DNA of 64,000 bases from Clostridia bacterium (lineage in GTDB: Bacteria; Bacillota; Clostridia; Oscillospirales; Acutalibacteraceae), in the NCBI GenBank assembly GCA_017416345.1, contig JAFQCR010000011.1:1-64000 (forward strand), given 5' to 3'. The notes beneath the pieces are model-generated. The model did not search any database and was not told the origin of the DNA. It was given only the letters and a program-made list of their open reading frames with translations. The stretch's first letter is position 1. Each line of letters opens with the position of its first letter. Position numbers and translations under genes: made by a program. Positions 1 through 64,000 of the stretch are shown here, piece after piece.

Positions 1-1824
1 TCCTCTGCTGTCAGAGCCGACAGTGATTGGTATAAGCTTGAAAACGGACTTAACACTATCGTTAAGCAGGGTGTTTGCTATAAAAAGGATGTTACCGACA
101 TCGTTTATGAGCAGGGCACCAATCAGACCGCATATCAGATGGTACTCACCGGTCTTTCGACCGAGGACGGCAAGACCGCATATATGCGCCGATTCTCCGC
201 CGTTATGTACGTAAAATCGGGCGAAGCCTACACCTATTACGCATTGGGCGAAACCTCCTACAATCAGGTAGCCGCCACCTATAAGGTGATGAACGTTGAT
301 TTTGATGCGCCCTCCAACGGTGCAGGTCTCGTCACCGTAAGCGATGAATGGAAGACCCACCCTCAGGATTATAAGCTTGTAGCCTTCACCTTTGATGACG
401 GCCCTAAAGACGTTGACGGCAATGACCCCACCAACAACGCCACCCGAATGATAAATACCCTTAACAAATATGCCGGTGCAGGCACTATGTTTGTTATAGG
501 AAATGCTATCAACACACGTGGTGTCGGTCAGCTGGAATATGCTGTGTCCAAGGGCTTTGAGATCGCAAGCCACACTTATACCCACGCAAATATCAACTCC
601 TCATATCTTGAGACCCGCCCCGATTACACGGCGCAGGATTTCATTGACGAGCAGATCAAGCCCTTGAACGATTTACTTCAGGAAAAGATGGGTATTACAC
701 CTAAGTTCCTGCGTGCCTCCAACGGCTCCTGCCCTCAGCAGGTCATTGATGCTGCCGCCTCAATGAATATGCCGCTTGTTTTCGGCAACCAGGACGAGGC
801 AGGCAACACCGTTGCAACGGGTGACTATAAAGACGACACCACCGCCGACGAGGTCTACAACGCCATTATAAGTTCAATGTATGACGGCAAGGTCATACTG
901 ATGCACCATACCGATTGCTCTGCCGAAGCACTTGAAAGACTCTGCCCCGAGCTTTATGCTATGGGCTACCGCTTTGTAACCCTTTCCGAATTGTTTGAAT
1001 ACAAGCTGAAGGTTACCGATATTACTCAGGTCGATGTAGCCAACAGCTTTGGCGGTAACTCCGGTATTTATGACATTGATGATGTTGAGCTTAAATACTA
1101 CAATGAGGATCAGTGGTTCCTGCATCCCGAGGATTATAAGCTGCTTGCCTTCACCTTTGATGACGGCCCTACCGTTTCCGAAGCGGGTGACAACCCCGTC
1201 ACCAAGATAATCGACCTTTTTGAGGATTACAACGGTTATGCAACCTTCTTCTTTACGGGAAGAAGCCTTGCAAGCAACGGCACCGGTATCCCCAAGTACG
1301 CACTTTCCAAGGGCAACGAGCTTGCCAACCATTCGTACAACCACGAAAGCTTAAAGACCGATGTAACCGACAAGGAAGGAACCATTGCCGAGATCAAGAA
1401 TGTCAACGACTGGTACCGTGAGAATCTGGGATACGAGTGCAAGTGGTTCAGAGGCGCAGGCTTCTCGCAGAACAGCTATATGTGGGATTATCTCGATACC
1501 ATCGGTATGCCTGCGATAGGTAGAGCTGTCGGTCTCGGCAGCGACTATTCGGGCGGCACCTCTACTGCCGAGTCAATAATTGAGCATATCCGTTCGTTAG
1601 AGCTGACCAACGGCTCCATCATTTTGGGACATTCGACCAATACCAACAATGTCACACCCGATGCTTTGACAGTACTTCTTCCCGAGCTTTATGCCGAAGG
1701 CTACCGTTTCTGCACACTTTCGCAGTTGTTCTCGCTTCAGGGCATCGACTACGAGGATATCCCGACCGGTGAGTATATCAAGGGTGTTACCGTAGAAAAC
1801 GGCGAAGCCGTTTACTTGGATTGA
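1..1824 (+). CDS. Secreted polysaccharide deacetylase with two NodB domains (5' end cut off)
   Basis: The reading frame is open from base 1, so the true start lies outside the window. Two NodB-type deacetylase domains follow each other. Each has the metal-binding motif TFDDGP (near bases 387 and 1152), a second motif with two histidines (HTYTH near 572, HSYNH near 1330) and a late histidine motif (ILMHH, ILGH). This family removes acetyl groups from chitin, xylan or peptidoglycan sugars using a metal ion held by Asp-His-His. Both domains keep the visible ligands, so both may be active. The sequence before the first domain looks like an accessory domain of unknown kind. No signal peptide can be seen because the N-terminus is missing, so secretion is inferred from the family. 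A short peptide gene follows after 14 bases. Confidence 0.9.
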   Translation, partial: SSAVRADSDWYKLENGLNTIVKQGVCYKKDVTDIVYEQGTNQTAYQMVLTGLSTEDGKTAYMRRFSAVMYVKSGEAYTYYALGETSYNQVAATYKVMNVDFDAPSNGAGLVTVSDEWKTHPQDYKLVAFTFDDGPKDVDGNDPTNNATRMINTLNKYAGAGTMFVIGNAINTRGVGQLEYAVSKGFEIASHTYTHANINSSYLETRPDYTAQDFIDEQIKPLNDLLQEKMGITPKFLRASNGSCPQQVIDAAASMNMPLVFGNQDEAGNTVATGDYKDDTTADEVYNAIISSMYDGKVILMHHTDCSAEALERLCPELYAMGYRFVTLSELFEYKLKVTDITQVDVANSFGGNSGIYDIDDVELKYYNEDQWFLHPEDYKLLAFTFDDGPTVSEAGDNPVTKIIDLFEDYNGYATFFFTGRSLASNGTGIPKYALSKGNELANHSYNHESLKTDVTDKEGTIAEIKNVNDWYRENLGYECKWFRGAGFSQNSYMWDYLDTIGMPAIGRAVGLGSDYSGGTSTAESIIEHIRSLELTNGSIILGHSTNTNNVTPDALTVLLPELYAEGYRFCTLSQLFSLQGIDYEDIPTGEYIKGVTVENGEAVYLD

Positions 1825-1838
1825 TAGGAGGCTTTGAT

Positions 1839-1952
1839 ATGAAGGAATACAAGAAGCCCGAGGTCAATGTCATCTCGGTAACACAGACCACCCCCATTGC
1901 CGCAGGCTTTGAAATAAGCATCCCCGGCTTTGGCGGAGATTTTTGGGATTGA
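1839..1952 (+). CDS. Short 37-residue peptide of unknown function
   Basis: An ATG is preceded by a perfect AGGAGG (1826-1831) at good spacing and followed by 37 codons and TGA. The peptide begins MKEYKKPEVNVISV and ends in a Gly/Phe/Trp/Asp-rich tail (PGFGGDFWD). It has no cysteine and no clear membrane segment. It sits 14 bases after the deacetylase stop and just before a strong terminator, so it is very probably co-transcribed with the deacetylase. Short peptides opening with a Lys-Tyr-x-x-Pro pattern are common and uncharacterised in gut Firmicutes and Bacteroidetes. No modifying enzyme is adjacent, so calling it a modified-peptide precursor would be speculation. Confidence 0.6.
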   Translation: MKEYKKPEVNVISVTQTTPIAAGFEISIPGFGGDFWD

Positions 1953-1980
1953 CCCCTGATCTGACCAAAATAAAAAAGCG

Positions 1981-2035
1981 AAGAAGGTTCTTTGACCGCA
2001 AGCGGTCAAAGAACCTTCTTGTTTAGTCATTTTTT
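1981..2035 (+). terminator. Strong intrinsic terminator after the deacetylase and peptide genes
   Basis: A perfect 19-bp stem (1981-1999 with 2002-2020) has a two-base apparent loop and is followed by T-rich sequence ending in TTTTTT. It closes the deacetylase-peptide unit and separates it from glgB. Confidence 0.9.
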
Positions 2036-2054
2036 GCATTTTAAAAACTGACTA

Positions 2055-2083
2055 TTGAATTTTTGATGCATCATTGTTAAAAT
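2055..2083 (+). promoter_or_regulatory. Sigma-A-type promoter of glgB
   Basis: TTGAAT (2055-2060) and TAAAAT (2078-2083) are separated by 17 bases, about 65 bases before the glgB start. It resembles the promoter in front of glgC. Confidence 0.6.
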
Positions 2084-2148
2084 ATAATTAAGAGGTAATG
2101 CTAAACATACGTAAAAATGCCCAAAATGCCACTTGAGGAGGTTTCGCC

Positions 2149-4146
2149 GTGACCGACAGTAACAACCACATTCTTAAGATAGACCCGTATCTTGAGCCTT
2201 TTAAGGATGATATTGACCTAAGGCAAAAGCTGTTTGAAAAAAAGCGCAATGAATTGGTCGGCAAAAACGGTGAGATTTCCGAATTTGCCAACGGCTACAA
2301 ATACTTCGGTTTTCATAAGACCGAGGACGGCTGGGTCTACCGTGAGTGGGCACCTGCCGCCGAGGCAATGTATCTTACGGGTGATTTCAACGGTTGGAAC
2401 GCCTCGTCTCACCAAATGCAAAAACTTGAAAACGGTATTTTTGAGATATATTTAAAGGGCAAAAACGCCCTTAAAAAGGGTCAGAAGATCCAGGCTATCA
2501 TCATAAACTCGGGGCGTGAGCTTCGCCGCATCCCCCTTTATGCCACAAGGGTTGTGCAGGACCCCGTGACCTACCTTTGGTGCGCCGAGATCGACGACAC
2601 GCTTGAAGCCTTCAACTGGACCGATGCCGACTTTATTCCCGAAAGAACTCCGCTTATTTACGAGTGCCACATCGGTATGGCGCAGGAGGAAGGCCGCATC
2701 GGAACCTATACCGAATTTTGCAAAAATATCCTCCCCAGAATCAAAAAACTGGGCTATAACACCATTCAGATAATGGCCGTAATGGAGCATCCTTACTACG
2801 GTTCGTTTGGCTATCAGGTGTCAAACTTCTTTGCCGCATCCTCCAAATACGGCACAAGCAAGGAGCTTAAAAGATTGATCAACACCGCCCACAAAATGGG
2901 CATAACCGTGTTGCTGGACGTGGTTCACTCCCACGCTGTTAAAAACACCAACGAGGGTCTTAATGAGTTTGACGGCACCGTGCACCAGTTTTTCCATGAG
3001 GGTAGCAAGGGCGACCATAGCGCCTGGGGCACCAAGCTTTTCAACTACGGCAAAAACGAGGTCCTGCACTTTTTGCTTTCCAACCTCAAATTCTGGATGG
3101 ATGTATTCCATTTTGACGGCTTCCGTTTTGACGGTGTTACCTCGATGCTTTACCACGACCACGGTCTGGGAAGTGCATTTACAAGCTACGATATGTACTT
3201 TTCCATGAACACCGACACCGAGGCTGTGACCTACCTGCAGTTGGCCAACGACCTTATCCACAAGCTGAACCCCAATGCACTTACGGTCGCCGAGGATATG
3301 AGCGGTATGCCGGGAATGTGCATCCCCATTGACCAAGGCGGCATCGGCTTTGATTATCGCCTTTCGATGGGCGTTCCCGACCTTTGGATAAAGACCATCA
3401 AGGAATACACCGACGAAAATTGGGATATGCCAAAGCTTTGGTACGAGCTGACCTCCCGCCGTCCGAAGGAGAAAAACATCGGCTACTGCGAATCGCACGA
3501 CCAGGCGCTTGTGGGCGACAAGACCATTATGTTCCGTCTGTGCGATGCCGAAATGTACACCGGTATGAACAAGTTTGGCGGAAATATCATTGTTGACCGA
3601 GGCATTGCCCTGCACAAGATGATACGACTTATCACCTCAAGCCTTGCAGGCGAAGGCTACCTTAACTTTATGGGCAATGAGTTTGGCCACCCCGAGTGGA
3701 TAGACTTCCCCCGTGAGGGCAACGGCTGGAGCTACCATTATTGCCGCAGGCAATGGAGCCTTGTGGACAACGAAAACTTACGTTACCGTGAGCTGAACGC
3801 CTTTGATGCCGCTATGATAAAGCTGCTCAAAAAGGAAAATATCCTGAACCTTGGCGTGAAGAATCAGTGGGTCCACCAAGAGGATAAAATAATCATCTAC
3901 ACAAAGGGCGATATCGTTTTTATCTTCAATTTCAACCCCTCAAGATCGTTCGACGGGTACTTTGTTCCGGTTGAAAACAAGGGTCGCTACAAGGTCATCC
4001 TTTCGTCCGATGACGGTGAGTTCGGCGGCTTTTCGAGGGTCGACAATTCAACGAAATACAAGACCTTTGACACTCCGGCAGGCTGGGTCGGCTTTAAATG
4101 CTACCTTCCATCCCGCAGCGCCATCGTCTTAAAACGCATCAAATAA
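2149..4146 (+). CDS. glgB: 1,4-alpha-glucan branching enzyme, eukaryote-like type
   Basis: This GH13 enzyme cuts alpha-1,4 glucan chains and rejoins them as alpha-1,6 branches in glycogen. The 665-residue protein has an N-terminal carbohydrate-binding fold (YLTGDFNGWN near residue 85), then the catalytic barrel. The nucleophile is Asp328 in DGFRFD, the acid/base is Glu382 in VAEDM, and the third acid is Asp451 in SHDQALVGD. The wording of these motifs and of MAVMEHPYYGSFGYQV matches the branching enzymes of eukaryotes and some anaerobic bacteria more than the E. coli GlgB type. The start is GTG after a GAGGAGG site. It has its own promoter and terminator and precedes glgC. Confidence 0.93.
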   Translation: MTDSNNHILKIDPYLEPFKDDIDLRQKLFEKKRNELVGKNGEISEFANGYKYFGFHKTEDGWVYREWAPAAEAMYLTGDFNGWNASSHQMQKLENGIFEIYLKGKNALKKGQKIQAIIINSGRELRRIPLYATRVVQDPVTYLWCAEIDDTLEAFNWTDADFIPERTPLIYECHIGMAQEEGRIGTYTEFCKNILPRIKKLGYNTIQIMAVMEHPYYGSFGYQVSNFFAASSKYGTSKELKRLINTAHKMGITVLLDVVHSHAVKNTNEGLNEFDGTVHQFFHEGSKGDHSAWGTKLFNYGKNEVLHFLLSNLKFWMDVFHFDGFRFDGVTSMLYHDHGLGSAFTSYDMYFSMNTDTEAVTYLQLANDLIHKLNPNALTVAEDMSGMPGMCIPIDQGGIGFDYRLSMGVPDLWIKTIKEYTDENWDMPKLWYELTSRRPKEKNIGYCESHDQALVGDKTIMFRLCDAEMYTGMNKFGGNIIVDRGIALHKMIRLITSSLAGEGYLNFMGNEFGHPEWIDFPREGNGWSYHYCRRQWSLVDNENLRYRELNAFDAAMIKLLKKENILNLGVKNQWVHQEDKIIIYTKGDIVFIFNFNPSRSFDGYFVPVENKGRYKVILSSDDGEFGGFSRVDNSTKYKTFDTPAGWVGFKCYLPSRSAIVLKRIK

Positions 4147-4152
4147 TCTCAA

Positions 4153-4196
4153 AAAACACCTTCAAAGTTGATCACTTTGAGGGTGTTTTGTTTTTG
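4153..4196 (+). terminator. Intrinsic terminator after glgB
   Basis: A 16-bp stem with one wobble pair (4153-4168 with 4174-4189) is followed by a T-rich stretch. It makes glgB a separate transcript from glgCDA. Confidence 0.85.
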
Positions 4197-4323
4197 AGTG
4201 CTGACCCTTAATTAGTTGTCAATTTAGGTCAAAAACTGTCACAGCAGCGCCAAAATTGTGCAATGTGCACAATTTCTGTCTTAAAAATCTACTCGCATAA
4301 ATTGAAAAATACTAAAATATCTA

Positions 4324-4352
4324 TTGAAATTTCCAATTAACGTTGCTAAAAT
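4324..4352 (+). promoter_or_regulatory. Sigma-A-type promoter of glgCDA
   Basis: TTGAAA (4324-4329), 17 bases, then TAAAAT (4347-4352), about 85 bases before the glgC start. The rest of the 4197-4436 gap is AT-rich with no gene seen. Confidence 0.6.
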
Positions 4353-4436
4353 AGAATATGGAAATACAATTGGGCCGATTATACACTTTGTGCATGACCT
4401 ACCCATAAAAAAACAAACTGCAAGGAGTGACATTCA

Positions 4437-5654
4437 GTGAAAAAAACAGAATGTGTCGCAATGCTGCTGGCCGGAGGTCAAGGAAGCCGTTTGGGTGTCC
4501 TCACCCAGAACATTGCCAAGCCTGCCGTTCCCTATGGCGGAAAGTACCGCATAATCGACTTTCCTCTTTCGAACTGCACCAACTCGGGTATAGACACCGT
4601 AGGTGTGCTCACCCAGTATCAGCCGCTTGAGCTGAACGACTATATCGGCTCGGGCAAACCGTGGGATCTTGACCGTTCCAACGGCGGTGTGCATATCCTG
4701 CCCCCTTATCAGAACAACAAGGGCGGCGATTGGTACAAGGGTACCGCCAATGCGATCTATCAGAACATCCCGTTCATCAAGCGCTATGATCCCGAGTATG
4801 TTCTCATCCTTTCGGGTGACCACATCTACAAAATGGATTACAGCGATATGATCGAACAGCATAAGGAGTCGGGTGCCGACTGTACCATTGCCGTTATCGA
4901 GGTTCCGATGGAGGAAGCCTCACGTTTCGGCATCATGAACTGCAATCCCGACGGCTCTATTTACGAGTTTGAGGAGAAACCCAAGAATCCGAAGAGCAAT
5001 CTTGCTTCAATGGGTATCTACGTTTTCTCGTGGGATAAGCTGAAGAAATATCTTGAGGAGGACGAGGCCGACCCCAACTCCTCCAACGATTTCGGTAAAA
5101 ACATCATCCCCAATATGCTGAACGACAACCAGAAGATGGTGGTCTACCGCTTTGCCGATTACTGGAAGGATGTCGGAACCATTGATTCTCTTTGGGAGGC
5201 CAACCTTGACCTTCTTGATCCCAAGATCAAGCTTGATCTGTCCGACCCCAAGTGGAGGATATATTCCAGAACTCCCAGCGCACCTCCACAATATATTTCG
5301 GATACCGCCAAGGTTCAGAATTCCCTTATCACCGAGGGCTGTGAGGTGTTCGGCACGGTCGATTTCTCGATCTTGTTTGACAATGTCACCGTCGAGGAAG
5401 GCGCAATTGTCAAGGATTCTCTTGTAATGCCGGGTGCCGTTATCAAAAAGGGCGCATCGGTTCAGTATGCCATCATTGCCGAAAACGTTGTTGTTGAGGA
5501 AAGTGCTTCGGTCGGTGAGCGACCCGAAGATGTAAGCGACCTTTCAAGCTGGGGCGTTTCGGTCGTAGGTGCAGGACTCACCATTGGCAAAAACGCCAAG
5601 GTGAAGGCCGGAGTTATGATTAAAGAAAACTTGGAAGAGGGTGGCAAGCAATGA
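4437..5654 (+). CDS. glgC: Glucose-1-phosphate adenylyltransferase, catalytic subunit
   Basis: The enzyme makes ADP-glucose from glucose-1-phosphate and ATP, the committed step of glycogen synthesis. The N-terminal nucleotidyltransferase domain carries [14 protein letters not shown] and the substrate region [27 protein letters not shown] and a C-terminal left-handed beta-helix follow. At 405 residues it has the usual length. The start is GTG, 8 bases after AAGGAG. Its stop overlaps the glgD start by four bases (ATGA), which points to translational coupling. Firmicutes GlgC and GlgD normally form a mixed complex. Confidence 0.95.
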
Positions 5655-6769
5655 GAAAGACCAATGTTTTAGGTATCGTGTTCCCCAACGCACACGACAA
5701 TCTTATGGGCGAAATGACCGAGTTCCGTTCAATGGGTTCACTTCCCTTCTGCGGACGTTACAGAGTGATCGACTTTTCGCTTTCCAATCTTGTTAACGCA
5801 GGTGTTTCCAAGGTCGGTATAGTTACCAAAAACAACTATCAGTCGCTTATGGACCATATCGGTACCGGCAAGGCCTGGGATCTTGACCGTAAATCGGGCG
5901 GATTGTTCTTCCTTCCCCCCTATTCAAATACCGATGCCAAGGTCTACAAAGGCCACGTTGACGGACTTTTCGGTGCTATGAACTTCCTTCGCAGCTCGTC
6001 CGAGGAATACGTTGTAATGTGTGACTGCGATATCATCACCAACTTTGATCTTAGCGATATGATCGACCGCCACATCGACAGCGGAGCCGATATCACCATC
6101 GCCTACAAAAAGGGCGTTATGCCGCAGAATAACCACGACGTTATGGCATTCAAGCTGGACGGCGACAAGATCACCGATATCAAGTTTGCCGCTCCCGAGT
6201 CGGCCGACCGCTGTGTCAGCCTTGACATAACCGTTATGTCAAAGGAACTTCTCATTAAGATAATCGAGGAAGGCTTTGAGCGCAACTTCACAAGTATTGC
6301 ACGTGACGTATATCAGCGCAGCCTTGATAAACTGGATATCCGCGGCTATGAGGTTACCGAGTATGCCGCCGTTATGGACAGCCCCGAGACCTACGCCAAG
6401 GTCACAGCCGAGGTCGTAAACGATCCGGCAGTTCGCCGTCAGCTGTTCTGCAAGGATCGTCCCGTGTTTACCAAGACCCGTGACGATATGCCCACCATCT
6501 ACGGACTTGACAGTGAGGTCAAAAACAGCCTTATTGCCGACGGTTGCGTTATCGAAGGCACCGTTAAGAACTCGGTTCTTTTCAGAGGAGTTAAGGTCGG
6601 CAAAGATGCTGTTATCGAGAACTGTATCATTATGCAGGATTCGGTTATCGAGGCCAACGCAGACCTGCAGTTTGTAACACTTGACAAGAAGGTCAGGATA
6701 ACGGTCGGCAAGACCTTGAGAGGCACCGAGACCTATCCTATTTATGTCCGCAAAAAAGCAGAGGTTTAA
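5651..6769 (+). CDS. glgD: GlgD, partner subunit of ADP-glucose pyrophosphorylase
   Basis: The 372-residue protein has the GlgC fold but lacks the intact catalytic signature. Where GlgC has GGQGSRLG this protein reads [12 protein letters not shown], while the region [14 protein letters not shown] is kept. In Firmicutes, GlgD acts as a regulatory or supporting subunit for GlgC. The C-terminal half has the beta-helix repeats ([16 protein letters not shown]). It begins within the glgC stop codon and is followed after 3 bases by glgA, so the three genes form one tight operon. Confidence 0.93.
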
Positions 6770-6772
6770 AAT

Positions 6773-8191
6773 ATGAAAGTATTATACGCTACAAGTGAAG
6801 CCTACCCTTACGCTATGTCGGGTGGCTTGGCCGATGTTGCGGGCGCCTTACCTAAGGCACTTCGCAAAAGGCTGATAGGCTGCCGAGTCGTGCTTCCGCT
6901 TTATGACACCATAAGCGAAGAAATGCGCAACTCTATGCAGTTCATCACAAGCATAACCGTTCCCGTTGCCTGGCGCAGACAGTACTGCGGTATTTTTGAG
7001 GCCAAGCACGACGGTGTTATCTATTATTTTATCGACAATCAGTACTACTTCAAGCGTGGCACTCTTTACGGCAATTATGACGATGCGGAGCGATTTGCTT
7101 TCTTCTCCCGTGCCGTGCTGGAAATGATCCCTCACATTGATTTTGTGCCGGATATCATCCATTGTAACGATTGGCAAACGGCGCTTATCCCCGTTTTCCT
7201 TGACACGCTGTACCGAATGGTCGATCCTTACAAGAACATCCGCACGGTGTTCACCATTCACAATATTCAGTACCAGGGCAAATACAGCAAGGATCTTATT
7301 GAGGACGTTGTCGGTCTGCCCCAGGATTCGGCACACCTTGTTGAGTATGACGGCTGTGTAAACCTTATGAAGGGCGCTGTTGAGTGTGCCGACCGTGTCA
7401 CCACCGTCAGCCCCACTTATGCCGAGGAGATCAAGGACCCGTGGTTTGCTCACGGACTCGACGGTATTATCCGTGACCGTGCATTTAAGCTTCTGGGTAT
7501 CGTAAACGGCATTGATGTTGACGTTTACGACCCCGAAAAGGACACCCACCTTTGGCAGAATTACACCGCCGAGGATATTTCGGGCAAGGCAGTCAACAAG
7601 GCCGAGCTGCAGAAATATTTCGGACTTCCCGAGCGTGCCGACGTCCCTATCATCGGAATCGTCACCCGCCTTGTTTCGCATAAAGGTATCGACCTTGTGA
7701 AGGCTGTATTTGAGGAGATGGTTGCAAACGATGTTCAGTTTGTCATCCTCGGCAGCGGCGAATTGGAGTTTGAGACCTTCTTCCACGAGCAGCGAAACGC
7801 TCACCCCGATAAGGTGGCATTAAAGCTCGGCTTCATCCCCGATCTTGCACACAAGATATACGCAGGCGCCGATATTTTCCTGATGCCGTCCAAGAGTGAG
7901 CCTTGCGGACTTGCACAGATGATAGCTCTGCGCTACGGCACCATCCCCATCGTGCGTGAGACCGGCGGACTTCGCGACACCGTTACCGACAGCGGCGATA
8001 ATGAGGGCAACGGCTTTACCTTTAAGACCTACAATGCACACGATATGGCCTACGCCGTAAACCGTGCGCTTCAGGGCTACAAAAACGAAGGCTGGGATAT
8101 CCTCGTAAAACGAGCCATGGACTGCGACAACAGCTGGGCCCGCTCCGCCGGAGTTTATATCAAGATGTATAAAGAGATTCTTGGTAAATAA
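6773..8191 (+). CDS. glgA: Glycogen synthase (ADP-glucose type, GT5)
   Basis: The enzyme transfers glucose from ADP-glucose to the growing alpha-1,4 chain. The 472-residue protein starts MKVLYATSEAYPYAMSGGLA. The N-terminal glycine loop reads MSGGLADV, where E. coli has KTGGLADV; the missing Lys is common in Firmicutes. The C-terminal donor-binding region has PSKSEPCGLAQM and RETGGLRDTV. It is the last gene of the glgCDA operon and is followed by a strong terminator. Length and motif order are normal. Confidence 0.95.
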   Translation: MKVLYATSEAYPYAMSGGLADVAGALPKALRKRLIGCRVVLPLYDTISEEMRNSMQFITSITVPVAWRRQYCGIFEAKHDGVIYYFIDNQYYFKRGTLYGNYDDAERFAFFSRAVLEMIPHIDFVPDIIHCNDWQTALIPVFLDTLYRMVDPYKNIRTVFTIHNIQYQGKYSKDLIEDVVGLPQDSAHLVEYDGCVNLMKGAVECADRVTTVSPTYAEEIKDPWFAHGLDGIIRDRAFKLLGIVNGIDVDVYDPEKDTHLWQNYTAEDISGKAVNKAELQKYFGLPERADVPIIGIVTRLVSHKGIDLVKAVFEEMVANDVQFVILGSGELEFETFFHEQRNAHPDKVALKLGFIPDLAHKIYAGADIFLMPSKSEPCGLAQMIALRYGTIPIVRETGGLRDTVTDSGDNEGNGFTFKTYNAHDMAYAVNRALQGYKNEGWDILVKRAMDCDNSWARSAGVYIKMYKEILGK

Positions 8192-8201
8192 TCAAAACAG
8201 C

Positions 8202-8246
8202 AAAACAGCACCCAAAGCACATTAGCTTTGGGTGCTGTTTTTTTAC
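8202..8246 (+). terminator. Intrinsic terminator after glgA
   Basis: A perfect 17-bp stem (8202-8218 with 8225-8241) has a 6-base loop and a run of T. It ends the glycogen operon. Confidence 0.92.
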
Positions 8247-8262
8247 TTTTGATCAAGCCTTT

Positions 8263-8503
8263 GCGGACCGTCGGGGACGCCGGTCCCTACATTTTCTGTC
8301 AAGATATCTTGTAGGGAAGGCATTTATGCCTTCCGCAAAACCGAAGTATGTCCGGCGCACACATAGATGCACCCCTACAATGCCTTCCCCTTGAGGGGAA
8401 GGTGGCAGGCGGAGCCTGACGGATGAGGTGAACACCGCCACCAAAGATCATAAATGATACAATACAGCCGGCTTTCAACGGTCGATTCGTGAATCGACCC
8501 TAC
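8263..8503. repeat. Patch of small hairpin repeats with GTAGGG borders
   Basis: The 8192-8512 gap holds no gene. Besides the glgA terminator it contains four short hairpin units: 8263-8290 (minus), 8311-8336 (plus), 8351-8378 (minus) and 8479-8503 (minus). Each starts GTAGGG when read in its own orientation, then has two complementary arms, and ends with a CCG-like border. The arms differ between units but pair within each unit, more loosely in 8351-8378. A further hairpin-rich stretch at 8382-8430 resembles a repeat often seen in gut Oscillospiraceae. Related units occur at 19815 and 28846. Confidence 0.75.
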
Positions 8504-8512
8504 GCTATATTG

Positions 8513-10021
8513 TTACCACTGACGGTCGTTGTACGGAGTATCCTCAAAGCCCTGCTCCTGCAGGTTTTTGACCATTCGGTCAAGCGTGCCTCTCCACATC
8601 CTCTTAAACCACTCGGTATGACCGAACCACTTAACAAGCGTCGGGCTTATTGCGTAGTAGGTCTTAACAAAGGCTCTGCCGTACCAAGTCTCGGCCAGCT
8701 TGTTATCACGGAAACGGCGAAGCGTCCAAACCTCGGGACAATCATACGAACCGTAAACACAAGTCGCAACATAGCAGCAACCACTCGAAGCTGGGCTATT
8801 TCCTTTTTCCAGATAAGGGTGTTTCGCATGAATCATAGATGCAATTTCCGAATCAGTTTTATTGTTATAGAGTGCAACTCCTGCAGCACTTACAACATCA
8901 ACTGATGCCCCTTTATCAAGCAATAGTTTGGCAATTTTTCTAGTATTTATGATAACTCCTTCATCAGTGTATTTATCATAGCAAACATACCATAATGCAG
9001 TTTTATTGTTTATATCCTTGGCGTCAATATCTGCCCCTAAATCAACAAGGAATTTAACTGCATCATAATTGGTGAAAGCTGCTGCATTAACTAACAGTGT
9101 TCTGTTTAATTTACTGGCAGTCATTCCGACAAGTTTTTCTGCATATCCAATATCGCTTTCACTTACAACATATTTTGATGCAACTGTCACCTCTTCGGAA
9201 CATGGTCTATACTTATCCAATCCTAAAAGTGCAACTGCTTTTCCTAAATAACCAACGGGTGATTCCGTATTTTTCTTTATATACTCACTAAAATATCCAA
9301 GAGCAAAACCCGAATAACCATTCTGTAGTGTCTCATACGCCTTTGCAAGAATTTCTTCTTTGCTTAAATCCTCACATTGCACTACAATAATATTACCTAT
9401 CGACTTGTAGTAAGCTTCAACAACAACGTCTATCATATCGTGGGTAACATCCAACGAATCATCTTCAACGACCTGGCTACGGTCTACAATATTACCGTAA
9501 CCGTTTTTGGTTACGTATTCTTGTAAATGTGTTGTTGGGACAATAGTGCCCCCTTTCAACCCTTTAATATCGTCCATTATTTGGAACAACAAATCTTCGT
9601 TTTCTTCATTTGTGTTGTCATAGGTTTCACCTATTTCAGATACAGCCTTTGACAAGATATTAAAAACATTTTGCCTTTTATCTTTGGATTCCGCTTCTAA
9701 CAATGCTAATTTCACTTGTGCAAATGCGCTGTAAAAAACAGCTTCGATATTTGTGGGATCGTCCTGCTCGACCATACTGTAATATTTTTCGACATCCTTC
9801 CAATTCTCTTTTTGTTTGGCACGGCGAGCGCTGGCCAAGTTTTTTTCCACAGAAGAGGTGTTTTCTGCTTTTACAGTATCTTGGACCTCCCCTTCCACCT
9901 CTACCATCAGAGCTTTGGCTTCTTCGGGGGAGTATTTTGTGCCGCAGTTTTGGCATACGAACATACCGTCCACCTTGGCAAATTCTGTTCCCTCACACAT
10001 CTCGCATACGATTTTTTTCAT
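8513..10021 (-). CDS. Zinc-ribbon, ankyrin-repeat protein with CFI-box C-terminus
   Basis: The 502-residue protein begins with a zinc ribbon (CEMC at 6-9, CQNC at 23-26), then TPR-like helices near 55-110. Around residues 300-390 are ankyrin-type repeats (NYDAVKFLVDLGADIDAKD; KIAKLLLDKGASVDVVSAAG). The C-terminal 90 residues carry CYVATCVYGSYDCPEVW and WTLRRFRDN, the CFI-box C-terminal domain found on many clostridial proteins. No enzyme motif is seen, so a scaffold or protein-binding role is inference. Its first 45 residues closely match those of the protein at 10474-12426. The promoter at 10164-10192 drives it. Confidence 0.8.
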   Translation of the reverse strand: MKKIVCEMCEGTEFAKVDGMFVCQNCGTKYSPEEAKALMVEVEGEVQDTVKAENTSSVEKNLASARRAKQKENWKDVEKYYSMVEQDDPTNIEAVFYSAFAQVKLALLEAESKDKRQNVFNILSKAVSEIGETYDNTNEENEDLLFQIMDDIKGLKGGTIVPTTHLQEYVTKNGYGNIVDRSQVVEDDSLDVTHDMIDVVVEAYYKSIGNIIVVQCEDLSKEEILAKAYETLQNGYSGFALGYFSEYIKKNTESPVGYLGKAVALLGLDKYRPCSEEVTVASKYVVSESDIGYAEKLVGMTASKLNRTLLVNAAAFTNYDAVKFLVDLGADIDAKDINNKTALWYVCYDKYTDEGVIINTRKIAKLLLDKGASVDVVSAAGVALYNNKTDSEIASMIHAKHPYLEKGNSPASSGCCYVATCVYGSYDCPEVWTLRRFRDNKLAETWYGRAFVKTYYAISPTLVKWFGHTEWFKRMWRGTLDRMVKNLQEQGFEDTPYNDRQW

Positions 10022-10159
10022 TTTTTAACCTCCCAAAATTCATAATGACAAAAATTCTGCCATCTGTCTTATTAGACTTATATTTCACAAAAAATTACGA
10101 AGTTTTTTTGCGATTTTTAAAATTCCCCGGATTTTTTTGTCAAATAACGTATGGCACAC

Positions 10160-10204
10160 TTAAATTATACTCAATATTTTAAGTATAGTCAAGAGGTTAA
10201 GTAT
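10160..10204. repeat. Three direct repeats over the divergent promoter
   Basis: TTAAATTAT (10160), TTAAGTAT (10179) and TTAAGTAT (10197) recur every 18-19 bases, about two helical turns. They cover the promoter of the zinc-ribbon gene and lie just before the small HTH gene, so they are candidate binding sites for that protein. Confidence 0.45.
10164..10192 (-). promoter_or_regulatory. Consensus promoter of the zinc-ribbon/ankyrin gene
   Basis: On the minus strand TTGACT (10192-10187) is followed after exactly 17 bases by TATAAT (10169-10164). It would give a leader of about 135 bases before the start at 10021. Confidence 0.75.
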
Positions 10205-10228
10205 GTTAAAATTATAGCGGTGATAAAA

Positions 10229-10429
10229 ATGATCAGCTATAAGCCGTTTTATGAAACGCTTTTCAAAAAAGGCGTAACCGAATATTATCTGATCTTTAAG
10301 CAAGGGTTTTCGGCCAACACGTTTCACCGTATGAAAAAAGGTGAAGCCATAAGCACCAAAACACTTGATGCGCTTTGCTATGCGCTCGATTGCGAGGTGT
10401 CCGACATCATCAAATTTGAGAAAGAATAA
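10229..10429 (+). CDS. Small Cro/CI-like helix-turn-helix protein
   Basis: The 66-residue protein (MISYKPFYETLFKKG start) is nearly all DNA-binding fold. YYLIFKQGFSANTFHRMKKG matches helices 2-3 of the Cro/CI type, and ISTKTLDALCYALDCEVSDI matches the last two helices. I chose the ATG at 10229 because GGTGA lies 5 bases upstream. A GTG at 10220 is in frame too, and an ATG at 10151 lacks a binding site. It lies divergent to the ankyrin gene and may repress the shared intergenic region. Single-domain regulators like this often control their neighbour, but that is not shown here. Confidence 0.75.
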   Translation: MISYKPFYETLFKKGVTEYYLIFKQGFSANTFHRMKKGEAISTKTLDALCYALDCEVSDIIKFEKE

Positions 10430-10467
10430 CACCCTATGAAGTTTTTAGGCTCCATAGGGTGTTTTTA
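10428..10467. terminator. Terminator between two convergent genes
   Basis: An 11-bp stem (10428-10438 with 10453-10463) is followed by TTTT on the plus strand. It overlaps the HTH stop codon and lies just past the end of the minus-strand gene, so it may serve both. Confidence 0.75.
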
Positions 10468-10473
10468 TGTAAT

Positions 10474-12426
10474 TTAGGGCTTGATGAGCAGGGATTTGAG
10501 CTTTAGGGTGTTGTCGTCGGTCTCAAGCTCGTAGTCGACATACTCGATCGACAGGCCGCCCTGCCATACGACCGAGCTTTCCTCGCCCATAATGGCATTG
10601 ACGCACATCTTTTCAACCTTTTCAAGGTCAAGGTCGGGCAGTAATGAGGACAGCACAAGCGATGCGATCCTTACCCACTCAACAATGTCGTCAACATCAC
10701 GGTTACAGGAGGTCTGAACAACGATGGACTCGATCTTGTCGATAGCGCTCTGCGCCTTCATAAATATCAGCACACCGATGCTCTTGTTTTCGGTGGTATA
10801 CTCGGTATTTTCAACGCATACCGCCCAGCAGCGCTCGTACTCGTTATGCAATGAGCAGGTTGCCGTTTCGAGAGCGTCAAAGGCATACGGTGCAGGCAAA
10901 AAGCGTGACATATGAGCTACCAGCTTCTCGGGAGTGGTATTGAACTCACCGTCAACAACGGCACCTTTAAGCAGAAACGGATCAGGCTCACTACAGCGTC
11001 CGCGCTCTCTGAACAGTTCGTCGTTGAGCTCCTTCTTTCTGACCTCACCCTGCGCCATTTTGGCCTCAATACCCCTCTTGGCATTGTTGAATGCCTCAAG
11101 CTTTATGCGTAAGGTTGCACGTTCACGGTCTATCTGCTCGCTTAACGCCTTCTTTTCCTTGAATTTGAATATACCAAGGGCCTCTCTCTCATGCTCAAGC
11201 GAGCTTATGTGCTTGTTTGCGGCATCAGCCTCGGCCTTTTCGGGGAGTGCCTCGATGCTTTTTTTGAGCTCGGCGTTTTCAGCGGTGATCTGTTCAATTT
11301 CTCTTTGGATGGCTTCCTTTTCATCCCTGTGGGCGCTCCAATAAGCATCCCTTCCGGCAATTATCTCAAGCTCGCCTCTCAAATCTTCAAGCTTGGAGAG
11401 TATTGCACCCGTGCTGTCATTCTCAAAGAACTTTTTCCAGTTCTTTGAAACATCGATATCGTGTGTACGAGACTTTTTGGCCTCATCGGTAAAGCTGTAA
11501 TCACGCACATAGCCCGAGGAATACTGGTCGGCCTCAAACTTCCAGGAGCAGGAATCACGCACACCCTCGCCAATGATGACCATATTGTTGCATACCGTCA
11601 CACCAAGGCTGGGGGTGCGGACATATTCAACGATAATATCCAAAAGTCGCAGGCAATGATCGCCCACATCGGTATACCGATCCCACTTGAACTTGGTCTT
11701 TTCGCTTGCCGTCTCGCCAAAATCCTCAAGTGCCTGGTTGTAAGCCTCAACCACCTTATCGTTAAGCGTGCTTGCTATGGAAGAATACAGCGGTGCACGG
11801 CTGAAGCGCACGTTGCTTCTGACGGTAAGGTCGTTCAGGAAGAATTTTCCGTCGTCCAGCGTTCTGATGATCCTGTCACGGTTTTCTTCGTTGGGAAGGT
11901 TGGCAAAGTTGCCTGCGTGCAGGGATATCAGAGCCTTCCAAACACTCTTAAAGGCCACCTCAACGGCACCCTTTATCTCAACAACATCCTTTTCGGCCGC
12001 AAATTTTACTGCATTGTGCCAGGCCGAAACAGCCTCACGCAGTCGGCTGTTGGAGGCGGTGGACTGCCAAGCGGCGGCCGCACCCTTGATCTGCCAGCCC
12101 CAAGCGTGGTTGGGAACGATCTCAAGGATCTTGTTGGCGTAGCTTTCGGCTTCCTCGTTGTTGGAATTCTCAAGCGCATTTTTGGCAAGGTTAAGATAAT
12201 TTTCCACCGTAGAGTCGTTTGCCGCAGGTGCGGGAGCGGCTACGGGCGAGGCGGTAGAAGCGGCCGGTGTGGGAATGGGCGAAGTAACGTTGCCGTCAGC
12301 CACCTCAACCATCAGTTTTTTGGCCTCCTCAACAGTATATTTCATTCCGCAGCTCTGACAAACAAACACTCCGTCCTGCTTGACGAACTCCGTGCTGTCA
12401 CACATTTCGCAAACTATCTTTTTCAT
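10474..12426 (-). CDS. Zinc-ribbon, coiled-coil protein of unknown function
   Basis: The 650-residue protein opens with the same zinc ribbon as the gene at 8513 (CEMC and CQSC). Next come an Ala/Pro-rich linker (about 55-75), TPR-like helices (80-125), an alpha-helical middle, and a long charged coiled coil (about 350-470). The C-terminal 180 residues have no motif I recognise. There is no signal peptide, so it is probably cytoplasmic. The start is ATG just after GGGAGG. I can say only that the two proteins share an N-terminal module on different bodies, suggesting a common partner. Confidence 0.78.
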   Translation of the reverse strand: MKKIVCEMCDSTEFVKQDGVFVCQSCGMKYTVEEAKKLMVEVADGNVTSPIPTPAASTASPVAAPAPAANDSTVENYLNLAKNALENSNNEEAESYANKILEIVPNHAWGWQIKGAAAAWQSTASNSRLREAVSAWHNAVKFAAEKDVVEIKGAVEVAFKSVWKALISLHAGNFANLPNEENRDRIIRTLDDGKFFLNDLTVRSNVRFSRAPLYSSIASTLNDKVVEAYNQALEDFGETASEKTKFKWDRYTDVGDHCLRLLDIIVEYVRTPSLGVTVCNNMVIIGEGVRDSCSWKFEADQYSSGYVRDYSFTDEAKKSRTHDIDVSKNWKKFFENDSTGAILSKLEDLRGELEIIAGRDAYWSAHRDEKEAIQREIEQITAENAELKKSIEALPEKAEADAANKHISSLEHEREALGIFKFKEKKALSEQIDRERATLRIKLEAFNNAKRGIEAKMAQGEVRKKELNDELFRERGRCSEPDPFLLKGAVVDGEFNTTPEKLVAHMSRFLPAPYAFDALETATCSLHNEYERCWAVCVENTEYTTENKSIGVLIFMKAQSAIDKIESIVVQTSCNRDVDDIVEWVRIASLVLSSLLPDLDLEKVEKMCVNAIMGEESSVVWQGGLSIEYVDYELETDDNTLKLKSLLIKP

Positions 12427-12480
12427 AGAACGGTTCCTCCCTGAAGCTTTATCAAGTAATTATACTTTACGCATATTATA

Positions 12481-12509
12481 ATTATACTGAAATCTTCCGA
12501 TACCGTCAA
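12481..12509 (-). promoter_or_regulatory. Promoter of the zinc-ribbon coiled-coil gene
   Basis: On the minus strand TTGACG (12509-12504), 17 bases, TATAAT (12486-12481). The start codon is about 55 bases downstream. Confidence 0.7.
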
Positions 12510-12587
12510 GGGGGTGCTGTATAAATCCTACATTATTCTGCATATTTTTTAAGCATCTTTGCAACAGCGCTTTTTACACTTTCCCTA

Positions 12588-12616
12588 TTGCATAAACCTG
12601 CCGCTTGCGGTATAAT
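12588..12616 (+). promoter_or_regulatory. Promoter of mtaB
   Basis: TTGCAT (12588-12593), 17 bases, TATAAT (12611-12616), about 30 bases before the mtaB start. Confidence 0.7.
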
Positions 12617-12647
12617 GTTTAGGATAAAATACCTTTAGGAGTTTAAT

Positions 12648-13928
12648 ATGACGGTAGCTTTTTACACATTGGGCTGTAAAGTTAATCAATACGAATCAGA
12701 GGCTTTGGGTGAGATCTTTGAATCCAAGGGCTTTACTGTTTTGCCGCCCGATAAAAAAGCCGATATGATCATTGTCAACTCTTGCACCGTGACATCCGAA
12801 AGCAACCGCAAAACACGTCAGGCCGTAAGAAAGCTTCGCCGCAACGCACCCGATGCGCTGATAGTGCTGACGGGCTGTATGGCGCAGGCCTTCCCCGAGG
12901 AATCGGCCGCCGTGAAAGAGGCCGACCTTATCATCGGCAACACCCATTACGACCTTTTGCCCGATGTGTGCATAAGTGCATTAAATTCACGCTCCGAACG
13001 GCTTTTTGTAACTGAACACGAAAAGATTTATACCGACATCGGCGTCACCAAAATGAGCGAGCACACCCGTGGCTTTATCAAGATCGAGGACGGTTGCAAC
13101 CGTTTCTGCTCATACTGCATTATTCCCTATGCCCGTGGACGTGTGCGTTCAAGATCGTTGGAATCCATCAAAAAAGAAGCCGAATCCTTGGCCGAGGCCG
13201 GCTATAAGGAGGTCGTGCTGGTCGGCATCAACCTTTCGGCTTTCGGCTCGGACACAGGGTTTGAGCTGTGCGATGCCGTCCAAGCCGTTTCGTCGGTCGA
13301 GGGCATCAAGCGTGTGCGTTTGGGCTCACTTGAATGTGATCAGATAAGCGACCGTGCATTGGACTTGCTTGCCGCCAATGAAAAATTCTGTCCGCAGTTT
13401 CATTTATCGCTTCAATCGGGCTGTGACAAGACCTTAAAGGAAATGAACCGCAAGTATGACACGGCATTTTACCGTGATCTTGTGACACGCATCCGTCAAA
13501 AATTCGATAACCCCTCCATCACCACCGACATCATGGTGGGCTTTGCAGGCGAAACGGATGAAGATTTCAACCAATCCTGCGACTTTATGAAGGAGATCGG
13601 CTTTGCGCGGTCGCACGTGTTTGTTTATTCAATGCGTGAAGGCACCGTTGCGGCAAAACGCACCGATCAGGTCGACCCTACGGTCAAGCTCCACCGAAGC
13701 CGCATTATGCAGGCTGTCACCGATCTTTCGGAGCAAGCTTTCTTAAACAGCCAGGTAGACACCGTTGCCAAGGTACTGCTTGAGACCGAGGTCGACGGCG
13801 TTTGGGAGGGCTACACTGAAAACTACACCAGAGTTAAGGTAAAAGCCCCCGAAAACAAGGAAAATGATATAATAACCGTCAAACTGACCGAAACCGTAGC
13901 CGATTATTGTATAGGTGAAATAATGTAG
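12648..13928 (+). CDS. mtaB: tRNA t6A37 methylthiotransferase MtaB
   Basis: The enzyme adds a methylthio group to t6A at position 37 of tRNAs that read ANN codons. It uses two Fe-S clusters and S-adenosylmethionine. The 426-residue protein starts with the UPF0004 domain (YTLGCKVNQYES). The radical SAM domain has Cys150, Cys154 and Cys157 in GCNRFCSYC, followed by IIPYARGRVRSR. A C-terminal TRAM-like segment runs through WEGYTENYTRVKV. The start ATG follows TTAGGAG. The IS30 element begins 15 bases after its stop without damaging it. Confidence 0.93.
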   Translation: MTVAFYTLGCKVNQYESEALGEIFESKGFTVLPPDKKADMIIVNSCTVTSESNRKTRQAVRKLRRNAPDALIVLTGCMAQAFPEESAAVKEADLIIGNTHYDLLPDVCISALNSRSERLFVTEHEKIYTDIGVTKMSEHTRGFIKIEDGCNRFCSYCIIPYARGRVRSRSLESIKKEAESLAEAGYKEVVLVGINLSAFGSDTGFELCDAVQAVSSVEGIKRVRLGSLECDQISDRALDLLAANEKFCPQFHLSLQSGCDKTLKEMNRKYDTAFYRDLVTRIRQKFDNPSITTDIMVGFAGETDEDFNQSCDFMKEIGFARSHVFVYSMREGTVAAKRTDQVDPTVKLHRSRIMQAVTDLSEQAFLNSQVDTVAKVLLETEVDGVWEGYTENYTRVKVKAPENKENDIITVKLTETVADYCIGEIM

Positions 13929-13941
13929 ATGAATTGTCAAA

Positions 13942-14904
13942 CTAAGTGCAACACTTAGATAAAGAAAATTCAAATAAATCAACTGGTTTTTGGAAACCTA
14001 ATACTTTTTTAGGCCTGGCGTTGATCAACGCCAGGTTCTTTTTTAATGTGCTCGGACTAACTCTTGAAAGGTTTCTACCTTTAGGGTAGAATTCCCGAAG
14101 CAAACCATTAAGATTCTCGTTGGTCCCTTTTTGCCAAGCACAATAAGGATCTGCAAAATACACGCTGCAATTTAATTGTTCTTCAATAGTTTGCCAATTG
14201 GCAAACTCGGTTCCGCGGTCACAGGTTATACTCTTAACAGCTTCATCCGGAAATTCAGATAATGCGGCAATAATTGTTTTTGCCATTGTATCGGCATTTC
14301 TGTTGGGCATCTTAATTGCTATGTAGTACCTGGTCTTTCTCTCCGCCAGTGTTGCAAAGCAAACCTTAGATTTACCTCTGCCGGATACCACTGTGTCCGC
14401 TTCCCAATGTCCAAACTCTAATCGTTTATATACACTTTTATCTCGTTTGCGAATTGATTTGCCGAGATTGAATTTACCGCGAGTTTCCTTCTTGCCACGG
14501 CTCTTGCCTTTTCGTCTCAGCACTTTTAAATTTACATCAATATACTTTTCATATATCCAACGGTAAATCGTTCTGACAGAAGGCATATCCATTTCACATG
14601 GCGTGTTGGCTATTTGCTCGGGTGACCAAGTGAGCTGTAGTTTTTCTTTGATGTATTCTAATTTCGTAGGGTCTTGAAACATACCTCTGTGACAATATGA
14701 CCGTCTCAGAAGATATTTCTTTTGTGCAGTATAAGGATAATATGTTGGTATGTCATACATATGGGTAAAGTTGCGTCTAAGTTCACGGGATACTGTACTA
14801 ACATTTCTTCCAATCAACTCAGCTATTTTTCGATAACTGTATCCTTTTTTATAATATTCCCGTAGACAACAGCGTTCTTCTATGGTAAGATGGGTATAGT
14901 TCAT
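13942..14904 (-). CDS. IS30-family transposase
   Basis: The 320-residue DDE transposase moves the element. It starts with two helix-turn-helix regions (LTIEERCCLREYYKKGYSY; IGRNVSTVSRELRRN). The catalytic acids lie in HWEADTVVSG (Asp), ITCDRGTEFANW (Asp) and QKGTNENLNGLLREF (Glu). The last codons read through the terminal inverted repeat. The stop TAG (13944-13942) uses one base of the repeat as drawn plus two bases outside it. No frameshift is seen. Confidence 0.93.
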   Translation of the reverse strand: MNYTHLTIEERCCLREYYKKGYSYRKIAELIGRNVSTVSRELRRNFTHMYDIPTYYPYTAQKKYLLRRSYCHRGMFQDPTKLEYIKEKLQLTWSPEQIANTPCEMDMPSVRTIYRWIYEKYIDVNLKVLRRKGKSRGKKETRGKFNLGKSIRKRDKSVYKRLEFGHWEADTVVSGRGKSKVCFATLAERKTRYYIAIKMPNRNADTMAKTIIAALSEFPDEAVKSITCDRGTEFANWQTIEEQLNCSVYFADPYCAWQKGTNENLNGLLREFYPKGRNLSRVSPSTLKKNLALINARPKKVLGFQKPVDLFEFSLSKCCT

Positions 14905-14996
14905 ATGGTTCTCTCCTTGTGGTTTATTGTGTGGTAACTTTATTCTACCAGAGATCCATATGAACTTCTATTTTATTTTCTTAAAGTGTTGCACTT
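13944..14996. mobile_element. IS30-family insertion sequence
   Basis: Perfect 13-bp terminal inverted repeats (13944-13956 and 14984-14996, AAGTGCAACACTT) bound a single transposase gene. Similarity between the two ends continues imperfectly for about 15 bases further in. No target duplication is obvious. The copy looks intact, so it may still be mobile. Confidence 0.88.
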
Positions 14997-15019
14997 GATA
15001 GTATAACTCACCATGTAAC

Positions 15020-15058
15020 AAAAAACTGCTTCTTGGAAATCCAAGAAGCAGTTTTTTT
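15020..15058. terminator. Bidirectional terminator beside the IS30 copy
   Basis: A perfect 18-bp stem (15020-15037 with 15040-15057) has A and T runs on its two outer sides. It ends the minus-strand lipoprotein gene and may also have ended mtaB before the IS inserted. Confidence 0.88.
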
Positions 15059-15061
15059 GAT

Positions 15062-16843
15062 TTAGTTACCGTAGGTGTTTTCTCTCAAATCAAGAACGCT
15101 TTTGCCGTCCTGAAGCTGATAAAGATGAACGTAATCGACAACCAGGGTGCTCTTGTTAGCCCAATCGTCCTCGGTTGCAAGACCGATACTGGTAGCACCG
15201 CTTTTAAGACCGACCGCCATACTCAAGGTCAGATGCATCTTCTGATTAAAAGTCAAAACATCCTGATCGGTTGCGGTGGTATCATAGGTGAAGTACACTC
15301 TGCCGTCGCAGGTGAAGGACATATACTCGGGCGTCCACATCATACCGTAGGTATGGAAATCGTCGTGCAGGTCAACGCCCTTGTCGGGATAATATTTCTT
15401 GTCGTTGGAAAACTCGTTTCCGTCGCAGGAGGTATGCTTGTAGCCCAAAGACTCGCCAAGTTCGGTCGGCCATGAGTGGCAATTTGCGGCAATATAGTTT
15501 GCACCAAAGTTTTCGTTTATGTCAATCTCATTGCCCAAAATTTGCTCTTTTGCGGCCTGCTCGTCGCCGTAAAATCCGAAACCGGTCGTGTCACCCGTCC
15601 AAAGTGCAGTCCAGAAACCTTTTGCGGTGGGGAGTTTAGCGCTTTCCTCAACGTAACCGTAAATATAACACATATCGCGATGGGTACGAAGCATACCGCC
15701 ATGGTACTCGGTCTCGGTCTGATACGGAGTAATGGTAAAGTATTCGCCGTCAAAGGTGTATGTCTCTTCGGAACGGCGGCTCTTTTTACCGTTTTGTCCG
15801 TCGGCACTCCACGGAACGTGCATCCACTTGGTGGTATCAAGCTCGGTTGCCTTAAAGTCCTCAAGCCACGTAGGAGCATAATATGTAGCGGCATCGTACT
15901 TGCCGATGACCGAAGCATAGCTTCCGTTGGACACGGTGTCGGCATTTTCGGCCTTACCGTCCTTCAGCATTTCCAAAAACTCCGAAACAGCCATTGCGGT
16001 GGCATAGGTCGAACCTCCGTTGAGATATACCTTATTACCGTTGATGACCACCGAGTAGGAATCGGTGTCGTTTTTGTCAAAGGCTTTAACCTCCTTGCGG
16101 TCAGCATTGCCGACAACGATCTCAAAATCACCCTCTTTGAGCAGATGATCGTCAACTATCTCAACCTCAAAGCCGGTGGTCTGCTTAACGTATTCATATA
16201 TCTTTTCCATTTCAAGCTGGGCAAGATATGACAGATTGAAGCGAGGACGAACCATTGTAAACTTGGAAATGTTGGTTCCGTTAACGGTGATATCGGTAAA
16301 GCTGCCCTCGGTTTTGTGGATATACTTAATACCGCCCTCAACCGTGTGTCCCGAAATAAAGTTATCAAGGAAATGCTGTGCCGCGTTGGCAATGGCGCTG
16401 TCGCTAAGTCCGTTGATAACTATCTTTTTGCCAACGGAACAGACAATATAATCGTCAAAGCGGCCGCCAACGTTTTCAACAAGATAATCGTATGCAAACT
16501 TACTTTCGGGACGGTTGGTACCGCCGATGAGTATCTCATACTGGTCGGTTCCGTCAGAAGTGTCAGCCGTATTCTGAATAACCAGCTGAAGCTTATCTTT
16601 TATGGTCTTGTAAACGTTGCCTGAGACCTCAAACATAGCCTCGTTTTCGTCGGGACGTACTATTTTATAGTTGGATTTTCCGCCATCGTTAAAATACTTT
16701 ACGGTCTCGGTTGAAAACTGCAGACTGTCGGCCACACTGCTTGAGGAAGCGTTATCTGACGGCTTGTCGGACTCACCGCCGCAGGCCGAAAGCAGAGTAA
16801 GGCTTAAAATAAGCACAAAGATCAATGACAATACTCTTTTCAT
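15062..16843 (-). CDS. Lipoprotein with GH16-type glucanase domain
   Basis: I place the start at 16843, where ATG follows GGAGG; an upstream ATG would put that site inside the gene. The 593-residue protein has a lipoprotein signal peptide with LLSAC and Cys21 as lipid anchor. Two small domains follow, with matching phrases (KKIVINGLSDSAIANAAQHFL and NKVYLNGGSTYATAMAVSEFL). The C-terminal 260 residues are a GH16 jelly-roll with Glu439, Asp441 and Glu444 in EIDINE, the family's catalytic signature. It would cut a beta-glucan or galactan at the cell surface, but the substrate cannot be read from sequence. Its own promoter and terminator make it a single-gene unit. Confidence 0.82.
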   Translation of the reverse strand: MKRVLSLIFVLILSLTLLSACGGESDKPSDNASSSSVADSLQFSTETVKYFNDGGKSNYKIVRPDENEAMFEVSGNVYKTIKDKLQLVIQNTADTSDGTDQYEILIGGTNRPESKFAYDYLVENVGGRFDDYIVCSVGKKIVINGLSDSAIANAAQHFLDNFISGHTVEGGIKYIHKTEGSFTDITVNGTNISKFTMVRPRFNLSYLAQLEMEKIYEYVKQTTGFEVEIVDDHLLKEGDFEIVVGNADRKEVKAFDKNDTDSYSVVINGNKVYLNGGSTYATAMAVSEFLEMLKDGKAENADTVSNGSYASVIGKYDAATYYAPTWLEDFKATELDTTKWMHVPWSADGQNGKKSRRSEETYTFDGEYFTITPYQTETEYHGGMLRTHRDMCYIYGYVEESAKLPTAKGFWTALWTGDTTGFGFYGDEQAAKEQILGNEIDINENFGANYIAANCHSWPTELGESLGYKHTSCDGNEFSNDKKYYPDKGVDLHDDFHTYGMMWTPEYMSFTCDGRVYFTYDTTATDQDVLTFNQKMHLTLSMAVGLKSGATSIGLATEDDWANKSTLVVDYVHLYQLQDGKSVLDLRENTYGN

Positions 16844-16881
16844 AATATTTCCTCCAAAAAGCTCCAAAATATTGTATTTTC

Positions 16882-16910
16882 ATATTAACACAAACGCAGA
16901 ACGCTGTAAA
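16882..16910 (-). promoter_or_regulatory. Promoter of the GH16-like lipoprotein
   Basis: On the minus strand TTTACA (16910-16905), 17 bases, TAATAT (16887-16882), about 40 bases before the start codon. Confidence 0.55.
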
Positions 16911-16970
16911 CCCAAGTTCGGAAATATTAACTTTTTACTCTGTTTTGCGGAAATATGCGTTGAAACGAAA

Positions 16971-17010
16971 AATAAACCGCACCGCATTATAAATTGCGGT
17001 ACGGTTTATT
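16971..17010 (-). terminator. Terminator after the birA-EEP operon
   Basis: A 16-bp stem with one mismatch (16971-16986 with 16995-17010) lies just past the stop of the EEP-fold gene. On the minus strand it runs into TTTTTCGTTTC. Confidence 0.75.
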
Positions 17011-17019
17011 GGGCTGATA

Positions 17020-17814
17020 TCAGATCTCAATATCAAGGCTGACCGGATAATGGTCGGAAAGGTATATGCCGTTGAGCTCATCTTCCCATAACGTTACCGT
17101 ATTCGGCTTTTGAGCTGTTGCGGCATCGCAATAAATATAGTCTATCTTCTCGGGAAGTATACGCTCGGCGTTTTGAGCAGGTTTTCCGAAATTGTGCCAC
17201 GTTCCGCCCGTTTGACTTGTGAGATCAACTATCTTCAAATCCTCAAAGCTGTCACAGTAGCGGATGGTCTCACTGTCGGGCAATGCATTAAAGTCACCCA
17301 TTATAAACAGCGGCATTGCCGTTTCGAGGTTCCTTTGTGCGGCATAATCAAGCAGTTGCTTTATACCAAGGATACGTGCCTCATCGCTCACGTGGTCGAG
17401 ATGTACATTGAAGGTGCGGAAAATCGTCCCGGTCCTCATATCCCGCAGCACGGCATATTGGCAGATCCTCGGACACTTGCTTTGGATCTCAAATCTTGAT
17501 CCCGGCACACGGGGAGTGTTTGACAGCCAGAAAACATCAAGCCCGTACAGCTCAATAACACCGTTTTTTATGGCTAACGCAAGTCCCTCGCCCGAGTAAT
17601 CGGCGTTGCGCTGGTTGAAAATAAATGTATAGCCGTTAAGGTGCTTTCTCAAAAAGTCGGCGTGCGACGGGACGCACTCCTGAAAGCAAAGTACATCGGG
17701 CTGTTCACGCTCGATCTTATCCAGGATCATTCCCCCACGGTGGATAAAGCAATTGACACCGTCACCCTTGCTCCACACACAGCGCAGATTATAACTTACG
17801 ATCTTCAAACTCAT
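17020..17814 (-). CDS. Endonuclease/exonuclease/phosphatase-fold hydrolase
   Basis: The 264-residue protein has the EEP motif set: VSYNLR at the N-terminus, DVLCFQEC with the metal-binding Glu, GDFNALPDS with catalytic Asp and Asn, and LSDHYPVSLDI with the final Asp-His pair. Members cut phosphodiester or phosphate bonds in DNA, lipids or small molecules; the substrate here is unknown. No signal peptide is seen, so it is probably cytoplasmic. It begins 2 bases after the birA stop with its GAGGA site inside the end of birA, so it is co-transcribed with birA. Confidence 0.82.
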   Translation of the reverse strand: MSLKIVSYNLRCVWSKGDGVNCFIHRGGMILDKIEREQPDVLCFQECVPSHADFLRKHLNGYTFIFNQRNADYSGEGLALAIKNGVIELYGLDVFWLSNTPRVPGSRFEIQSKCPRICQYAVLRDMRTGTIFRTFNVHLDHVSDEARILGIKQLLDYAAQRNLETAMPLFIMGDFNALPDSETIRYCDSFEDLKIVDLTSQTGGTWHNFGKPAQNAERILPEKIDYIYCDAATAQKPNTVTLWEDELNGIYLSDHYPVSLDIEI

Positions 17815-17816
17815 TT

Positions 17817-18590
17817 TTATTTCCTCACTTTCAGTGAAATCTCACCCGTGTTAAGTGTGATACTTCCGTCGGCCGTCTGAACCACGAGGCCTCCGTCACG
17901 GTCGATATCGACCGCTTTTCCGTAACGCTCCTCGCCATTTTTGATAAACGTCACATCACGCCCCAAAACACACGACAACCTTCGGTATTCTTCGATAAAG
18001 GTGCGCTCCGACAGCTCGGAGATCAACATCTGAAGTTCTTTTACTATACAAGCCGCAAGATAGTTGCGGTCGACCGAAATCTTCAAGGAATCGGCAATGC
18101 CTTCTATCTCTTTCGGGAAGCTTTGGGTAGTGATGTTTATGCCTATCCCAATGATAATTTTTACATCCTTGCCCGTCACGGCCTCGGTTAAGATACCGCA
18201 GACCTTTTTGCCGCCGATGTAAATGTCATTCACCCATTTGATCTCGGGCTCAAGGTCGGTAAGCCGTTTTATAGCTCTTGCCACGGCCACAGCGGCGGCC
18301 GCCGTTACGGTAACGCTGTCGGAAAAGCCGCAGTCGGGCGTGTACATATAGGACATATAAAGCCCGGTGCTGTCGGGTGAATAAAACTGACGTCCCATTC
18401 TTCCCCTGCCTGCCGTCTGGCTGTCGGCAACAAAAAGCATCGGCGTATTATGAACCGCCGTTGCCTGACGCTTGGCTTCAAGATTGGTGGAGTCGATTTC
18501 GGAGAACACCTGCACCCCGCATTCCACCCCGTTGCTTTTAAGACCGTCAAGAATCAGCTTTTCGGAAAGCTTTTGAATCTGTTTCGACAA
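17817..18590 (-). CDS. birA: Biotin--[acetyl-CoA-carboxylase] ligase
   Basis: The enzyme activates biotin with ATP and attaches it to a lysine of biotin carrier proteins. The protein has FSEIDSTNLEAKR, the biotinyl-AMP loop GRGRMGRQF and KWVNDIYIGGKKVCGIL. A C-terminal SH3-like segment ends GSITLNTGEISLKV. I prefer a TTG start at 18590 (257 residues), which follows AAGGCGGTGA. The upstream ATG at 18632 lies within the -10 box. The N-terminus is too short for the DNA-binding domain of E. coli BirA, so it is probably only a ligase. Confidence 0.88.
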   Translation of the reverse strand: MSKQIQKLSEKLILDGLKSNGVECGVQVFSEIDSTNLEAKRQATAVHNTPMLFVADSQTAGRGRMGRQFYSPDSTGLYMSYMYTPDCGFSDSVTVTAAAAVAVARAIKRLTDLEPEIKWVNDIYIGGKKVCGILTEAVTGKDVKIIIGIGINITTQSFPKEIEGIADSLKISVDRNYLAACIVKELQMLISELSERTFIEEYRRLSCVLGRDVTFIKNGEERYGKAVDIDRDGGLVVQTADGSITLNTGEISLKVRK

Positions 18591-18630
18591 AACATCACCG
18601 CCTTTACTTTTATTGATATCATACCAAAAC

Positions 18631-18660
18631 ATTATAAAAAAAGCAAGCAGAACGGGTCAA
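18631..18660 (-). promoter_or_regulatory. birA promoter embedded in the upstream terminator
   Basis: On the minus strand TTGACC (18660-18655), 18 bases, TATAAT (18636-18631). The -35 box lies inside the loop and 3' arm of the terminator hairpin of the preceding gene. Confidence 0.65.
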
Positions 18661-18674
18661 AAAACCCGTTCTGC
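18641..18674 (-). terminator. Terminator of the TIM-barrel epimerase gene
   Basis: An 11-bp stem (18664-18674 with 18647-18657) is followed on the minus strand by TTGCTTTTTTT. Confidence 0.85.
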
Positions 18675-18707
18675 CCAGTGATTATTTCACTTGTTTAGTG
18701 CGACGAA

Positions 18708-19673
18708 TTATGCCCACCACATCTCGCCTGCGGTCTCGGCAATGAGAAGCGGCTTCAAGAAATCGGCGGCTTTCTCAAGACCCTCGGTCTTGCTCATCAG
18801 GGCATCCTCATGCTCGATGCTGATGGCGTAGTCATAACCGTTGGTCTTCAATGCGGAGATGATATCTCTCCAATATGCCTCGTCGTTGCCGTAGCCAACG
18901 GTTCTGAACAGCCAGGAGCGGTTCTTGATGTCGCCGTAGCTCTTGGTATCAAGCACACCGGTGGTTGCGGTGTTGTACTTATCGATACGTGCATCCTTTG
19001 CGTGTACGTGGAAGATAGCATCGCCGATCTCGTTGATGACCTTAACGGGATCCATACCCTGCCATACAAGGTGGCTGGGATCGAAGTTGGCACCAAGCTC
19101 GGGGCCGACAGCCTCACGGATCTTCTTGAGGGAATCGGTGTTGTATACGCAGAAGCCGGGATGAAGCTCGAATGCGATCTTGTTTACGCCGTGAGCCTTT
19201 GCAAACTCAACAGTCTTTTTCCAGTAAGGAATAAGAACCTCGTTCCACTGCCAATCAAGGATAGCGAGGAAATCCTCGGGCCAGGGGCAGGTGACCCAGT
19301 TGGGGTACTTGGAATCGGGGCAATCACCGGGACAGCCGGAGAAGGTGTTGATCTGATGAAGACCCATCTTTTCGGCCAAAAGGATGGTGTTGCGGATGGT
19401 CTTGTCATACATCTCGGCAAGCTCCTTCTGGGGATGAACGGGGTTGCCGTGGCAGGACAGAGCGCTGACCTCAAGACCGTTGTCCTTGATGGTAGCCATA
19501 AACTCCCGGAATGCCTTTTCATCGTTGAGAAGCTTTTCGGGGTCAGCGTGAGCGTTACCGGGGTAACCGCCACAGCCGATCTCGATCATATCGCAACCGA
19601 TGGACTTGAAATACTTACAAGCCTCTGCAAAGGGCATATCGCTCATAAGTGTGGTGAAAACGCCTAACTTCAT
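18708..19673 (-). CDS. Sugar phosphate isomerase/epimerase family protein (TIM barrel)
   Basis: The 321-residue protein is an AP-endonuclease-2-fold barrel. It starts MKLGVFTTLMSD at 19673 after GGAGG; an in-frame ATG further up lacks a site. Visible metal-ligand candidates are Glu in FELHPGFCVYN, Asp and His in NFDPSHLVWQG, His in FHVHAKD, and Glu in AISIEHEDAL. These match xylose-isomerase-like epimerases that act on keto sugars or inositols. The nearby Gfo/Idh oxidoreductase and ThuA-like gene suggest glycoside or polyol oxidation. The exact substrate is unknown. Confidence 0.85.
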   Translation of the reverse strand: MKLGVFTTLMSDMPFAEACKYFKSIGCDMIEIGCGGYPGNAHADPEKLLNDEKAFREFMATIKDNGLEVSALSCHGNPVHPQKELAEMYDKTIRNTILLAEKMGLHQINTFSGCPGDCPDSKYPNWVTCPWPEDFLAILDWQWNEVLIPYWKKTVEFAKAHGVNKIAFELHPGFCVYNTDSLKKIREAVGPELGANFDPSHLVWQGMDPVKVINEIGDAIFHVHAKDARIDKYNTATTGVLDTKSYGDIKNRSWLFRTVGYGNDEAYWRDIISALKTNGYDYAISIEHEDALMSKTEGLEKAADFLKPLLIAETAGEMWWA

Positions 19674-19728
19674 AAAAATTTCCTCCAATTTTTCGGTGGG
19701 ACGACCCCACCCTTTTATGTACAATTAT

Positions 19729-19757
19729 ATAATACTTTATTTACAAATATTTTTCAA
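19729..19757 (-). promoter_or_regulatory. Promoter of the TIM-barrel epimerase gene
   Basis: On the minus strand TTGAAA (19757-19752), 17 bases, TATTAT (19734-19729). The leader has a small GC-rich hairpin near 19695-19711, ahead of the ribosome binding site. Confidence 0.55.
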
Positions 19758-19814
19758 GTACTTTAAACTATGATTATTGTAAAAGTTTGGAATGTGTGGT
19801 ATTATTTATATATC

Positions 19815-19841
19815 GTAGGGAACGGCGCCCTCGCCGTTCCG
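19815..19841 (+). repeat. GTAGGG hairpin repeat in the oxidoreductase leader
   Basis: GTAGGG is followed by the complementary arms GAACGGCG and CGCCGTTC and a CG border, the layout seen at 8311-8336 with different arm sequences. It ends 17 bases before the start codon, so the hairpin would form in the mRNA leader close to the ribosome binding site. Confidence 0.7.
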
Positions 19842-19858
19842 TTTATTCGGAGGGTTTT

Positions 19859-20845
19859 ATGATAAACTTTGCTACCATTGGAACAAGCTGGATAACCGAG
19901 GCCTTTATCCGCGGCACTTGGCATCACAAGGACAAACTGCATCATTCGGCGGTTTATTCGAGAGATTATAACAAGGGCAAGGCCTTTGCCGACAAGCTGG
20001 GCTGTGACACCGTTGTGACCGACCTTTTGAAGATCGCAACCGACCCGTCAATTGATGCGGTGTATGTTGCAAGCCCCAATGCTTTCCATTATGCACAAAG
20101 CAAGCTGATGTTAGAGCACAAAAAACACGTCATATGTGAAAAGCCGATAACCGTCACCCCCGATGAGTTGGAGGAGCTGCAGGCCTTGGCTCAACAAAAC
20201 GGCGTTGTGTATATGGAGGCGTTGATGGCTCTGCATATGCCACAATGGGCGGTTGTTAAAGACGCCATCAGGAAGTTGGGTAAGATCAGCCACGCAAGGT
20301 TTGACTTTTCACAGCGCTCATCCAAGCTTGACGGCTTTCTTTGCGGTGAGCATCAGAACATTTTCGATCCCAAAATGGCGGCAGGCGCCTTGATGGATCT
20401 TGGAATCTACTGCGTCTACCCTGCTCTTGATTGGTTTGGTGAGCCTCAAAGCGTTTACGCCTACTGCCAAAAGCTTCAAAACGGCATTGACGGTGCAGGC
20501 GGTGCGGTTTTGCGATACACAGATAAAACGGTCGAACTGACCTGGGCAAAAACAGGTGAAACAAGGCTCGGAAGCGAGATAATCGGCGACGAAGGCACAC
20601 TGATTTTGCCCTCGATCTCCAAGTTGACCAATATGAAGCTTGTCTTGAAGGACGGCACCGAGACCGTACTGTCGGCCGACCCCGACAAGCCGTTTTTGAT
20701 GAGCTTTGAGGGTGCCGACTTTTACCGTTACATCACCGACCCCACCGCCGCCGACGAGCTGAAAAAGATCAACGAGCTGGCATTGGCGGTCAGCAAGATT
20801 ATGTTTGAAATACGCCGTCAGGCAAACATTGAATTTGATCTGTAA
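19859..20845 (+). CDS. Gfo/Idh/MocA-family oxidoreductase
   Basis: This NAD(P)-dependent family oxidises or reduces sugars and polyols. The 328-residue protein begins MINFATIGTSWITEAF, a Rossmann fold in which the usual GxGxxG reads GTSWIT. VYVASPNAFHYAQS and ICEKPITVTPDEL follow; the Lys of EKP is the conserved active-site residue. GALMDLGIYCVYP in the second domain is also typical. The ATG at 19859 follows GGAGGG. The gene reads away from the epimerase. It is followed after 11 bases by the alarmone synthetase, so the two are probably co-transcribed. Confidence 0.87.
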   Translation: MINFATIGTSWITEAFIRGTWHHKDKLHHSAVYSRDYNKGKAFADKLGCDTVVTDLLKIATDPSIDAVYVASPNAFHYAQSKLMLEHKKHVICEKPITVTPDELEELQALAQQNGVVYMEALMALHMPQWAVVKDAIRKLGKISHARFDFSQRSSKLDGFLCGEHQNIFDPKMAAGALMDLGIYCVYPALDWFGEPQSVYAYCQKLQNGIDGAGGAVLRYTDKTVELTWAKTGETRLGSEIIGDEGTLILPSISKLTNMKLVLKDGTETVLSADPDKPFLMSFEGADFYRYITDPTAADELKKINELALAVSKIMFEIRRQANIEFDL

Positions 20846-20856
20846 AGGAAATTGAA

Positions 20857-21543
20857 ATGAACAGTTTTGAGCCGAAAGTAGTGTCGGTTCCGCACGGGCT
20901 CATCCCCCAAGGTGCCGAAAAATATTTTGAACATCTTCAGGTCTTTCAGGAAATGATGATGCGTTACAACTGTGCAATTTTAGAGGTGCAGACCAAGCTG
21001 CAGGTGTTAAATAACGATATGTCGGTGCGCTACAGCCGCAACCCTATTGCCTTTATCAAGACCCGCATCAAAAGTCCCCAAAGCATTGCCGAAAAATTAC
21101 AGCGCCGTGGGCTTGAGATAAGCGAGCACAGTATGCTTGAAAACCTTAACGACGTTGCCGGCGTGCGTGTGATATGCTCGTTTATCGACGATATTTACGA
21201 GATCGCCGAAATGCTTGCCCGACAGAGCGACATAAAGGTTTTGCAGATCAAGGACTACATCAAAAATCCCAAGGACAACGGCTACCGCAGTTACCACATG
21301 ATAATCGAAATACCCGTTTTCTTTTCGGACAAGACCATGGATATGCGTGTGGAGATTCAGATTCGCACGATTGCAATGGACTTTTGGGCTTCGTTGGAGC
21401 ACGAGCTGAAGTATAAAAAGGACATTGATTGGTCAAAGGAAATCGGCGAAGAGCTTAAGATCTGCGCCGAGACCATCAACCAGACCGACCGTAAGATGAT
21501 GGCAATAAGAAACCACATCGACGAGCATAAAAACGAAAATTGA
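20857..21543 (+). CDS. Small alarmone synthetase (RelA/SpoT synthetase domain)
   Basis: The protein would transfer pyrophosphate from ATP to GDP or GTP, making (p)ppGpp. At 228 residues it contains only the synthetase domain and its C-terminal helices, with no HD hydrolase domain, like RelQ/YjbM. Visible motifs are RVICSFIDDIYEIA, NPKDNGYRSYHMI (GYRSxH) and VEIQIRTIAMDFWASLEH with the catalytic Glu. GAAATTGAAATG gives a weak ribosome binding site, so it may depend on the gene before it. A bidirectional terminator follows. Confidence 0.9.
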   Translation: MNSFEPKVVSVPHGLIPQGAEKYFEHLQVFQEMMMRYNCAILEVQTKLQVLNNDMSVRYSRNPIAFIKTRIKSPQSIAEKLQRRGLEISEHSMLENLNDVAGVRVICSFIDDIYEIAEMLARQSDIKVLQIKDYIKNPKDNGYRSYHMIIEIPVFFSDKTMDMRVEIQIRTIAMDFWASLEHELKYKKDIDWSKEIGEELKICAETINQTDRKMMAIRNHIDEHKNEN

Positions 21544-21544
21544 C

Positions 21545-21577
21545 AAAACCGCAGGTGGATTATCACCTGCGGTTTTT
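21545..21577. terminator. Bidirectional terminator between alarmone synthetase and AraC gene
   Basis: A 13-bp stem (21545-21557 with 21564-21576) with a 6-base loop is followed by T on both strands. The AraC stop codon lies inside it. Confidence 0.85.
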
Positions 21578-22450
21578 GGTTTGCTTCATCATTTTTCTGA
21601 ATCCGTTTGGGGAGATGTTTTTCAGCTTTTTGAAGGTATAGATGTAATAGCTGGTCGACGAAAATCCGCAGGTCAGCGCAATATCGGTGATGTTGCGTTC
21701 GGTCGTAGCCAGAAGCTTCATCGACGCATTGACCCTTGCGAAGTTTACATAATCACTAAAGCTCATCTGCGCCACCCTCTTAAAGGTGCGTGAAAGATAG
21801 CTGTAGCTCAAGCCACAAACACGTGCCACCTCCGACAGCGTGACGTCGGCAAGGTTTTGCTCAACGTATTCCTTGACCCTTGCGATAAGCTCAAGCCCCT
21901 TGGTTTTTTCGGCCGTGTCCCCTGCTCCGTGCTCGTGCCAAAACCGAATGACCCACGAAAAAACCTTGAGCACACCCGACCGTATCGCAAGCTCATACCC
22001 AAAGCGCTGCTCGGTATTCTCCTTGATTATCTCACGGAACACCTCGGGTATACCCGTGTCGGCCAATTCGTCCTTTAAAAAGCATCTCTGAACACCGAAC
22101 TTTTCAAAAATAAAGGGTATGGTCTGCTCCATTTCGGTAACGGTCTGCTCGGAGGAATACAACACCTGCGGTAAAAATTTTATGCAGAAAAGTGAACGGT
22201 CGCCTGACTTTGCAAAGGTGGCGTGCTGTTCCCCGGCGTTGATTATGAACACCGAACCCTCGGGCATTTGGTGGACCGTGCCGTTAAGGTTGACCTCGTA
22301 ATCACCCTTGACGGGATACAGCAGCTCTATGTAATCGTGATAGTGCAACCGTGGCCATCTTTTCTGCGGCTCGTTGCCGTTCATAAGCAAGCATTGCACC
22401 GCCAACGGCAGATTATTTACCTTTTTTCTTCCCTCATCAAAGGCCTGCAC
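21563..22450 (-). CDS. AraC-family transcription regulator
   Basis: The 295-residue protein has an N-terminal cupin sensor (HYHDYIELLYPVKGDYEV; GSVFIINAGEQHATF). The C-terminal AraC domain has two helix-turn-helix motifs (TLSEVARVCGLSYSYLSRTF; NITDIALTCGFSSTSYYIYT). Such regulators usually sense a sugar and activate neighbouring genes. The start is GTG after GGGGTGA. It lies divergent to the ThuA-like gene, its likely target, with an imperfect palindrome between them. Confidence 0.9.
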   Translation of the reverse strand: MQAFDEGRKKVNNLPLAVQCLLMNGNEPQKRWPRLHYHDYIELLYPVKGDYEVNLNGTVHQMPEGSVFIINAGEQHATFAKSGDRSLFCIKFLPQVLYSSEQTVTEMEQTIPFIFEKFGVQRCFLKDELADTGIPEVFREIIKENTEQRFGYELAIRSGVLKVFSWVIRFWHEHGAGDTAEKTKGLELIARVKEYVEQNLADVTLSEVARVCGLSYSYLSRTFKRVAQMSFSDYVNFARVNASMKLLATTERNITDIALTCGFSSTSYYIYTFKKLKNISPNGFRKMMKQTKNRR

Positions 22451-22467
22451 CGAAAATCACCCCAAAA

Positions 22468-22493
22468 TGACAAAATATTGTTATTTTATGTCA
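22468..22493. promoter_or_regulatory. Imperfect palindrome between AraC and ThuA-like genes
   Basis: TGACA (22468-22472) and TGTCA (22489-22493) enclose an AT-rich core with partly complementary arms. Its place between divergent genes makes it an operator candidate. TATAAT on the minus strand (22505-22500) lies beside it. Confidence 0.3.
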
Positions 22494-22586
22494 AATTTAT
22501 TATAGCACATAACAAAATAATGTGATACAATTTTTTTAGAAATTTTCAAAAAATTTCCGTCAAATAAGAAATTGGAGGAATCTTCA

Positions 22587-23303
22587 ATGATCAGAGTAGC
22601 AATTTACAACGAATGTATCCACGAAAAAAATAACGAAAAAGCAATGGCTATCTACCCCAACGGTATCCACAGCGTCATTGCCGATTTTTTGAAGGCTGAC
22701 GATATTACCGTCAAGTGCTTCACCCTTGAGACCGTCGAGGAAATAACCGAAGAGGCTCTCAAAGAGACCGACGTACTTATCTGGTGGGGTCACGTTGGAC
22801 ACGCCAAGGTTCCCGATGAGGTTGCCGAGCGTGTTCGTGACGCAGTTCTCACGGGTATGGGCTTTATCGGTCTGCACTCGGCTCACCATTCCAAGCCGTT
22901 CAAGCTGCTTATGGGCACCGCCTGCCACCTTGGCTGGCGTGAAAACGGTGATATGGAGCGTATCTGGAACATCAACCCTGCCCACCCCATCACTCAAGGC
23001 ATCGGCCGTTATTTTGAGCTTCCCCACGTTGAGACCTATGCCGAGCCGTTTGGCATCCCCAACCCCGACGAGGTTATCTTTATGGGATGGTACGAAGGCG
23101 GCGAGCTGTTCCGCTCGGGTTGCACCTTCCACCGTGAAAACGGACGTATATTCTACTTCCAGCCCGGTCACGAGACCTTCCCCATTTTCTATGATGAGAA
23201 CGTTCAGACCATCATTAAGAACGCCGTCCGTTGGGCCGCACCCGTCTACCGCTCCGAGGCACTTGTCTGCCCCCACATCAAAAAAATCGGTACAGAAAAT
23301 TAA
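22587..23303 (+). CDS. ThuA-like domain protein
   Basis: The 238-residue protein has the ThuA fold, a class I glutamine-amidotransferase-like fold. VLIWWGHVGHAKVPDEV, MGFIGLHSAHHSKPFK, NPAHPITQGI and FYFQPGHETFPIF are typical. ThuA is named from trehalose use in Sinorhizobium, where it works with the oxidoreductase ThuB on 3-keto sugars. Many relatives lie beside Gfo/Idh oxidoreductases and TIM-barrel epimerases, as here. The start is ATG 22587 after GGAGGA; a TTG 15 bases earlier would contain that site. A strong terminator follows. Confidence 0.85.
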   Translation: MIRVAIYNECIHEKNNEKAMAIYPNGIHSVIADFLKADDITVKCFTLETVEEITEEALKETDVLIWWGHVGHAKVPDEVAERVRDAVLTGMGFIGLHSAHHSKPFKLLMGTACHLGWRENGDMERIWNINPAHPITQGIGRYFELPHVETYAEPFGIPNPDEVIFMGWYEGGELFRSGCTFHRENGRIFYFQPGHETFPIFYDENVQTIIKNAVRWAAPVYRSEALVCPHIKKIGTEN

Positions 23304-23312
23304 TACAAATGC

Positions 23313-23352
23313 AAAGATCCTTCCGAAACAAAAGTTTCGGAAGGATCTTTTA
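23313..23352. terminator. Bidirectional terminator after the ThuA-like gene
   Basis: A perfect 17-bp stem (23313-23329 with 23334-23350) has a 4-base loop. It lies between the convergent ThuA-like and Mrp-type genes. Confidence 0.9.
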
Positions 23353-23359
23353 ATGTATA

Positions 23360-24208
23360 TTATTTGGTTGCGGTCTCGATCATCTCGGCAGCAGATTTGA
23401 GGTAATCAACATCAAAGCGCTCAAACTCGCCATCATTGCAAAGCTCGGTCAAAGAGGTGTCGATAGGCATTTTGCCCAGCGGCATTATCTGCATCTCACT
23501 GCAAAGCTCCTCAAAGTGGCTCTCACCGAAGATCTGAAACTCCTTGCCGCAGTCGGGACACTTGACATAACTCATATTCTCAACCATACCAAGCACAGGA
23601 ATGTTCATCATATTGGCCATATTGCAGGCTTTTTTGACGATCATGGAAACCAGATCCTGCGGAGTGGTTACAATAACGGTACCGGTAATGGGAAGCGACT
23701 GATAAACGGTCAGCGGAACGTCACCCGTTCCCGGGGGCATATCGACAAACATATAGTCTACCTCGCCCCAATTAACATCGGTCCAGAACTGCTTTACGGC
23801 ACCTGCCAGAACGGGACCACGCCAAACGACGGGAGCATCGGGATTTTCCAGCAACAGATTGCAGGACATTATCTTGATGCCGTTGGCGGTCTCGGCAGGG
23901 ATGATACCCTTGTCATCCATCATTGCACGGCAATTTATGCCGAACATTTTAGGAATGGAGGGACCGGTTATGTCGGCATCCAAAATACCGACCTTATAGC
24001 CCATACGGTTGATAAGAACAGCCAGCATTGCGGTGACCATGGATTTACCTACGCCACCCTTGCCGCTGACAACACCGATAACGTGCTTTACGCTTGAATG
24101 AGCGTTAAGCTTTTCCAAAAAATCCTGTGGGCTATGCTGCTTGGCACTAGCACAGTTACTGCAATCGCCGTTGCAGCTCGTTTCATTACATTTTCTTTCT
24201 TCTGCCAT
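23360..24208 (-). CDS. Mrp/NBP35-family Fe-S cluster carrier ATPase
   Basis: The 282-residue protein binds ATP through a deviant Walker A loop, SGKGGVGKS at 48-56. It has DADITGPSIPKMFG, VDMPPGTGDVPL and a C-terminal CPDCG pair that would bridge an Fe-S cluster in the dimer. An N-terminal cysteine cluster (Cys7, 12, 16, 19) recalls the eukaryotic Nbp35 type. Members carry Fe-S clusters to target proteins in the cytoplasm. The ATG follows AAGGAG. It lies after the lipoprotein gene on the same strand, with a hairpin between them. Confidence 0.9.
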   Translation of the reverse strand: MAEERKCNETSCNGDCSNCASAKQHSPQDFLEKLNAHSSVKHVIGVVSGKGGVGKSMVTAMLAVLINRMGYKVGILDADITGPSIPKMFGINCRAMMDDKGIIPAETANGIKIMSCNLLLENPDAPVVWRGPVLAGAVKQFWTDVNWGEVDYMFVDMPPGTGDVPLTVYQSLPITGTVIVTTPQDLVSMIVKKACNMANMMNIPVLGMVENMSYVKCPDCGKEFQIFGESHFEELCSEMQIMPLGKMPIDTSLTELCNDGEFERFDVDYLKSAAEMIETATK

Positions 24209-24230
24209 TGTAATTCTCCTTTTTAACGCA

Positions 24231-24258
24231 CATAAAACCGGCCTCAGCCGGTTTTATG
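24231..24258 (-). terminator. Hairpin between lipoprotein and Mrp genes
   Basis: A perfect 12-bp stem (24231-24242 with 24247-24258) has a 4-base loop. On the minus strand only a short T run lies in the stem end, so termination may be partial. Confidence 0.6.
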
Positions 24259-24269
24259 ATTTTGATCTA

Positions 24270-25271
24270 TTAATCCTTATCCGACTTTTTGCCGTCGGCA
24301 TCGTCATCGGGTTCTGCGGTGACCGATTTCATAAAGTCGGTCATAGAGATCTCCTCGGGCTTCTTGGGCTTCTCGTCACCCTCGCCTTCACCTTCGCCCT
24401 CACCCTCTGAACCCATAACGGTGATAAGATCGGGCACATCAACTTCGACTACATCATAGTCAAAATTGAACTCGGCGGTGATGACATTGGTAACGGTCTT
24501 CTTGACCTTTTCAACCGTAACGGCATCGGAGTTGTCGGGGTCAACATCCTCCTTGACCTGCTCGACCTCGATCTCGTAGGAATACTCAAAGGTGACCTTC
24601 TGGGAGGTGAGACGGCCATCAGAATCAACGATTCCGCTTATGCGAAGACCGGTCATCTTGACCTCAAGACCCAACTGCTTTTCGTTAAACAGATCGGTTC
24701 CGATAACCTCTTCGGGGTCAAAATCCTCATCGTTAAAGTCATACTCAAGAACAAAGCCGTGGCCTTCGCCAACGGTATCAACGATCTTGGTGCTGAGCAC
24801 GGTGATCTTGGTGGCATCCATAAACTCAATATCCTTAAAAAGACCCTCTACGACCTCTTTGGTCTCCTTATTGTCGGACAAGAGATATGTGGTACCTGCC
24901 TTATAGCCGTACAGATTCTCGGTATCGTCATAAAGCTGCTTTTCTTCGCTCATATCGCCGCTCTTGGCAACCATTTTGCAGCCGAAGATCCTGCCCTTGT
25001 CGGTGTCAAGATATTCAATATCAAAGCCCATACGTGCCGAAACGGTATTACCGTCGACCGTGGCCGACTTGACAATGGTGCCGTTGTAGCCGATAGCCTT
25101 GGCGTCCTTTAAAACCTTGGCGGTTGCAGCATAAGCGTTGTTGACAATGTCGACCGTGTTCTTTTCGACCGCAGGTGAGGATGTGTTATTCTTCTTTTCG
25201 TCGCTGTCACCGCAGGCTGCAAACGAGAGCAGCATTGCAAGTGCCAGAAGCAAAGCAAGTATTTTTTTCAT
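24270..25271 (-). CDS. Lipoprotein of unknown function with acidic tail
   Basis: The 333-residue protein has a lipoprotein signal peptide with SFAAC and Cys20 as anchor. The body is rich in beta-type segments and charged residues and I do not recognise a family. Near residues 295-310 is a run of Gly-Glu repeats, then a Lys/Asp-rich end, giving a very acidic tail. It would be anchored on the outer face of the membrane. It is the first gene of a possible two-gene unit with the Mrp-type gene. No enzyme motif is seen. Confidence 0.75.
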   Translation of the reverse strand: MKKILALLLALAMLLSFAACGDSDEKKNNTSSPAVEKNTVDIVNNAYAATAKVLKDAKAIGYNGTIVKSATVDGNTVSARMGFDIEYLDTDKGRIFGCKMVAKSGDMSEEKQLYDDTENLYGYKAGTTYLLSDNKETKEVVEGLFKDIEFMDATKITVLSTKIVDTVGEGHGFVLEYDFNDEDFDPEEVIGTDLFNEKQLGLEVKMTGLRISGIVDSDGRLTSQKVTFEYSYEIEVEQVKEDVDPDNSDAVTVEKVKKTVTNVITAEFNFDYDVVEVDVPDLITVMGSEGEGEGEGEGDEKPKKPEEISMTDFMKSVTAEPDDDADGKKSDKD

Positions 25272-25325
25272 AAAAAACCTCTTCTTTTAACCTTGTTTGG
25301 GATAATTTCCAGCATTGTTTTCTAA

Positions 25326-25354
25326 ATTATAACACATTGCATCAAAAAAAACAA
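25326..25354 (-). promoter_or_regulatory. Promoter of the lipoprotein gene
   Basis: On the minus strand TTGTTT (25354-25349), 17 bases, TATAAT (25331-25326). The rest of the gap to gltX is AT-rich; I could not settle on a gltX promoter. Confidence 0.5.
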
Positions 25355-25476
25355 CAATAAACCTCTATATTTTTGCAAATAATAGTTGTAATTATCTGTA
25401 AAATCTGCAATAATATAAGAGTATATTTATATCTTTATATAATTACATACCATATTTTTGTTCGTGAGGTTTTAGT

Positions 25477-27138
25477 ATGAACGATTTTGAGCGTTTGGCG
25501 GAGCTTTTGCTTCCCGACATTGATAAAGACCCGTCCTATTATGAGGACAAGTTCCCTGCCCGTAATCTGGGCGAGGGCGTAAGAGTGACCCGTGTTGCTC
25601 CGAGCCCCACGGGATACCTGCATTTGGGAACACTTTTTGTGTCGCTCATCAACCGTCTGGTTGCCGATTCTACCGGCGGTATCTTCTTCACCCGAATCGA
25701 GGACACCGACAAAAAGCGTGAGGTCGAGGGCGGCATTGCCGACATAATCAACGGTGTAAAGCACTTCGGCATCAAGATCGACGAAGGCTTTGTGGAGCCC
25801 GACCGTGAGGAGGGTGCCTACGGTCCTTACAAGCAGTCCATGCGTGCCGAAATTTATCAATGCTACGCAAAATCCTTGATCAAACAGGGTCTTGCCTACC
25901 CCTGCTTCTGTACCGAGGAGGACCTTGCCGCCACCCGTGCAATACAAGAGGCTAATAAAATACGCACCGGCTATCACGGTGAGTTTGCCAAGCACCGCAA
26001 CATTACGGTCGACGAGGCCGAGGCTCTTATCAAAGAGGGCAAGCCCTTCGTTGTCCGCCTTAAATCCCCCGGCTCAGAGGAAAACAAGGTCATTTTTGAC
26101 GACGGTATCAAGGGCAAGATCGAAATGCCCGAAAATGACGAGGACTTTGTTATTTTGAAGTCGGACGGAATACCTACCTACCACTTTGCTCACGCAGTAG
26201 ACGACCATCTGATGGGTACCACCCACGTCATCCGCGGTGACGAGTGGATATCCTCAACGCCCAAGCATCTGCAGTTGTTTAAGCTGCTTGGCTTCAAGGC
26301 TCCGAAATATGTTCACGTTTCGCCCATTATGAAGCTTGACAACGGTGCCAAGCGTAAGATCAGTAAACGTAAGGACCCCGAGGCCGCCGTTCACTTCTTT
26401 GCCGAGCAAGGCTACCCTGCCGAGAGTGTTATAGAGTACTTAATGACCATCGCCGCAAGCGATTTTGAGGATTGGCGCAGAGCCAACCCGACTGAGGACT
26501 ACAAGAAGTTCAAGTTCAACATAAAGAAGATGAGCGCATCGGGCGCATTGTTTGATACCGACAAGCTGAACGACGTTTCCAAGACGGTCATCAGCCGTAT
26601 GAAGGTCGACGAGGTCGTGACCCGTTTGCTCGATTGGGCCAAGGAATACGACCCCGAGTTTTACGAGATACTCCAAAAGGACGTTGACCGTGCCAAGGCG
26701 ATCTACAACATCGACCGTGAGAATCCCAAGCCGAGAAAGGATATCATCAAGTGGAGCGATGCCAAAAATTATGCCGAGTATATGTTCACCGAGCTTTATA
26801 AGCCCTGCTTTGAACTCCCCACACACATCAGCACCGAGTCGGCCGTGAAGATCCTCGAGGCTTATAAGACAGCTTACGATCCCACCCACGACAACAGCCA
26901 ATGGTTTGAGACCATCAAGTCTATCTGCCCTGCCGCTAATTTTGCAACCGATACCAAGGCTTATAAAGCCGAGCCAGAAAAGTATGCCGGCAGCCCCGGC
27001 GATGCCTCGACCATCATCCGTGTCAGCATCACGGGTCGCACCAACACCCCCGATCTTTGCAGCATTATGAAGGTTTTAGGGTACGACACCTGCATCGCTC
27101 GTATTGATGCCGCTATCGCACACTTCAAAACCGTTTGA
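25477..27138 (+). CDS. gltX: Glutamate--tRNA ligase
   Basis: The enzyme charges tRNA(Glu) with glutamate. The class I signature appears as APSPTGYLHLGT (41-52) and KISKRK (294-299, the KMSKS loop). FFTRIEDTDKKREVEGG is typical of GluRS. At 553 residues it is longer than the usual 480-500, as in a subset of clostridial GluRS. The start ATG follows GTGAGG. It is 15 bases from glnS in the same direction, so the two make an operon of related synthetases. Confidence 0.92.
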   Translation: MNDFERLAELLLPDIDKDPSYYEDKFPARNLGEGVRVTRVAPSPTGYLHLGTLFVSLINRLVADSTGGIFFTRIEDTDKKREVEGGIADIINGVKHFGIKIDEGFVEPDREEGAYGPYKQSMRAEIYQCYAKSLIKQGLAYPCFCTEEDLAATRAIQEANKIRTGYHGEFAKHRNITVDEAEALIKEGKPFVVRLKSPGSEENKVIFDDGIKGKIEMPENDEDFVILKSDGIPTYHFAHAVDDHLMGTTHVIRGDEWISSTPKHLQLFKLLGFKAPKYVHVSPIMKLDNGAKRKISKRKDPEAAVHFFAEQGYPAESVIEYLMTIAASDFEDWRRANPTEDYKKFKFNIKKMSASGALFDTDKLNDVSKTVISRMKVDEVVTRLLDWAKEYDPEFYEILQKDVDRAKAIYNIDRENPKPRKDIIKWSDAKNYAEYMFTELYKPCFELPTHISTESAVKILEAYKTAYDPTHDNSQWFETIKSICPAANFATDTKAYKAEPEKYAGSPGDASTIIRVSITGRTNTPDLCSIMKVLGYDTCIARIDAAIAHFKTV

Positions 27139-27153
27139 TTAGGAGATACAGCA

Positions 27154-28836
27154 ATGGATAACAACAATATTTTGGAAACCGAGGGTCTGCCCTCCAACTT
27201 TATTCACGATTTTATTGACGAGGACCTTGAAAAGGGTGTTTACCCTTACGTTCAGACCCGTTTCCCGCCCGAGCCTAACGGATATCTGCACATAGGACAT
27301 GCCAAGGCCATCTGCATTGACTTTGGCACCGCCGAAAAGTACAACGGCAAGTGCAACCTCCGTCTTGACGACACCAACCCCACCAAGGAGGATGTTGAGT
27401 ACGTTGATGCCATAAAAGAGGATATCAACTGGCTGGGATTCCAGTGGGACAACGTCTATTTTGCTTCGGACTACTTTGATTTCATCTATGATTGCGCTTT
27501 GAAGCTTATTGACCTTGGCTTGGCCTACGTTGACGAATCGGATGCCGATACCATCCGTGAGATGCGTGGCACATTGACCGAGGCAGGCGTGAACAGCCCC
27601 TACCGTGACCGTCCCATTGAAGAAACCAAAGATCTGTTCCGCCGAATGACCGAGGGCGAGTTCGACAACGGCTCTATGGTGCTTCGTGCCAAGATCGATA
27701 TGGCATCCCCCAACCTCAATATGCGTGACCCCGTTATCTACCGTGTGCTGAAGGCTCACCACCACCGCACAGGTGACAAGTGGTGTGTATATCCTATGTA
27801 CGACTTTGCACATCCTCTGTCCGACTTTAAGGAGGGTGTGACCCACTCGCTGTGTTCACTTGAGTTTGAAAACCACAGACCGCTTTACAACTGGTTTTTG
27901 GAGGTTTTGAACCTTCCTATGCCTCCCCGTCAGATCGAGTTCGCACGTATGAATGTCAACTACACGCTGACAAGTAAGCGTAAGTGCTTGAAGCTGGTTG
28001 CCGACGGCATTGTTGACGGCTGGAACGATCCGAGAATGGCTACCATCAGCGGTATGCGCCGCCGTGGTTACCCTGCCGAGGCCATCCGCAACTTCTGTGA
28101 AAAGATCGGTGTTTCCAAGGCCTACAGCGTTATCGACTATGCACTTTTGGAGTCTTGTGTAAGAGATCATCTTAACATCAACGCCGAGCGTGCAATGACC
28201 GTTTTGCGCCCTCTAAAGGTTGTAATCGACAACTATCCCGAGGGCAAGGTTGAGGAGATCTCGGTTGAGATCAATCCCAACAAGCCCGAGCTTGGAACCC
28301 GTACCATTGAGTTTTCACGTGAGATCTACATTGAGCAGGATGACTTCGCACTCGTTCCTCCGCCCAAGTATTTCAGACTTTGCCCCGAAAAGGAAGTCCG
28401 CTTGAAGGGCGCTTATTTCATCAAGTACGCTTCGCACGAGTGTGACGACGACGGCAACATCACCGTTGTGCATTGCACCTACGACCCTGACACCTTTGGT
28501 GGCGATGCTCCCGACGGCCGCAAGGTCAAGGGAACCCTGCATTGGGTCTCGGCCGCACACTCCGTTGATGCAGAGATCAGACTTTATGACCGTCTGTTTA
28601 ACGTTGAGAATCCTTCGGACGAAGAGGGTGTTTCAAGCTTCAAGGACAACCTCAACCCCGATTCGCTCACAATTCTCACAGGTGCAAAGTGTGAGGCATT
28701 TATGAAGGATGCCAAACCCGGTGACAAGTATCAGTTTATGCGCCAGGGATATTTCTGCGTTGATACCTTGAGCACCCCCGACCACCTCATCATCAACCGC
28801 ACCGTTGCTTTGAAGGATTCGTTCCAGAAGAAGTAA
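27154..28836 (+). CDS. glnS: Glutamine--tRNA ligase
   Basis: The enzyme charges tRNA(Gln) directly. The 560-residue protein has RFPPEPNGYLHIGHAKA (HIGH at 46-49), NLRLDDTNPTKEDVEYVD and a KMSKS-loop variant LTSKRK near 272. A C-terminal anticodon-binding beta-barrel includes VRLKGAYFIKY and GTLHWVSA. These match GlnRS, not GluRS. Most Gram-positive bacteria lack GlnRS and make Gln-tRNA with GatCAB, so its presence is worth noting. The start follows TTAGGAGA. A GTAGGG repeat pair lies right after the stop. Confidence 0.93.
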   Translation: MDNNNILETEGLPSNFIHDFIDEDLEKGVYPYVQTRFPPEPNGYLHIGHAKAICIDFGTAEKYNGKCNLRLDDTNPTKEDVEYVDAIKEDINWLGFQWDNVYFASDYFDFIYDCALKLIDLGLAYVDESDADTIREMRGTLTEAGVNSPYRDRPIEETKDLFRRMTEGEFDNGSMVLRAKIDMASPNLNMRDPVIYRVLKAHHHRTGDKWCVYPMYDFAHPLSDFKEGVTHSLCSLEFENHRPLYNWFLEVLNLPMPPRQIEFARMNVNYTLTSKRKCLKLVADGIVDGWNDPRMATISGMRRRGYPAEAIRNFCEKIGVSKAYSVIDYALLESCVRDHLNINAERAMTVLRPLKVVIDNYPEGKVEEISVEINPNKPELGTRTIEFSREIYIEQDDFALVPPPKYFRLCPEKEVRLKGAYFIKYASHECDDDGNITVVHCTYDPDTFGGDAPDGRKVKGTLHWVSAAHSVDAEIRLYDRLFNVENPSDEEGVSSFKDNLNPDSLTILTGAKCEAFMKDAKPGDKYQFMRQGYFCVDTLSTPDHLIINRTVALKDSFQKK

Positions 28837-28845
28837 TCTACAACC

Positions 28846-28896
28846 GTAGGGGCGAACTGTGTTCGCCCGCGGACCGTCGAGGACGCCGGTCCCTAC
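28846..28896. repeat. Two GTAGGG hairpin repeats back to back
   Basis: Unit 28846-28870 (plus) has a GTAGGGG border and complementary GCGAAC/GTTCGC arms. Unit 28869-28896 (minus) matches the unit at 8263-8290 at 27 of 28 bases. They lie in the glnS to Nif3-gene gap. Confidence 0.8.
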
Positions 28897-28903
28897 AAAA
28901 CAA

Positions 28904-28944
28904 TCAAAGCCTCTGCAATGAATACTGCTTGCAGGGGCTTTTAA
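28904..28944 (+). terminator. Probable terminator after glnS
   Basis: Two arms near 28908-28918 and 28931-28942 pair as AAGCC-CTGCAA with TTGCAG-GGCTT, with one T-G wobble pair, and end in TTTT. Confidence 0.6.
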
Positions 28945-28965
28945 CAAAATAAGGATGTGACAGAA

Positions 28966-29715
28966 ATGAAGGTCAAGGAAATACTTGAATTTTTGTACGG
29001 TCTAGCACCGAAGGAGCTTGCCGAGGGCTTTGACAACGTCGGTCTTTTGGTAGGTGACGAAAACGCCGAGGTCAAGGGCATTATGGTGTCGCTCGATTGC
29101 TTCGACGAGGTCATCGACCGAGCCGAGGATCTTGGCGCTAACCTTATCGTGACCCACCATCCCATAATTTTTGACCCGTTAAAATCGGTCACAGCCGACA
29201 CTCTTGTCTATAAGCTGATTTCAAAAGGCATTTCGGTCATTTCGATGCACACCAACCTCGACCAGGCTGACGGCGGTGTAAATGATGCCTTGTGTGAGGC
29301 TCTCGGTCTTTACGACGTTGAACAGCTTGTCACAGCAGACGGATTTTCAATGCGAAAGGGCTATCTCGACCAGCCCGAAGACCCTTATTCCTTTGCACGG
29401 CACATCAAGGAAGCACTTGGCGGTACGGTCAAGTTTGTGGCAGGCGACCACGATATCACCACCGTTGCCGTGTGCGGCGGTTCGGGTGCGGATTTCATTT
29501 TTGATGCCGTCAACGCCGAGGCCGATGCACTTGTCACCGCCGACGTCAAGCACCATTTATTCATTGAGGCAGGTCGGCTCGGCATTTCGCTGTACGATGC
29601 AGGCCACTTCAACACCGAGGACGTTATCGTTTCGGTACTCTGCCGTGACATTGCAGGTGCCTTCCCCGAAATCGACGTGTCCGAATGTCATTTTTCAAAA
29701 ATTGAATCAATATAA
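28966..29715 (+). CDS. Nif3-like dinuclear metal protein
   Basis: The 249-residue protein belongs to the Nif3 (DUF34) family, which forms ring-shaped hexamers with a two-metal site. Ligand motifs are NVGLLVGD, LIVTHHPIIFDPL (HH), MHTNLDQADGG, and VKHHLFIEAG with HFNTE near the C-terminus. The in vivo role of the family is not settled. I chose ATG 28966 with AAGGATG upstream; a GTG 9 bases earlier is poorly placed. Its last 50 or so codons (from about 29565) are repeated at 32163-32321 with only synonymous changes. Confidence 0.9.
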   Translation: MKVKEILEFLYGLAPKELAEGFDNVGLLVGDENAEVKGIMVSLDCFDEVIDRAEDLGANLIVTHHPIIFDPLKSVTADTLVYKLISKGISVISMHTNLDQADGGVNDALCEALGLYDVEQLVTADGFSMRKGYLDQPEDPYSFARHIKEALGGTVKFVAGDHDITTVAVCGGSGADFIFDAVNAEADALVTADVKHHLFIEAGRLGISLYDAGHFNTEDVIVSVLCRDIAGAFPEIDVSECHFSKIESI

Positions 29716-29720
29716 ATTAC

Positions 29721-29757
29721 AAAGCGTTTCGGAAACCAAAATTTCCGAAACGCTTTG
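29721..29757. terminator. Bidirectional terminator between Nif3-family and GH42-like genes
   Basis: A perfect 15-bp stem (29721-29735 with 29742-29756) lies between the convergent genes. Confidence 0.87.
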
Positions 29758-29774
29758 TCTTTTGTGTTGGTTTA

Positions 29775-32066
29775 TTATTCAGTTATCTTAAACATTTTTG
29801 TTTCGCCGAAATATGCATCGAACTCAATCTCGGTCACGCCCTGACCGTAGAATTTATCCTCGTATACCTCATAAACATCACACTTTTTTGGGAAACGGAT
29901 CGTTTTCTTGCCACCGCTTGCTGCGTGGAAAGTGATATATCGGTTACCGACATACAAAACATCCTCGGAATCGCAGTAGACGTGGACACCTGCAAACTTG
30001 GCAATACTGCGCAAAACGCTGCGGTCAATGCTCTTTGAGCCGTAAAGCACCGAGGTATAACCGTCACATTCCTTGACCGAAACGGCAGGATGACCGCTTG
30101 CCGCAAAATGTGCGATATCAATAGCCTTTTCGTCAACCGAGTAGAACATCGGATACAAATAGGTTTCGTAGTACCGATTCGGTGTCACGGCCGAGGATAC
30201 ACTTATGTGCCTGCGGCGGTCAAACCGTCCGTAAAGCTCACGACGACCAAAGCCTTCCGAAATGGGATGCTCTTCACCGTCCCAACGGAACATTGCATCA
30301 TATCGGTCGTTGATCATTGCGGTTTTGATTCCCGTCAAGGCTTCGATATGCTCGGCCGACATCTTTTGCTCGGCTTCGAGGTCGATAAAGCCTGCCCCGT
30401 ACATCCAGACGGCCACCGCATTATCCTTTTTAAGCTTAGCCTTTATGACCTCTCGTTCCTCTTTTGTCAATACAAATGCGTTCATAAATACATACATCTT
30501 GTAAGACGGCATATTCGGGTTGGCCATATCGTTGTGATAATATTGGTCGCCGGATGCACCGACATACGGCATTTCGTACATTCTCGAGAACTCAAACAGG
30601 TCACGTGATGTGCAGTAGGATGCCGCCGTCATGGATTCTTCGTCAAAAATATAGGCAATCTCGTTTTTCTTTCGGCGGTCGTGGGCATAAAAGTCGGCTG
30701 TTATCTCGGTCTGCTTTTTGAAAAGATCGTAAATCTCGGGGTATTTGAAACGCTTACCGCCGACAAGCTGGTCAAACCACCATTGCTTCATATCGTTACA
30801 GATGCATTTTCCAAACTCACGCTTTAACAGATTAAGCGTATCGACCATATCAAAGCAGTAGTATTTTTCCTTAAAATACCGGTTTTCTGCCACGGTTCTT
30901 GTGTCATCCTGACACATATAAACCATATTGTTGAGCGAGAATGAGTCCTCAACAACACGCTGTGAGGTGGCACCGCCCGGCAGACGGTTTTCGTAAACAC
31001 AGGGATTTTCAATAAAATCGACCACTCCGCTGTCCATCAGCATTCGGGTTGCGGCCGCCTGACCGTTTCGAGGAATATGGGTACTGCATTGAGCGCCCGA
31101 ACAGTAGCCAACAAGTCGGTCGGGCGTCAGTTCTTTTATGATTTTGGCAAAATAGATCTGTGAGCGAACGGTGCCCTCGTGCCAACAACGATAAAAATCG
31201 TAGACGTGCATATAATTATCGAAATCAATAAACGAGCCTAAATGTGTGCCGTTGTTGTAGGCAGGCGGAACATCCTCAGTGGCAAGAATATAGCGCGGAG
31301 GAACCGAGGCGTGTTGGTCGACCATTCCCGAAAAATAATGCTCATCATAGGTGGGGATCTTCGGGTTGTTAATGGTGGCTTTAGGGTCCTTCCAGGCCTT
31401 CTTCAGAGCTTCATCAGTGCCGTATTTATTTTTAAGGTAGTATGAAAACTCACGGCGGAATGCTTCGGAATAACCTAGGCAACGCTTTTTGGAATCGTCT
31501 ACCAATGGTAACTTACAAACCCATTCCGAGGTGTTGCCGGCCGTGGGGAAGCAACAAATAATGCGGTCAAAATAGGGCAACTTCATTACCCTTTTCCAAA
31601 GTGTGCGTAGCTGTTCGCCTGCGGCTTCACGCCATTTTTGAGAGCAAAGCGAGTACCAATGCGGAGCTATCGTGTCATAGCATTCCGAGAAAATTCGTGC
31701 GGACGGCCGTGCGCCGTCGCTGTAGGTGACACATTCCTCGGGGTTGGCCTCGATCCACTCGTTTGAGGGATGCATACCAAAACGTGCGATGATGTAGGCA
31801 TCGGGTATGGTATCAAGCAGCATCCTTGCCTCTCGGTCAAAGACCTCCAAAGCATTGGGCTGAAGCCAAAGCGTGTTGCATTCAAGGAAGAAGATCTTGA
31901 AGCCCGATTTTGACAGTTGCTTAAAGTATTCCGCATTAAAGTCAATGGTTATATTGCCGTTTTCATCGGCCGAGCGTGTACGAATAAATACCGCAGGCGA
32001 TGTGTGCGGCACACCGTCAATAAAAATGGTATTGACGCCGTTGTGCATTTTCACTTCTGCTTTCAT
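29775..32066 (-). CDS. GH42-like glycoside hydrolase (GH-A clan)
   Basis: I place the start at 32066, where ATG follows GGAGGG; longer in-frame versions run back into the Nif3-gene remnant. The 763-residue protein has an N-terminal barrel with beta-galactosidase-like phrases (FKQLSKSGFKIFFLECNTLW; YSEAFRREFSYYLKNKYG). A middle domain resembles the trimerisation domain (YKMYVFMNAFVLTKEEREVI). A C-terminal beta domain ends VTEIEFDAYFGETKM. I cannot point with certainty to both catalytic Glu residues. There is no signal peptide, so it acts on imported oligosaccharides. It lies exactly between the two copies of the Nif3-gene 3' end, suggesting it arrived as an insert. Confidence 0.7.
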   Translation of the reverse strand: MKAEVKMHNGVNTIFIDGVPHTSPAVFIRTRSADENGNITIDFNAEYFKQLSKSGFKIFFLECNTLWLQPNALEVFDREARMLLDTIPDAYIIARFGMHPSNEWIEANPEECVTYSDGARPSARIFSECYDTIAPHWYSLCSQKWREAAGEQLRTLWKRVMKLPYFDRIICCFPTAGNTSEWVCKLPLVDDSKKRCLGYSEAFRREFSYYLKNKYGTDEALKKAWKDPKATINNPKIPTYDEHYFSGMVDQHASVPPRYILATEDVPPAYNNGTHLGSFIDFDNYMHVYDFYRCWHEGTVRSQIYFAKIIKELTPDRLVGYCSGAQCSTHIPRNGQAAATRMLMDSGVVDFIENPCVYENRLPGGATSQRVVEDSFSLNNMVYMCQDDTRTVAENRYFKEKYYCFDMVDTLNLLKREFGKCICNDMKQWWFDQLVGGKRFKYPEIYDLFKKQTEITADFYAHDRRKKNEIAYIFDEESMTAASYCTSRDLFEFSRMYEMPYVGASGDQYYHNDMANPNMPSYKMYVFMNAFVLTKEEREVIKAKLKKDNAVAVWMYGAGFIDLEAEQKMSAEHIEALTGIKTAMINDRYDAMFRWDGEEHPISEGFGRRELYGRFDRRRHISVSSAVTPNRYYETYLYPMFYSVDEKAIDIAHFAASGHPAVSVKECDGYTSVLYGSKSIDRSVLRSIAKFAGVHVYCDSEDVLYVGNRYITFHAASGGKKTIRFPKKCDVYEVYEDKFYGQGVTEIEFDAYFGETKMFKITE

Positions 32067-32093
32067 TTTAACACCCTCCGAATCGTTTTTTAC

Positions 32094-32122
32094 ATTGTAC
32101 AATACAGGGTGCAACGTAGCAA
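32094..32122 (-). promoter_or_regulatory. Promoter of the GH42-like gene
   Basis: On the minus strand TTGCTA (32122-32117), 17 bases, TACAAT (32099-32094). The start codon is about 28 bases downstream. This lies between the gene and the Nif3 remnant. Confidence 0.6.
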
Positions 32123-32162
32123 TACACAATCCAATAATTTTTATTTCACATTTCGATATTAC

Positions 32163-32321
32163 CTGTTTATAGAGGCAGGTCGACTTGGTATTTCGCTTTA
32201 CGATGCAGGTCACTTTAACACCGAGGACGTTATCGTTTCGGTACTCTGCCGTGATATTGCAGGCGCTTTTCCTGAAATCGACGTGTCCGAATGTCATTTT
32301 TCAAAAATTGAATCTATTTAA
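32163..32321 (+). pseudogene. Remnant: 3' end of a Nif3-family gene
   Basis: This stretch encodes the final 52 residues of the intact gene at 28966-29715 (from LFIEAGRLGIS to HFSKIESI), with the same stop position. Comparing the two by eye I count about 15 base differences, every one synonymous. Similarity stops sharply just before the conserved histidine pair, and there is no start codon or ribosome binding site. It is therefore not a working gene. The synonymous-only pattern shows that both copies spent time under selection as protein, so this copy comes from a diverged but functional relative. Confidence 0.88.
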
Positions 32322-32360
32322 AAAATGGCCCGTGGAAGTTTCTTCCCACGGGTCATTTTA
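32322..32360 (+). terminator. Terminator after the Nif3 remnant
   Basis: A hairpin (32322-32337 with 32343-32359, a few imperfect pairs) ends in TTTTA. It differs in sequence from the terminator after the intact gene. It lies between convergent reading directions and may also serve the GH39-like gene. Confidence 0.75.
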
Positions 32361-32412
32361 TGTGATTAGTATGCTCAATATTATTAAAGCGATTTTAACA
32401 AAACAAGTTTCT

Positions 32413-33762
32413 TCACAGGATATCAAACTCAAACGTATCCCTCTCGCAATAAATAAGAGGATATTCTTTTATTGGCCATGCAGCATCGTCTTCAGTTCGC
32501 TCAAAAGCCTCACCGGTCATCATATCAATAACAACGGGATCTTTAAGTTTTGAAGAAGGAGATTGTGTGATATTGCAAGGCTTATTAACCTCCTCGCATC
32601 CCACCACCGGCACGCTTAACCAATACGCCATACATGGCTTGCCGTTGTGCATAAACGATACCGTTGTGACGGGAGTATTGGGGTCGCAGGTTGTTCCCTT
32701 GCCCTCGACCACTGCGAGGTCATCTATGAGATTATTCTCATCACTTAAAACGTTAGCGGCATTGGTAAGTGCCTTATAAGTCTTTTTTGGGGAGTAGGTT
32801 ATGCCGTTAAGAACACCTTGTGCGGCAGGCTTTTTAAGCACCTCAACTACCTTTTCATAAGGCTTTTGCCAAAGGTCAACAACCATGAAAATCGAGGTCA
32901 ATTTCAAGCCGTTCTTGAGGTCTAAAAAGCAACGGCGCAGATGCCACACCGCTTGATTGTGTTCGCTTCCGCCACCTTCGGGGCATTTTGCGTGTCCAAC
33001 CGGATGCCAAGATGCATGTCCGCCCTCGCCCATCCATATTTCAACTTGTTCAAAGCCCAAATCGTCCAAAATTTTTCTTGCATATACCGTGCGTTGCGAG
33101 TTCCAGCCGTTTTCGGGGAATGGGTCATAGTTGTGTGCGCTGTAAAAATGGACTTCATCTTTTTCAAGATTGGAAAAAACGTTGTAAACAAACTCGGGGT
33201 GAGAACAGCATAAACAAAAGCCGATTTTGGCGGTGGGCAACACACTGCGAACAACTGCACCCGTTAATTTTATAAGTTCGGCAAGTTTTTCGGGAGAGGA
33301 TTTCCCGGGATACCAAAAATGCTCAAGGTCGGGCTCGTTCCATATTTCGTAGTGGGTAATGCGATCTTTAAAATGCTCGGTCATAGCCTTAACATAGTTT
33401 ATCCAAGCTGTAAGACACTCTTCATCGTAAAGTGTAGGCACACATCCCACGGCGGTAGAATTGGGAGCATCGGGCATATACAAGGGATTGCCGTAGCCAA
33501 CGTTGAACCATGGCTCCATACCTCTTTTTATGAGGTTATCCACCATACCGTCAAGCCACGAAAAGTCGTAAACGCCCTTCTCGGTTTCGGTTCTTGCCCA
33601 ACCCGTCTGCACACGGACGGGCTTAATTCCCATAGCTCCCACAAGGTCATAGCACCTTTCGGGGTCAAAAAGGTCGCGGTCATAACACTCAAACCCAATG
33701 CCGACACGGGAGCTTTTTATTTCATTTGAAGATTTTGTCTTTAAGCATCCTATAAGCTTCAT
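32413..33762 (-). CDS. GH39-like glycoside hydrolase (GH-A clan)
   Basis: The 449-residue TIM-barrel enzyme has YEIWNEPD with the acid/base Glu143 and VEIWMGEGG with the probable nucleophile Glu246. Spacing and order fit GH39-type beta-xylosidases, though GH5- or GH30-like relatives are possible. There is no signal peptide, so it should work in the cytoplasm. It is the last gene of a four-gene run with dehydrogenase, dehydratase and aldolase, so it probably releases the monosaccharide those enzymes break down. The start follows AGGAGA, 36 bases after the aldolase stop. Confidence 0.8.
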   Translation of the reverse strand: MKLIGCLKTKSSNEIKSSRVGIGFECYDRDLFDPERCYDLVGAMGIKPVRVQTGWARTETEKGVYDFSWLDGMVDNLIKRGMEPWFNVGYGNPLYMPDAPNSTAVGCVPTLYDEECLTAWINYVKAMTEHFKDRITHYEIWNEPDLEHFWYPGKSSPEKLAELIKLTGAVVRSVLPTAKIGFCLCCSHPEFVYNVFSNLEKDEVHFYSAHNYDPFPENGWNSQRTVYARKILDDLGFEQVEIWMGEGGHASWHPVGHAKCPEGGGSEHNQAVWHLRRCFLDLKNGLKLTSIFMVVDLWQKPYEKVVEVLKKPAAQGVLNGITYSPKKTYKALTNAANVLSDENNLIDDLAVVEGKGTTCDPNTPVTTVSFMHNGKPCMAYWLSVPVVGCEEVNKPCNITQSPSSKLKDPVVIDMMTGEAFERTEDDAAWPIKEYPLIYCERDTFEFDIL

Positions 33763-33798
33763 AATGATTTCTCCTGTAAATCAAACGCACTTGAATAT

Positions 33799-34461
33799 TT
33801 ATTCGACAAGCCCTCTTGCTTGGTTCATTCTTTCAACGTGAAGGCGAGTTAAGGCGGCAATACCCTCAAAATCTCGGTTGGCAATAAGTTCGGGCTTTAA
33901 GATTGAAGCACCCGTTCCGACCGCACACGCACCTGCCTTGAAAAAGTCACCGATAGTATCGGGATTCACACCTCCTGTGCAAAGAAACGGAACGTGTGAA
34001 AGAGGACGTGTTATGTTCACAAGATAACCTATATCATCCTTGGTTATGGGGAACATTTTAACGATATCCGCACCTGCTCTGTAAGCCGTCATAACCTCGG
34101 TGGGTGTGAATGCACCGGGGATGGAAATCATCCCCATTTGCTTGGTCAGTTTGATAATATCGGTATTAACGTCGGGTGAAAGCAGAAATTTTGCTCCTGC
34201 TTGCTTTGCGGCAACGACATATTTCTCATCAATAACCGTACCTGCTCCAACCAACATTTTGTCGCCCATCGTTTCATAAATCGTGCGGATAGCTAAGGCG
34301 GTTTTCTCGGCAGTGTCTCGGTCACTTGGGTCAAAAGTAACCTCTGCAACACGCACACCACCGTCGTAAACAGCACGTATAACATCGGGGATGAGCGACA
34401 AATCTATACCGCGAAGAATAACCATAAGACCTTGTTGCTTAATATATTCCAAATCACTCAT
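33799..34461 (-). CDS. KDPG/KHG-type aldolase
   Basis: The enzyme splits a 2-keto-3-deoxy sugar acid, often phosphorylated, into pyruvate and an aldehyde through a Schiff base. The 220-residue barrel has VAEVTFDPSD (catalytic Glu40), AGTVIDEKYV, LSPDVNTDI and ADIVKMFP with the Schiff-base Lys135. Its start overlaps the dehydratase stop by 8 bases, so the two are translationally coupled. No sugar acid kinase is present nearby. Either the substrate is unphosphorylated or the kinase lies elsewhere. Confidence 0.9.
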   Translation of the reverse strand: MSDLEYIKQQGLMVILRGIDLSLIPDVIRAVYDGGVRVAEVTFDPSDRDTAEKTALAIRTIYETMGDKMLVGAGTVIDEKYVVAAKQAGAKFLLSPDVNTDIIKLTKQMGMISIPGAFTPTEVMTAYRAGADIVKMFPITKDDIGYLVNITRPLSHVPFLCTGGVNPDTIGDFFKAGACAVGTGASILKPELIANRDFEGIAALTRLHVERMNQARGLVE

Positions 34462-35644
34462 ATTTCAGATGCTCCAACTCTTTAAAATAGTATATAGTAT
34501 CATCCTTGGGGCGGATGTCGGTGACCGTGCCGACATAGTGGCGCAGGTTGCGCTCCTTAAAGGGACGGCTCTTGATGACCTCCTCGTCGAGGTCGATTCC
34601 AAGACCCGGCTTGTCGGGTATAATGATGTGTCCGTCCTCGTAATGTACCTCCTCGGTGCTGACCTGCTTTCTGAATGAGCCGTCGGTCAGCATTATCTCG
34701 TGGATACAGAAATTGGGGATGGTGCAGGCCAACTGCAGGATTGCGGCATTTGAAACGGGACCCGACGGATTGTGGAACGACACCGGCACGTGCTTGGCTT
34801 CAGCCATACCTGCAATCTTTTTGCCCGTCATAAGACCGCCTGCGTGGAACACGTCGGGCTGCAAATAGTCAACACAGTTCTTCTCAAGGATCTCCTGGAA
34901 GGCATAGATACCGTAGCCACGTTCACCTGCGGCGATGGGGATGTTGGAGTGTGCACGGACATAGGCAGTTGAATCCATATTATCGGGAACGCAAGGCTCC
35001 TCCAAAAACATCGGGTGATACTGCTCAAGCTCACGTGAGATGATAAGTGCCGTTGTGGGGTTAAAACGTCCGTGGCACTCGATAAGCAGGTCAACGTTAT
35101 CACCGACAGCCTCTCTGACGGCACCGACAATATCGGACGACAGCTTAAGTTGTTCGTTGGATATGCTCATGTGCGACGAGCCAAACGGATCCCACTTGAG
35201 CGCCTTGATGCCAAGCTCGGCCGTTCTTTTGGCTTTTTTGGCAAACTCCTCGGGGGTACGTGCTCCCACAAACCAAGCATTTGCGTACATCTTGACACGG
35301 TCTCTTACCTTGCCGCCGAAAAATGCGCTGACGGGAACGTTCAAGGCCTTACCCTTGATGTCCCAGCAGGCCATTTCGATGGCACTCAAAGCCGACATCA
35401 GCACGGGGCCGCCCTTCCAATAAATATCACGGTAGACCTCAAACATCAGCTTTTCGGTCTCAAACGGGTCACGTCCGACAATCAGTCTTTTAAGGTCCTT
35501 GACCATACCCTCAAGTGCATTCTCATTGGTGCCAAGCGAAGCCTCGCCCCAACCGTAGATACCCTCGTCGGTCTCAACCTTGACAAAGTTCCAATTCATT
35601 CTAAACGAATCCATCGTATATGCTTTTACATCGGTAATTTTCAT
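34454..35644 (-). CDS. Sugar acid dehydratase, enolase superfamily (galactonate dehydratase-like)
   Basis: The enzyme removes water from a sugar acid to give a 2-keto-3-deoxy acid. The 396-residue protein has an N-terminal capping domain (VKVETDEGIYGWGEAS) and a barrel with metal-ligand motifs LLIECHGRF, MFLEEPCVPDN and IAAGERG. YLQPDVFHAGG and VSFHNPSGPVSNA supply candidate acid/base histidines. It resembles galactonate and related dehydratases; the sugar cannot be fixed from sequence. It follows the dehydrogenase after 12 bases. Confidence 0.88.
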   Translation of the reverse strand: MKITDVKAYTMDSFRMNWNFVKVETDEGIYGWGEASLGTNENALEGMVKDLKRLIVGRDPFETEKLMFEVYRDIYWKGGPVLMSALSAIEMACWDIKGKALNVPVSAFFGGKVRDRVKMYANAWFVGARTPEEFAKKAKRTAELGIKALKWDPFGSSHMSISNEQLKLSSDIVGAVREAVGDNVDLLIECHGRFNPTTALIISRELEQYHPMFLEEPCVPDNMDSTAYVRAHSNIPIAAGERGYGIYAFQEILEKNCVDYLQPDVFHAGGLMTGKKIAGMAEAKHVPVSFHNPSGPVSNAAILQLACTIPNFCIHEIMLTDGSFRKQVSTEEVHYEDGHIIIPDKPGLGIDLDEEVIKSRPFKERNLRHYVGTVTDIRPKDDTIYYFKELEHLKYE

Positions 35645-35656
35645 ACTATTTCTCCT

Positions 35657-36433
35657 TTACTTCTCATCAAGATCCGCAGGTTTTTTGAACGGCAACAAGC
35701 AAACGCTGATGCCCGAATCGACCGTCAGCTCGGTACCCGTAACCGTCCTTGAAAGGTCGGAGCCCAAGTAATAGACCGCCTCGGCAATGTCCTCTCCGAA
35801 CGACTCGATTCCCGCAGGATACTGCGCCCTTCTGCGTACGGTCTCCTCTTCGGTCTGCACGTCCCAACGGTCGGTGTGAATGGCACCTGCGGCAATATAA
35901 TTGGCACGGATGCCGTAAGCGCCCAGCTCGACCGCCATCGACTTGGTCAGCGACAGCAGAGCGCCCTTTGACATGGTATAAAGCGCACGACCGTGAATTG
36001 CCTGGTGACAATGCACCGAGCCGACCACCACGATAGAGCCTTTGCCTTGAGCTTTCATTATCTTGGCGGCATTCTGACAACAGAAAAATGTTCCCTTGAT
36101 ATTGGCATCAATAACGCTGTCAAAAGCATCCTCAGCAGAATTGAGCACGCCAAAATCAACGCCCAGATTTGCGGCATTGGCGACAAAAATATCAAGTCCA
36201 TTGAAGGTGTTTTTAATATCCTCAAACGCCGCATTGACCGATTTTATATCGGACAGCTCGACACGGTAGCCCTTGGCCTTGACACCGTATTTTTGCGACA
36301 GCTCATTAGCAACCGCTTCAGCATCGGCGGCCTCCCTGCCCGACACGGCAACATTAAAGCCTAATTGTGCAAATTTTTCTGCAATGGCACGACCTGTGTT
36401 TCGTGTCGCTCCTGTGATAAAAACAGTTTTCAT
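35657..36433 (-). CDS. Short-chain dehydrogenase/reductase
   Basis: This NAD(P)-dependent enzyme has TGATRNTGRAIA (cofactor loop, 7-18), NAAN near 86-89, Ser139 and the catalytic pair Tyr152/Lys156 in YTMSK. At 258 residues it is a classical SDR. Heading an operon with a dehydratase and an aldolase, it probably oxidises a free sugar to its lactone or acid. No lactonase is seen. The ATG follows GAGGTGA. The AraC gene lies divergent, with a palindrome between. Confidence 0.88.
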   Translation of the reverse strand: MKTVFITGATRNTGRAIAEKFAQLGFNVAVSGREAADAEAVANELSQKYGVKAKGYRVELSDIKSVNAAFEDIKNTFNGLDIFVANAANLGVDFGVLNSAEDAFDSVIDANIKGTFFCCQNAAKIMKAQGKGSIVVVGSVHCHQAIHGRALYTMSKGALLSLTKSMAVELGAYGIRANYIAAGAIHTDRWDVQTEEETVRRRAQYPAGIESFGEDIAEAVYYLGSDLSRTVTGTELTVDSGISVCLLPFKKPADLDEK

Positions 36434-36511
36434 AATATCACCTCGGTTTCAGTATATTGACGATAAGCTTTACTGTCTACCACAATTTCACCAAATTAGC
36501 ACAATACGACC

Positions 36512-36529
36512 CTTTTATTTAAATAAAAG
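36512..36529. promoter_or_regulatory. Perfect 18-bp palindrome, operator candidate
   Basis: CTTTTATTTAAATAAAAG is fully self-complementary and touches the -35 box of the AraC gene. It lies between the regulator and the sugar acid operon, which fits a regulator site. Confidence 0.5.
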
Positions 36530-36558
36530 TTGAAATTCCGTGATTTTTATTATACAAT
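36530..36558 (+). promoter_or_regulatory. Promoter of the AraC gene at 36580
   Basis: TTGAAA (36530-36535), 17 bases, TACAAT (36553-36558), 21 bases before the start codon. Confidence 0.65.
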
Positions 36559-36579
36559 AAGACCAAATGAGGTGAAGCC

Positions 36580-37383
36580 ATGAAATACATTTCTTTGTGG
36601 GACGTCGATAAATACGACTTTCTGCTCAAAAACATTCTTGCGGTAGCATTGAAACCCAAGCGCCGTGTCATAAACCACACAAGCCGCCCCTCGAACAGCT
36701 TTACTCTGTTCACTGAAGGTGAGGTCGAATACACATTTGACGGCGAGACCCACCGTCTGCCTGCAGGCTCGCTTATATATCTGCCGAAGGGGTCACGGCA
36801 TAGCTTTAGATGGGTGTCCGACAAGGTGTTGTTCAGCCACATCAATTTTGAAATGTATGTTGGCGGCGAATACACCGTTTTTTCCAAAACGCCGTTGATA
36901 ATCAGCACCAACTGCGACCCCGAGCTGCAGAAGCTGTTTTCCGATATATGCAACCTTTACTCAAGCCGTGAATATTGCTACACCCTGCGCGCAAAGGCCC
37001 GACTTATTGAATTTATCTACACGCTTTTGAAGATACACCGTGCTAAATTGTCGAGCATACCGCACAAGAACCCCGCAACGGCCTGCATTGAATATATAAA
37101 CGAAAACTATTCCCAAAAAATCACTACCGAGGAGCTTTGCCGTATCACCTCTTTAAGCCCCACCCACCTGCGGCGAGTTTTCAAAAACTCGACCGGCTCG
37201 ACCATTGTGGATTATGTAAACCAATGCCGTATCACAAAATCCTTAGAGCTACTCACCCATTCCGAAATGTCGGTTATGGAGATTTCGGAAGCGGTGGGTT
37301 TTGAAAGCCAGAACTACTACACCCGAGTGTTCCGAAAGCTGATGAACACCACCCCCAACGCCTATCGCAACAATTTAACATAA
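36580..37383 (+). CDS. AraC-family transcription regulator
   Basis: The 267-residue protein has a cupin sensor domain (GEVEYTFDGETHRLPAGSLI; LPKGSRHSF) and a C-terminal AraC DNA-binding domain (TTEELCRITSLSPTHLRRVF; VMEISEAVGFESQNYYTRVF). It lies divergent to the dehydrogenase-dehydratase-aldolase-GH39 operon, which it probably controls. It starts 4 bases after GAGGTGA. A bidirectional terminator separates it from the next gene. Confidence 0.9.
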   Translation: MKYISLWDVDKYDFLLKNILAVALKPKRRVINHTSRPSNSFTLFTEGEVEYTFDGETHRLPAGSLIYLPKGSRHSFRWVSDKVLFSHINFEMYVGGEYTVFSKTPLIISTNCDPELQKLFSDICNLYSSREYCYTLRAKARLIEFIYTLLKIHRAKLSSIPHKNPATACIEYINENYSQKITTEELCRITSLSPTHLRRVFKNSTGSTIVDYVNQCRITKSLELLTHSEMSVMEISEAVGFESQNYYTRVFRKLMNTTPNAYRNNLT

Positions 37384-37385
37384 AG

Positions 37386-37424
37386 TAACCGCCTTGAGTA
37401 TTGAAAACTCAAGGCGGTTATTTT
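37386..37424. terminator. Bidirectional terminator after the AraC gene
   Basis: A 14-bp stem (37386-37399 with 37407-37420) is followed by TTTTATTT on the plus strand. It lies between convergent genes. Confidence 0.87.
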
Positions 37425-38748
37425 ATTTCACAACATCAATTTTTTGAATACCGTAGTAATTCAGGATTTTGACAACGTCCTTAGTTATGACCTCACCGCT
37501 CATTATGGGTGGGACGGCGGGCGGGCACGAAACCTTGGGGGCGGCACACACACGGCCGATCGCATTCTGAACCTTGACGGTCTCCTGCTCGGCAAAAAGT
37601 GCCTCCCTTATGCTCATCGCCTTGGTCGGCACGGCCGTTTTGGGGAACTCACGGTCGATATTCTCCGCTATCATTTGCGAAAGCAATGCCGTTTTGACCC
37701 TTAAAAAAGCATCCCCGTCGGTACTTGGGCTGAACATAAGAACAACCACGTCACGGTCGCAAAGCTCGCACTCAACGGCGTTTTGGCGCAAAATTTCGGC
37801 AACCTGCTCGCCGTCAAGCCCCACACTTGCGCAATCCACCGTTATCTTCAACGGTTCATCGCCCAGAAGGCTGAACCCGTGCGCCAAAAGCTCGGTCTTA
37901 AGCTCGGTCACGCACTCCACGGTTTTTGAAAGCTTGTCCCTAAGTCCGTCGGACAGCTCAACATTACACATATCAAGCGACTGCATTATCAAATACGACG
38001 GGCTGGTGGAAGCAAAGACCGACAAAAACCGTCTTGCGTTTTCGCAAAACTCTTTAGGTGCTTTTTTGCCTATATGCAGATACGCACCGCCGGTCAGCAC
38101 AGGCAAGGTCTTGTGTGCCGAATCGCAACACATATCGGCACCCAAATGTATCGGGTGCTGTGATTTTTTCAAAAATCCGAGATACGCACCGTGAGCGTTA
38201 TCGACCAACAACGGAACATCAAACTCATGGCACACCTCGGCAAGCCCTTTTATATCCTGCACGTTGCCGAGATAATCGGGTGATGTGACGTACACCGCAC
38301 TCGGCAGCTCGGGCATACCTTGAAGTTTGTTTTTCAAAGCCTCGGCCGAAACAACACAGCTACAAATATGCTCGGCCTCTTGAGGATACAGCCACTCGAC
38401 ATTCAAATCGAGCAACGCCGCACCGTAAAGAAAAGCTTTATGCACATTTCGGGCGGCCAAAACGGTTTTAGATTTGCCGTTTGTGGCGATGGCCAGCATA
38501 GCCTTTATGCACAGCGACGACCCTTCTGTGGAATAGTATGTATGAGCCGTTTTAAATAGCTTTGAAGCGTTGTTTTCGCTTTGGAGTATCACACCGTCGG
38601 GACTGTACAAAACGTCTGCACCGTCAACCTCGGTTATATCATACTGCTCAACGCCCAAAGAGCCACAGCCCTTATGTCCCGGCATATGAAGTCTTGAAAC
38701 ACCGCTTTCGGCATAGTGCTTTACAAAATCAACTATCGGCGTGTTCAT
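37423..38748 (-). CDS. Orn/Lys/Arg decarboxylase-family PLP enzyme
   Basis: The 441-residue protein is a fold-type I PLP enzyme of the basic amino acid decarboxylase family. It shows HMPGHKGCG at 21-29, VDNAHGAYLG with Asp183 and His186 against the cofactor, and DSAHKTLPV with the PLP-binding Lys213. It is shorter than the full inducible decarboxylases and fits the compact YaaO/SpeA-like group. The substrate is unknown. I start it at 38748 because ATG overlaps the TGA of the SCIFF maturase (ATGA), a sign of translational coupling. Confidence 0.87.
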   Translation of the reverse strand: MNTPIVDFVKHYAESGVSRLHMPGHKGCGSLGVEQYDITEVDGADVLYSPDGVILQSENNASKLFKTAHTYYSTEGSSLCIKAMLAIATNGKSKTVLAARNVHKAFLYGAALLDLNVEWLYPQEAEHICSCVVSAEALKNKLQGMPELPSAVYVTSPDYLGNVQDIKGLAEVCHEFDVPLLVDNAHGAYLGFLKKSQHPIHLGADMCCDSAHKTLPVLTGGAYLHIGKKAPKEFCENARRFLSVFASTSPSYLIMQSLDMCNVELSDGLRDKLSKTVECVTELKTELLAHGFSLLGDEPLKITVDCASVGLDGEQVAEILRQNAVECELCDRDVVVLMFSPSTDGDAFLRVKTALLSQMIAENIDREFPKTAVPTKAMSIREALFAEQETVKVQNAIGRVCAAPKVSCPPAVPPIMSGEVITKDVVKILNYYGIQKIDVVK

Positions 38749-40118
38749 TGGTCGGCCTCGGCAACCTTTATCATAACGGCACATTCCATTCTCTTTTTAA
38801 AGAGCTCACAGCCGTACTCGTAAACGCCGCTTATCTTACCCGTTGCATGGTAAGAGTTGGCCGCACAACCGCCCGAGCAATAAAGCTTGGCCCAGCAATC
38901 CTTACATTCGGGTCGGGCATAGGCATTACAGCTTCTGAATTCGTCCTGCGCCGCCTTGTTGGTGACACCCTTCCAGACATCACCAAGGCTGTATTTGGGA
39001 TCACCGACAAACTGATGGCAGGGATAAAGCTCACCCCAAGGGGTGACCGCCATATACTCGGTACCCGAGCCGCAACCCGTGATACGCTTGTAGATGCAGG
39101 GGCCCTCGGTCAGGTCGATCATATAGTGATAGAAGGTAAAGCCGTTGCCTGCCTTCTTGCGTTTTATCATCTCAACCGCTAACTTTTCATACTGCTCAAA
39201 AAGCTTGGGCAGATCGGCCTCGGTCAAGGCATAGGGGTCCCCGGGTGCACAGACCACGGGTTCCATACTGAGTTCCTTAAAGCCAAGGTCGGCCATATGG
39301 AAAATATCCTCGGTAAAGTCAACGTTGTTGTGGGTAAAGGTGCCGCGCATATAGTAATCCTTGCCGCCACGTTTTTCCACAAGGCGTTGGAACTTGGGCA
39401 CGATGTCCTCATAGCTTCCCTTGCCGTTATAGTATTTTCTGAAATGGTCGTGAATGCTTTGACGTCCGTCAAGGCTCAAAACCACGTTGCACATTTCCTT
39501 GTTGAGATAGTCGATTATCTCGTCGTCAAGCAACACTCCGTTGGTGGTGAGTGTAAAACGGAAGTTCTTGTTGTGCTGTTTTTCAACGCTTCTGGCATAC
39601 TCAACAAGCTGCTTTACGACCTCCCAGTTCATCAGCGGCTCACCGCCGAAGAAGTCGACCTCTAAATTCTTGCGTGTACCCGAGTTGGCAATAAGGAAAT
39701 CGAAGGCCTGCTTGCCGACCTCAAACGACATCAGCGCACGGTCGCCCTGATATTTGCCCTGACTTGCGAAGCAATACGAGCAGTTTAAGTTACAGGTGTG
39801 AGCGACGTGCAGACACATAGCCTTTACAACATTTGAGTTGTTCTTGAAATCAATGGCAAGGTTTTCGTAAACATCCTCGGAATACAGCTTGCCTTGTTTT
39901 TCAAGCTCGGCAACGTCATTAAGACACTCCTTGACCTCGTCGGCCGTAACATCGGGCTGATCTTTATACTTATCCAAAACAAACTCGGTTATCTCCTCTG
40001 CCGAATGGGTCTTATACATTTCGATAATGTCGTAAGCCACCTCATCGACCGAATGCACCGACCCACTGCAGGTATCAAGCACAATATTATAACCGTTCAG
40101 CTTATAGCAATGTACCAT
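38745..40118 (-). CDS. scfB: SCIFF peptide maturase (radical SAM/SPASM)
   Basis: This radical SAM enzyme forms thioether bridges on the small cysteine-rich SCIFF peptide encoded just upstream. In the 457-residue protein an N-terminal peptide-binding region precedes the radical SAM cluster CNLNCSYC (Cys109, 113, 116). VDFFGGEPLMNW, LTTNGVLL and VLSLDGRQSIHD follow. The SPASM domain has many cysteines (GCGSG, YPCHQF, ECKDCWAKLYCSGGC). It starts after TATGGAGT. The operon order is peptide, maturase, decarboxylase-like enzyme. Confidence 0.94.
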   Translation of the reverse strand: MVHCYKLNGYNIVLDTCSGSVHSVDEVAYDIIEMYKTHSAEEITEFVLDKYKDQPDVTADEVKECLNDVAELEKQGKLYSEDVYENLAIDFKNNSNVVKAMCLHVAHTCNLNCSYCFASQGKYQGDRALMSFEVGKQAFDFLIANSGTRKNLEVDFFGGEPLMNWEVVKQLVEYARSVEKQHNKNFRFTLTTNGVLLDDEIIDYLNKEMCNVVLSLDGRQSIHDHFRKYYNGKGSYEDIVPKFQRLVEKRGGKDYYMRGTFTHNNVDFTEDIFHMADLGFKELSMEPVVCAPGDPYALTEADLPKLFEQYEKLAVEMIKRKKAGNGFTFYHYMIDLTEGPCIYKRITGCGSGTEYMAVTPWGELYPCHQFVGDPKYSLGDVWKGVTNKAAQDEFRSCNAYARPECKDCWAKLYCSGGCAANSYHATGKISGVYEYGCELFKKRMECAVMIKVAEADQ

Positions 40119-40142
40119 AAATTACTCCATATCATAAAAGAA

Positions 40143-40163
40143 GCCGCCTTAATATAAGGCGGC
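40143..40163 (-). terminator. Hairpin between SCIFF peptide and maturase genes
   Basis: A perfect 8-bp GC-rich stem (40143-40150 with 40156-40163) is followed on the minus strand by TTCTTTT. As a weak terminator it would yield more peptide than enzyme transcript. Confidence 0.6.
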
Positions 40164-40183
40164 GTTCCTTGTTTTAACAAAGA

Positions 40184-40330
40184 TTACTTGTTAGCGTTCT
40201 CGCACTTCTGGTTAGCAACACCGCAAGAGGTCTTGCAAGCAGACTGGCAGGAGGTCTGGCACTCGCCACAGCCACCGGTCTTAACGCTCTTATTCATATC
40301 TCTGGTTTCGATAGTCTTAATTCTGCTCAT
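40184..40330 (-). CDS. scfA: SCIFF ranthipeptide precursor
   Basis: The 48-residue peptide starts MSRIKTIETRDMNKS at 40330, after AAAGGAG. Its core has six cysteines: CGECQTSCQSACKTSC plus a last Cys near the end. That is the SCIFF (six cysteines in forty-five residues) pattern found across Clostridia. The adjacent maturase supports the call. The function of the mature peptide is not firmly known; links to quorum sensing have been suggested. Longer in-frame starts run into the promoter and are unlikely. Confidence 0.95.
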   Translation of the reverse strand: MSRIKTIETRDMNKSVKTGGCGECQTSCQSACKTSCGVANQKCENANK

Positions 40331-40382
40331 TGTAATTACTCCTTTAAAAATTGCATTGCGGAAAACCGCTTTATCATCTGTA

Positions 40383-40411
40383 ATTTTATCACAGCAACGC
40401 TTTTCTGTCAA
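40383..40411 (-). promoter_or_regulatory. Promoter of the SCIFF operon
   Basis: On the minus strand TTGACA (40411-40406), 17 bases, TAAAAT (40388-40383), about 53 bases before scfA. It is one of the best consensus promoters in the window. Confidence 0.78.
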
Positions 40412-40428
40412 GTGGTAAACGCCAATTC

Positions 40429-41412
40429 TTAGCGTTCTTCACGGAAATAAGAAAGTCCAAGGCTCTGCGGAGGCTGATTCTCACGCTTTTTACGGATGCT
40501 TATGATAATAAGCACCAGTATCGTTACAACGTAAGGAAGCATATTGATGAGCTCCTTGTTGCTGGCCGAAAGTCCCGGAATGTAAACGCAAAGGATGTAA
40601 AGTCCACCGAAAAGATAAGAAGCAAGGATGGACATTTTGGGCTTCCAGATGGCAAAGATAACGATGGCAATGGCAAGCCAGCCACGGTCACCGAAGCCGT
40701 TGTTGGTCCAGGCACCGCCGGTGTAGTCCATAACGAAGTACAGACCGCCGAAGCCTGCGATCATTCCGCCGATGCAGGTTGCAAAATACTTATACTTGGT
40801 AACATTGATACCTGCCGAGTCGGCCGTGGCGGGATTTTCGCCGACAGCACGGAGGTTAAGACCAACTCTCGTTTTATTAAGTATAAATGACGCTACCAGC
40901 GCAATTATAACGGCAAGATAAACCAAAAATCCGAACGACAAAAAGGTTTTTCCGAAAAGACCGAGGTCGTCGGCAAACGGCAAAGACATCTTGAATGCCG
41001 CACCGCAATCCATAAGCGAAATAGAACCGCTTTCATTAAAGAACTTGAGCAACGAGCCACCGAAGAAGTTACCGATACCGATACCGAAGGTGGTCAGCGC
41101 AAGACCCGTTACGTTCTGATTGGCACGCAAGGTTATGGTAAGGAAGCTGTAGATCAGCGTCATTATAAGCGATCCCAGCATACAACTGAGCAACGGGATC
41201 AGAATGCAAAGAGCAGTGTTGGGATCTTCGGTATAATGCTCGTAAATATAGCCGCCGATAATACCCGAAATGCCACCGACATACATAATACCGGGGATAC
41301 CAAGGTTAAGGTTGCCCGATTTTTCGGTGATGATCTCGCCCGTGGCACCGAAGAGCAACGGCGTACCCTGAATGATCGCAGCATTGATAAATGCAAAAAT
41401 CGTATTTAACAC
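40429..41412 (-). CDS. Nucleoside ABC transporter permease (NupQ-like)
   Basis: The 327-residue membrane protein has about 8-9 hydrophobic segments and the BMP-type permease signature (GEIITEKSGNLNLGIPGIMYVGG; RAVGENPATADSAGINVTKYK). With the other permease it forms the channel of an importer resembling NupNOPQ/BmpABCD, which takes up nucleosides. It starts 2 bases after the previous stop and is the last gene of the operon. I found no clear terminator before the SCIFF promoter, so read-through is possible. Confidence 0.88.
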   Translation of the reverse strand: MLNTIFAFINAAIIQGTPLLFGATGEIITEKSGNLNLGIPGIMYVGGISGIIGGYIYEHYTEDPNTALCILIPLLSCMLGSLIMTLIYSFLTITLRANQNVTGLALTTFGIGIGNFFGGSLLKFFNESGSISLMDCGAAFKMSLPFADDLGLFGKTFLSFGFLVYLAVIIALVASFILNKTRVGLNLRAVGENPATADSAGINVTKYKYFATCIGGMIAGFGGLYFVMDYTGGAWTNNGFGDRGWLAIAIVIFAIWKPKMSILASYLFGGLYILCVYIPGLSASNKELINMLPYVVTILVLIIISIRKKRENQPPQSLGLSYFREER

Positions 41413-41414
41413 CG

Positions 41415-42560
41415 TTATCCCTCCTTATGCTTTGTGCGAAGATTAACCTTGTAGTTTATAAAGAATTCGCAACCGATAATAAAGAAAATAATAATACCGG
41501 TCAGAATATCCGAAACGCTTTGGTTAAGGCCGAAGGTTGTTGCAATGGCGCCTGCACCTCTTTGCATAAACACAACAAGGAACGAGGTGATAACCATCAT
41601 ACCGGGATTGAATTTAGCCAACCAGGCAACCATAATTGCCGTAAAGCCCATACCGCCTGCAATGTCTTTAGAAACGGTATAATTGGTACCGGAAACCAAT
41701 AAGAAGCCTGCAATACCGCAAATAGCACCCGAAACGATCAAGGTTCTGATGATAACCTTTTTGACGTTGATGCCGATATATCTGGCGGTATTTTCGCTCT
41801 CACCGACAACCGAGATCTCATATCCCTGCTTACTGTACTTCAAGTAAATGTACATAGCCACGGTAAGCAATCCGACGATCAAAATATTAAAGCCGTATTT
41901 CTGTCCGAAAAGCTCGGGAAGCCAACCGCTTTCGGTATTGGGATTGATGATACCCATAACGCTTGAGCCGTTGGGGACCCACACCATTATGAAAAACGCA
42001 ACCAACTGCATTGCCACATAGTTCATCATAAGGGTAAACAGACTTTCGTTGGTTCCCCAAATTGCTTTGAAAATTGCAGGAATAACGGCCCAAATAATAC
42101 CGGCCGCCATACTTGCCACAAGCATCATGGGAATGAGCACAGCGTTTGATAACGGAGCCTCATACACCAACGGCAACGTATCACCCATACGCACTTCTTT
42201 AAAATAGAACATACAAGCCGCCGAAGCAAGCGCACCGACAAGCACCTGACCTTCTGCACCAAGGTTCCAGAACTTCATTTTAAAGGCAGGTGTGACCGCC
42301 AATGAAATACACAAAAGCATTGCTATGTTCTGCAAAAGGATCCAGAACTTACGCTCGGTACCAAAGCTTCCCTCGATCATCTCCGAATAAACGTCTAACG
42401 GGTTTAGCTTGGTCAACAAAACAATGAGAGCCGAGCAAACGATCAAAGCTGCTACAATAGCAATGGCTCTGATGATAACTCCCTTATACCAAACCATAGC
42501 ATCACGCTTGGTGATGTGCAGCAACGGCTCTGAGTGCTGTGCCAATCTTTTACTACTCAT
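41415..42560 (-). CDS. Nucleoside ABC transporter permease (NupP-like)
   Basis: The 381-residue membrane protein is the second permease of the importer. It has LTPAFKMKFWNLGAEGQVLVG-type wording in the first half, then GESENTARYIGINVKKVI, the coupling-loop region of this family. The start at 42560 follows AAAGGAG. It overlaps the end of the ATPase gene by 8 bases, so expression is coupled. The N-terminal 20 residues are polar and cytoplasmic. Confidence 0.88.
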   Translation of the reverse strand: MSSKRLAQHSEPLLHITKRDAMVWYKGVIIRAIAIVAALIVCSALIVLLTKLNPLDVYSEMIEGSFGTERKFWILLQNIAMLLCISLAVTPAFKMKFWNLGAEGQVLVGALASAACMFYFKEVRMGDTLPLVYEAPLSNAVLIPMMLVASMAAGIIWAVIPAIFKAIWGTNESLFTLMMNYVAMQLVAFFIMVWVPNGSSVMGIINPNTESGWLPELFGQKYGFNILIVGLLTVAMYIYLKYSKQGYEISVVGESENTARYIGINVKKVIIRTLIVSGAICGIAGFLLVSGTNYTVSKDIAGGMGFTAIMVAWLAKFNPGMMVITSFLVVFMQRGAGAIATTFGLNQSVSDILTGIIIFFIIGCEFFINYKVNLRTKHKEG

Positions 42561-44088
42561 TGTCGTCACTCCTTTCGGTCTTGGTCATAAGGATTCCTAT
42601 TTCTTCCTTTTTGGCGGTACGTCCGTCAACAATACCGGTGATTCGTCCCGAGCCGATGACCATTATACGGTCGCAAAGCTCGATCAAAACGTCAAGATCC
42701 TCACCGACGAAAATAACGGCAACGCCTTTTTTCTTCTGCTCATTAAGCAGGTTGTATATCGTGTAGGAGGAGTTGATATCAAGTCCTCTTACGGGGTAAG
42801 CCGCCATCAAAACAGTAGGCGATGCGGCTATCTCACGTCCGACGAGTACCTTCTGAACGTTACCGCCCGAAAGTCTGCGGACAGGGGTGGATGCGCTGGG
42901 AGTAACGACCTGCAGGTCGTTGATTATCTTGTTGGCAAGCTCCTTGGGTGCCTTGCGCTCAACAAAAACGGTTCTACCCTTTTTGTAGCTGCGGAGCATC
43001 ATATTGTCGATAATATCCATATTTCCGACAAGACCCATACCGAGACGGTCCTCGGGGACAAACGAAAGACGGACACCAAGCTCACGTATCTGCAACGGAG
43101 TTTTGTCACGCAGATTTTCGACATCACCCGTTTTGGGGTTGTGGTACAGTATCTGTCCGTCGTTGAGATGCTGAAGGCCTGCGATGGCCTCAAGCAGCTC
43201 ACGCTGACCGCTGCCTGCGATACCGGCAATACCCAATATCTCGCCCGATCTTGCGGTAAAGCTGACGTCATCCAAAAGCTTAACTCCCTCACGGCTGACA
43301 CAGCTTATGTTGTTGACCTCAAGACGGTCTACCGGGTTTTCGGGCTCACTGCGCTCGATATTAAGGTCGATCTTCTGACCGACCATCATCTCGGTCAGTT
43401 GGGCTTCGTCGGTCTCGGCGGTATTAACGGTGCCTATATATTCACCCTTGCGGAGAACCGCAACACGGTCGGAAAGCGACAAAACCTCGTGCAGCTTATG
43501 GGTGATGATGATGATGGCCTTGCCGTCATCACGCATGGAGCGCAGGATCTTGAACAGCTTCTGGGTCTCCTGCGGGGTGAGAACTGCGGTGGGCTCATCA
43601 AGAATAAGAATGTTGGCGCCACGGTAAAGCACCTTGATTATCTCAACGGTCTGCTTTTCCGAAACCGACATCTCATATATTTTCTTTCTGGGGTCGATAT
43701 CGAAGCCATATTTGTCGGATATCTCCTGAACCTTTTTGGAAATGGCGTTTATATCAAACTTGCCCTCGTTTTCAAGGCCAAGAACAATATTTTCGGCAGC
43801 AGAAAAAACATCAACAAGCTTAAAATGCTGATGTATCATGCCGATCTTATAGTCAAATGCATCCTTGGGGGAAGAAATTACGGCTTCTTTGCCGTCGATA
43901 AGTATCTGTCCCTCGTCGGGGAAATATATTCCCGAGATCATATTCATCAAAGTGGTCTTACCGCTTCCGTTTTCGCCCAGCAATGACAAAATCTCTCCGT
44001 TATAGACCGAGAGATTTACATCCTTATTGGCAACAACAGAACCGAATCGCTTTGAGATATTGCGAAGTTCTATAGCAACGTTTCCCAT
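42553..44088 (-). CDS. Nucleoside ABC transporter ATPase (two nucleotide-binding domains)
   Basis: The 511-residue protein has two fused ABC domains, as in RbsA and NupO. The first has Walker A GENGSGKT (38-45) and Walker B ILILDEPTAVLTP. In the second domain Walker A is degenerate (GIAGSGQREL), typical of this family, while LSGGNVQKVLVGREI is kept. It powers the two permeases. I start it at the ATG at 44088, 9 bases after AAAGG. Confidence 0.9.
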   Translation of the reverse strand: MGNVAIELRNISKRFGSVVANKDVNLSVYNGEILSLLGENGSGKTTLMNMISGIYFPDEGQILIDGKEAVISSPKDAFDYKIGMIHQHFKLVDVFSAAENIVLGLENEGKFDINAISKKVQEISDKYGFDIDPRKKIYEMSVSEKQTVEIIKVLYRGANILILDEPTAVLTPQETQKLFKILRSMRDDGKAIIIITHKLHEVLSLSDRVAVLRKGEYIGTVNTAETDEAQLTEMMVGQKIDLNIERSEPENPVDRLEVNNISCVSREGVKLLDDVSFTARSGEILGIAGIAGSGQRELLEAIAGLQHLNDGQILYHNPKTGDVENLRDKTPLQIRELGVRLSFVPEDRLGMGLVGNMDIIDNMMLRSYKKGRTVFVERKAPKELANKIINDLQVVTPSASTPVRRLSGGNVQKVLVGREIAASPTVLMAAYPVRGLDINSSYTIYNLLNEQKKKGVAVIFVGEDLDVLIELCDRIMVIGSGRITGIVDGRTAKKEEIGILMTKTERSDDNE

Positions 44089-44165
44089 TCTTTGCATCCT
44101 TTCGGTTTAATTTTCAAAACAAAAAGCCTTATATAAGACCTGCTCTTTTAAAAATTAAAACGAAA

Positions 44166-44193
44166 TTCAGGCGGGACGTTTGCCCCGCCTGAA
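44166..44193 (-). terminator. Hairpin between binding-protein and ATPase genes
   Basis: A GC-rich 10-bp stem (44166-44175 with 44184-44193) is followed on the minus strand by TTTCGTTTTAATTTTT. A partial terminator here would raise binding-protein levels above the membrane parts. Confidence 0.7.
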
Positions 44194-44205
44194 AAGAGCT
44201 TGAAA

Positions 44206-45411
44206 TTACTCGCTGATACCGTCGATGTACTTGATATCGAAGTAAGGAGCCGATCTCTTGGAAGACTCGGTGAATGCACCGTTCTCAATAGCCTCGGTCT
44301 CGGGCTTGAAGTCGCCCATATCAACAACGTCAGCAGAATAGGTGGTGAGCTCATTGCCGCCAACTTTGAAGGTCTTGGTATCGAATACCTTGATCTCCTT
44401 GGAGATGAGCTTTGCCTTGATCTCCTCGATCTTCTCTGCGGTGCCGGGAGCTGCAACCTTATCGTTGAGTTCGGTAAGAGCAACAGAGCCGGTCTCGATG
44501 GTTCCGCAGTAATCGGTGGGGATAGCCTTGCCTGCCTTGTAGTTCTCGATGATCATCTTGAAGTAAGGAGTCCAATCGATCTTGGAAGAAATGATGGCGG
44601 TGTTGGGGCCCATGGAAATGGTGCTGATGTTGTAAGCAACGTTGGGAACACCCTTCTCTTCGCAAGCCTTGGGAGCACCCTCGGAGTCAGCATGCTGGCT
44701 GATGAGGACGCAACCGCTGTTGATGAGGTTAAGAGCAGCTTCCTTCTCCTTGGCAATGTCAAACCAGGAGTTGGTGTACTGAACCTTCATGGTAACAGAG
44801 GGGCAGATATAGCGAACGCCGAGATAGAAAGAAGTAAGACCGGAAACGACCTCTGCATAGTTGAAAGCACCGACATAGCCGATCTTGGCCTGGTCTGCGG
44901 TGATCTTTCCTTCAGAGATCATCTGGTTGAGCTTCATACCTGCTGCAATACCTGCAAGGAAACGACCCTCGTAGATGGATGCGAATGCGTTGTGATAGTT
45001 GGGAAGGTTCTCAACCTGAGCCTTGGTACCGGTTGCATGGCAGAACTGAACATCCTTGAATTCCTTAGCAGCCTTGATCATATAGGTCTCATGGCCGAAA
45101 GAGTCAGCAAAAACGATGTTACAGCCTTCGTCAACGAGCTCTGCAGCTGCGTTGTAGCAAGCCTCATTTTCACCGATGTTGACCTTTACGAGAACCTGAT
45201 CGTCCTTAAGGCCGAGTTCCTTCTGTGCGGCATAGATAGCCTGGATGAAGTTGTTGTCGTAGGTGGAGTTTTCGTCGTGCAGGCAGATGATACCGATTTT
45301 GAAATCATCGGCTGCTGCGCTGCCGGTGCTGCCGGTGTCATCAGAGCCACCGCAAGCGGCAAACGAGAACAACATTACTGCGACTAACAAAAGTGCGAGA
45401 AGTTTTTTCAT
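44206..45411 (-). CDS. BMP-family nucleoside-binding lipoprotein
   Basis: This is the substrate-binding protein of the transporter. The 401-residue lipoprotein has a signal peptide with FSFAAC and Cys20 as lipid anchor. DFKIGIICLHDENS begins the first lobe, EGRFLAGIAAGMKL is a family hallmark, and IGYVGAFNYAEVVSG follows. The start at 45411 comes after GGAGG; the longer in-frame version would include the leader hairpin. Relatives bind purine nucleosides, but specificity is not visible here. Confidence 0.88.
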   Translation of the reverse strand: MKKLLALLLVAVMLFSFAACGGSDDTGSTGSAAADDFKIGIICLHDENSTYDNNFIQAIYAAQKELGLKDDQVLVKVNIGENEACYNAAAELVDEGCNIVFADSFGHETYMIKAAKEFKDVQFCHATGTKAQVENLPNYHNAFASIYEGRFLAGIAAGMKLNQMISEGKITADQAKIGYVGAFNYAEVVSGLTSFYLGVRYICPSVTMKVQYTNSWFDIAKEKEAALNLINSGCVLISQHADSEGAPKACEEKGVPNVAYNISTISMGPNTAIISSKIDWTPYFKMIIENYKAGKAIPTDYCGTIETGSVALTELNDKVAAPGTAEKIEEIKAKLISKEIKVFDTKTFKVGGNELTTYSADVVDMGDFKPETEAIENGAFTESSKRSAPYFDIKYIDGISE

Positions 45412-45465
45412 TTTTCTAACCTCCAAAAAAATTATATGTAAATTTAATTTACACCGAAATAAAAC

Positions 45466-45522
45466 AAAAAATCGGAAGGCATAAGACGACCCTGATGCTT
45501 GTCCTCTTTTTGCCTTCACCGA
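45466..45522 (-). terminator. Intrinsic terminator inside the transporter leader
   Basis: Between the promoter and the start codon, the minus-strand RNA can fold 45522-45511 with 45481-45472 and extend further inward. T6 follows (45471-45466). A terminator ahead of the first gene suggests attenuation by a ligand or protein. I do not recognise a known riboswitch core. Confidence 0.65.
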
Positions 45523-45581
45523 CCTCCTCGTATAAACCAAGAATATTGTCTAAATTTAAAATGAAGAATATTTACACAGAT

Positions 45582-45610
45582 ATGTTACCACAAACCGCAA
45601 AAATTGTCAA
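45582..45610 (-). promoter_or_regulatory. Promoter of the nucleoside transporter operon
   Basis: On the minus strand TTGACA (45610-45605), 17 bases, TAACAT (45587-45582). The leader is about 165 bases long and contains the terminator hairpin. Confidence 0.72.
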
Positions 45611-45668
45611 CAGAATTTGACTTATTTTGCGTTGGTATACATAATACTATATCTTGTGGTTTAATTAA

Positions 45669-46463
45669 CTATATAACCGATAATATCTTATCGGGTGTGG
45701 TTCCCGTTATCTTCTTAAAGGTGTCGTAAAAGCCGCTTATGCTGTTAAAGCCGCACTCATAAGCAACGTCCACGACCTTTAGATCGGTGGTCTTAAGCAG
45801 CTTGACCGCTTTTTCGGTCTTCTTTATCATTATATAACGCTTAAAGGATATCCCGAAATGCTTTGAAAAGCTTCTTGAAAAGGCGCTTTCGGATAGCCCC
45901 ACCGTCCGTGCGGCTTCGGATAGACTGACCCCTATGCCTGCCTTTTCCTCAATGCGATCCAATATCCCGATCATTTTACCGTTCGCTTCATCTGCATGGT
46001 CGGTCGTTAAATACAACCGTTGCGCCTTGATGAAAAACTCGGTCATTTTGGCCGAGATCAGATCGTATTTACCTTTGCTGTCACCGGTCGCCTCTGTAAA
46101 TATCTCCTTTACCACATTTGAAAGCATCTCATTTTTTATAACGCAATCAGTAGCCTTTATGAGCCTTCCGAAAGAATGATAGTACCTTCGGTCGGCAAAT
46201 GCATTTCGGTCGAACTGCATTATAAATAACTTAAGCTCGGTCTCCCCGTGGTCGGTAAAACGCCTTCTCTGCATTTCATTGAATGCTACTATATCGCCTG
46301 CTTCGACACGGCGGTCAACGCCGTTTATCCTCCATACGGCATTACCTTGAACGATATAGCACAGCCTTGATCCCGGAAACGTCATATCCGTTTTGAATAA
46401 CGGGTCGTCTCTCGTCTTGGTCATCACGTTGCATATAAAATTGCTTCTATCGAGAACGATCAT
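45669..46463 (-). CDS. AraC-family transcription regulator
   Basis: The 264-residue protein has a cupin-like sensor (GNAVWRINGVDRRVEAGDIV) and a C-terminal AraC domain (SLSEAARTVGLSESAFSRSF; VVDVAYECGFNSISGFYDTF). The start at 46463 follows AAAGGGG. It lies divergent to the two FAD oxidoreductase genes, its likely targets. It also lies upstream of the transporter on the same strand, but that operon has its own promoter. Confidence 0.9.
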   Translation of the reverse strand: MIVLDRSNFICNVMTKTRDDPLFKTDMTFPGSRLCYIVQGNAVWRINGVDRRVEAGDIVAFNEMQRRRFTDHGETELKLFIMQFDRNAFADRRYYHSFGRLIKATDCVIKNEMLSNVVKEIFTEATGDSKGKYDLISAKMTEFFIKAQRLYLTTDHADEANGKMIGILDRIEEKAGIGVSLSEAARTVGLSESAFSRSFSKHFGISFKRYIMIKKTEKAVKLLKTTDLKVVDVAYECGFNSISGFYDTFKKITGTTPDKILSVI

Positions 46464-46492
46464 ACCTTCATCCCCTTTATTGATCTGAATCA

Positions 46493-46521
46493 ATTTTATC
46501 ATAATCTTCACAAAAATGCAA
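46493..46521 (-). promoter_or_regulatory. Promoter of the AraC gene at 45669
   Basis: On the minus strand TTGCAT (46521-46516), 17 bases, TAAAAT (46498-46493), about 30 bases before the start. Confidence 0.65.
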
Positions 46522-46573
46522 GAAAACGAAATAATTATACATATAATCGGTAGATTTTCAGCGGTACAGCGGT

Positions 46574-46579
46574 TATAAT
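46574..46579 (+). promoter_or_regulatory. Possible -10 box for the FAD oxidoreductase genes
   Basis: TATAAT at 46574-46579 has no good -35 box 17 bases upstream (TAGATT), as expected for a promoter needing an activator. TATAATCGG/TATAATCGA recurs at 46542 and 46574. Confidence 0.45.
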
Positions 46580-46610
46580 CGAAATATAAAGTGATCTAAA
46601 GGGTGATAAA

Positions 46611-47354
46611 ATGGGATTTGACGTAATTGTTTTGGGAGCCACCTTTTTGGGTGCAGGCATAGCCGAAGCCTTGGGCGACCGATGCCTTATGATCGACCGA
46701 CGTCCGCAAGCAGGCTATGAATTTATCAATTCTTTGAAATTCGGCCATAGGTTTGACAAACCGCTCAAAACCGAAGCCGCAAGGTCGTTGCTTGAAGATT
46801 TCAAACAAAACGGTGCATTTGAGGGTGACAGAATATGCCTTTTTGAGTGTGCGCCGCATTTTTATTCTCTTTTGCTTGATAAAAACGTGTTGCTGAATAC
46901 CGAGATCATCTCGGTCGAGCATAATGATGACGGCTTCACCGTCACAACACACGGCGTTTCGGGTTACCGTGTTCACAAGGCAAAAACCGTTATTGATACC
47001 CGTTCTCTGCCCGATGCTGCAACCGAAAAATACTTGAATTTCATCGTCAATACCGACAAAGGTGCCACGCTGCCCGACCGACTTGACACCGAAAAATTCG
47101 GCTATGAGTGTGACACCGTTGTAAAGTGCAGGGTCAATATGAGCGACGGTTATCAGACTGCACGCAAAAAGGTCTTTGATATTGTGACGACCCTTGAAGG
47201 CTTCAAGGTTGCTATGGTTGCCGATGAATTTGAATACACCTTCAAAAATGAAATTCCAAAATCAGAAACCGGCATTACCCTTTTCCCCTCGCAAAGCTAT
47301 GCCAACCCCCTGCTTGCATACGATGCAGGTGTAATTCTGGGAGGTGAGCTTTAA
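46611..47354 (+). CDS. FAD-dependent oxidoreductase-like protein, small partner
   Basis: The 247-residue protein starts MGFDVIVLGATFLGAGIAEA, a nucleotide-binding fold in which the usual GxGxxG is altered. The rest resembles a shortened FAD oxidoreductase without the full active-site domain. Its stop overlaps the start of the next gene (TAATG), so the two proteins are probably made together and may form a complex. No specific reaction can be assigned. The ribosome binding site is weak (GGGTGAT). Confidence 0.7.
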   Translation: MGFDVIVLGATFLGAGIAEALGDRCLMIDRRPQAGYEFINSLKFGHRFDKPLKTEAARSLLEDFKQNGAFEGDRICLFECAPHFYSLLLDKNVLLNTEIISVEHNDDGFTVTTHGVSGYRVHKAKTVIDTRSLPDAATEKYLNFIVNTDKGATLPDRLDTEKFGYECDTVVKCRVNMSDGYQTARKKVFDIVTTLEGFKVAMVADEFEYTFKNEIPKSETGITLFPSQSYANPLLAYDAGVILGGEL

Positions 47355-49225
47355 TGTATATTTCCGAAGTTTTTAACGGAAAATCGCAAAAAACCAACGT
47401 ATCCTCGGTTGATTTTACCGAAACCTATGACGTTATAGTCTGCGGTCTCGGTACTGCAGGCTCGATGGCGGCGCTGATGTCTTCGGAAAACGGGCTTAAG
47501 GTCTTAGGCATCGAAAGCTTCAACTGTGTCGGCGGCACTACCACCATCGGCGGCATTCAGACCCATTATTTCGGTTGTCCCGGGGGACGCTACACCGAGA
47601 TCGATGACAAGGTATCCGAGTTTCAGCGGCTTTATACAAGAAATCAGATAGAAAGCCGAAAGTTCGTGGTTGAAAGCCTTATAGACGAGACTGACGGCGA
47701 GATACTTTACGAGTTCTCGGTAATCGGCGTTTACATTGACGGCAACGAGGTCAAGGGCGTTAAAGCCATAACTCCGCAAGGCATAGCAGACTACGGTTGC
47801 AGGGTGATTATGGACTGCACAGGCGATGCCTATGTTGCTCATATGGCAGGTTGCGATTCGCACTTGGGCCGTGCTTTGGACGGCTTGACCCAACCCTACA
47901 GTATGGTTTCCAGCACCCGCAACAAAATGTGGGTAGGTCACACCAATCGGGATTTTGGACGTGTTGACCAATACGACGACGAGGCCTTAAGCAAGGCGCT
48001 CATTTTCTCCCGCTCGTACAATATGGAGGAGGAACGCAACTCCAACCAACTGATGATACATATGCCTCTTATCGGTGTTCGTGAAGGCCGCCACATCGTT
48101 TGCGAAGAAACCGTTACGATGCAGAGCATTTTAGACGGCAAAAAGACGGCCACCCCTATGTTTTATTCCTATGCCGATTTTGACAAGCACGGCTGGGACA
48201 ACACCTTTGACGGTGAGACCTTAGGCGATTGGTGCATCGGTTCAAACCTTAACGCATATAACGCCACCGTTCCCGTGCCTTACAGATCGGTCATACCCAA
48301 AAGCCTTGACGGTCTGCTTATCCCCTGCCGTGCACTGGACGTTGACCGAGATGTTGCAAGCTGTGTACGAATGGTCGTTGATATGAAAAAGCTGGGCGAG
48401 GTCGGTGCCGATATTGCTGCGCTTGCCATAAAGCACAACTGCAGGCTTCGTGACATTCCTTATTATGAGTTGTCCGAAATGCTCAAAACCAGCGGTTGTC
48501 TTGACGACGCATACGACCGTGGCTTCAGAATTGACGGAACTAAAAATTGGGACGGCACACCCTTGGTGAACCGCTCGGTGAAATTCACCGATGACCTTTC
48601 GGCAATCAGTGATATGCTTGGCACGTTATCCCCCGGTGAAGCGATCTGGTCGTCACGGCTTTTAGGAGAAAAGGCCGTGACGACACTTAAAAAGCTACTT
48701 GCTTCCGACAATGAAAACGCCCGCAAGCACGCCGCCTTTGCTTTGGCCAACGTCGGTAACTTGAGTGGTGAGGACGTGTTGATAAGCACAGTCATTGAGC
48801 GTGACGCGACCCAACTGCAGGATTGCCGAAAGAACAATCAGCGACGAGGCAGCATGGCTGTTTATTGGTTGGGCAGACTTAAAAGTGCAAAAGCCGTCGA
48901 CGCTTTGTGCGAGTTTTTGACTAACCCACGGGAAAACGAACGTCCCGAGCTTTATGAGAAGGACTCATCGGGCACCTGGTATGTGATAAAAGGCTTTAAC
49001 AACCGATATTTTCAGTTTATGATAAACACCGTAATGGCCTTGATCCGTATAGGCGAAGCCCACGAGGAGTGGCGTGCCAAAATCTCATCTGCATTTAAAA
49101 CTGCCTTTTTGGACGGTTCGTTCTACGATAGAATTACCGACCGCCCAAAACAAAGCAGCGAAGGAAATATGATTCTTAATATGCAAAATGTTGCCGAGAG
49201 ATACTGTAGACGCTGGGGTCACTAA
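47354..49225 (+). CDS. FAD-dependent oxidoreductase with helical-repeat tail
   Basis: The 623-residue protein has a clear FAD-binding motif VIVCGLGTAGSMAAL (GxGxxG at 31-36), then GIESFNCVGGTTTIGGIQ and VIMDCTGDAYVAHMAGCD, as in the FAD_oxidored family. The C-terminal 170 residues contain HEAT-like helical repeats (NARKHAAFALANVG; GSMAVYWLGRLKSAKAVDAL). Family members act on sugars, polyols or unknown metabolites; the substrate here is open. It is coupled to the preceding gene and ends at a strong terminator. Confidence 0.82.
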   Translation: MYISEVFNGKSQKTNVSSVDFTETYDVIVCGLGTAGSMAALMSSENGLKVLGIESFNCVGGTTTIGGIQTHYFGCPGGRYTEIDDKVSEFQRLYTRNQIESRKFVVESLIDETDGEILYEFSVIGVYIDGNEVKGVKAITPQGIADYGCRVIMDCTGDAYVAHMAGCDSHLGRALDGLTQPYSMVSSTRNKMWVGHTNRDFGRVDQYDDEALSKALIFSRSYNMEEERNSNQLMIHMPLIGVREGRHIVCEETVTMQSILDGKKTATPMFYSYADFDKHGWDNTFDGETLGDWCIGSNLNAYNATVPVPYRSVIPKSLDGLLIPCRALDVDRDVASCVRMVVDMKKLGEVGADIAALAIKHNCRLRDIPYYELSEMLKTSGCLDDAYDRGFRIDGTKNWDGTPLVNRSVKFTDDLSAISDMLGTLSPGEAIWSSRLLGEKAVTTLKKLLASDNENARKHAAFALANVGNLSGEDVLISTVIERDATQLQDCRKNNQRRGSMAVYWLGRLKSAKAVDALCEFLTNPRENERPELYEKDSSGTWYVIKGFNNRYFQFMINTVMALIRIGEAHEEWRAKISSAFKTAFLDGSFYDRITDRPKQSSEGNMILNMQNVAERYCRRWGH

Positions 49226-49230
49226 AGTAC

Positions 49231-49272
49231 AAAAAAACACCGATTGGAATTGATCCGATCGGTGTTTTAATT
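49231..49272. terminator. Terminator of the ribosomal cluster, bidirectional
   Basis: A 15-bp stem with one wobble pair (49234-49248 with 49254-49268) is followed by seven T on the minus strand and TTTTAATTTT on the plus strand. It ends both rplQ and the FAD oxidoreductase gene. Confidence 0.92.
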
Positions 49273-49281
49273 TTGGGATAA

Positions 49282-49626
49282 TTACTTCACAAGCTCGATG
49301 ATAGCCATCTCTGCAGCGTCACCACGGCGGGGGCCGGTCTTGGTGATACGGCAGTAGCCGCCATTCTTAGAAGCATAGGCAGGTGCGATCTCTTCGAAGA
49401 GTTTCTTTGCAACAGCTTCCTTGGTGATAAAGCTGAGTGCCTGTCTGTAGTTGGCGAGATTGTTATCCTTAGCGAGTGTGATATATTTCTCGGTCATAGC
49501 AACAACTTCTTTTGCTCTGGTAACGGTGGTTTCGATCTTACCGCTCTCAAGCAGGAAGGTAACCATAGCTCTGAGCATAGCAGTTCTGTGATCGCTGGTT
49601 CTACCGAGTTTTCTTGTTCCGGGCAT
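49282..49626 (-). CDS. rplQ: 50S ribosomal protein L17
   Basis: The 114-residue protein of the large subunit, near the exit tunnel, begins [20 protein letters not shown], the family signature. It is the last gene of the ribosomal cluster, follows rpoA and is directly followed by the terminator. Confidence 0.97.
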
Positions 49627-49658
49627 TTAACTCACTCCTTAACTAAATAAGACTGTTG

Positions 49659-50606
49659 TTATTCGTCGTCGCTCTTCAAAGCAAAGCCAAGAGACTGAAG
49701 CTTGGCAACAACTTCTTCAAGCGACTTTCTTCCGAGGTTTCTGACCTTCATCATATCTTCCTCGGTCTTTTCGGTGAGGTCTTCAACCGTGTTGATGTTG
49801 GCACGCTTCAAGCAATTGAAGCTACGTACCGACAGATCAAGCTCTTCAATGGTCATCTCAAGGATCTTATCCTTGCCGTCGCCGGCCTTCTCAACCATGA
49901 TCTCGCTATTGGATGCATCCGCAGAAAGATCGGTGAAAAGCTTGAGGTGTTCAGTGAGGATCTTGGCGGACCATGAAACTGCTTCCTTTGCGGTAAGAAC
50001 ACCGTTGGTCCAAACCTCAATGGTAAGTCTGTCATAGTCGGTCTGCTGTCCGACACGGGTGTTATCAACACTGTAATCGGCCTTAACAACAGGATTGTAA
50101 ATGGAATCAACGGGAATAACGCCGATCGGGGTATGCTCGGTCTTGTTCATTTCGGCCGGAACATATCCTCTGCCCTTGTCAAGAGTAAGCTCCATTACGA
50201 GCTTAGCGCCCTCATCCAGAGTTGCGATGTGCAGCTCGGGGTTGAGGATCTCGACTTCGCTGTCTGCCTTGATGGAAGCAGCGGTGACCTCACAAGGACC
50301 CTCTGCCTCAATATAGACAGTCTTGACGCTGTCCGAATGAAGCTTTGCGGTCAGACCTTTGATGTTGAGAACGATCTCGGTAACATCCTCCTTAACGTGG
50401 GGGATGGTCGAGAACTCGTGCTGAACACCGTCGATCTTGACGGAAGTAACAGCAACACCCTGCAAAGAAGAAAGCAGAGTTCTGCGAAGGCTGTTGCCTA
50501 TCGTAGTGCCGTAACCTCTCTCGAGCGGTTCAAGAGTAAATCTGCCGTATTTGCCATCAGGCGTCATATCCAGTGTTTCAATTCTGGGCTTTTCAATTTC
50601 TATCAT
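49659..50606 (-). CDS. rpoA: RNA polymerase alpha subunit
   Basis: The 315-residue protein nucleates assembly of RNA polymerase. The N-terminal dimer domain has [20 protein letters not shown]. The C-terminal domain that binds UP elements and activators has [16 protein letters not shown] and [14 protein letters not shown] start it at 50606, where ATG follows GGAG; longer in-frame starts reach into the gap after rpsD. The gap of 156 bases before it is the longest in the ribosomal cluster. Confidence 0.97.
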
Positions 50607-50720
50607 AAAAGCTCCATTTCTCCGCACTTGAGTAGTTTTGGTTAAGCAACGGCGTTCTGTGCGGAATTCGCCGTGCATAAATCGTGTTCAACAAATAAAA
50701 AACGTAAAGGCTTGGTGCCC

Positions 50721-50742
50721 TCGGTCTCCAAAAGGAGACCGA
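50721..50742 (-). other. Hairpin in the rpsD-rpoA gap
   Basis: A perfect 9-bp stem (50721-50729 with 50734-50742) has an AAAA/TTTT loop and no T tract after it. It is more likely an mRNA processing or stability element than a terminator. Confidence 0.5.
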
Positions 50743-50762
50743 ATAAGCACTGATAAACCTTA

Positions 50763-51389
50763 TTATTTAGAGTAGAACTCGACGATGAGCTGCTCATCAA
50801 CGGGAGCGTCGATAGCATCACGATCGGGAAGGTTGACGACCTTAACAGAGAAGCTCTCTGCGTTAGCGTCAAGCCAGGAAGGAACAGGACGTCCTGCGTT
50901 TGCCTCGAGAACTGCCTTGATCTTCTCGGAAGAACGGCTCTTCTCGCAAACGGTGATAACGTCACCAGCCTTCAGAAGGTAAGAAGCGATGTCTACACGA
51001 CCGCCGTTTACCTCGAAGTGACCGTGGCCGACAAGCTGTCTGGCCTCGGCACGGGAGGAAGCAAGACCTGCTCTGTAAACAACGTTGTCAAGTCTTGATT
51101 CGAGGATTCTGAGGAGGTTCTCGCCGGTAACACCGACTTTACGCTTAGCCATCTCAAAATAGTGGCTGAACTGAACCTCGTTTACGCCGTAGTAACGTCT
51201 TGCTCTCTGCTTTGCACGAAGATGCAAACCGTACTCGGAAGTTTTCTTACGTCCCTGTCCATGCTGGCCGGGAGCATACTCTCTACGACCAATGGAACAC
51301 TTTTCGGAGTAGCAGCGCTCACCCTTGAGGAACAATTTCTGACCCTCACGACGGCAAAGTCTGCAAACTGCACCGGTATATCTAGCCAT
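50763..51389 (-). CDS. rpsD: 30S ribosomal protein S4
   Basis: The 208-residue primary 16S-binding protein starts [20 protein letters not shown]. It has CRLC plus a later Cys in [12 protein letters not shown], a likely zinc-type N-terminus. The S4 RNA-binding domain is [20 protein letters not shown]. In many bacteria S4 represses the alpha operon; this is not visible here. Confidence 0.97.
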
Positions 51390-51407
51390 ATTTACACCTC
51401 CAAAAAA

Positions 51408-51797
51408 TTAGACACGTCTTCTCTTGGGAGGACGGCAACCATTGTGAGGAATCGGGGTAACATCTTTGATCATGCTGACCTCGAGACCTGCGGACTGGAG
51501 AGCACGAATTGCGGCTTCACGTCCGGCACCGGGACCCTTGACGTATACTTCAACTGACTTAAGACCGTGCTCCATAGCAGCCTTGGCAGCAGTCTCAGCT
51601 GCGCTCTGTGCTGCGAAAGGAGTAGACTTTCTGGAACCGCGGAAGCCAAGCTCACCGGCGGAAGCCCAGGAAAGTGCGTTACCGTTTACATCGGTAATAG
51701 TAACGATAGTATTGTTGAAGGTTGACTGAATATGGGCAGCACCGCGCTCAATGTTCTTTTTCTCACGGCGTCTGCGGATTGTTGTCTGTTTAGCCAT
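51408..51797 (-). CDS. rpsK: 30S ribosomal protein S11
   Basis: The 129-residue platform protein has [20 protein letters not shown], and the conserved end is [16 protein letters not shown]. It sits between rpsM and rpsD, the standard alpha-operon position. Confidence 0.98.
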
Positions 51798-51814
51798 ATT
51801 ATTCTTCCTCCCCC

Positions 51815-52183
51815 TTACTTCTTCTTGTTAGCAATGGTCTTCTTGGGACCTTTGCGGGTACGGGCATTGGTCTTGGAGCGCTGTCCTCTTACGGGAAGGC
51901 CCTTCTTATGACGGCTGCCACGGAAACTGCCGATTTCGACAAGTCTCTTGATATCGAAAGCGATTGCACGACGGCGATCACCTTCAACCTGAAGATTATG
52001 GTCGATATACTCACGGAGTTTGGAGATATCGTCCTCGGTAAGATCCTTAACGCGGATGTCGGGATTGATACCGGTATCTGCAAGGATTTTCTTGGATGTT
52101 GTAAGACCGATACCGAAAATGTAGGTAAGTCCGATTTCGACTCGCTTGTTGTTCGGAAGGTCAACACCAGCTATACGCGCCAT
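51815..52183 (-). CDS. rpsM: 30S ribosomal protein S13
   Basis: The 122-residue protein of the small-subunit head contacts the P-site tRNA. It starts [20 protein letters not shown] and has the basic tail [17 protein letters not shown]. It follows rpmJ. Confidence 0.98.
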
Positions 52184-52217
52184 TTATAATGCACCTCTCA
52201 TTCTAAGTTGCGCAGGA

Positions 52218-52331
52218 TTAACCCTGGCGCTGCTTGTGATTGGGATTCTCACAGATAACCATGATTTTTCCCTTTCTCTTAATAACTTTGCACTTATCGC
52301 ACATCTTTTTGACAGAAGGTCTGACTTTCAT
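52218..52331 (-). CDS. rpmJ: 50S ribosomal protein L36
   Basis: This 37-residue gene is easy to miss. It starts [20 protein letters not shown] at 52331 and ends HKQRQG. Cys11, Cys14, Cys27 and a His form the zinc site of the zinc-binding L36 form. It lies between infA and rpsM as usual. Confidence 0.96.
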
Positions 52332-52359
52332 TCTTTGTACCTCCAATTTGTTTCCTGAC

Positions 52360-52578
52360 TTACTTCGAACGCCAGGTAATGCGTCCCTTGGTCAGGTCGT
52401 AGGGTGACATTTCAACCGTTACCTTATCACCGGGAAGAATGCGTATGAAGTTCATACGGAGCTTACCCGAGATATGGGCAAGGATCTGGTGTCCGCCCTG
52501 AATTTCAACCTTGAACATCGCATTCGGCATTGCCTCAACGACTGTTCCTTCCAATTCAATCATATCCTCTTTGGACAT
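52360..52578 (-). CDS. infA: Translation initiation factor IF-1
   Basis: The 72-residue S1/OB-fold protein blocks the ribosomal A site during initiation. It starts [20 protein letters not shown] and contains [19 protein letters not shown]. It follows the KOW-domain gene with no gap. Confidence 0.98.
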
Positions 52579-52839
52579 TCAAATCTCTCCTTGACAGTGT
52601 AGGCTTTGAAGATCATTCAAAGCGTGTCGTATTGATCTGTTTGTGAGCATCTGTTCCTCTGTGACGGTCGCATTTGTCAGCGAAAGGTGTTTGATGTTTT
52701 TCTGTTTGGGTCGGTCAACGGGACGTTCCTTGCCGTCTGCGACAAGCACCTTACCGTCCTTCTGACCCAAAACCACCATAAAGCTTCCGCAATCTCTGCC
52801 GGCTAACGAACAGACTATCGTTCCTCTTTCGGGCAACAT
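52579..52839 (-). CDS. KOW-domain RNA-binding protein (L14e-like)
   Basis: The 86-residue protein starts MLPERGTIVCSLAGRDCGSF with a KOW-type loop. It resembles the small KOW proteins that Clostridia carry between map and infA and that relate to L14e. It probably binds RNA on or near the ribosome; its role is not established. The start ATG follows GAGGAAG. Confidence 0.85.
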   Translation of the reverse strand: MLPERGTIVCSLAGRDCGSFMVVLGQKDGKVLVADGKERPVDRPKQKNIKHLSLTNATVTEEQMLTNRSIRHALNDLQSLHCQGEI

Positions 52840-52854
52840 AACTTCCTCCTCAAA

Positions 52855-53604
52855 TTACGGCAATGTCATAATTTTCGGACCGTCGGCCGTGATGGCAACG
52901 GTATGCTCAAAATGAGCGGAAAGTGAGCCGTCCGAGGTCAATACTGTCCAGCCGTCCGGCATGACCTTGACATCATAAGAACCGGCGTTTACCATCGGTT
53001 CGATTGCGATCGTCATACCCGGAACAAGACGTACTCCTCTGCCGGATACTCCGAAATTGGGTATCTCCGGGGCTTCATGAAGACTCGTGCCTACGCCGTG
53101 CCCAACGTATTTGCGGACCACCGAGTAACCGCGAGACTCGACATACTGTTGAACTGCTGCCGATATATCACCGACTCTACCGCCGGGAAGTGCGTGCTTG
53201 ATGCCTTCGTAAAGGCTCTCCTTGGTCACTTCCATCAGCCGCTTCGCCTCGTCACTTACGTCACCGCAGGCAAAAGTGGCGGCATTGTCGCCGTTATATC
53301 CTTCAAACTCCGCACCAAGATCCACGCTGACAATGTCACCGGCTCTTATTATGCGGTTTTTGGCAGGTATGCCGTGAATAACCTCGTTGTTAATAGATAT
53401 ACAAGCGGTCGCCGGAAAGCCGTAAAGTCCTTTAAAGTTGGGTCTTGCGCCCTTGCTTCTTATGAACTTCTCGGCAAGAGTGTCGAGCTCTAAGGTTGAT
53501 ACTCCCGGCTCGACCGCCTCACCTATTAACTTCAGCGCCTGCGCCGAAATAACACAGGCTTCTTTCATTATAGCCAGCTCCCTGGCTGTTTTAAGCACTA
53601 CCAT
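52855..53604 (-). CDS. map: Methionine aminopeptidase
   Basis: The enzyme removes the initiator methionine using a two-metal site. The 249-residue type I enzyme shows SINNEVIHGIP, VSVDLGAEFEGYNGD, YVGHGVGTSLHEAPEIPNFG and AIEPMVNAG, which supply the Asp, His and Glu ligands. It starts 2 bases after adk, so the two are coupled. Confidence 0.97.
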   Translation of the reverse strand: MVVLKTARELAIMKEACVISAQALKLIGEAVEPGVSTLELDTLAEKFIRSKGARPNFKGLYGFPATACISINNEVIHGIPAKNRIIRAGDIVSVDLGAEFEGYNGDNAATFACGDVSDEAKRLMEVTKESLYEGIKHALPGGRVGDISAAVQQYVESRGYSVVRKYVGHGVGTSLHEAPEIPNFGVSGRGVRLVPGMTIAIEPMVNAGSYDVKVMPDGWTVLTSDGSLSAHFEHTVAITADGPKIMTLP

Positions 53605-53606
53605 AA

Positions 53607-54239
53607 TTAGATACCTAAAGCTTCAAATACAAGCTTGGTAGTGTCGGCTACTTCTTCCTGACCGGGAACCGATTTCAGCTTGCCGGTTTTGGAATAGTAG
53701 TTTTTGAGCGGCTCGGTCTGCTCGTGGTAGATCGCAAGACGCTCAAGCACTGTTTCAGGTGCGTCATCCTTACGTTGGATAAGCTCGGCACCGCAGAGAT
53801 TACAGATGCCGTCTTTAGCCGGCTTCTTGTACTCAAGGTGATAGCTTGCTCCGCATGCGGGACACACGCGTCTTCCGCCCAGACGGGCTGCGATGGCTTC
53901 GTCCTTAACATCAATGTCAAGCACGCAGTCGATCTCGACGCCGAGTGAATCAAGTGCTTCGGCCTGAGGTATTGTTCTGGGGAAACCGTCAAGGATGAAA
54001 CCGTTATTACAGTCATCCTTTGCCAGGCGTTCCTTGATGATGCCGATCACGACATCATCCGAAACAAGCTGGCCGGCTTCAACAGCAGCCTTGGCCTTCA
54101 ACCCCATCTCGGTACCGTTTTTCATTGCCTCACGGATAATGTTTCCGGTCGAGATGGTGGGGATTGAAAGTTTTTCACAGATGATCTCTGCCTGCGTGCC
54201 CTTACCGGCACCGGGTGCACCGAGAAGTATCAGTTTCAT
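53607..54239 (-). CDS. adk: Adenylate kinase
   Basis: The enzyme interconverts ATP plus AMP and two ADP. The 210-residue protein has the P-loop GAPGAGKGTQ at 7-16. DGFPRTIPQAEAL is the AMP-site motif. The LID domain has four cysteines in CPACG and CNLCG, the zinc-binding Gram-positive form. It lies between secY and map, the standard order. Confidence 0.98.
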   Translation of the reverse strand: MKLILLGAPGAGKGTQAEIICEKLSIPTISTGNIIREAMKNGTEMGLKAKAAVEAGQLVSDDVVIGIIKERLAKDDCNNGFILDGFPRTIPQAEALDSLGVEIDCVLDIDVKDEAIAARLGGRRVCPACGASYHLEYKKPAKDGICNLCGAELIQRKDDAPETVLERLAIYHEQTEPLKNYYSKTGKLKSVPGQEEVADTTKLVFEALGI

Positions 54240-54251
54240 ATCTGTTACCTC

Positions 54252-55535
54252 TTAATCAAGGAAGCCCTTGTAGTGGCGCATCATCATCTGGGATTCGAGA
54301 TTGTTAACGATCTCAAGTGCAACACCGACAACGATGAGTACCGAAGTACCGCCGATGGAGATGTTTGCAAATGCGGGGCTGAACAATCCGAAGAGGATCG
54401 GTCCTACAGCGACAACGCTGAGGCAGATGGCTCCGATAAGAGTGATTCTGGAAAGAACTCTCTTGATGAAGTCTGCGGTGGACTGACCGGGGCGGATACC
54501 GGGGATGGATCCGCTGTTCTTTCTGAGGTTGTTTGCCATCTCAACAGGATTGTACTGAATGGTTACATAGAAGTAAGCAAATGCAATGATCATTGCAAAG
54601 TACAGAACTGCGTAGAAGACACCCTGAGTGCTGAACATTGAAAGGATCTTGTAGAACCAGTTCGGCTCCTTGGGGTTCCAGAAAGAAAGAACCATAGTGG
54701 GGATCATCAGGATGGAGCTGGCGAAGATGATGGGCATAACACCGGACATATTGACCTTGATGGGAATATGGGTGTTCTGGCCACCGTACATCTTACGGCC
54801 GACAACACGCTTGGCATACTGAACAGGCAGTCTGCGCTCGGCGTTAGTCATCCAGACGATGAAAGCAATAACAAGAAGGAACACGACAACGATCAGGACG
54901 GTAGCGATCGGCTCTCCTGCCTGCCACCAAGCAATAAGCTGGCCGACAGCATCGGGGAAGCGGGAAAGGATACCTGCGAACAACAGTATCGAAATACCGT
55001 TGCCAATGCCCTTTTCGTCGATCTGCTCACCAAGCCACATAACGAGTGCGGAACCGGCTGCCAAGGTAAGAACGATGACGAATCCGGCAAACCACTCTGC
55101 GAAGGTGCCGCTGATCTTGAGCAGGTTGCTTCGGTTGAGGTAGATGTAAAATGCCAATCCCTGGATAATACCGAGGATTACGGTTGCAACACGGGTGTGC
55201 TTTGCAATGATCTTACGTCCCTCTTCTCCTTCTTTGGAGATCCTCTCATAGTAGGGAATTGCTACTGTGAGAAGCTGCATAATGATGGAAGAGTTGATGT
55301 ACGGGGTAACGCCCATTGCGAAGATAGCGCCGTACTGCAACGCACCACCGGTGAATGTTGAGAAATAGCTTCCGAAAACATTGCTCTCGGACATGGTCTT
55401 GCCAAGTGCCACGGGATCAATAAACGGAACAGGAATGACAGAACCGATACGGAATATCAAGATAATAAAGAGAGTGAAAAGAATCTTCTTACGAAGGTCA
55501 GCGACCTTCCATGCATTCTTAATTGTCTCTAACAT
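54252..55535 (-). CDS. secY: Protein translocase channel SecY
   Basis: The 427-residue membrane protein forms the channel for protein export, with ten hydrophobic segments. The plug region is FTGGALQYGAIFAMGVTPYI. I start it at 55535 (MLETIKNAWK), one base after the rplO stop; the longer in-frame version would overlap rplO. Confidence 0.97.
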   Translation of the reverse strand: MLETIKNAWKVADLRKKILFTLFIILIFRIGSVIPVPFIDPVALGKTMSESNVFGSYFSTFTGGALQYGAIFAMGVTPYINSSIIMQLLTVAIPYYERISKEGEEGRKIIAKHTRVATVILGIIQGLAFYIYLNRSNLLKISGTFAEWFAGFVIVLTLAAGSALVMWLGEQIDEKGIGNGISILLFAGILSRFPDAVGQLIAWWQAGEPIATVLIVVVFLLVIAFIVWMTNAERRLPVQYAKRVVGRKMYGGQNTHIPIKVNMSGVMPIIFASSILMIPTMVLSFWNPKEPNWFYKILSMFSTQGVFYAVLYFAMIIAFAYFYVTIQYNPVEMANNLRKNSGSIPGIRPGQSTADFIKRVLSRITLIGAICLSVVAVGPILFGLFSPAFANISIGGTSVLIVVGVALEIVNNLESQMMMRHYKGFLD

Positions 55536-55536
55536 A

Positions 55537-55977
55537 TCAGAGTACCTCGTACTTTCCACCTGCTGCCACGATCTTATCCTTTGCAGCGGCAGAGAAGGCA
55601 ACAGCCTTCACGGTAATCTTCTTGGTCAATTCACCGTTACCAAGAACTTTAAGTCCGTCATACTCCTTCTTGATAATGCCCTTTTCGATGAGAGCTGCAG
55701 CATCTACAACTGCTCCGTCCTCAAATACATTGAGGGCTGCGATGTTGACGGTTGCAAACTCACTGGCAAAAATGTTGTTAAAACCTCTCTTGGGAACACG
55801 TCTCTGAAGGGGCATCTGTCCGCCTTCAAAACCGAATCTCTGGCCGCGACCTGCACGTGCCTTCTGACCTTTGTGTCCCTTACCGGCAGTTTTACCGTTG
55901 CCGGAACCATGACCTCTACCGATGCGCTTTACCTCTTTAGTAGAACCCTCAACGGCTTTAAGCTCATGAATTTTCAT
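55537..55977 (-). CDS. rplO: 50S ribosomal protein L15
   Basis: The 146-residue protein starts [20 protein letters not shown] at 55977 after AAGGAGG. A glycine- and arginine-rich stretch follows ([19 protein letters not shown]), which reaches into the 23S rRNA core. It precedes secY. Confidence 0.97.
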
Positions 55978-55990
55978 AGTTCGCACCTCC

Positions 55991-56173
55991 TTAGTTAGCT
56001 TCAGTTACCTCGACGAGGTGGATAATTTTCTTGATCTTACCCTGGGTGGCTGCGTTGTCGGGCTGAACGGTGACATCGCCGCGCTTGTGAAGTCCGAGGG
56101 CTTTGGCGGTTGCGATCTGATCAGGCTTGCAGCAGATCAGGCTCTTAACCAGCTTTACGTTAAGATTAGCCAT
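55991..56173 (-). CDS. rpmD: 50S ribosomal protein L30
   Basis: The 60-residue protein contains [20 protein letters not shown] and ALGLHKRGD. It lies between rpsE and rplO as in other bacteria. Confidence 0.96.
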
Positions 56174-56187
56174 TTTACTCGTCCTCC

Positions 56188-56691
56188 TTAACCTAAGATT
56201 TCTTTAACGGTCTTTCCGCGGATAGCAGCAACCTCTTCAGCGGTGCGGAGAGCCTTGAGTCCTTCGATGGTAGCTCTTACAACGTTGTAGGGGTTATTGG
56301 TGCGGAGAGCCTTGGTACGGATATCGGTGATGCCGACAGTCTCAACAACTGCACGGACAGCGCCACCGGCGATAACACCGGTACCTGGAGCGGCGGGCTT
56401 CATAAGAACAGAGCCTGCGCCGTAAACACCGAGAATCTCGTGCGGAATGGTGGTACCCTTCAAGGAAACCTTGATAAGGTTCTTCTTTGCGTCCTCGATG
56501 CCCTTGCGGATAGCGTCAGGAACTTCTCCTGCCTTTCCAACACCGAAGCCGACAGTGCCGTTACCGTCACCAACAACTACCAGAGCTGCGAACTTCATAA
56601 TACGTCCGCCCTTAACAGTCTTGGAAACACGGTTGATGGCAACAACTTTTTCTTTAAGATCCATAGTGGATGCGTCGATCATAGTAGCCAA
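56188..56691 (-). CDS. rpsE: 30S ribosomal protein S5
   Basis: The 167-residue protein is involved in decoding accuracy. The N-terminal RNA-binding fold has [20 protein letters not shown] and [21 protein letters not shown] keep a TTG start at 56691, which is well spaced from GGAGG; an ATG three codons later is too far from that site. Confidence 0.95.
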
Positions 56692-56709
56692 AAGTATTCT
56701 CCTCCTTCT

Positions 56710-57069
56710 TTAGAACTTGAGGCCGCCCTCACGGGCTCCTTCGGCCAGCTCCTTGACACGGCCGTGATAGATATATCCGCCGCGGTCAAATACGCAAACT
56801 TCAATACCCTTGTCTTTAGCACGTGCAGCAATCAACTGTCCAACTTTACGGGCTTCTTCTTTGTTACCCTTAGCAGTTCCGAAGTCCTTCTCGAGAGAAG
56901 AAGCGGAAGCCAAAGTAACTCCGTTTACATCGTCGATAAGCTGGGCGTAAATGTTGCTGTTGGAGCGGAAAACATCGAGACGGGGGCACTCAGCAGTACC
57001 GCTGATCTTGCCACGTACACGAGCATGTCTCTTAAGACGAGCTTTGTTAGTATCAGGTCTTGAAACCAT
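56710..57069 (-). CDS. rplR: 50S ribosomal protein L18
   Basis: The 119-residue protein binds 5S rRNA. It has the basic N-terminus [20 protein letters not shown] and the C-terminal [20 protein letters not shown]. It lies between rplF and rpsE. Confidence 0.97.
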
Positions 57070-57087
57070 TTTATTTTCTCTCCTTTA

Positions 57088-57636
57088 TTACTTTTTAGCG
57101 CCCTTACCGGCTTTACCTTCTTTGCGGCGGATGTGTTCGCCGGCGTACTTGATACCCTTGCCCTTGTACGGCTCAGGAGGACGCTTCTCGCGAATCTCTG
57201 CTGCAATCTGACCTACAACCTGCTTATCGGCACCGGAAACTACGATTGAGTTCGGGTTGGGAACGTCAATGGTGATTCCGTCTACCTCAGGCATAATTAC
57301 CTGATGAGAGTAACCAAGGTTCATAACCAGGTTCTTACCCTGCTTCTGAACACGGTAACCAACACCGTTGACCTCGAGCTCCTTTTTGAAGCCCTCGGTA
57401 ACACCGATTACCATATTGCTTACCAAAGTGCGGGTAAGTCCGTGCAGTGCACGATCTTCCTTGTCATCCGAAGGACGGGTTACAAGGATCTCGCTGCCCT
57501 CGACCTTGATGGTCATACGCTCGCTGAAAGTCTGAGTAAGGGTGCCCTTGGGGCCCTTAACGGTGACCTCTGCGCCGTTGACTTTAACATCAACTCCGGC
57601 CGGGATGGCGATAGGCTTTCTACCTATTCTTGACAT
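57088..57636 (-). CDS. rplF: 50S ribosomal protein L6
   Basis: The 182-residue protein starts MSRIGRKPIAIPAGVDVKVN at 57636, after GGGAGGTG. It ends with the signature PEPYKGKGIKYAGEHIRRKE. Longer in-frame starts overlap the end of rpsH and lack a site. Confidence 0.97.
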   Translation of the reverse strand: MSRIGRKPIAIPAGVDVKVNGAEVTVKGPKGTLTQTFSERMTIKVEGSEILVTRPSDDKEDRALHGLTRTLVSNMVIGVTEGFKKELEVNGVGYRVQKQGKNLVMNLGYSHQVIMPEVDGITIDVPNPNSIVVSGADKQVVGQIAAEIREKRPPEPYKGKGIKYAGEHIRRKEGKAGKGAKK

Positions 57637-57652
57637 TTCACTGCACCTCCCC

Positions 57653-58051
57653 TTACCAGATGAAAGCGAGGACTTCGCCGCCGACATTCTCACGGCGTGC
57701 CTGCTTGTCAGTCATAATACCTTTTGAAGTGGAAACGATAGCGATTCCAAGGCCTCTCATGACCTTGGGCATATCCTCCACGTTGGAATAAATACGCAGA
57801 CCGGGCTTGGATACTCTGCGAAGACCGGTGATGATCTGCGACTTGTTCGGACCGTACTTAAGTGCGATCTTGATAACTCCCTGCTTGCCGTCTTCCAAAA
57901 CGGTGAAGCCGTTGATGTAACCCTCGTCGAGAAGGATCTGTGCGATAGCCTTCTTAACGTTAGAAGCGGGCACGTCAACCGAGTCATGCTTTGCCGAACT
58001 AGCGTTACGAATTCGTGTCAGCATATCGGCTATTGTATCGGTGATTTGCAT
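57653..58051 (-). CDS. rpsH: 30S ribosomal protein S8
   Basis: The 132-residue protein binds 16S rRNA. It starts [20 protein letters not shown] and ends with [20 protein letters not shown]. In E. coli S8 represses the spc operon; no such site is visible here. Confidence 0.98.
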
Positions 58052-58078
58052 ACCGTCAACCTCCTTTACGTATTGCTG

Positions 58079-58264
58079 TTACCAGCTTGCCTTCTTTACT
58101 CCGGGGATCTCGCCCTTGTAGGCCAGCTCTCTGAAGCAAATTCGGCAGATACCGTACTTGCGGAGATAAGCATGGGGGCGACCGCAGATCTTACATCTGG
58201 TGTACTCTCTGGTCGAAAACTTAGCAGGTCTCTGCTGCTTGATTTTCATAGATGTCTTAGCCAT
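58079..58264 (-). CDS. rpsZ: 30S ribosomal protein S14, zinc-binding type
   Basis: The 61-residue short form has [20 protein letters not shown], two CxxC pairs for zinc, as in Gram-positive type Z S14. It lies between rplE and rpsH. Confidence 0.97.
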
Positions 58265-58275
58265 GTTTACACTCC

Positions 58276-58821
58276 TTACTTCGCAAACGGGGCGCCCATA
58301 AGAGTCAAGAGCTCTCTGGCTTCCTCGTCGGTATTTGCGGTGGTAACAAAAATGATATCCATACCGCGTACCTTGTCGATTTTATCGTAGTCGATTTCAG
58401 GGAAGATCAACTGTTCCTTAACGCCCATTGCATAGTTGCCACGACCGTCGAAGGAGTTGGGGTTGATACCTCTGAAGTCTCTGACTCTCGGAAGAGCGGT
58501 GTTGAAGAGTCTGTCAACAAACTCATACATCTTTTCGCCTCTGAGAGTTACCTTGGCACCGATCGGCATACCTTCACGAAGTTTGAAGTTTGCAACCGAC
58601 TTTCTTGCCTTACAGACGACCGGATGCTGTCCGGTGATCTGGCTGAGATCGTTAACGATGGCATCGATAACCTTTGCGTTATCTCTTGCCTCGCCACAAC
58701 CAACGTTGATAACAACCTTGTCAAGCTTAGGAATCTGCATGACACTCTTGTAGTTATACTTGGCTCTCAGAGCAGGTGCTACGTTGGCTTTGTATTCTTC
58801 TCTTAATCTTGCCATATTCAT
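58276..58821 (-). CDS. rplE: 50S ribosomal protein L5
   Basis: The 181-residue protein contacts 5S rRNA and the P-site tRNA. It has [20 protein letters not shown] and [17 protein letters not shown]. Two ATGs two codons apart both follow AAGGAGG; the second (58815) gives the usual MARL start, so the start is uncertain by 6 bases. Confidence 0.97.
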
Positions 58822-58833
58822 GCGTCCTCCTTA

Positions 58834-59157
58834 TCAGATTGTTTCGCCGCACTTCTTGCAGATGCGGTCTTTTTTACCATCCTCGTACAGCTTGTGGCCG
58901 ATACGGGTGGGCTGCTTGCACTTGGGGCAGACAACCTGTACCTTGCAGGCATAGATTGCGCTTTCTGCCTCGATTATACCGGAAGGATCGCCGGCCTTGC
59001 GGGGCTTAACATGCTTCTTAACCATGTTGCGACCCTCAACAATAACCTTGCCCTCTTTGGGGCTGACCTCGAGGACCTTACCGGTCTTTCCACGGTCTGC
59101 GTCTCCTCCGGTGAGGATAACGACGGTATCGCCGACTTTAATATTCATTTTATTCAT
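58834..59157 (-). CDS. rplX: 50S ribosomal protein L24
   Basis: The 107-residue protein starts 23S rRNA assembly. A KOW motif (VGDTVVILTGGDADRGKTGK) leads. A C-terminal zinc-type finger has CPKC and CKKC, seen in some Firmicutes but absent from E. coli L24. Confidence 0.97.
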   Translation of the reverse strand: MNKMNIKVGDTVVILTGGDADRGKTGKVLEVSPKEGKVIVEGRNMVKKHVKPRKAGDPSGIIEAESAIYACKVQVVCPKCKQPTRIGHKLYEDGKKDRICKKCGETI

Positions 59158-59172
59158 GTCAGTGTACCTCCA

Positions 59173-59541
59173 TCAAAGAACTTCGGGAGCGAGAGAGAGG
59201 ATCTTCATATAATCCTTCTCACGGAGCTCACGTGCGACGGGTCCAAAGATACGGGTACCTCTGGGGGTCTTGTCTTCTCTGATTATAACCGCGGCATTTT
59301 CATCAAAACGGATATATGAACCGTCATTACGGCGAAGACCTTTGCAAGAACGTACTACTACGGCCTTGACTACATCGCCCTTTTTGACGGTACCGCCGGG
59401 AGCTGCTTTCTTAACGGAAGCAACTACGACGTCGCCAATGTTGGCATACCTTCTGCCGGAACCGCCAAGCACTCTGATGCACATAAGCTCTTTTGCACCG
59501 GTGTTGTCGGCAACCTTAAGGTAAGTCTGTTGCTGTATCAC
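59173..59541 (-). CDS. rplN: 50S ribosomal protein L14
   Basis: The 122-residue protein at the subunit interface starts [20 protein letters not shown] and ends [20 protein letters not shown]. It is well conserved and in its standard position. Confidence 0.98.
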
Positions 59542-59560
59542 AGTCTTTTCCTCCTTTAGA

Positions 59561-59818
59561 CTACTTTGCCTTCTCTATGATTTCAACTACGCGCCATCTC
59601 TTGTCTTTCGAGAGGGGACGTGTCTCCATAATCAGGACACGGTCACCGATGCCGCACTCATTGTTCTCATCATGGGCTTTGAACTTAACGGTGTTCTTAA
59701 CAATTTTCTTGTAGAGCGGATGCTTTACGTTGTCTTCGATAGCAACTACAACGGTCTTGTCCATCTTGTCGCTGACAACCTTACCGACTCTTGTTTTACG
59801 AAGGTTTCTTTCGCTCAT
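59561..59818 (-). CDS. rpsQ: 30S ribosomal protein S17
   Basis: The 85-residue OB-fold protein starts [20 protein letters not shown] and has [20 protein letters not shown]. It lies between rpmC and rplN. Confidence 0.98.
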
Positions 59819-59838
59819 AGCTTTCGTCCTCCCTTACA

Positions 59839-60042
59839 TTAAGAATTGGCGCCGTTCAGTTCGATCTCGCGGAGAAGAGTCTTAACTCTTGCGATATCCT
59901 TTTTAACGGCTGCAATTCTGGTCGGGTTGTCGAGCTGATTAATGGCATGCTGGAAACGAAGATTGAAGAGTTCTTCTTTCAGATCCTTCAGCTGCTTCTC
60001 GAGCTCTGCCGGGGTCTTATCTCTGAGTTCCTTTACATTCAT
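59839..60042 (-). CDS. rpmC: 50S ribosomal protein L29
   Basis: The 67-residue helical protein near the exit tunnel, where trigger factor and SRP dock, starts [20 protein letters not shown]. Its start overlaps the rplP stop by one base. Confidence 0.97.
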
Positions 60043-60464
60043 TACTGCTCACCACCCTGTTCTTTAGTCACAAACTTGCATTTGATAGGCAGCTTGTTAG
60101 CGGCAAGACGCATAGCTTCGCGGGCGACCTCTTCGGATACACCGCCGATTTCAAACATAACTCTGCCCGGTTTTACCACGGCTACCCAATACTCGGGAGA
60201 ACCTTTACCTGAACCCATTCGGGTCTCGGCAGGCTTCTCGGTGATCGGCTTGTCGGGGAAAATCTTGATCCAGACCTGACCGCCACGCTTGATGTAACGG
60301 GTCATGGCAATACGAGCTGCCTCGATCTGGTTTGAGGTGATCCATGCGGGCTCAGTTGCCTGAAGACCGAAATCACCGTTGGAAACGAAATTGCCGCGGA
60401 GTGCCTGACCTTTAAGGCGGCCTCTGTGTACACGGCGGTACTTAACACGCTTAGGTAACAGCAT
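60042..60464 (-). CDS. rplP: 50S ribosomal protein L16
   Basis: The 140-residue protein near the A site starts [20 protein letters not shown] at 60464. Its ATG shares one base with the rpsC stop (TAATG), so the genes are coupled. [20 protein letters not shown] is the core signature. Confidence 0.98.
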
Positions 60465-61135
60465 TAGCGGTGGCCTCCTTCCTTGCGGGGCTTTCTGGCA
60501 TCGTGCAGAACCTCGCCGGTGTAGATCCATACCTTAACGCCGATGCGGCCGTAGGTGGTATGTGCCTCTGCGAAGCCATAGTCGATGTCAGCACGGATAG
60601 TCTGAAGGGGAATGGTTCCCTCTCTGTAGCTCTCGGAACGGGCGATCTCAGCACCGCCGAGACGACCGGAAACCTGAGTTTTGATACCCTTAACGCCGCA
60701 ACGCATTGCACGTCCCAAGGACAGCTTCATTGCACGACGGAAGGATACACGCTTCTCAAGCTGAGCTGCGATGCTCTCTGCAACCAGGGTTGCATTGACA
60801 TCGGGGTTCTTGATCTCAACGATATTGATGTAAACATCCTTATCGGTGTTGAGAAGCTTCTTGCACTGTGCCTTGAGCTTTTCGATCTCCTCGCCCTTGC
60901 GGCCGATGACCATACCGGGCTTTGCACAGTGGATGTGGATGCGAACGCGCTTTTCGTCACGCTCGATCTCTACTTTAGGAACACCTGCCGAATAAAGGGT
61001 CTTCTTCAGGTACTTACGGAGGTTGTAGTCCTCAACCAAAGTATCGCCGAAATCCTTATCCTTGGTGAACCAACGAGAATCCCAGTTTTTAATAACGCCA
61101 ACACGGAAACCGTGCGGATTTACTTTCTGGCCCAT
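60464..61135 (-). CDS. rpsC: 30S ribosomal protein S3
   Basis: The 223-residue protein lines the mRNA entry channel. It starts [20 protein letters not shown] at 61135 after AAGGAGG. The KH domain has [20 protein letters not shown]. It ends in a basic tail, KPRKEGGHR. Confidence 0.98.
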
Positions 61136-61151
61136 AACTTTAACCTCCTTC

Positions 61152-61490
61152 TTAGTCTTCACGCTCTCTGAGAACCAGAGTTACGTGAGATGTTCTCTTC
61201 AGGATGCGGTGTGCACGTCCGTGGTCCTTAGCGCGGATTCGTTTCAGAATCGGGCCGGGGCCTACGAAGCACTCTGCTACATAGAGCTTGGATACATCCA
61301 TCTGATGGTTGTTTTCTGCATTAGCGATTGCTGATTTGAGCGATTTTTCAAGATACTCGCAAGCGGCCTTCGGTGTGAACCTAAGAATAGCCATGGCTTT
61401 GTCAGCGTCCTTGTTGCGGATAAGATCCAGGACGATCTGCACCTTGCGAGGTGATATGCGGGCATATCTGAGTGTTGCCCTTGCTTCCAT
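61152..61490 (-). CDS. rplV: 50S ribosomal protein L22
   Basis: The 112-residue protein has a loop that reaches the exit tunnel. It contains [20 protein letters not shown] and [18 protein letters not shown] choose ATG 61490, 9 bases after AAAGGAG; one 6 bases upstream is too close. Confidence 0.96.
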
Positions 61491-61513
61491 AGTCATACTC
61501 TCCTTTCGACCGC

Positions 61514-61786
61514 TTACTTCGTAGTCTTTGCGCCGGCATGACCCTTAAAGGTTCTGGTCGGTGCAAACTCGCCGAATTTATGACCTACCATGTCTTCGGT
61601 AACGTATACCGGAACATGCTTTCTACCGTCATGAACTGCCACCGTATGTCCGACGAAATCGGGGAAAATAGTGGATGAACGGCTCCAGGTCTTCAAAACA
61701 CGCTTCTCGCCGGCTTTATTCATTTCCTGTACTCTTTTCAGAAGCACGGGCTGAATGTAAGGGCCTTTTTTAACGCTTCTTCCCAT
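61514..61786 (-). CDS. rpsS: 30S ribosomal protein S19
   Basis: The 90-residue protein of the small-subunit head has [20 protein letters not shown] and [20 protein letters not shown]. It lies between rplB and rplV. Confidence 0.98.
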
Positions 61787-61807
61787 TGTTCTTTCTCCTT
61801 TCGTCGA

Positions 61808-62641
61808 TTACTTAGCATTACGACGCTTGACAATATTCTTGTCAGACTGCTTATGCTTCTTACGGGTCTTGTAACCCAAGGTGGGTTTACCCCAAGGTGT
61901 AACAGGACCGGAACGGCCGATAGGTGCACGTCCCTCACCACCACCGTGGGGGTGATCACACGGGTTCATGACAGAACCGCGAACGGTGGGACGCCAGCCC
62001 ATGTGGCGCTTACGACCTGCTTTACCGATGTTAACATTCTCGTGCTCGGGGTTGGAAACGCTGCCGATGGTTGCCATGCAAGAAGCAGGAACGTTACGGA
62101 GCTCGCCGGAAGGAAGTCTCAGAAGAGCCATTCCGTTTTCCTTAGCCATGAGCTGAGCCATGTTACCGGCAGAACGGGCAAGCTGTGCGCCCTTGCCGGG
62201 GTAAAGTTCAACGTTGTGAACAACGGTACCGACAGGGATATCGGAAAGCTTCAGTGCATTACCGGGCTTGATATCTGCGTCGGGACCGGAAACGATCTTA
62301 TCGCCGACCTTGAGATCCTGAGGAGCGATGATGTAACGCTTCTCGCCGTCCTCGTACTGAACGAGTGCAATGAATGCGGAACGGTTGGGATCGTACTCGA
62401 GGGTCATAACCTCGGCGGGGATGCCGAACTTATCACGCTTGAAGTCGATGATACGGTACTTGATTCTGTTGCCGCCGCCGTGATGACGGACGGTGATGCG
62501 GCCATAGCTGTTACGGCCGGCATGCTTCTTAATTACGCCCAAAAGACTCTTTTCGGGAGCAACCTTGGAAAGCTCGGAGTAGTCCATAACGGTCATACCA
62601 CGTCTACCGTTGGTTGTGGGCTTGTAATGTTTGATAGCCAT
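61808..62641 (-). CDS. rplB: 50S ribosomal protein L2
   Basis: The 277-residue protein supports the peptidyl transferase centre. It starts [20 protein letters not shown] at 62641 and includes [19 protein letters not shown] with the conserved His. A GTG start 12 bases upstream is possible but sits only one base from its binding site. Confidence 0.97.
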
Positions 62642-62714
62642 TTTAAGTTTCACTCTCCTATTTAAGCTTAGCGGAGCTTATGCTCCATACATTGCTTTGA
62701 ATCGTTCTGTCTGA

Positions 62715-63008
62715 TTACATCAAGCCGTCGAAGAACTCGATGGTCTTGGAATCAGCCTTGAGGGTGACGATCGCCTTTTTCCAATCAGCGGTGTAACCCT
62801 CGTAACGACCCATACGGCGCTTGTGGCCGCTTACGTTTACGGTGTTGACCTTTTCTACCTTGACACCGAAGAGCTCTTCACAAGCACGTGCGATGTCGAT
62901 CTTGGTAGCGTCTGTAGCTACCTTGAAGGTGTACTTCTTGTCAGCAAAACCGCCCATTGCACGCTCGGTAACTACCGGAGCAAGAATGATATCCTGAGCT
63001 GCTTTCAT
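62715..63008 (-). CDS. rplW: 50S ribosomal protein L23
   Basis: The 97-residue protein at the exit tunnel rim, the trigger factor dock, has DIILAPVVTERAMGGFADKK and VNTVNVSGHKRRMGRYEGY. Its start overlaps the rplD stop by one base. Confidence 0.97.
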   Translation of the reverse strand: MKAAQDIILAPVVTERAMGGFADKKYTFKVATDATKIDIARACEELFGVKVEKVNTVNVSGHKRRMGRYEGYTADWKKAIVTLKADSKTIEFFDGLM

Positions 63009-63631
63009 TATGCGTATACCTCCTCGATAGTCTTGACGGCATCCTTAACAATGATGAGTGTATCAGCATTGATGATGTCATAGGTGTTGATGGTGTTGAC
63101 CTGTGCGGTCTTTACGCCGGGGATGTTAGCAGCAGACTTCACAACGTTTGCTTCGTTGGAAGCGAGAACGATGAGAGTCTTCTTGCCGGCCTCAAGAGCC
63201 TTCAGGCACTCAACAACGGTCTTGGTCTTGTAGCCTTCAACGGTGAGGGCATCCAGAACGATGAGAGATTCAGTGAGAACCTTGTCAGAAAGAGCAGACT
63301 TCAATGCAAGCTGTCTTTCCTTCTTGTTGATGGTGAAGTAGTAATCTCTGGGCTTGGGACCGAGAGCGATACCACCGTGTCTCCACTGAGGTGAACGGGT
63401 AGAACCCTGTCTTGCATGGCCTGTACCCTTCTGTCTCCAGGGCTTCTTGCCGCCGCCGGAAACTTCGGAGCGGGTCAATGTCGACTGTGTGCCCTGACGC
63501 TGATTAGCGAGGAAGTTCACAACAGCCATGTGCATAACGGCCTCGTTAGGCTCAACACCGAAAACAGCTGCGCTCAATTCGATATCTGCGACCTTCTTAC
63601 CGGCCATATCCTTAACTGCAACAATAGGCAT
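63008..63631 (-). CDS. rplD: 50S ribosomal protein L4
   Basis: The 207-residue protein lines the exit tunnel. The loop has RSEVSGGGKKPWRQKGTGHA followed by RQGSTRSPQWRHGG. In E. coli L4 represses the S10 operon; the leader lies outside this window. Confidence 0.98.
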   Translation of the reverse strand: MPIVAVKDMAGKKVADIELSAAVFGVEPNEAVMHMAVVNFLANQRQGTQSTLTRSEVSGGGKKPWRQKGTGHARQGSTRSPQWRHGGIALGPKPRDYYFTINKKERQLALKSALSDKVLTESLIVLDALTVEGYKTKTVVECLKALEAGKKTLIVLASNEANVVKSAANIPGVKTAQVNTINTYDIINADTLIIVKDAVKTIEEVYA

Positions 63632-63648
63632 TTTCCTTCACTCCTTCC

Positions 63649-64000
63649 TTAAGCTTTAACGCTGTCGAAAACAACTACGATCGAGCCCTTGGGACCGGGA
63701 ACGGCACCCTTAACTGCGATGATGTTGTTCTCAGCGTCGATCTTGACAACCTCAAGATTCTGAACGGTTACGCGCTCAGCACCGAGATGTCCTGCCATCT
63801 TCTTTCCTTTGAAGATTCTGGCGGGGTCGATAACACCCAAAGAACCGCCGTGACGGTGAACAGGGCCGGTACCGTGAGTCTCTTTGAGTCTCGCGAAGTT
63901 CCAGCGCTTGATTACGCCGGCATAGCCCTTACCTTTGCTGGTGCCTCTTACGTCAACCTTGTCGCCCTCTGCGAAAACGTCAGCCTTGATGATGTCGCCT
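63649..64000 (-). CDS. rplC: 50S ribosomal protein L3 (cut by the window end)
   Basis: The frame stays open from the stop at 63649 to base 64000, so the N-terminal part is outside. The visible 117 residues include [20 protein letters not shown], then [20 protein letters not shown] and [20 protein letters not shown]. These reach the peptidyl transferase centre in L3. A GTG-start reading at 63840 is internal, not the real start. Confidence 0.96.

Follow-up and report, generated by a model that had tools for sequence, protein, structure and literature searches.

We found that the 3' end of the nif3 gene occurs a second time on the far side of a single accessory gene, and that the two versions of this tail differ at synonymous sites only. 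The downstream end is best read as the scar of a homologous exchange with the DNA of a close relative, that is, as the product of ordinary recombination by a known process, and we give this reading a probability of about 0.7. The window, by which we mean the whole 64,000-nucleotide stretch of DNA that was analysed, contains the following features at this locus.

28966..29715, + strand: intact nif3 (DUF34/NIF3; Pfam PF01784, E 4.7e-72).
29560..29715, + strand: upstream copy of the repeated 3' end (FIEAGRLG...KIESI and stop), within intact nif3 and probably native (GC3 0.52; congener G002 agrees at 10/15 sites).
29719..29758, no strand assigned: terminator-like hairpin of 17-18 pairs, lying where nif3 and the inserted gene converge (consensus scan).
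29775..32066, - strand: inserted gene of 763 aa, a probable glycoside hydrolase ('GH42-like'; weak PDB profile matches, patchy distribution).
32094..32122, - strand: promoter-like site (TTGCTA-17-TACAAT) belonging to the inserted gene (consensus scan).
32125..32161, - strand: operator-like stretch, also in an intergenic region at about C2:43831-43853 (22-nt match of 95%; wider likeness by eye).
32162..32166, no strand assigned: non-homologous junction where DNA from in front of the inserted gene meets the coding interior of nif3 (end of the shared stretch, start of nif3 homology).
32166..32321, + strand: displaced nif3 3' end, probably of sister-lineage origin and without function (15 synonymous differences, GC3 0.33).
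32329..32352, no strand assigned (reported by the scan on the - strand): second terminator-like hairpin, unlike the first in sequence (consensus scan).
32413..33762, - strand: GH39-like gene, the first in the accessory run (Pfam).
49282..49626, - strand: rplQ (named by eye), right border of the accessory region; it directly follows nif3 in congener G003.

The direct repeat (29560-29716 and 32166-32322, offset 2606) is 157 nt long with 142 identical positions (about 90%) and no indels, and within it the last 51 sense codons and the stop codon of nif3 (29560-29715) are present again on the same strand at 32166-32321. The alignment confirms the same-direction duplication of the nif3 3' end that the sequence-only reading of this DNA had described. 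The downstream start given there, 32163, stands as far as 32166-32321 is concerned but not for the one codon added in front, where TTA faces CTG; both encode Leu, two bases differ, and homology looks no different from chance. Aligned in frame, the two tails show 15 single-base differences, every one of them synonymous (15/15, with 0/15 altering a residue), and all 51 residues are identical, in agreement with the earlier count of about 15 base differences, all silent, and identity of the last 51 residues. The longest run of identity between the copies, 41 nt at 29668-29708, lies near the stop codon. Scattering the same 15 changes randomly over the upstream copy in 20,000 trials altered a mean of 8.6 residues and a minimum of 2, and none of the simulations (0/20,000) was as extreme as the observed absence of residue changes. 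Because all 15 differences are synonymous and no random trial reproduced this, both tails diverged while coding, each during its own coding life. The synonymous-only pattern rules out an in-place duplication followed by neutral decay of the fragment left behind.

The composition of the two tails points to the downstream copy as the foreign one. Going from the upstream to the downstream copy, 11 of the 15 changes replace G or C by A or T, one goes in the reverse direction and three exchange A and T. In the 5' part of nif3 GC3 stands at 0.60; it falls to 0.52 in the upstream tail and to 0.33 in the downstream one. A tail GC3 of 0.328 or less was found in 5 of 679 comparable ORFs, which were those of at least 200 aa with a 5' GC3 of 0.55-0.65 within the 71% of the genome surveyed. 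The nif3 tails of three congeners, for comparison, have a GC3 0.04-0.12 below that of their own 5' parts. Since this GC3 is odd against both the gene and the genome, the downstream copy is probably foreign, and we think that it probably came from a sister lineage.

The congeners do not speak with one voice on this polarity. Where the two copies differ (15 sites), G002 has the upstream base 10 times and the downstream base 4 times, whereas G003, the nif3 of which is itself AT-rich, has them 4 and 9 times, and G001 5 and 6 times, respectively. Identity over the whole tail to the upstream and downstream copies is 0.78 and 0.74 for G002, 0.71 and 0.74 for G003, and 0.68 and 0.69 for G001. G002 alone thus favours the upstream copy as native and G003 favours the reverse. 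The assignment of the foreign copy is based mainly on GC3 together with G002, and this basis for origin and polarity, with G003 favouring the downstream copy by 9 sites to 4, counts against the exchange reading. The draft state of the genome, in 38 contigs, counts against it as well.

A nif3 match was obtained in 37 of the 40 genomes searched, own genome included (E<=0.001). A second, tail-only match was found in the window's genome alone among the 40, a search in which weak tails in distant genomes could escape. Each of the three congeners (G001, G002 and G003) has one nif3 match, so the comparison with related genomes that had been asked for gave a single nif3 end in 3/3 rather than both copies in all relatives. 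The four genus genomes, own included, yielded neither a donor sequence nor another strain of the species, and a species-level collection returned the same three congeners, near-identical records perhaps having been left out. A close-relative search with the nif3 tail as query gave no match in IMG/VR or among plasmids, and phage records gave two partial matches of less than 60% identity; these viral, phage and plasmid collections thus held nothing close to the tail.

In this small sample, three congeners and the window, what stands behind nif3 varies. Upstream, nif3 is preceded by gltX- and glnS-like genes (both named by eye). In G003, nif3 faces rplQ-rpoA (named by eye) at a distance of about 90 bases, while in the window rplQ begins at 49282 and the distance is 19.6 kb. 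G001 and G002 have other genes after nif3, and the ORFs listed over the following 4.5 kb include no rplQ. The first part of the stretch between nif3 and rplQ in the window holds the inserted gene, the GH39-like gene, a KDPG aldolase, a member of the mandelate-racemase family, an SDR and an AraC protein. The later part holds an Orn/Lys/Arg decarboxylase, a radical SAM protein, ABC transport proteins (two permeases, one ATPase and one Bmp-type protein), a further AraC protein and an FAD-dependent oxidoreductase. A Pfam scan of the inserted gene product and the 13 further proteins up to rplQ, which covered neither the ORF at 46611-47354 nor short ORFs, found no recombinase.

The 2.45 kb between the two copies amounts to one complete gene on the strand opposite to nif3, with its stop codon at 29775-29777 and its start at 32066. 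Its product matches nothing in Pfam (threshold 0.001) or NCBIfam (threshold 0.01). A profile built from eight homologues and compared with the PDB gave a beta-amylase as the best match (E 7.5e-4, over a short stretch); further short matches, at E 0.06, were to two beta-galactosidase chains (662-671 residues), which we take to be GH42. The product is probably a glycosidase, as predicted from these matches, and the family name GH42 is weakly supported. At E<=1e-100, the inserted gene has relatives in 7 of the 295 genomes searched in the order (own included), and the best of them is 58% identical. None of the three congeners has a full-length match (0/3); G002 shows three weak partial matches, and G001 and G003 show none. 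The promoter consensus scan found 6 sites against 4.6 in shuffled sequence, and the terminator hairpin scan found 4 against 3.3, both little above chance. The earlier placement of a GH42-like gene with its promoter between the copies stands as to location, with promoter-like sites barely more frequent than in shuffles and with weak support for the GH42 name. A 22-nt match of 95% at the junction belongs to a longer stretch that is common to two intergenic regions. This match was rejected as the end of an element, an operator being more likely, and 32125-32161 may be such an operator. Because this stretch is the upstream DNA of the inserted gene and reaches the nif3 tail, the junction was set at 32162-32166.

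We propose that the variable spot behind nif3 received, through recombination, DNA of a close relative that included a nif3 3' end. Homology inside the nif3 3' end would have made one of the borders; the other would have come from a non-homologous joining that fused the upstream region of an accessory gene to the interior of a nif3 copy. The donor fragment would most likely have lost a portion of nif3, closed into a circle again and entered by a single crossover; one-ended homology combined with illegitimate joining (HFIR) could give the same anatomy. Two hallmarks of HFIR or of a re-circularised insertion are present, namely homology at one border (the 157-nt repeat of 90% identity) and a non-homologous second border (the switch to nif3 interior at 32162-32166). 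If the crossover fell in the 41-nt run at 29668-29708, the upstream copy would stay native and the downstream one would come almost entirely from the donor, which would match the composition of the latter. The outcome would be an intact nif3, one accessory gene and a displaced nif3 tail. The origin by recombination from a relative, put forward in the sequence-only reading, is supported by the synonymous-only divergence, the downstream GC3, the single nif3 ends of the three congeners and their lack of a full-length inserted gene.

The nif3 arrangement has counterparts in known systems. Minimal mobile elements of Neisseria consist of accessory genes lying between conserved neighbours and moved by recombination in the flanks. 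The nif3 locus, too, has accessory genes between conserved neighbours; nif3 and rplQ are about 90 bases apart in G003 and 19.6 kb apart in the window, and G001 and G002 have other genes after nif3. The definition of these elements is not known to include a duplicated gene end such as that of nif3. A closer parallel comes from Escherichia coli with one-ended homology to the lacZ 3' end, where, in the part of the report that bears on this, 56 of 60 Lac- recombinants gave the PCR product of a partial end duplication and 4 of the 60 appeared to be HFIR (PMC3240628). The same part of the report gives a length of 109-950 bp for 14 sequenced lacZ end duplications and ascribes them to a single crossover of partly degraded, re-circularised DNA (PMC3240628). 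As far as this part describes it, the lacZ case resembles nif3 in that part of the 3' end of a gene is duplicated beside inserted DNA, and differs in that it involves a laboratory plasmid with a cloned lacZ segment, whereas nif3 presents a natural arrangement with DNA that is 10% divergent. Type VI secretion (T6SS) arrays of Vibrio cholerae are tentatively explained, in the relevant part of another report, by successive HFIR-like insertions that shift older 3' parts downstream (PMC5361080). As that part presents them, T6SS effector-immunity and Rhs arrays share with nif3 the arrival of new genes at a conserved anchor and the retention of old 3' parts moved downstream (PMC5361080). The displaced immunity genes of these arrays are there thought to be kept by selection (PMC5361080), while the nif3 locus has a tail without evident use and a metabolic cargo.

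Taken with these parallels, the nif3 case looks like a new instance of a known process and not a new kind of mobile element. Displaced gene ends of this sort are footprints, in which a piece of a core gene of the donor or the ancestor stays beside the acquired gene. The distance of donors and the order of arrivals could be read from them, even in species for which only draft genomes exist. The locus also suggests that ordinary recombination between sister lineages can lead to a build-up of catabolic genes behind conserved ones, without the machinery of a mobile element.

A second complete nif3, either a xenologue or an old duplicate, that was later truncated by deletion to its tail would look alike, and this resemblance counts against the exchange reading. 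A functional extra copy would be expected to show synonymous-only divergence, but no other remnant of it was found: the window's genome has the intact gene plus the tail, and each congener has one match at E<=0.001. We consider such a truncation unlikely.

Further displaced gene ends in the same genome count in favour of the exchange scar. We surveyed 19 of the 38 contigs (1,751,860 of 2,469,392 bases, 71%), taking 60 codons from either end of each of 1418 ORFs (110 aa or longer) as queries. This gave 256 same-strand matches within 30 kb, 31 of which were left after identity and frame filters. Rows that we read as displaced 3' ends belong to nif3, spoVAC (two tails) and an FAD oxidoreductase (named by eye). 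The spoVAC tails, at C35:8212-8337 and about 9680-9806, retain 82 and 76% aa identity (NCBIfam TIGR02838, above cut-off), and both start at the same codon; a genus search at E<=0.001 found no displaced spoVAC tail in the congeners. Counts of spoVAC over 198 relatives were left out of account, as a distant paralogue confounds them. The FAD oxidoreductase tail at C10:106966-107069 keeps 25 of the last 26 residues with 92% identity over 104 nt, and the ORF between gene and tail is similar to a REP-associated transposase, with a score under the cut-off of that family. One case concerns a 5' end, that of an EamA-like transporter just under the Pfam cut-off (C10:28856-29056, 95% over 201 nt, three residue changes). 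The divergence of displaced ends varies widely within the genome. In a 12-base word test of the nif3 junction flank against the spoVAC, FAD oxidoreductase and EamA junctions, 54-100 of 100 shuffles did as well, and no common flank motif involving nif3 was found. The left flanks of the two spoVAC tails have a word in common at 10 of 12 bases, a level that 4 of 100 shuffles attained, and this likeness together with the shared first codon of the tails is the sole hint of a site preference.

The sequence-only reading had also offered an element that rebuilds the 3' end of its target gene on entry. Such an exchange is known from prophage e14 in E. coli icd, where the 3' end is replaced by a nearly synonymous one and the native end is displaced. 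A small integrative element of this kind at nif3 would have brought the upstream copy and left the downstream copy as the native one. The anatomy is as expected (a whole gene, then cargo, then a displaced tail), the downstream copy is matched by G003 at 9/15 sites, and the shared first codon and flank word of the spoVAC tails would fit as well. However, e14 is a prophage with its own integrase, whereas the nif3 insert is one long gene without Pfam or NCBIfam match, and neither an integrase nor any other recombinase was found in it or in the 13 further proteins to rplQ. A downstream GC3 of 0.33, as low in 5/679 ORFs, is unlike a native tail, G002 also disagrees, the nif3 junction shares no motif with those of spoVAC, FAD oxidoreductase and EamA, and close-relative searches found no nif3 tail in IMG/VR or plasmids, with the two partial phage matches below 60% identity. 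An end-restoring element is not supported, because no recombinase was found in the 14 proteins, the downstream copy looks non-native in its GC3 and the nif3 junction has no motif in common with the others, and we regard it as decidedly improbable.

More doubtful still is a lineage in which short cassettes recurrently enter one conserved gene or another at its 3' end, supplying a replacement end and displacing the old one by an activity acting in trans, once at nif3, twice at spoVAC (at the same breakpoint) and once at the FAD oxidoreductase. If true, this would amount to integron-like behaviour in the absence of any integron, and a site-specific spoVAC breakpoint, if proved, would be a different and larger story. 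An assembly artefact, in which strain variants of a mixed population were wrongly joined, is conceivable for a draft in 38 contigs with congener records that are metagenome-derived, but it is highly improbable, as 32140-32380 matched the genome elsewhere (beyond itself and the upstream copy) by pieces of less than 30 bases, so that the junction is not repeated sequence, and the same genome holds other displaced tails of differing divergence.

The other rows of the survey were of mixed kinds. One is the antisense of nif3 itself, and the remaining rows are, by appearance, paralogues or tandem repeats. A MATE-like gene (named by eye) recurs as a 27-residue piece at C32:137912, which ends before the end of the gene.

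The accessory genes that set nif3 and rplQ apart in the window span 19.6 kb (29716-49281), whereas in G003, one of three congener genomes compared, nif3 directly adjoins rplQ.

Elsewhere in the window's genome, contig C35 (stretch L172:3630-9806) carries spoVAC and, after it, two displaced copies of its 3' end, set apart from the intact gene by other DNA. Both displaced tails begin at the same codon of spoVAC, and the spacers hold an AraC/glycyl-radical enzyme/radical-SAM set and a GDSL-type esterase gene. On contig C10 (C10:105792-109314; L141:5792-9314), the tail of an FAD oxidoreductase gene is likewise displaced to the far side of an intervening ORF, which resembles a REP-associated tyrosine transposase with a score below the cut-off. 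The same stretch contains a xylose-isomerase-like gene flanked by another short repeat. A further locus on C10 (L137:8856-11739) is the mirror image of the nif3 case, with the 5' end duplicated instead of the 3' end: an EamA-like transporter gene has its initial 201 bases present twice, at 95% identity, and the two copies enclose a gene for a 405-aa protein, encoded on the opposite strand.

Several repeats were also observed. A 29-base intergenic repeat, REP-like by eye, occurs in the window at 8263-8291 and, between the glnS-like gene and nif3, at 28869-28897. Two otherwise unrelated intergenic regions, window 32125-32161 and C2:43831-43853 (on another contig), have a common stretch (TAATATCGAAATGTGNAATAAAAA...) that is possibly an operator. 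Finally, a 279-base repeat at C35:4202-4480 and 16477-16755 (L172) also has copies on other contigs, with seven more matches in the surveyed part of the genome (19 of 38 contigs); the six matches listed show 93-97% identity.
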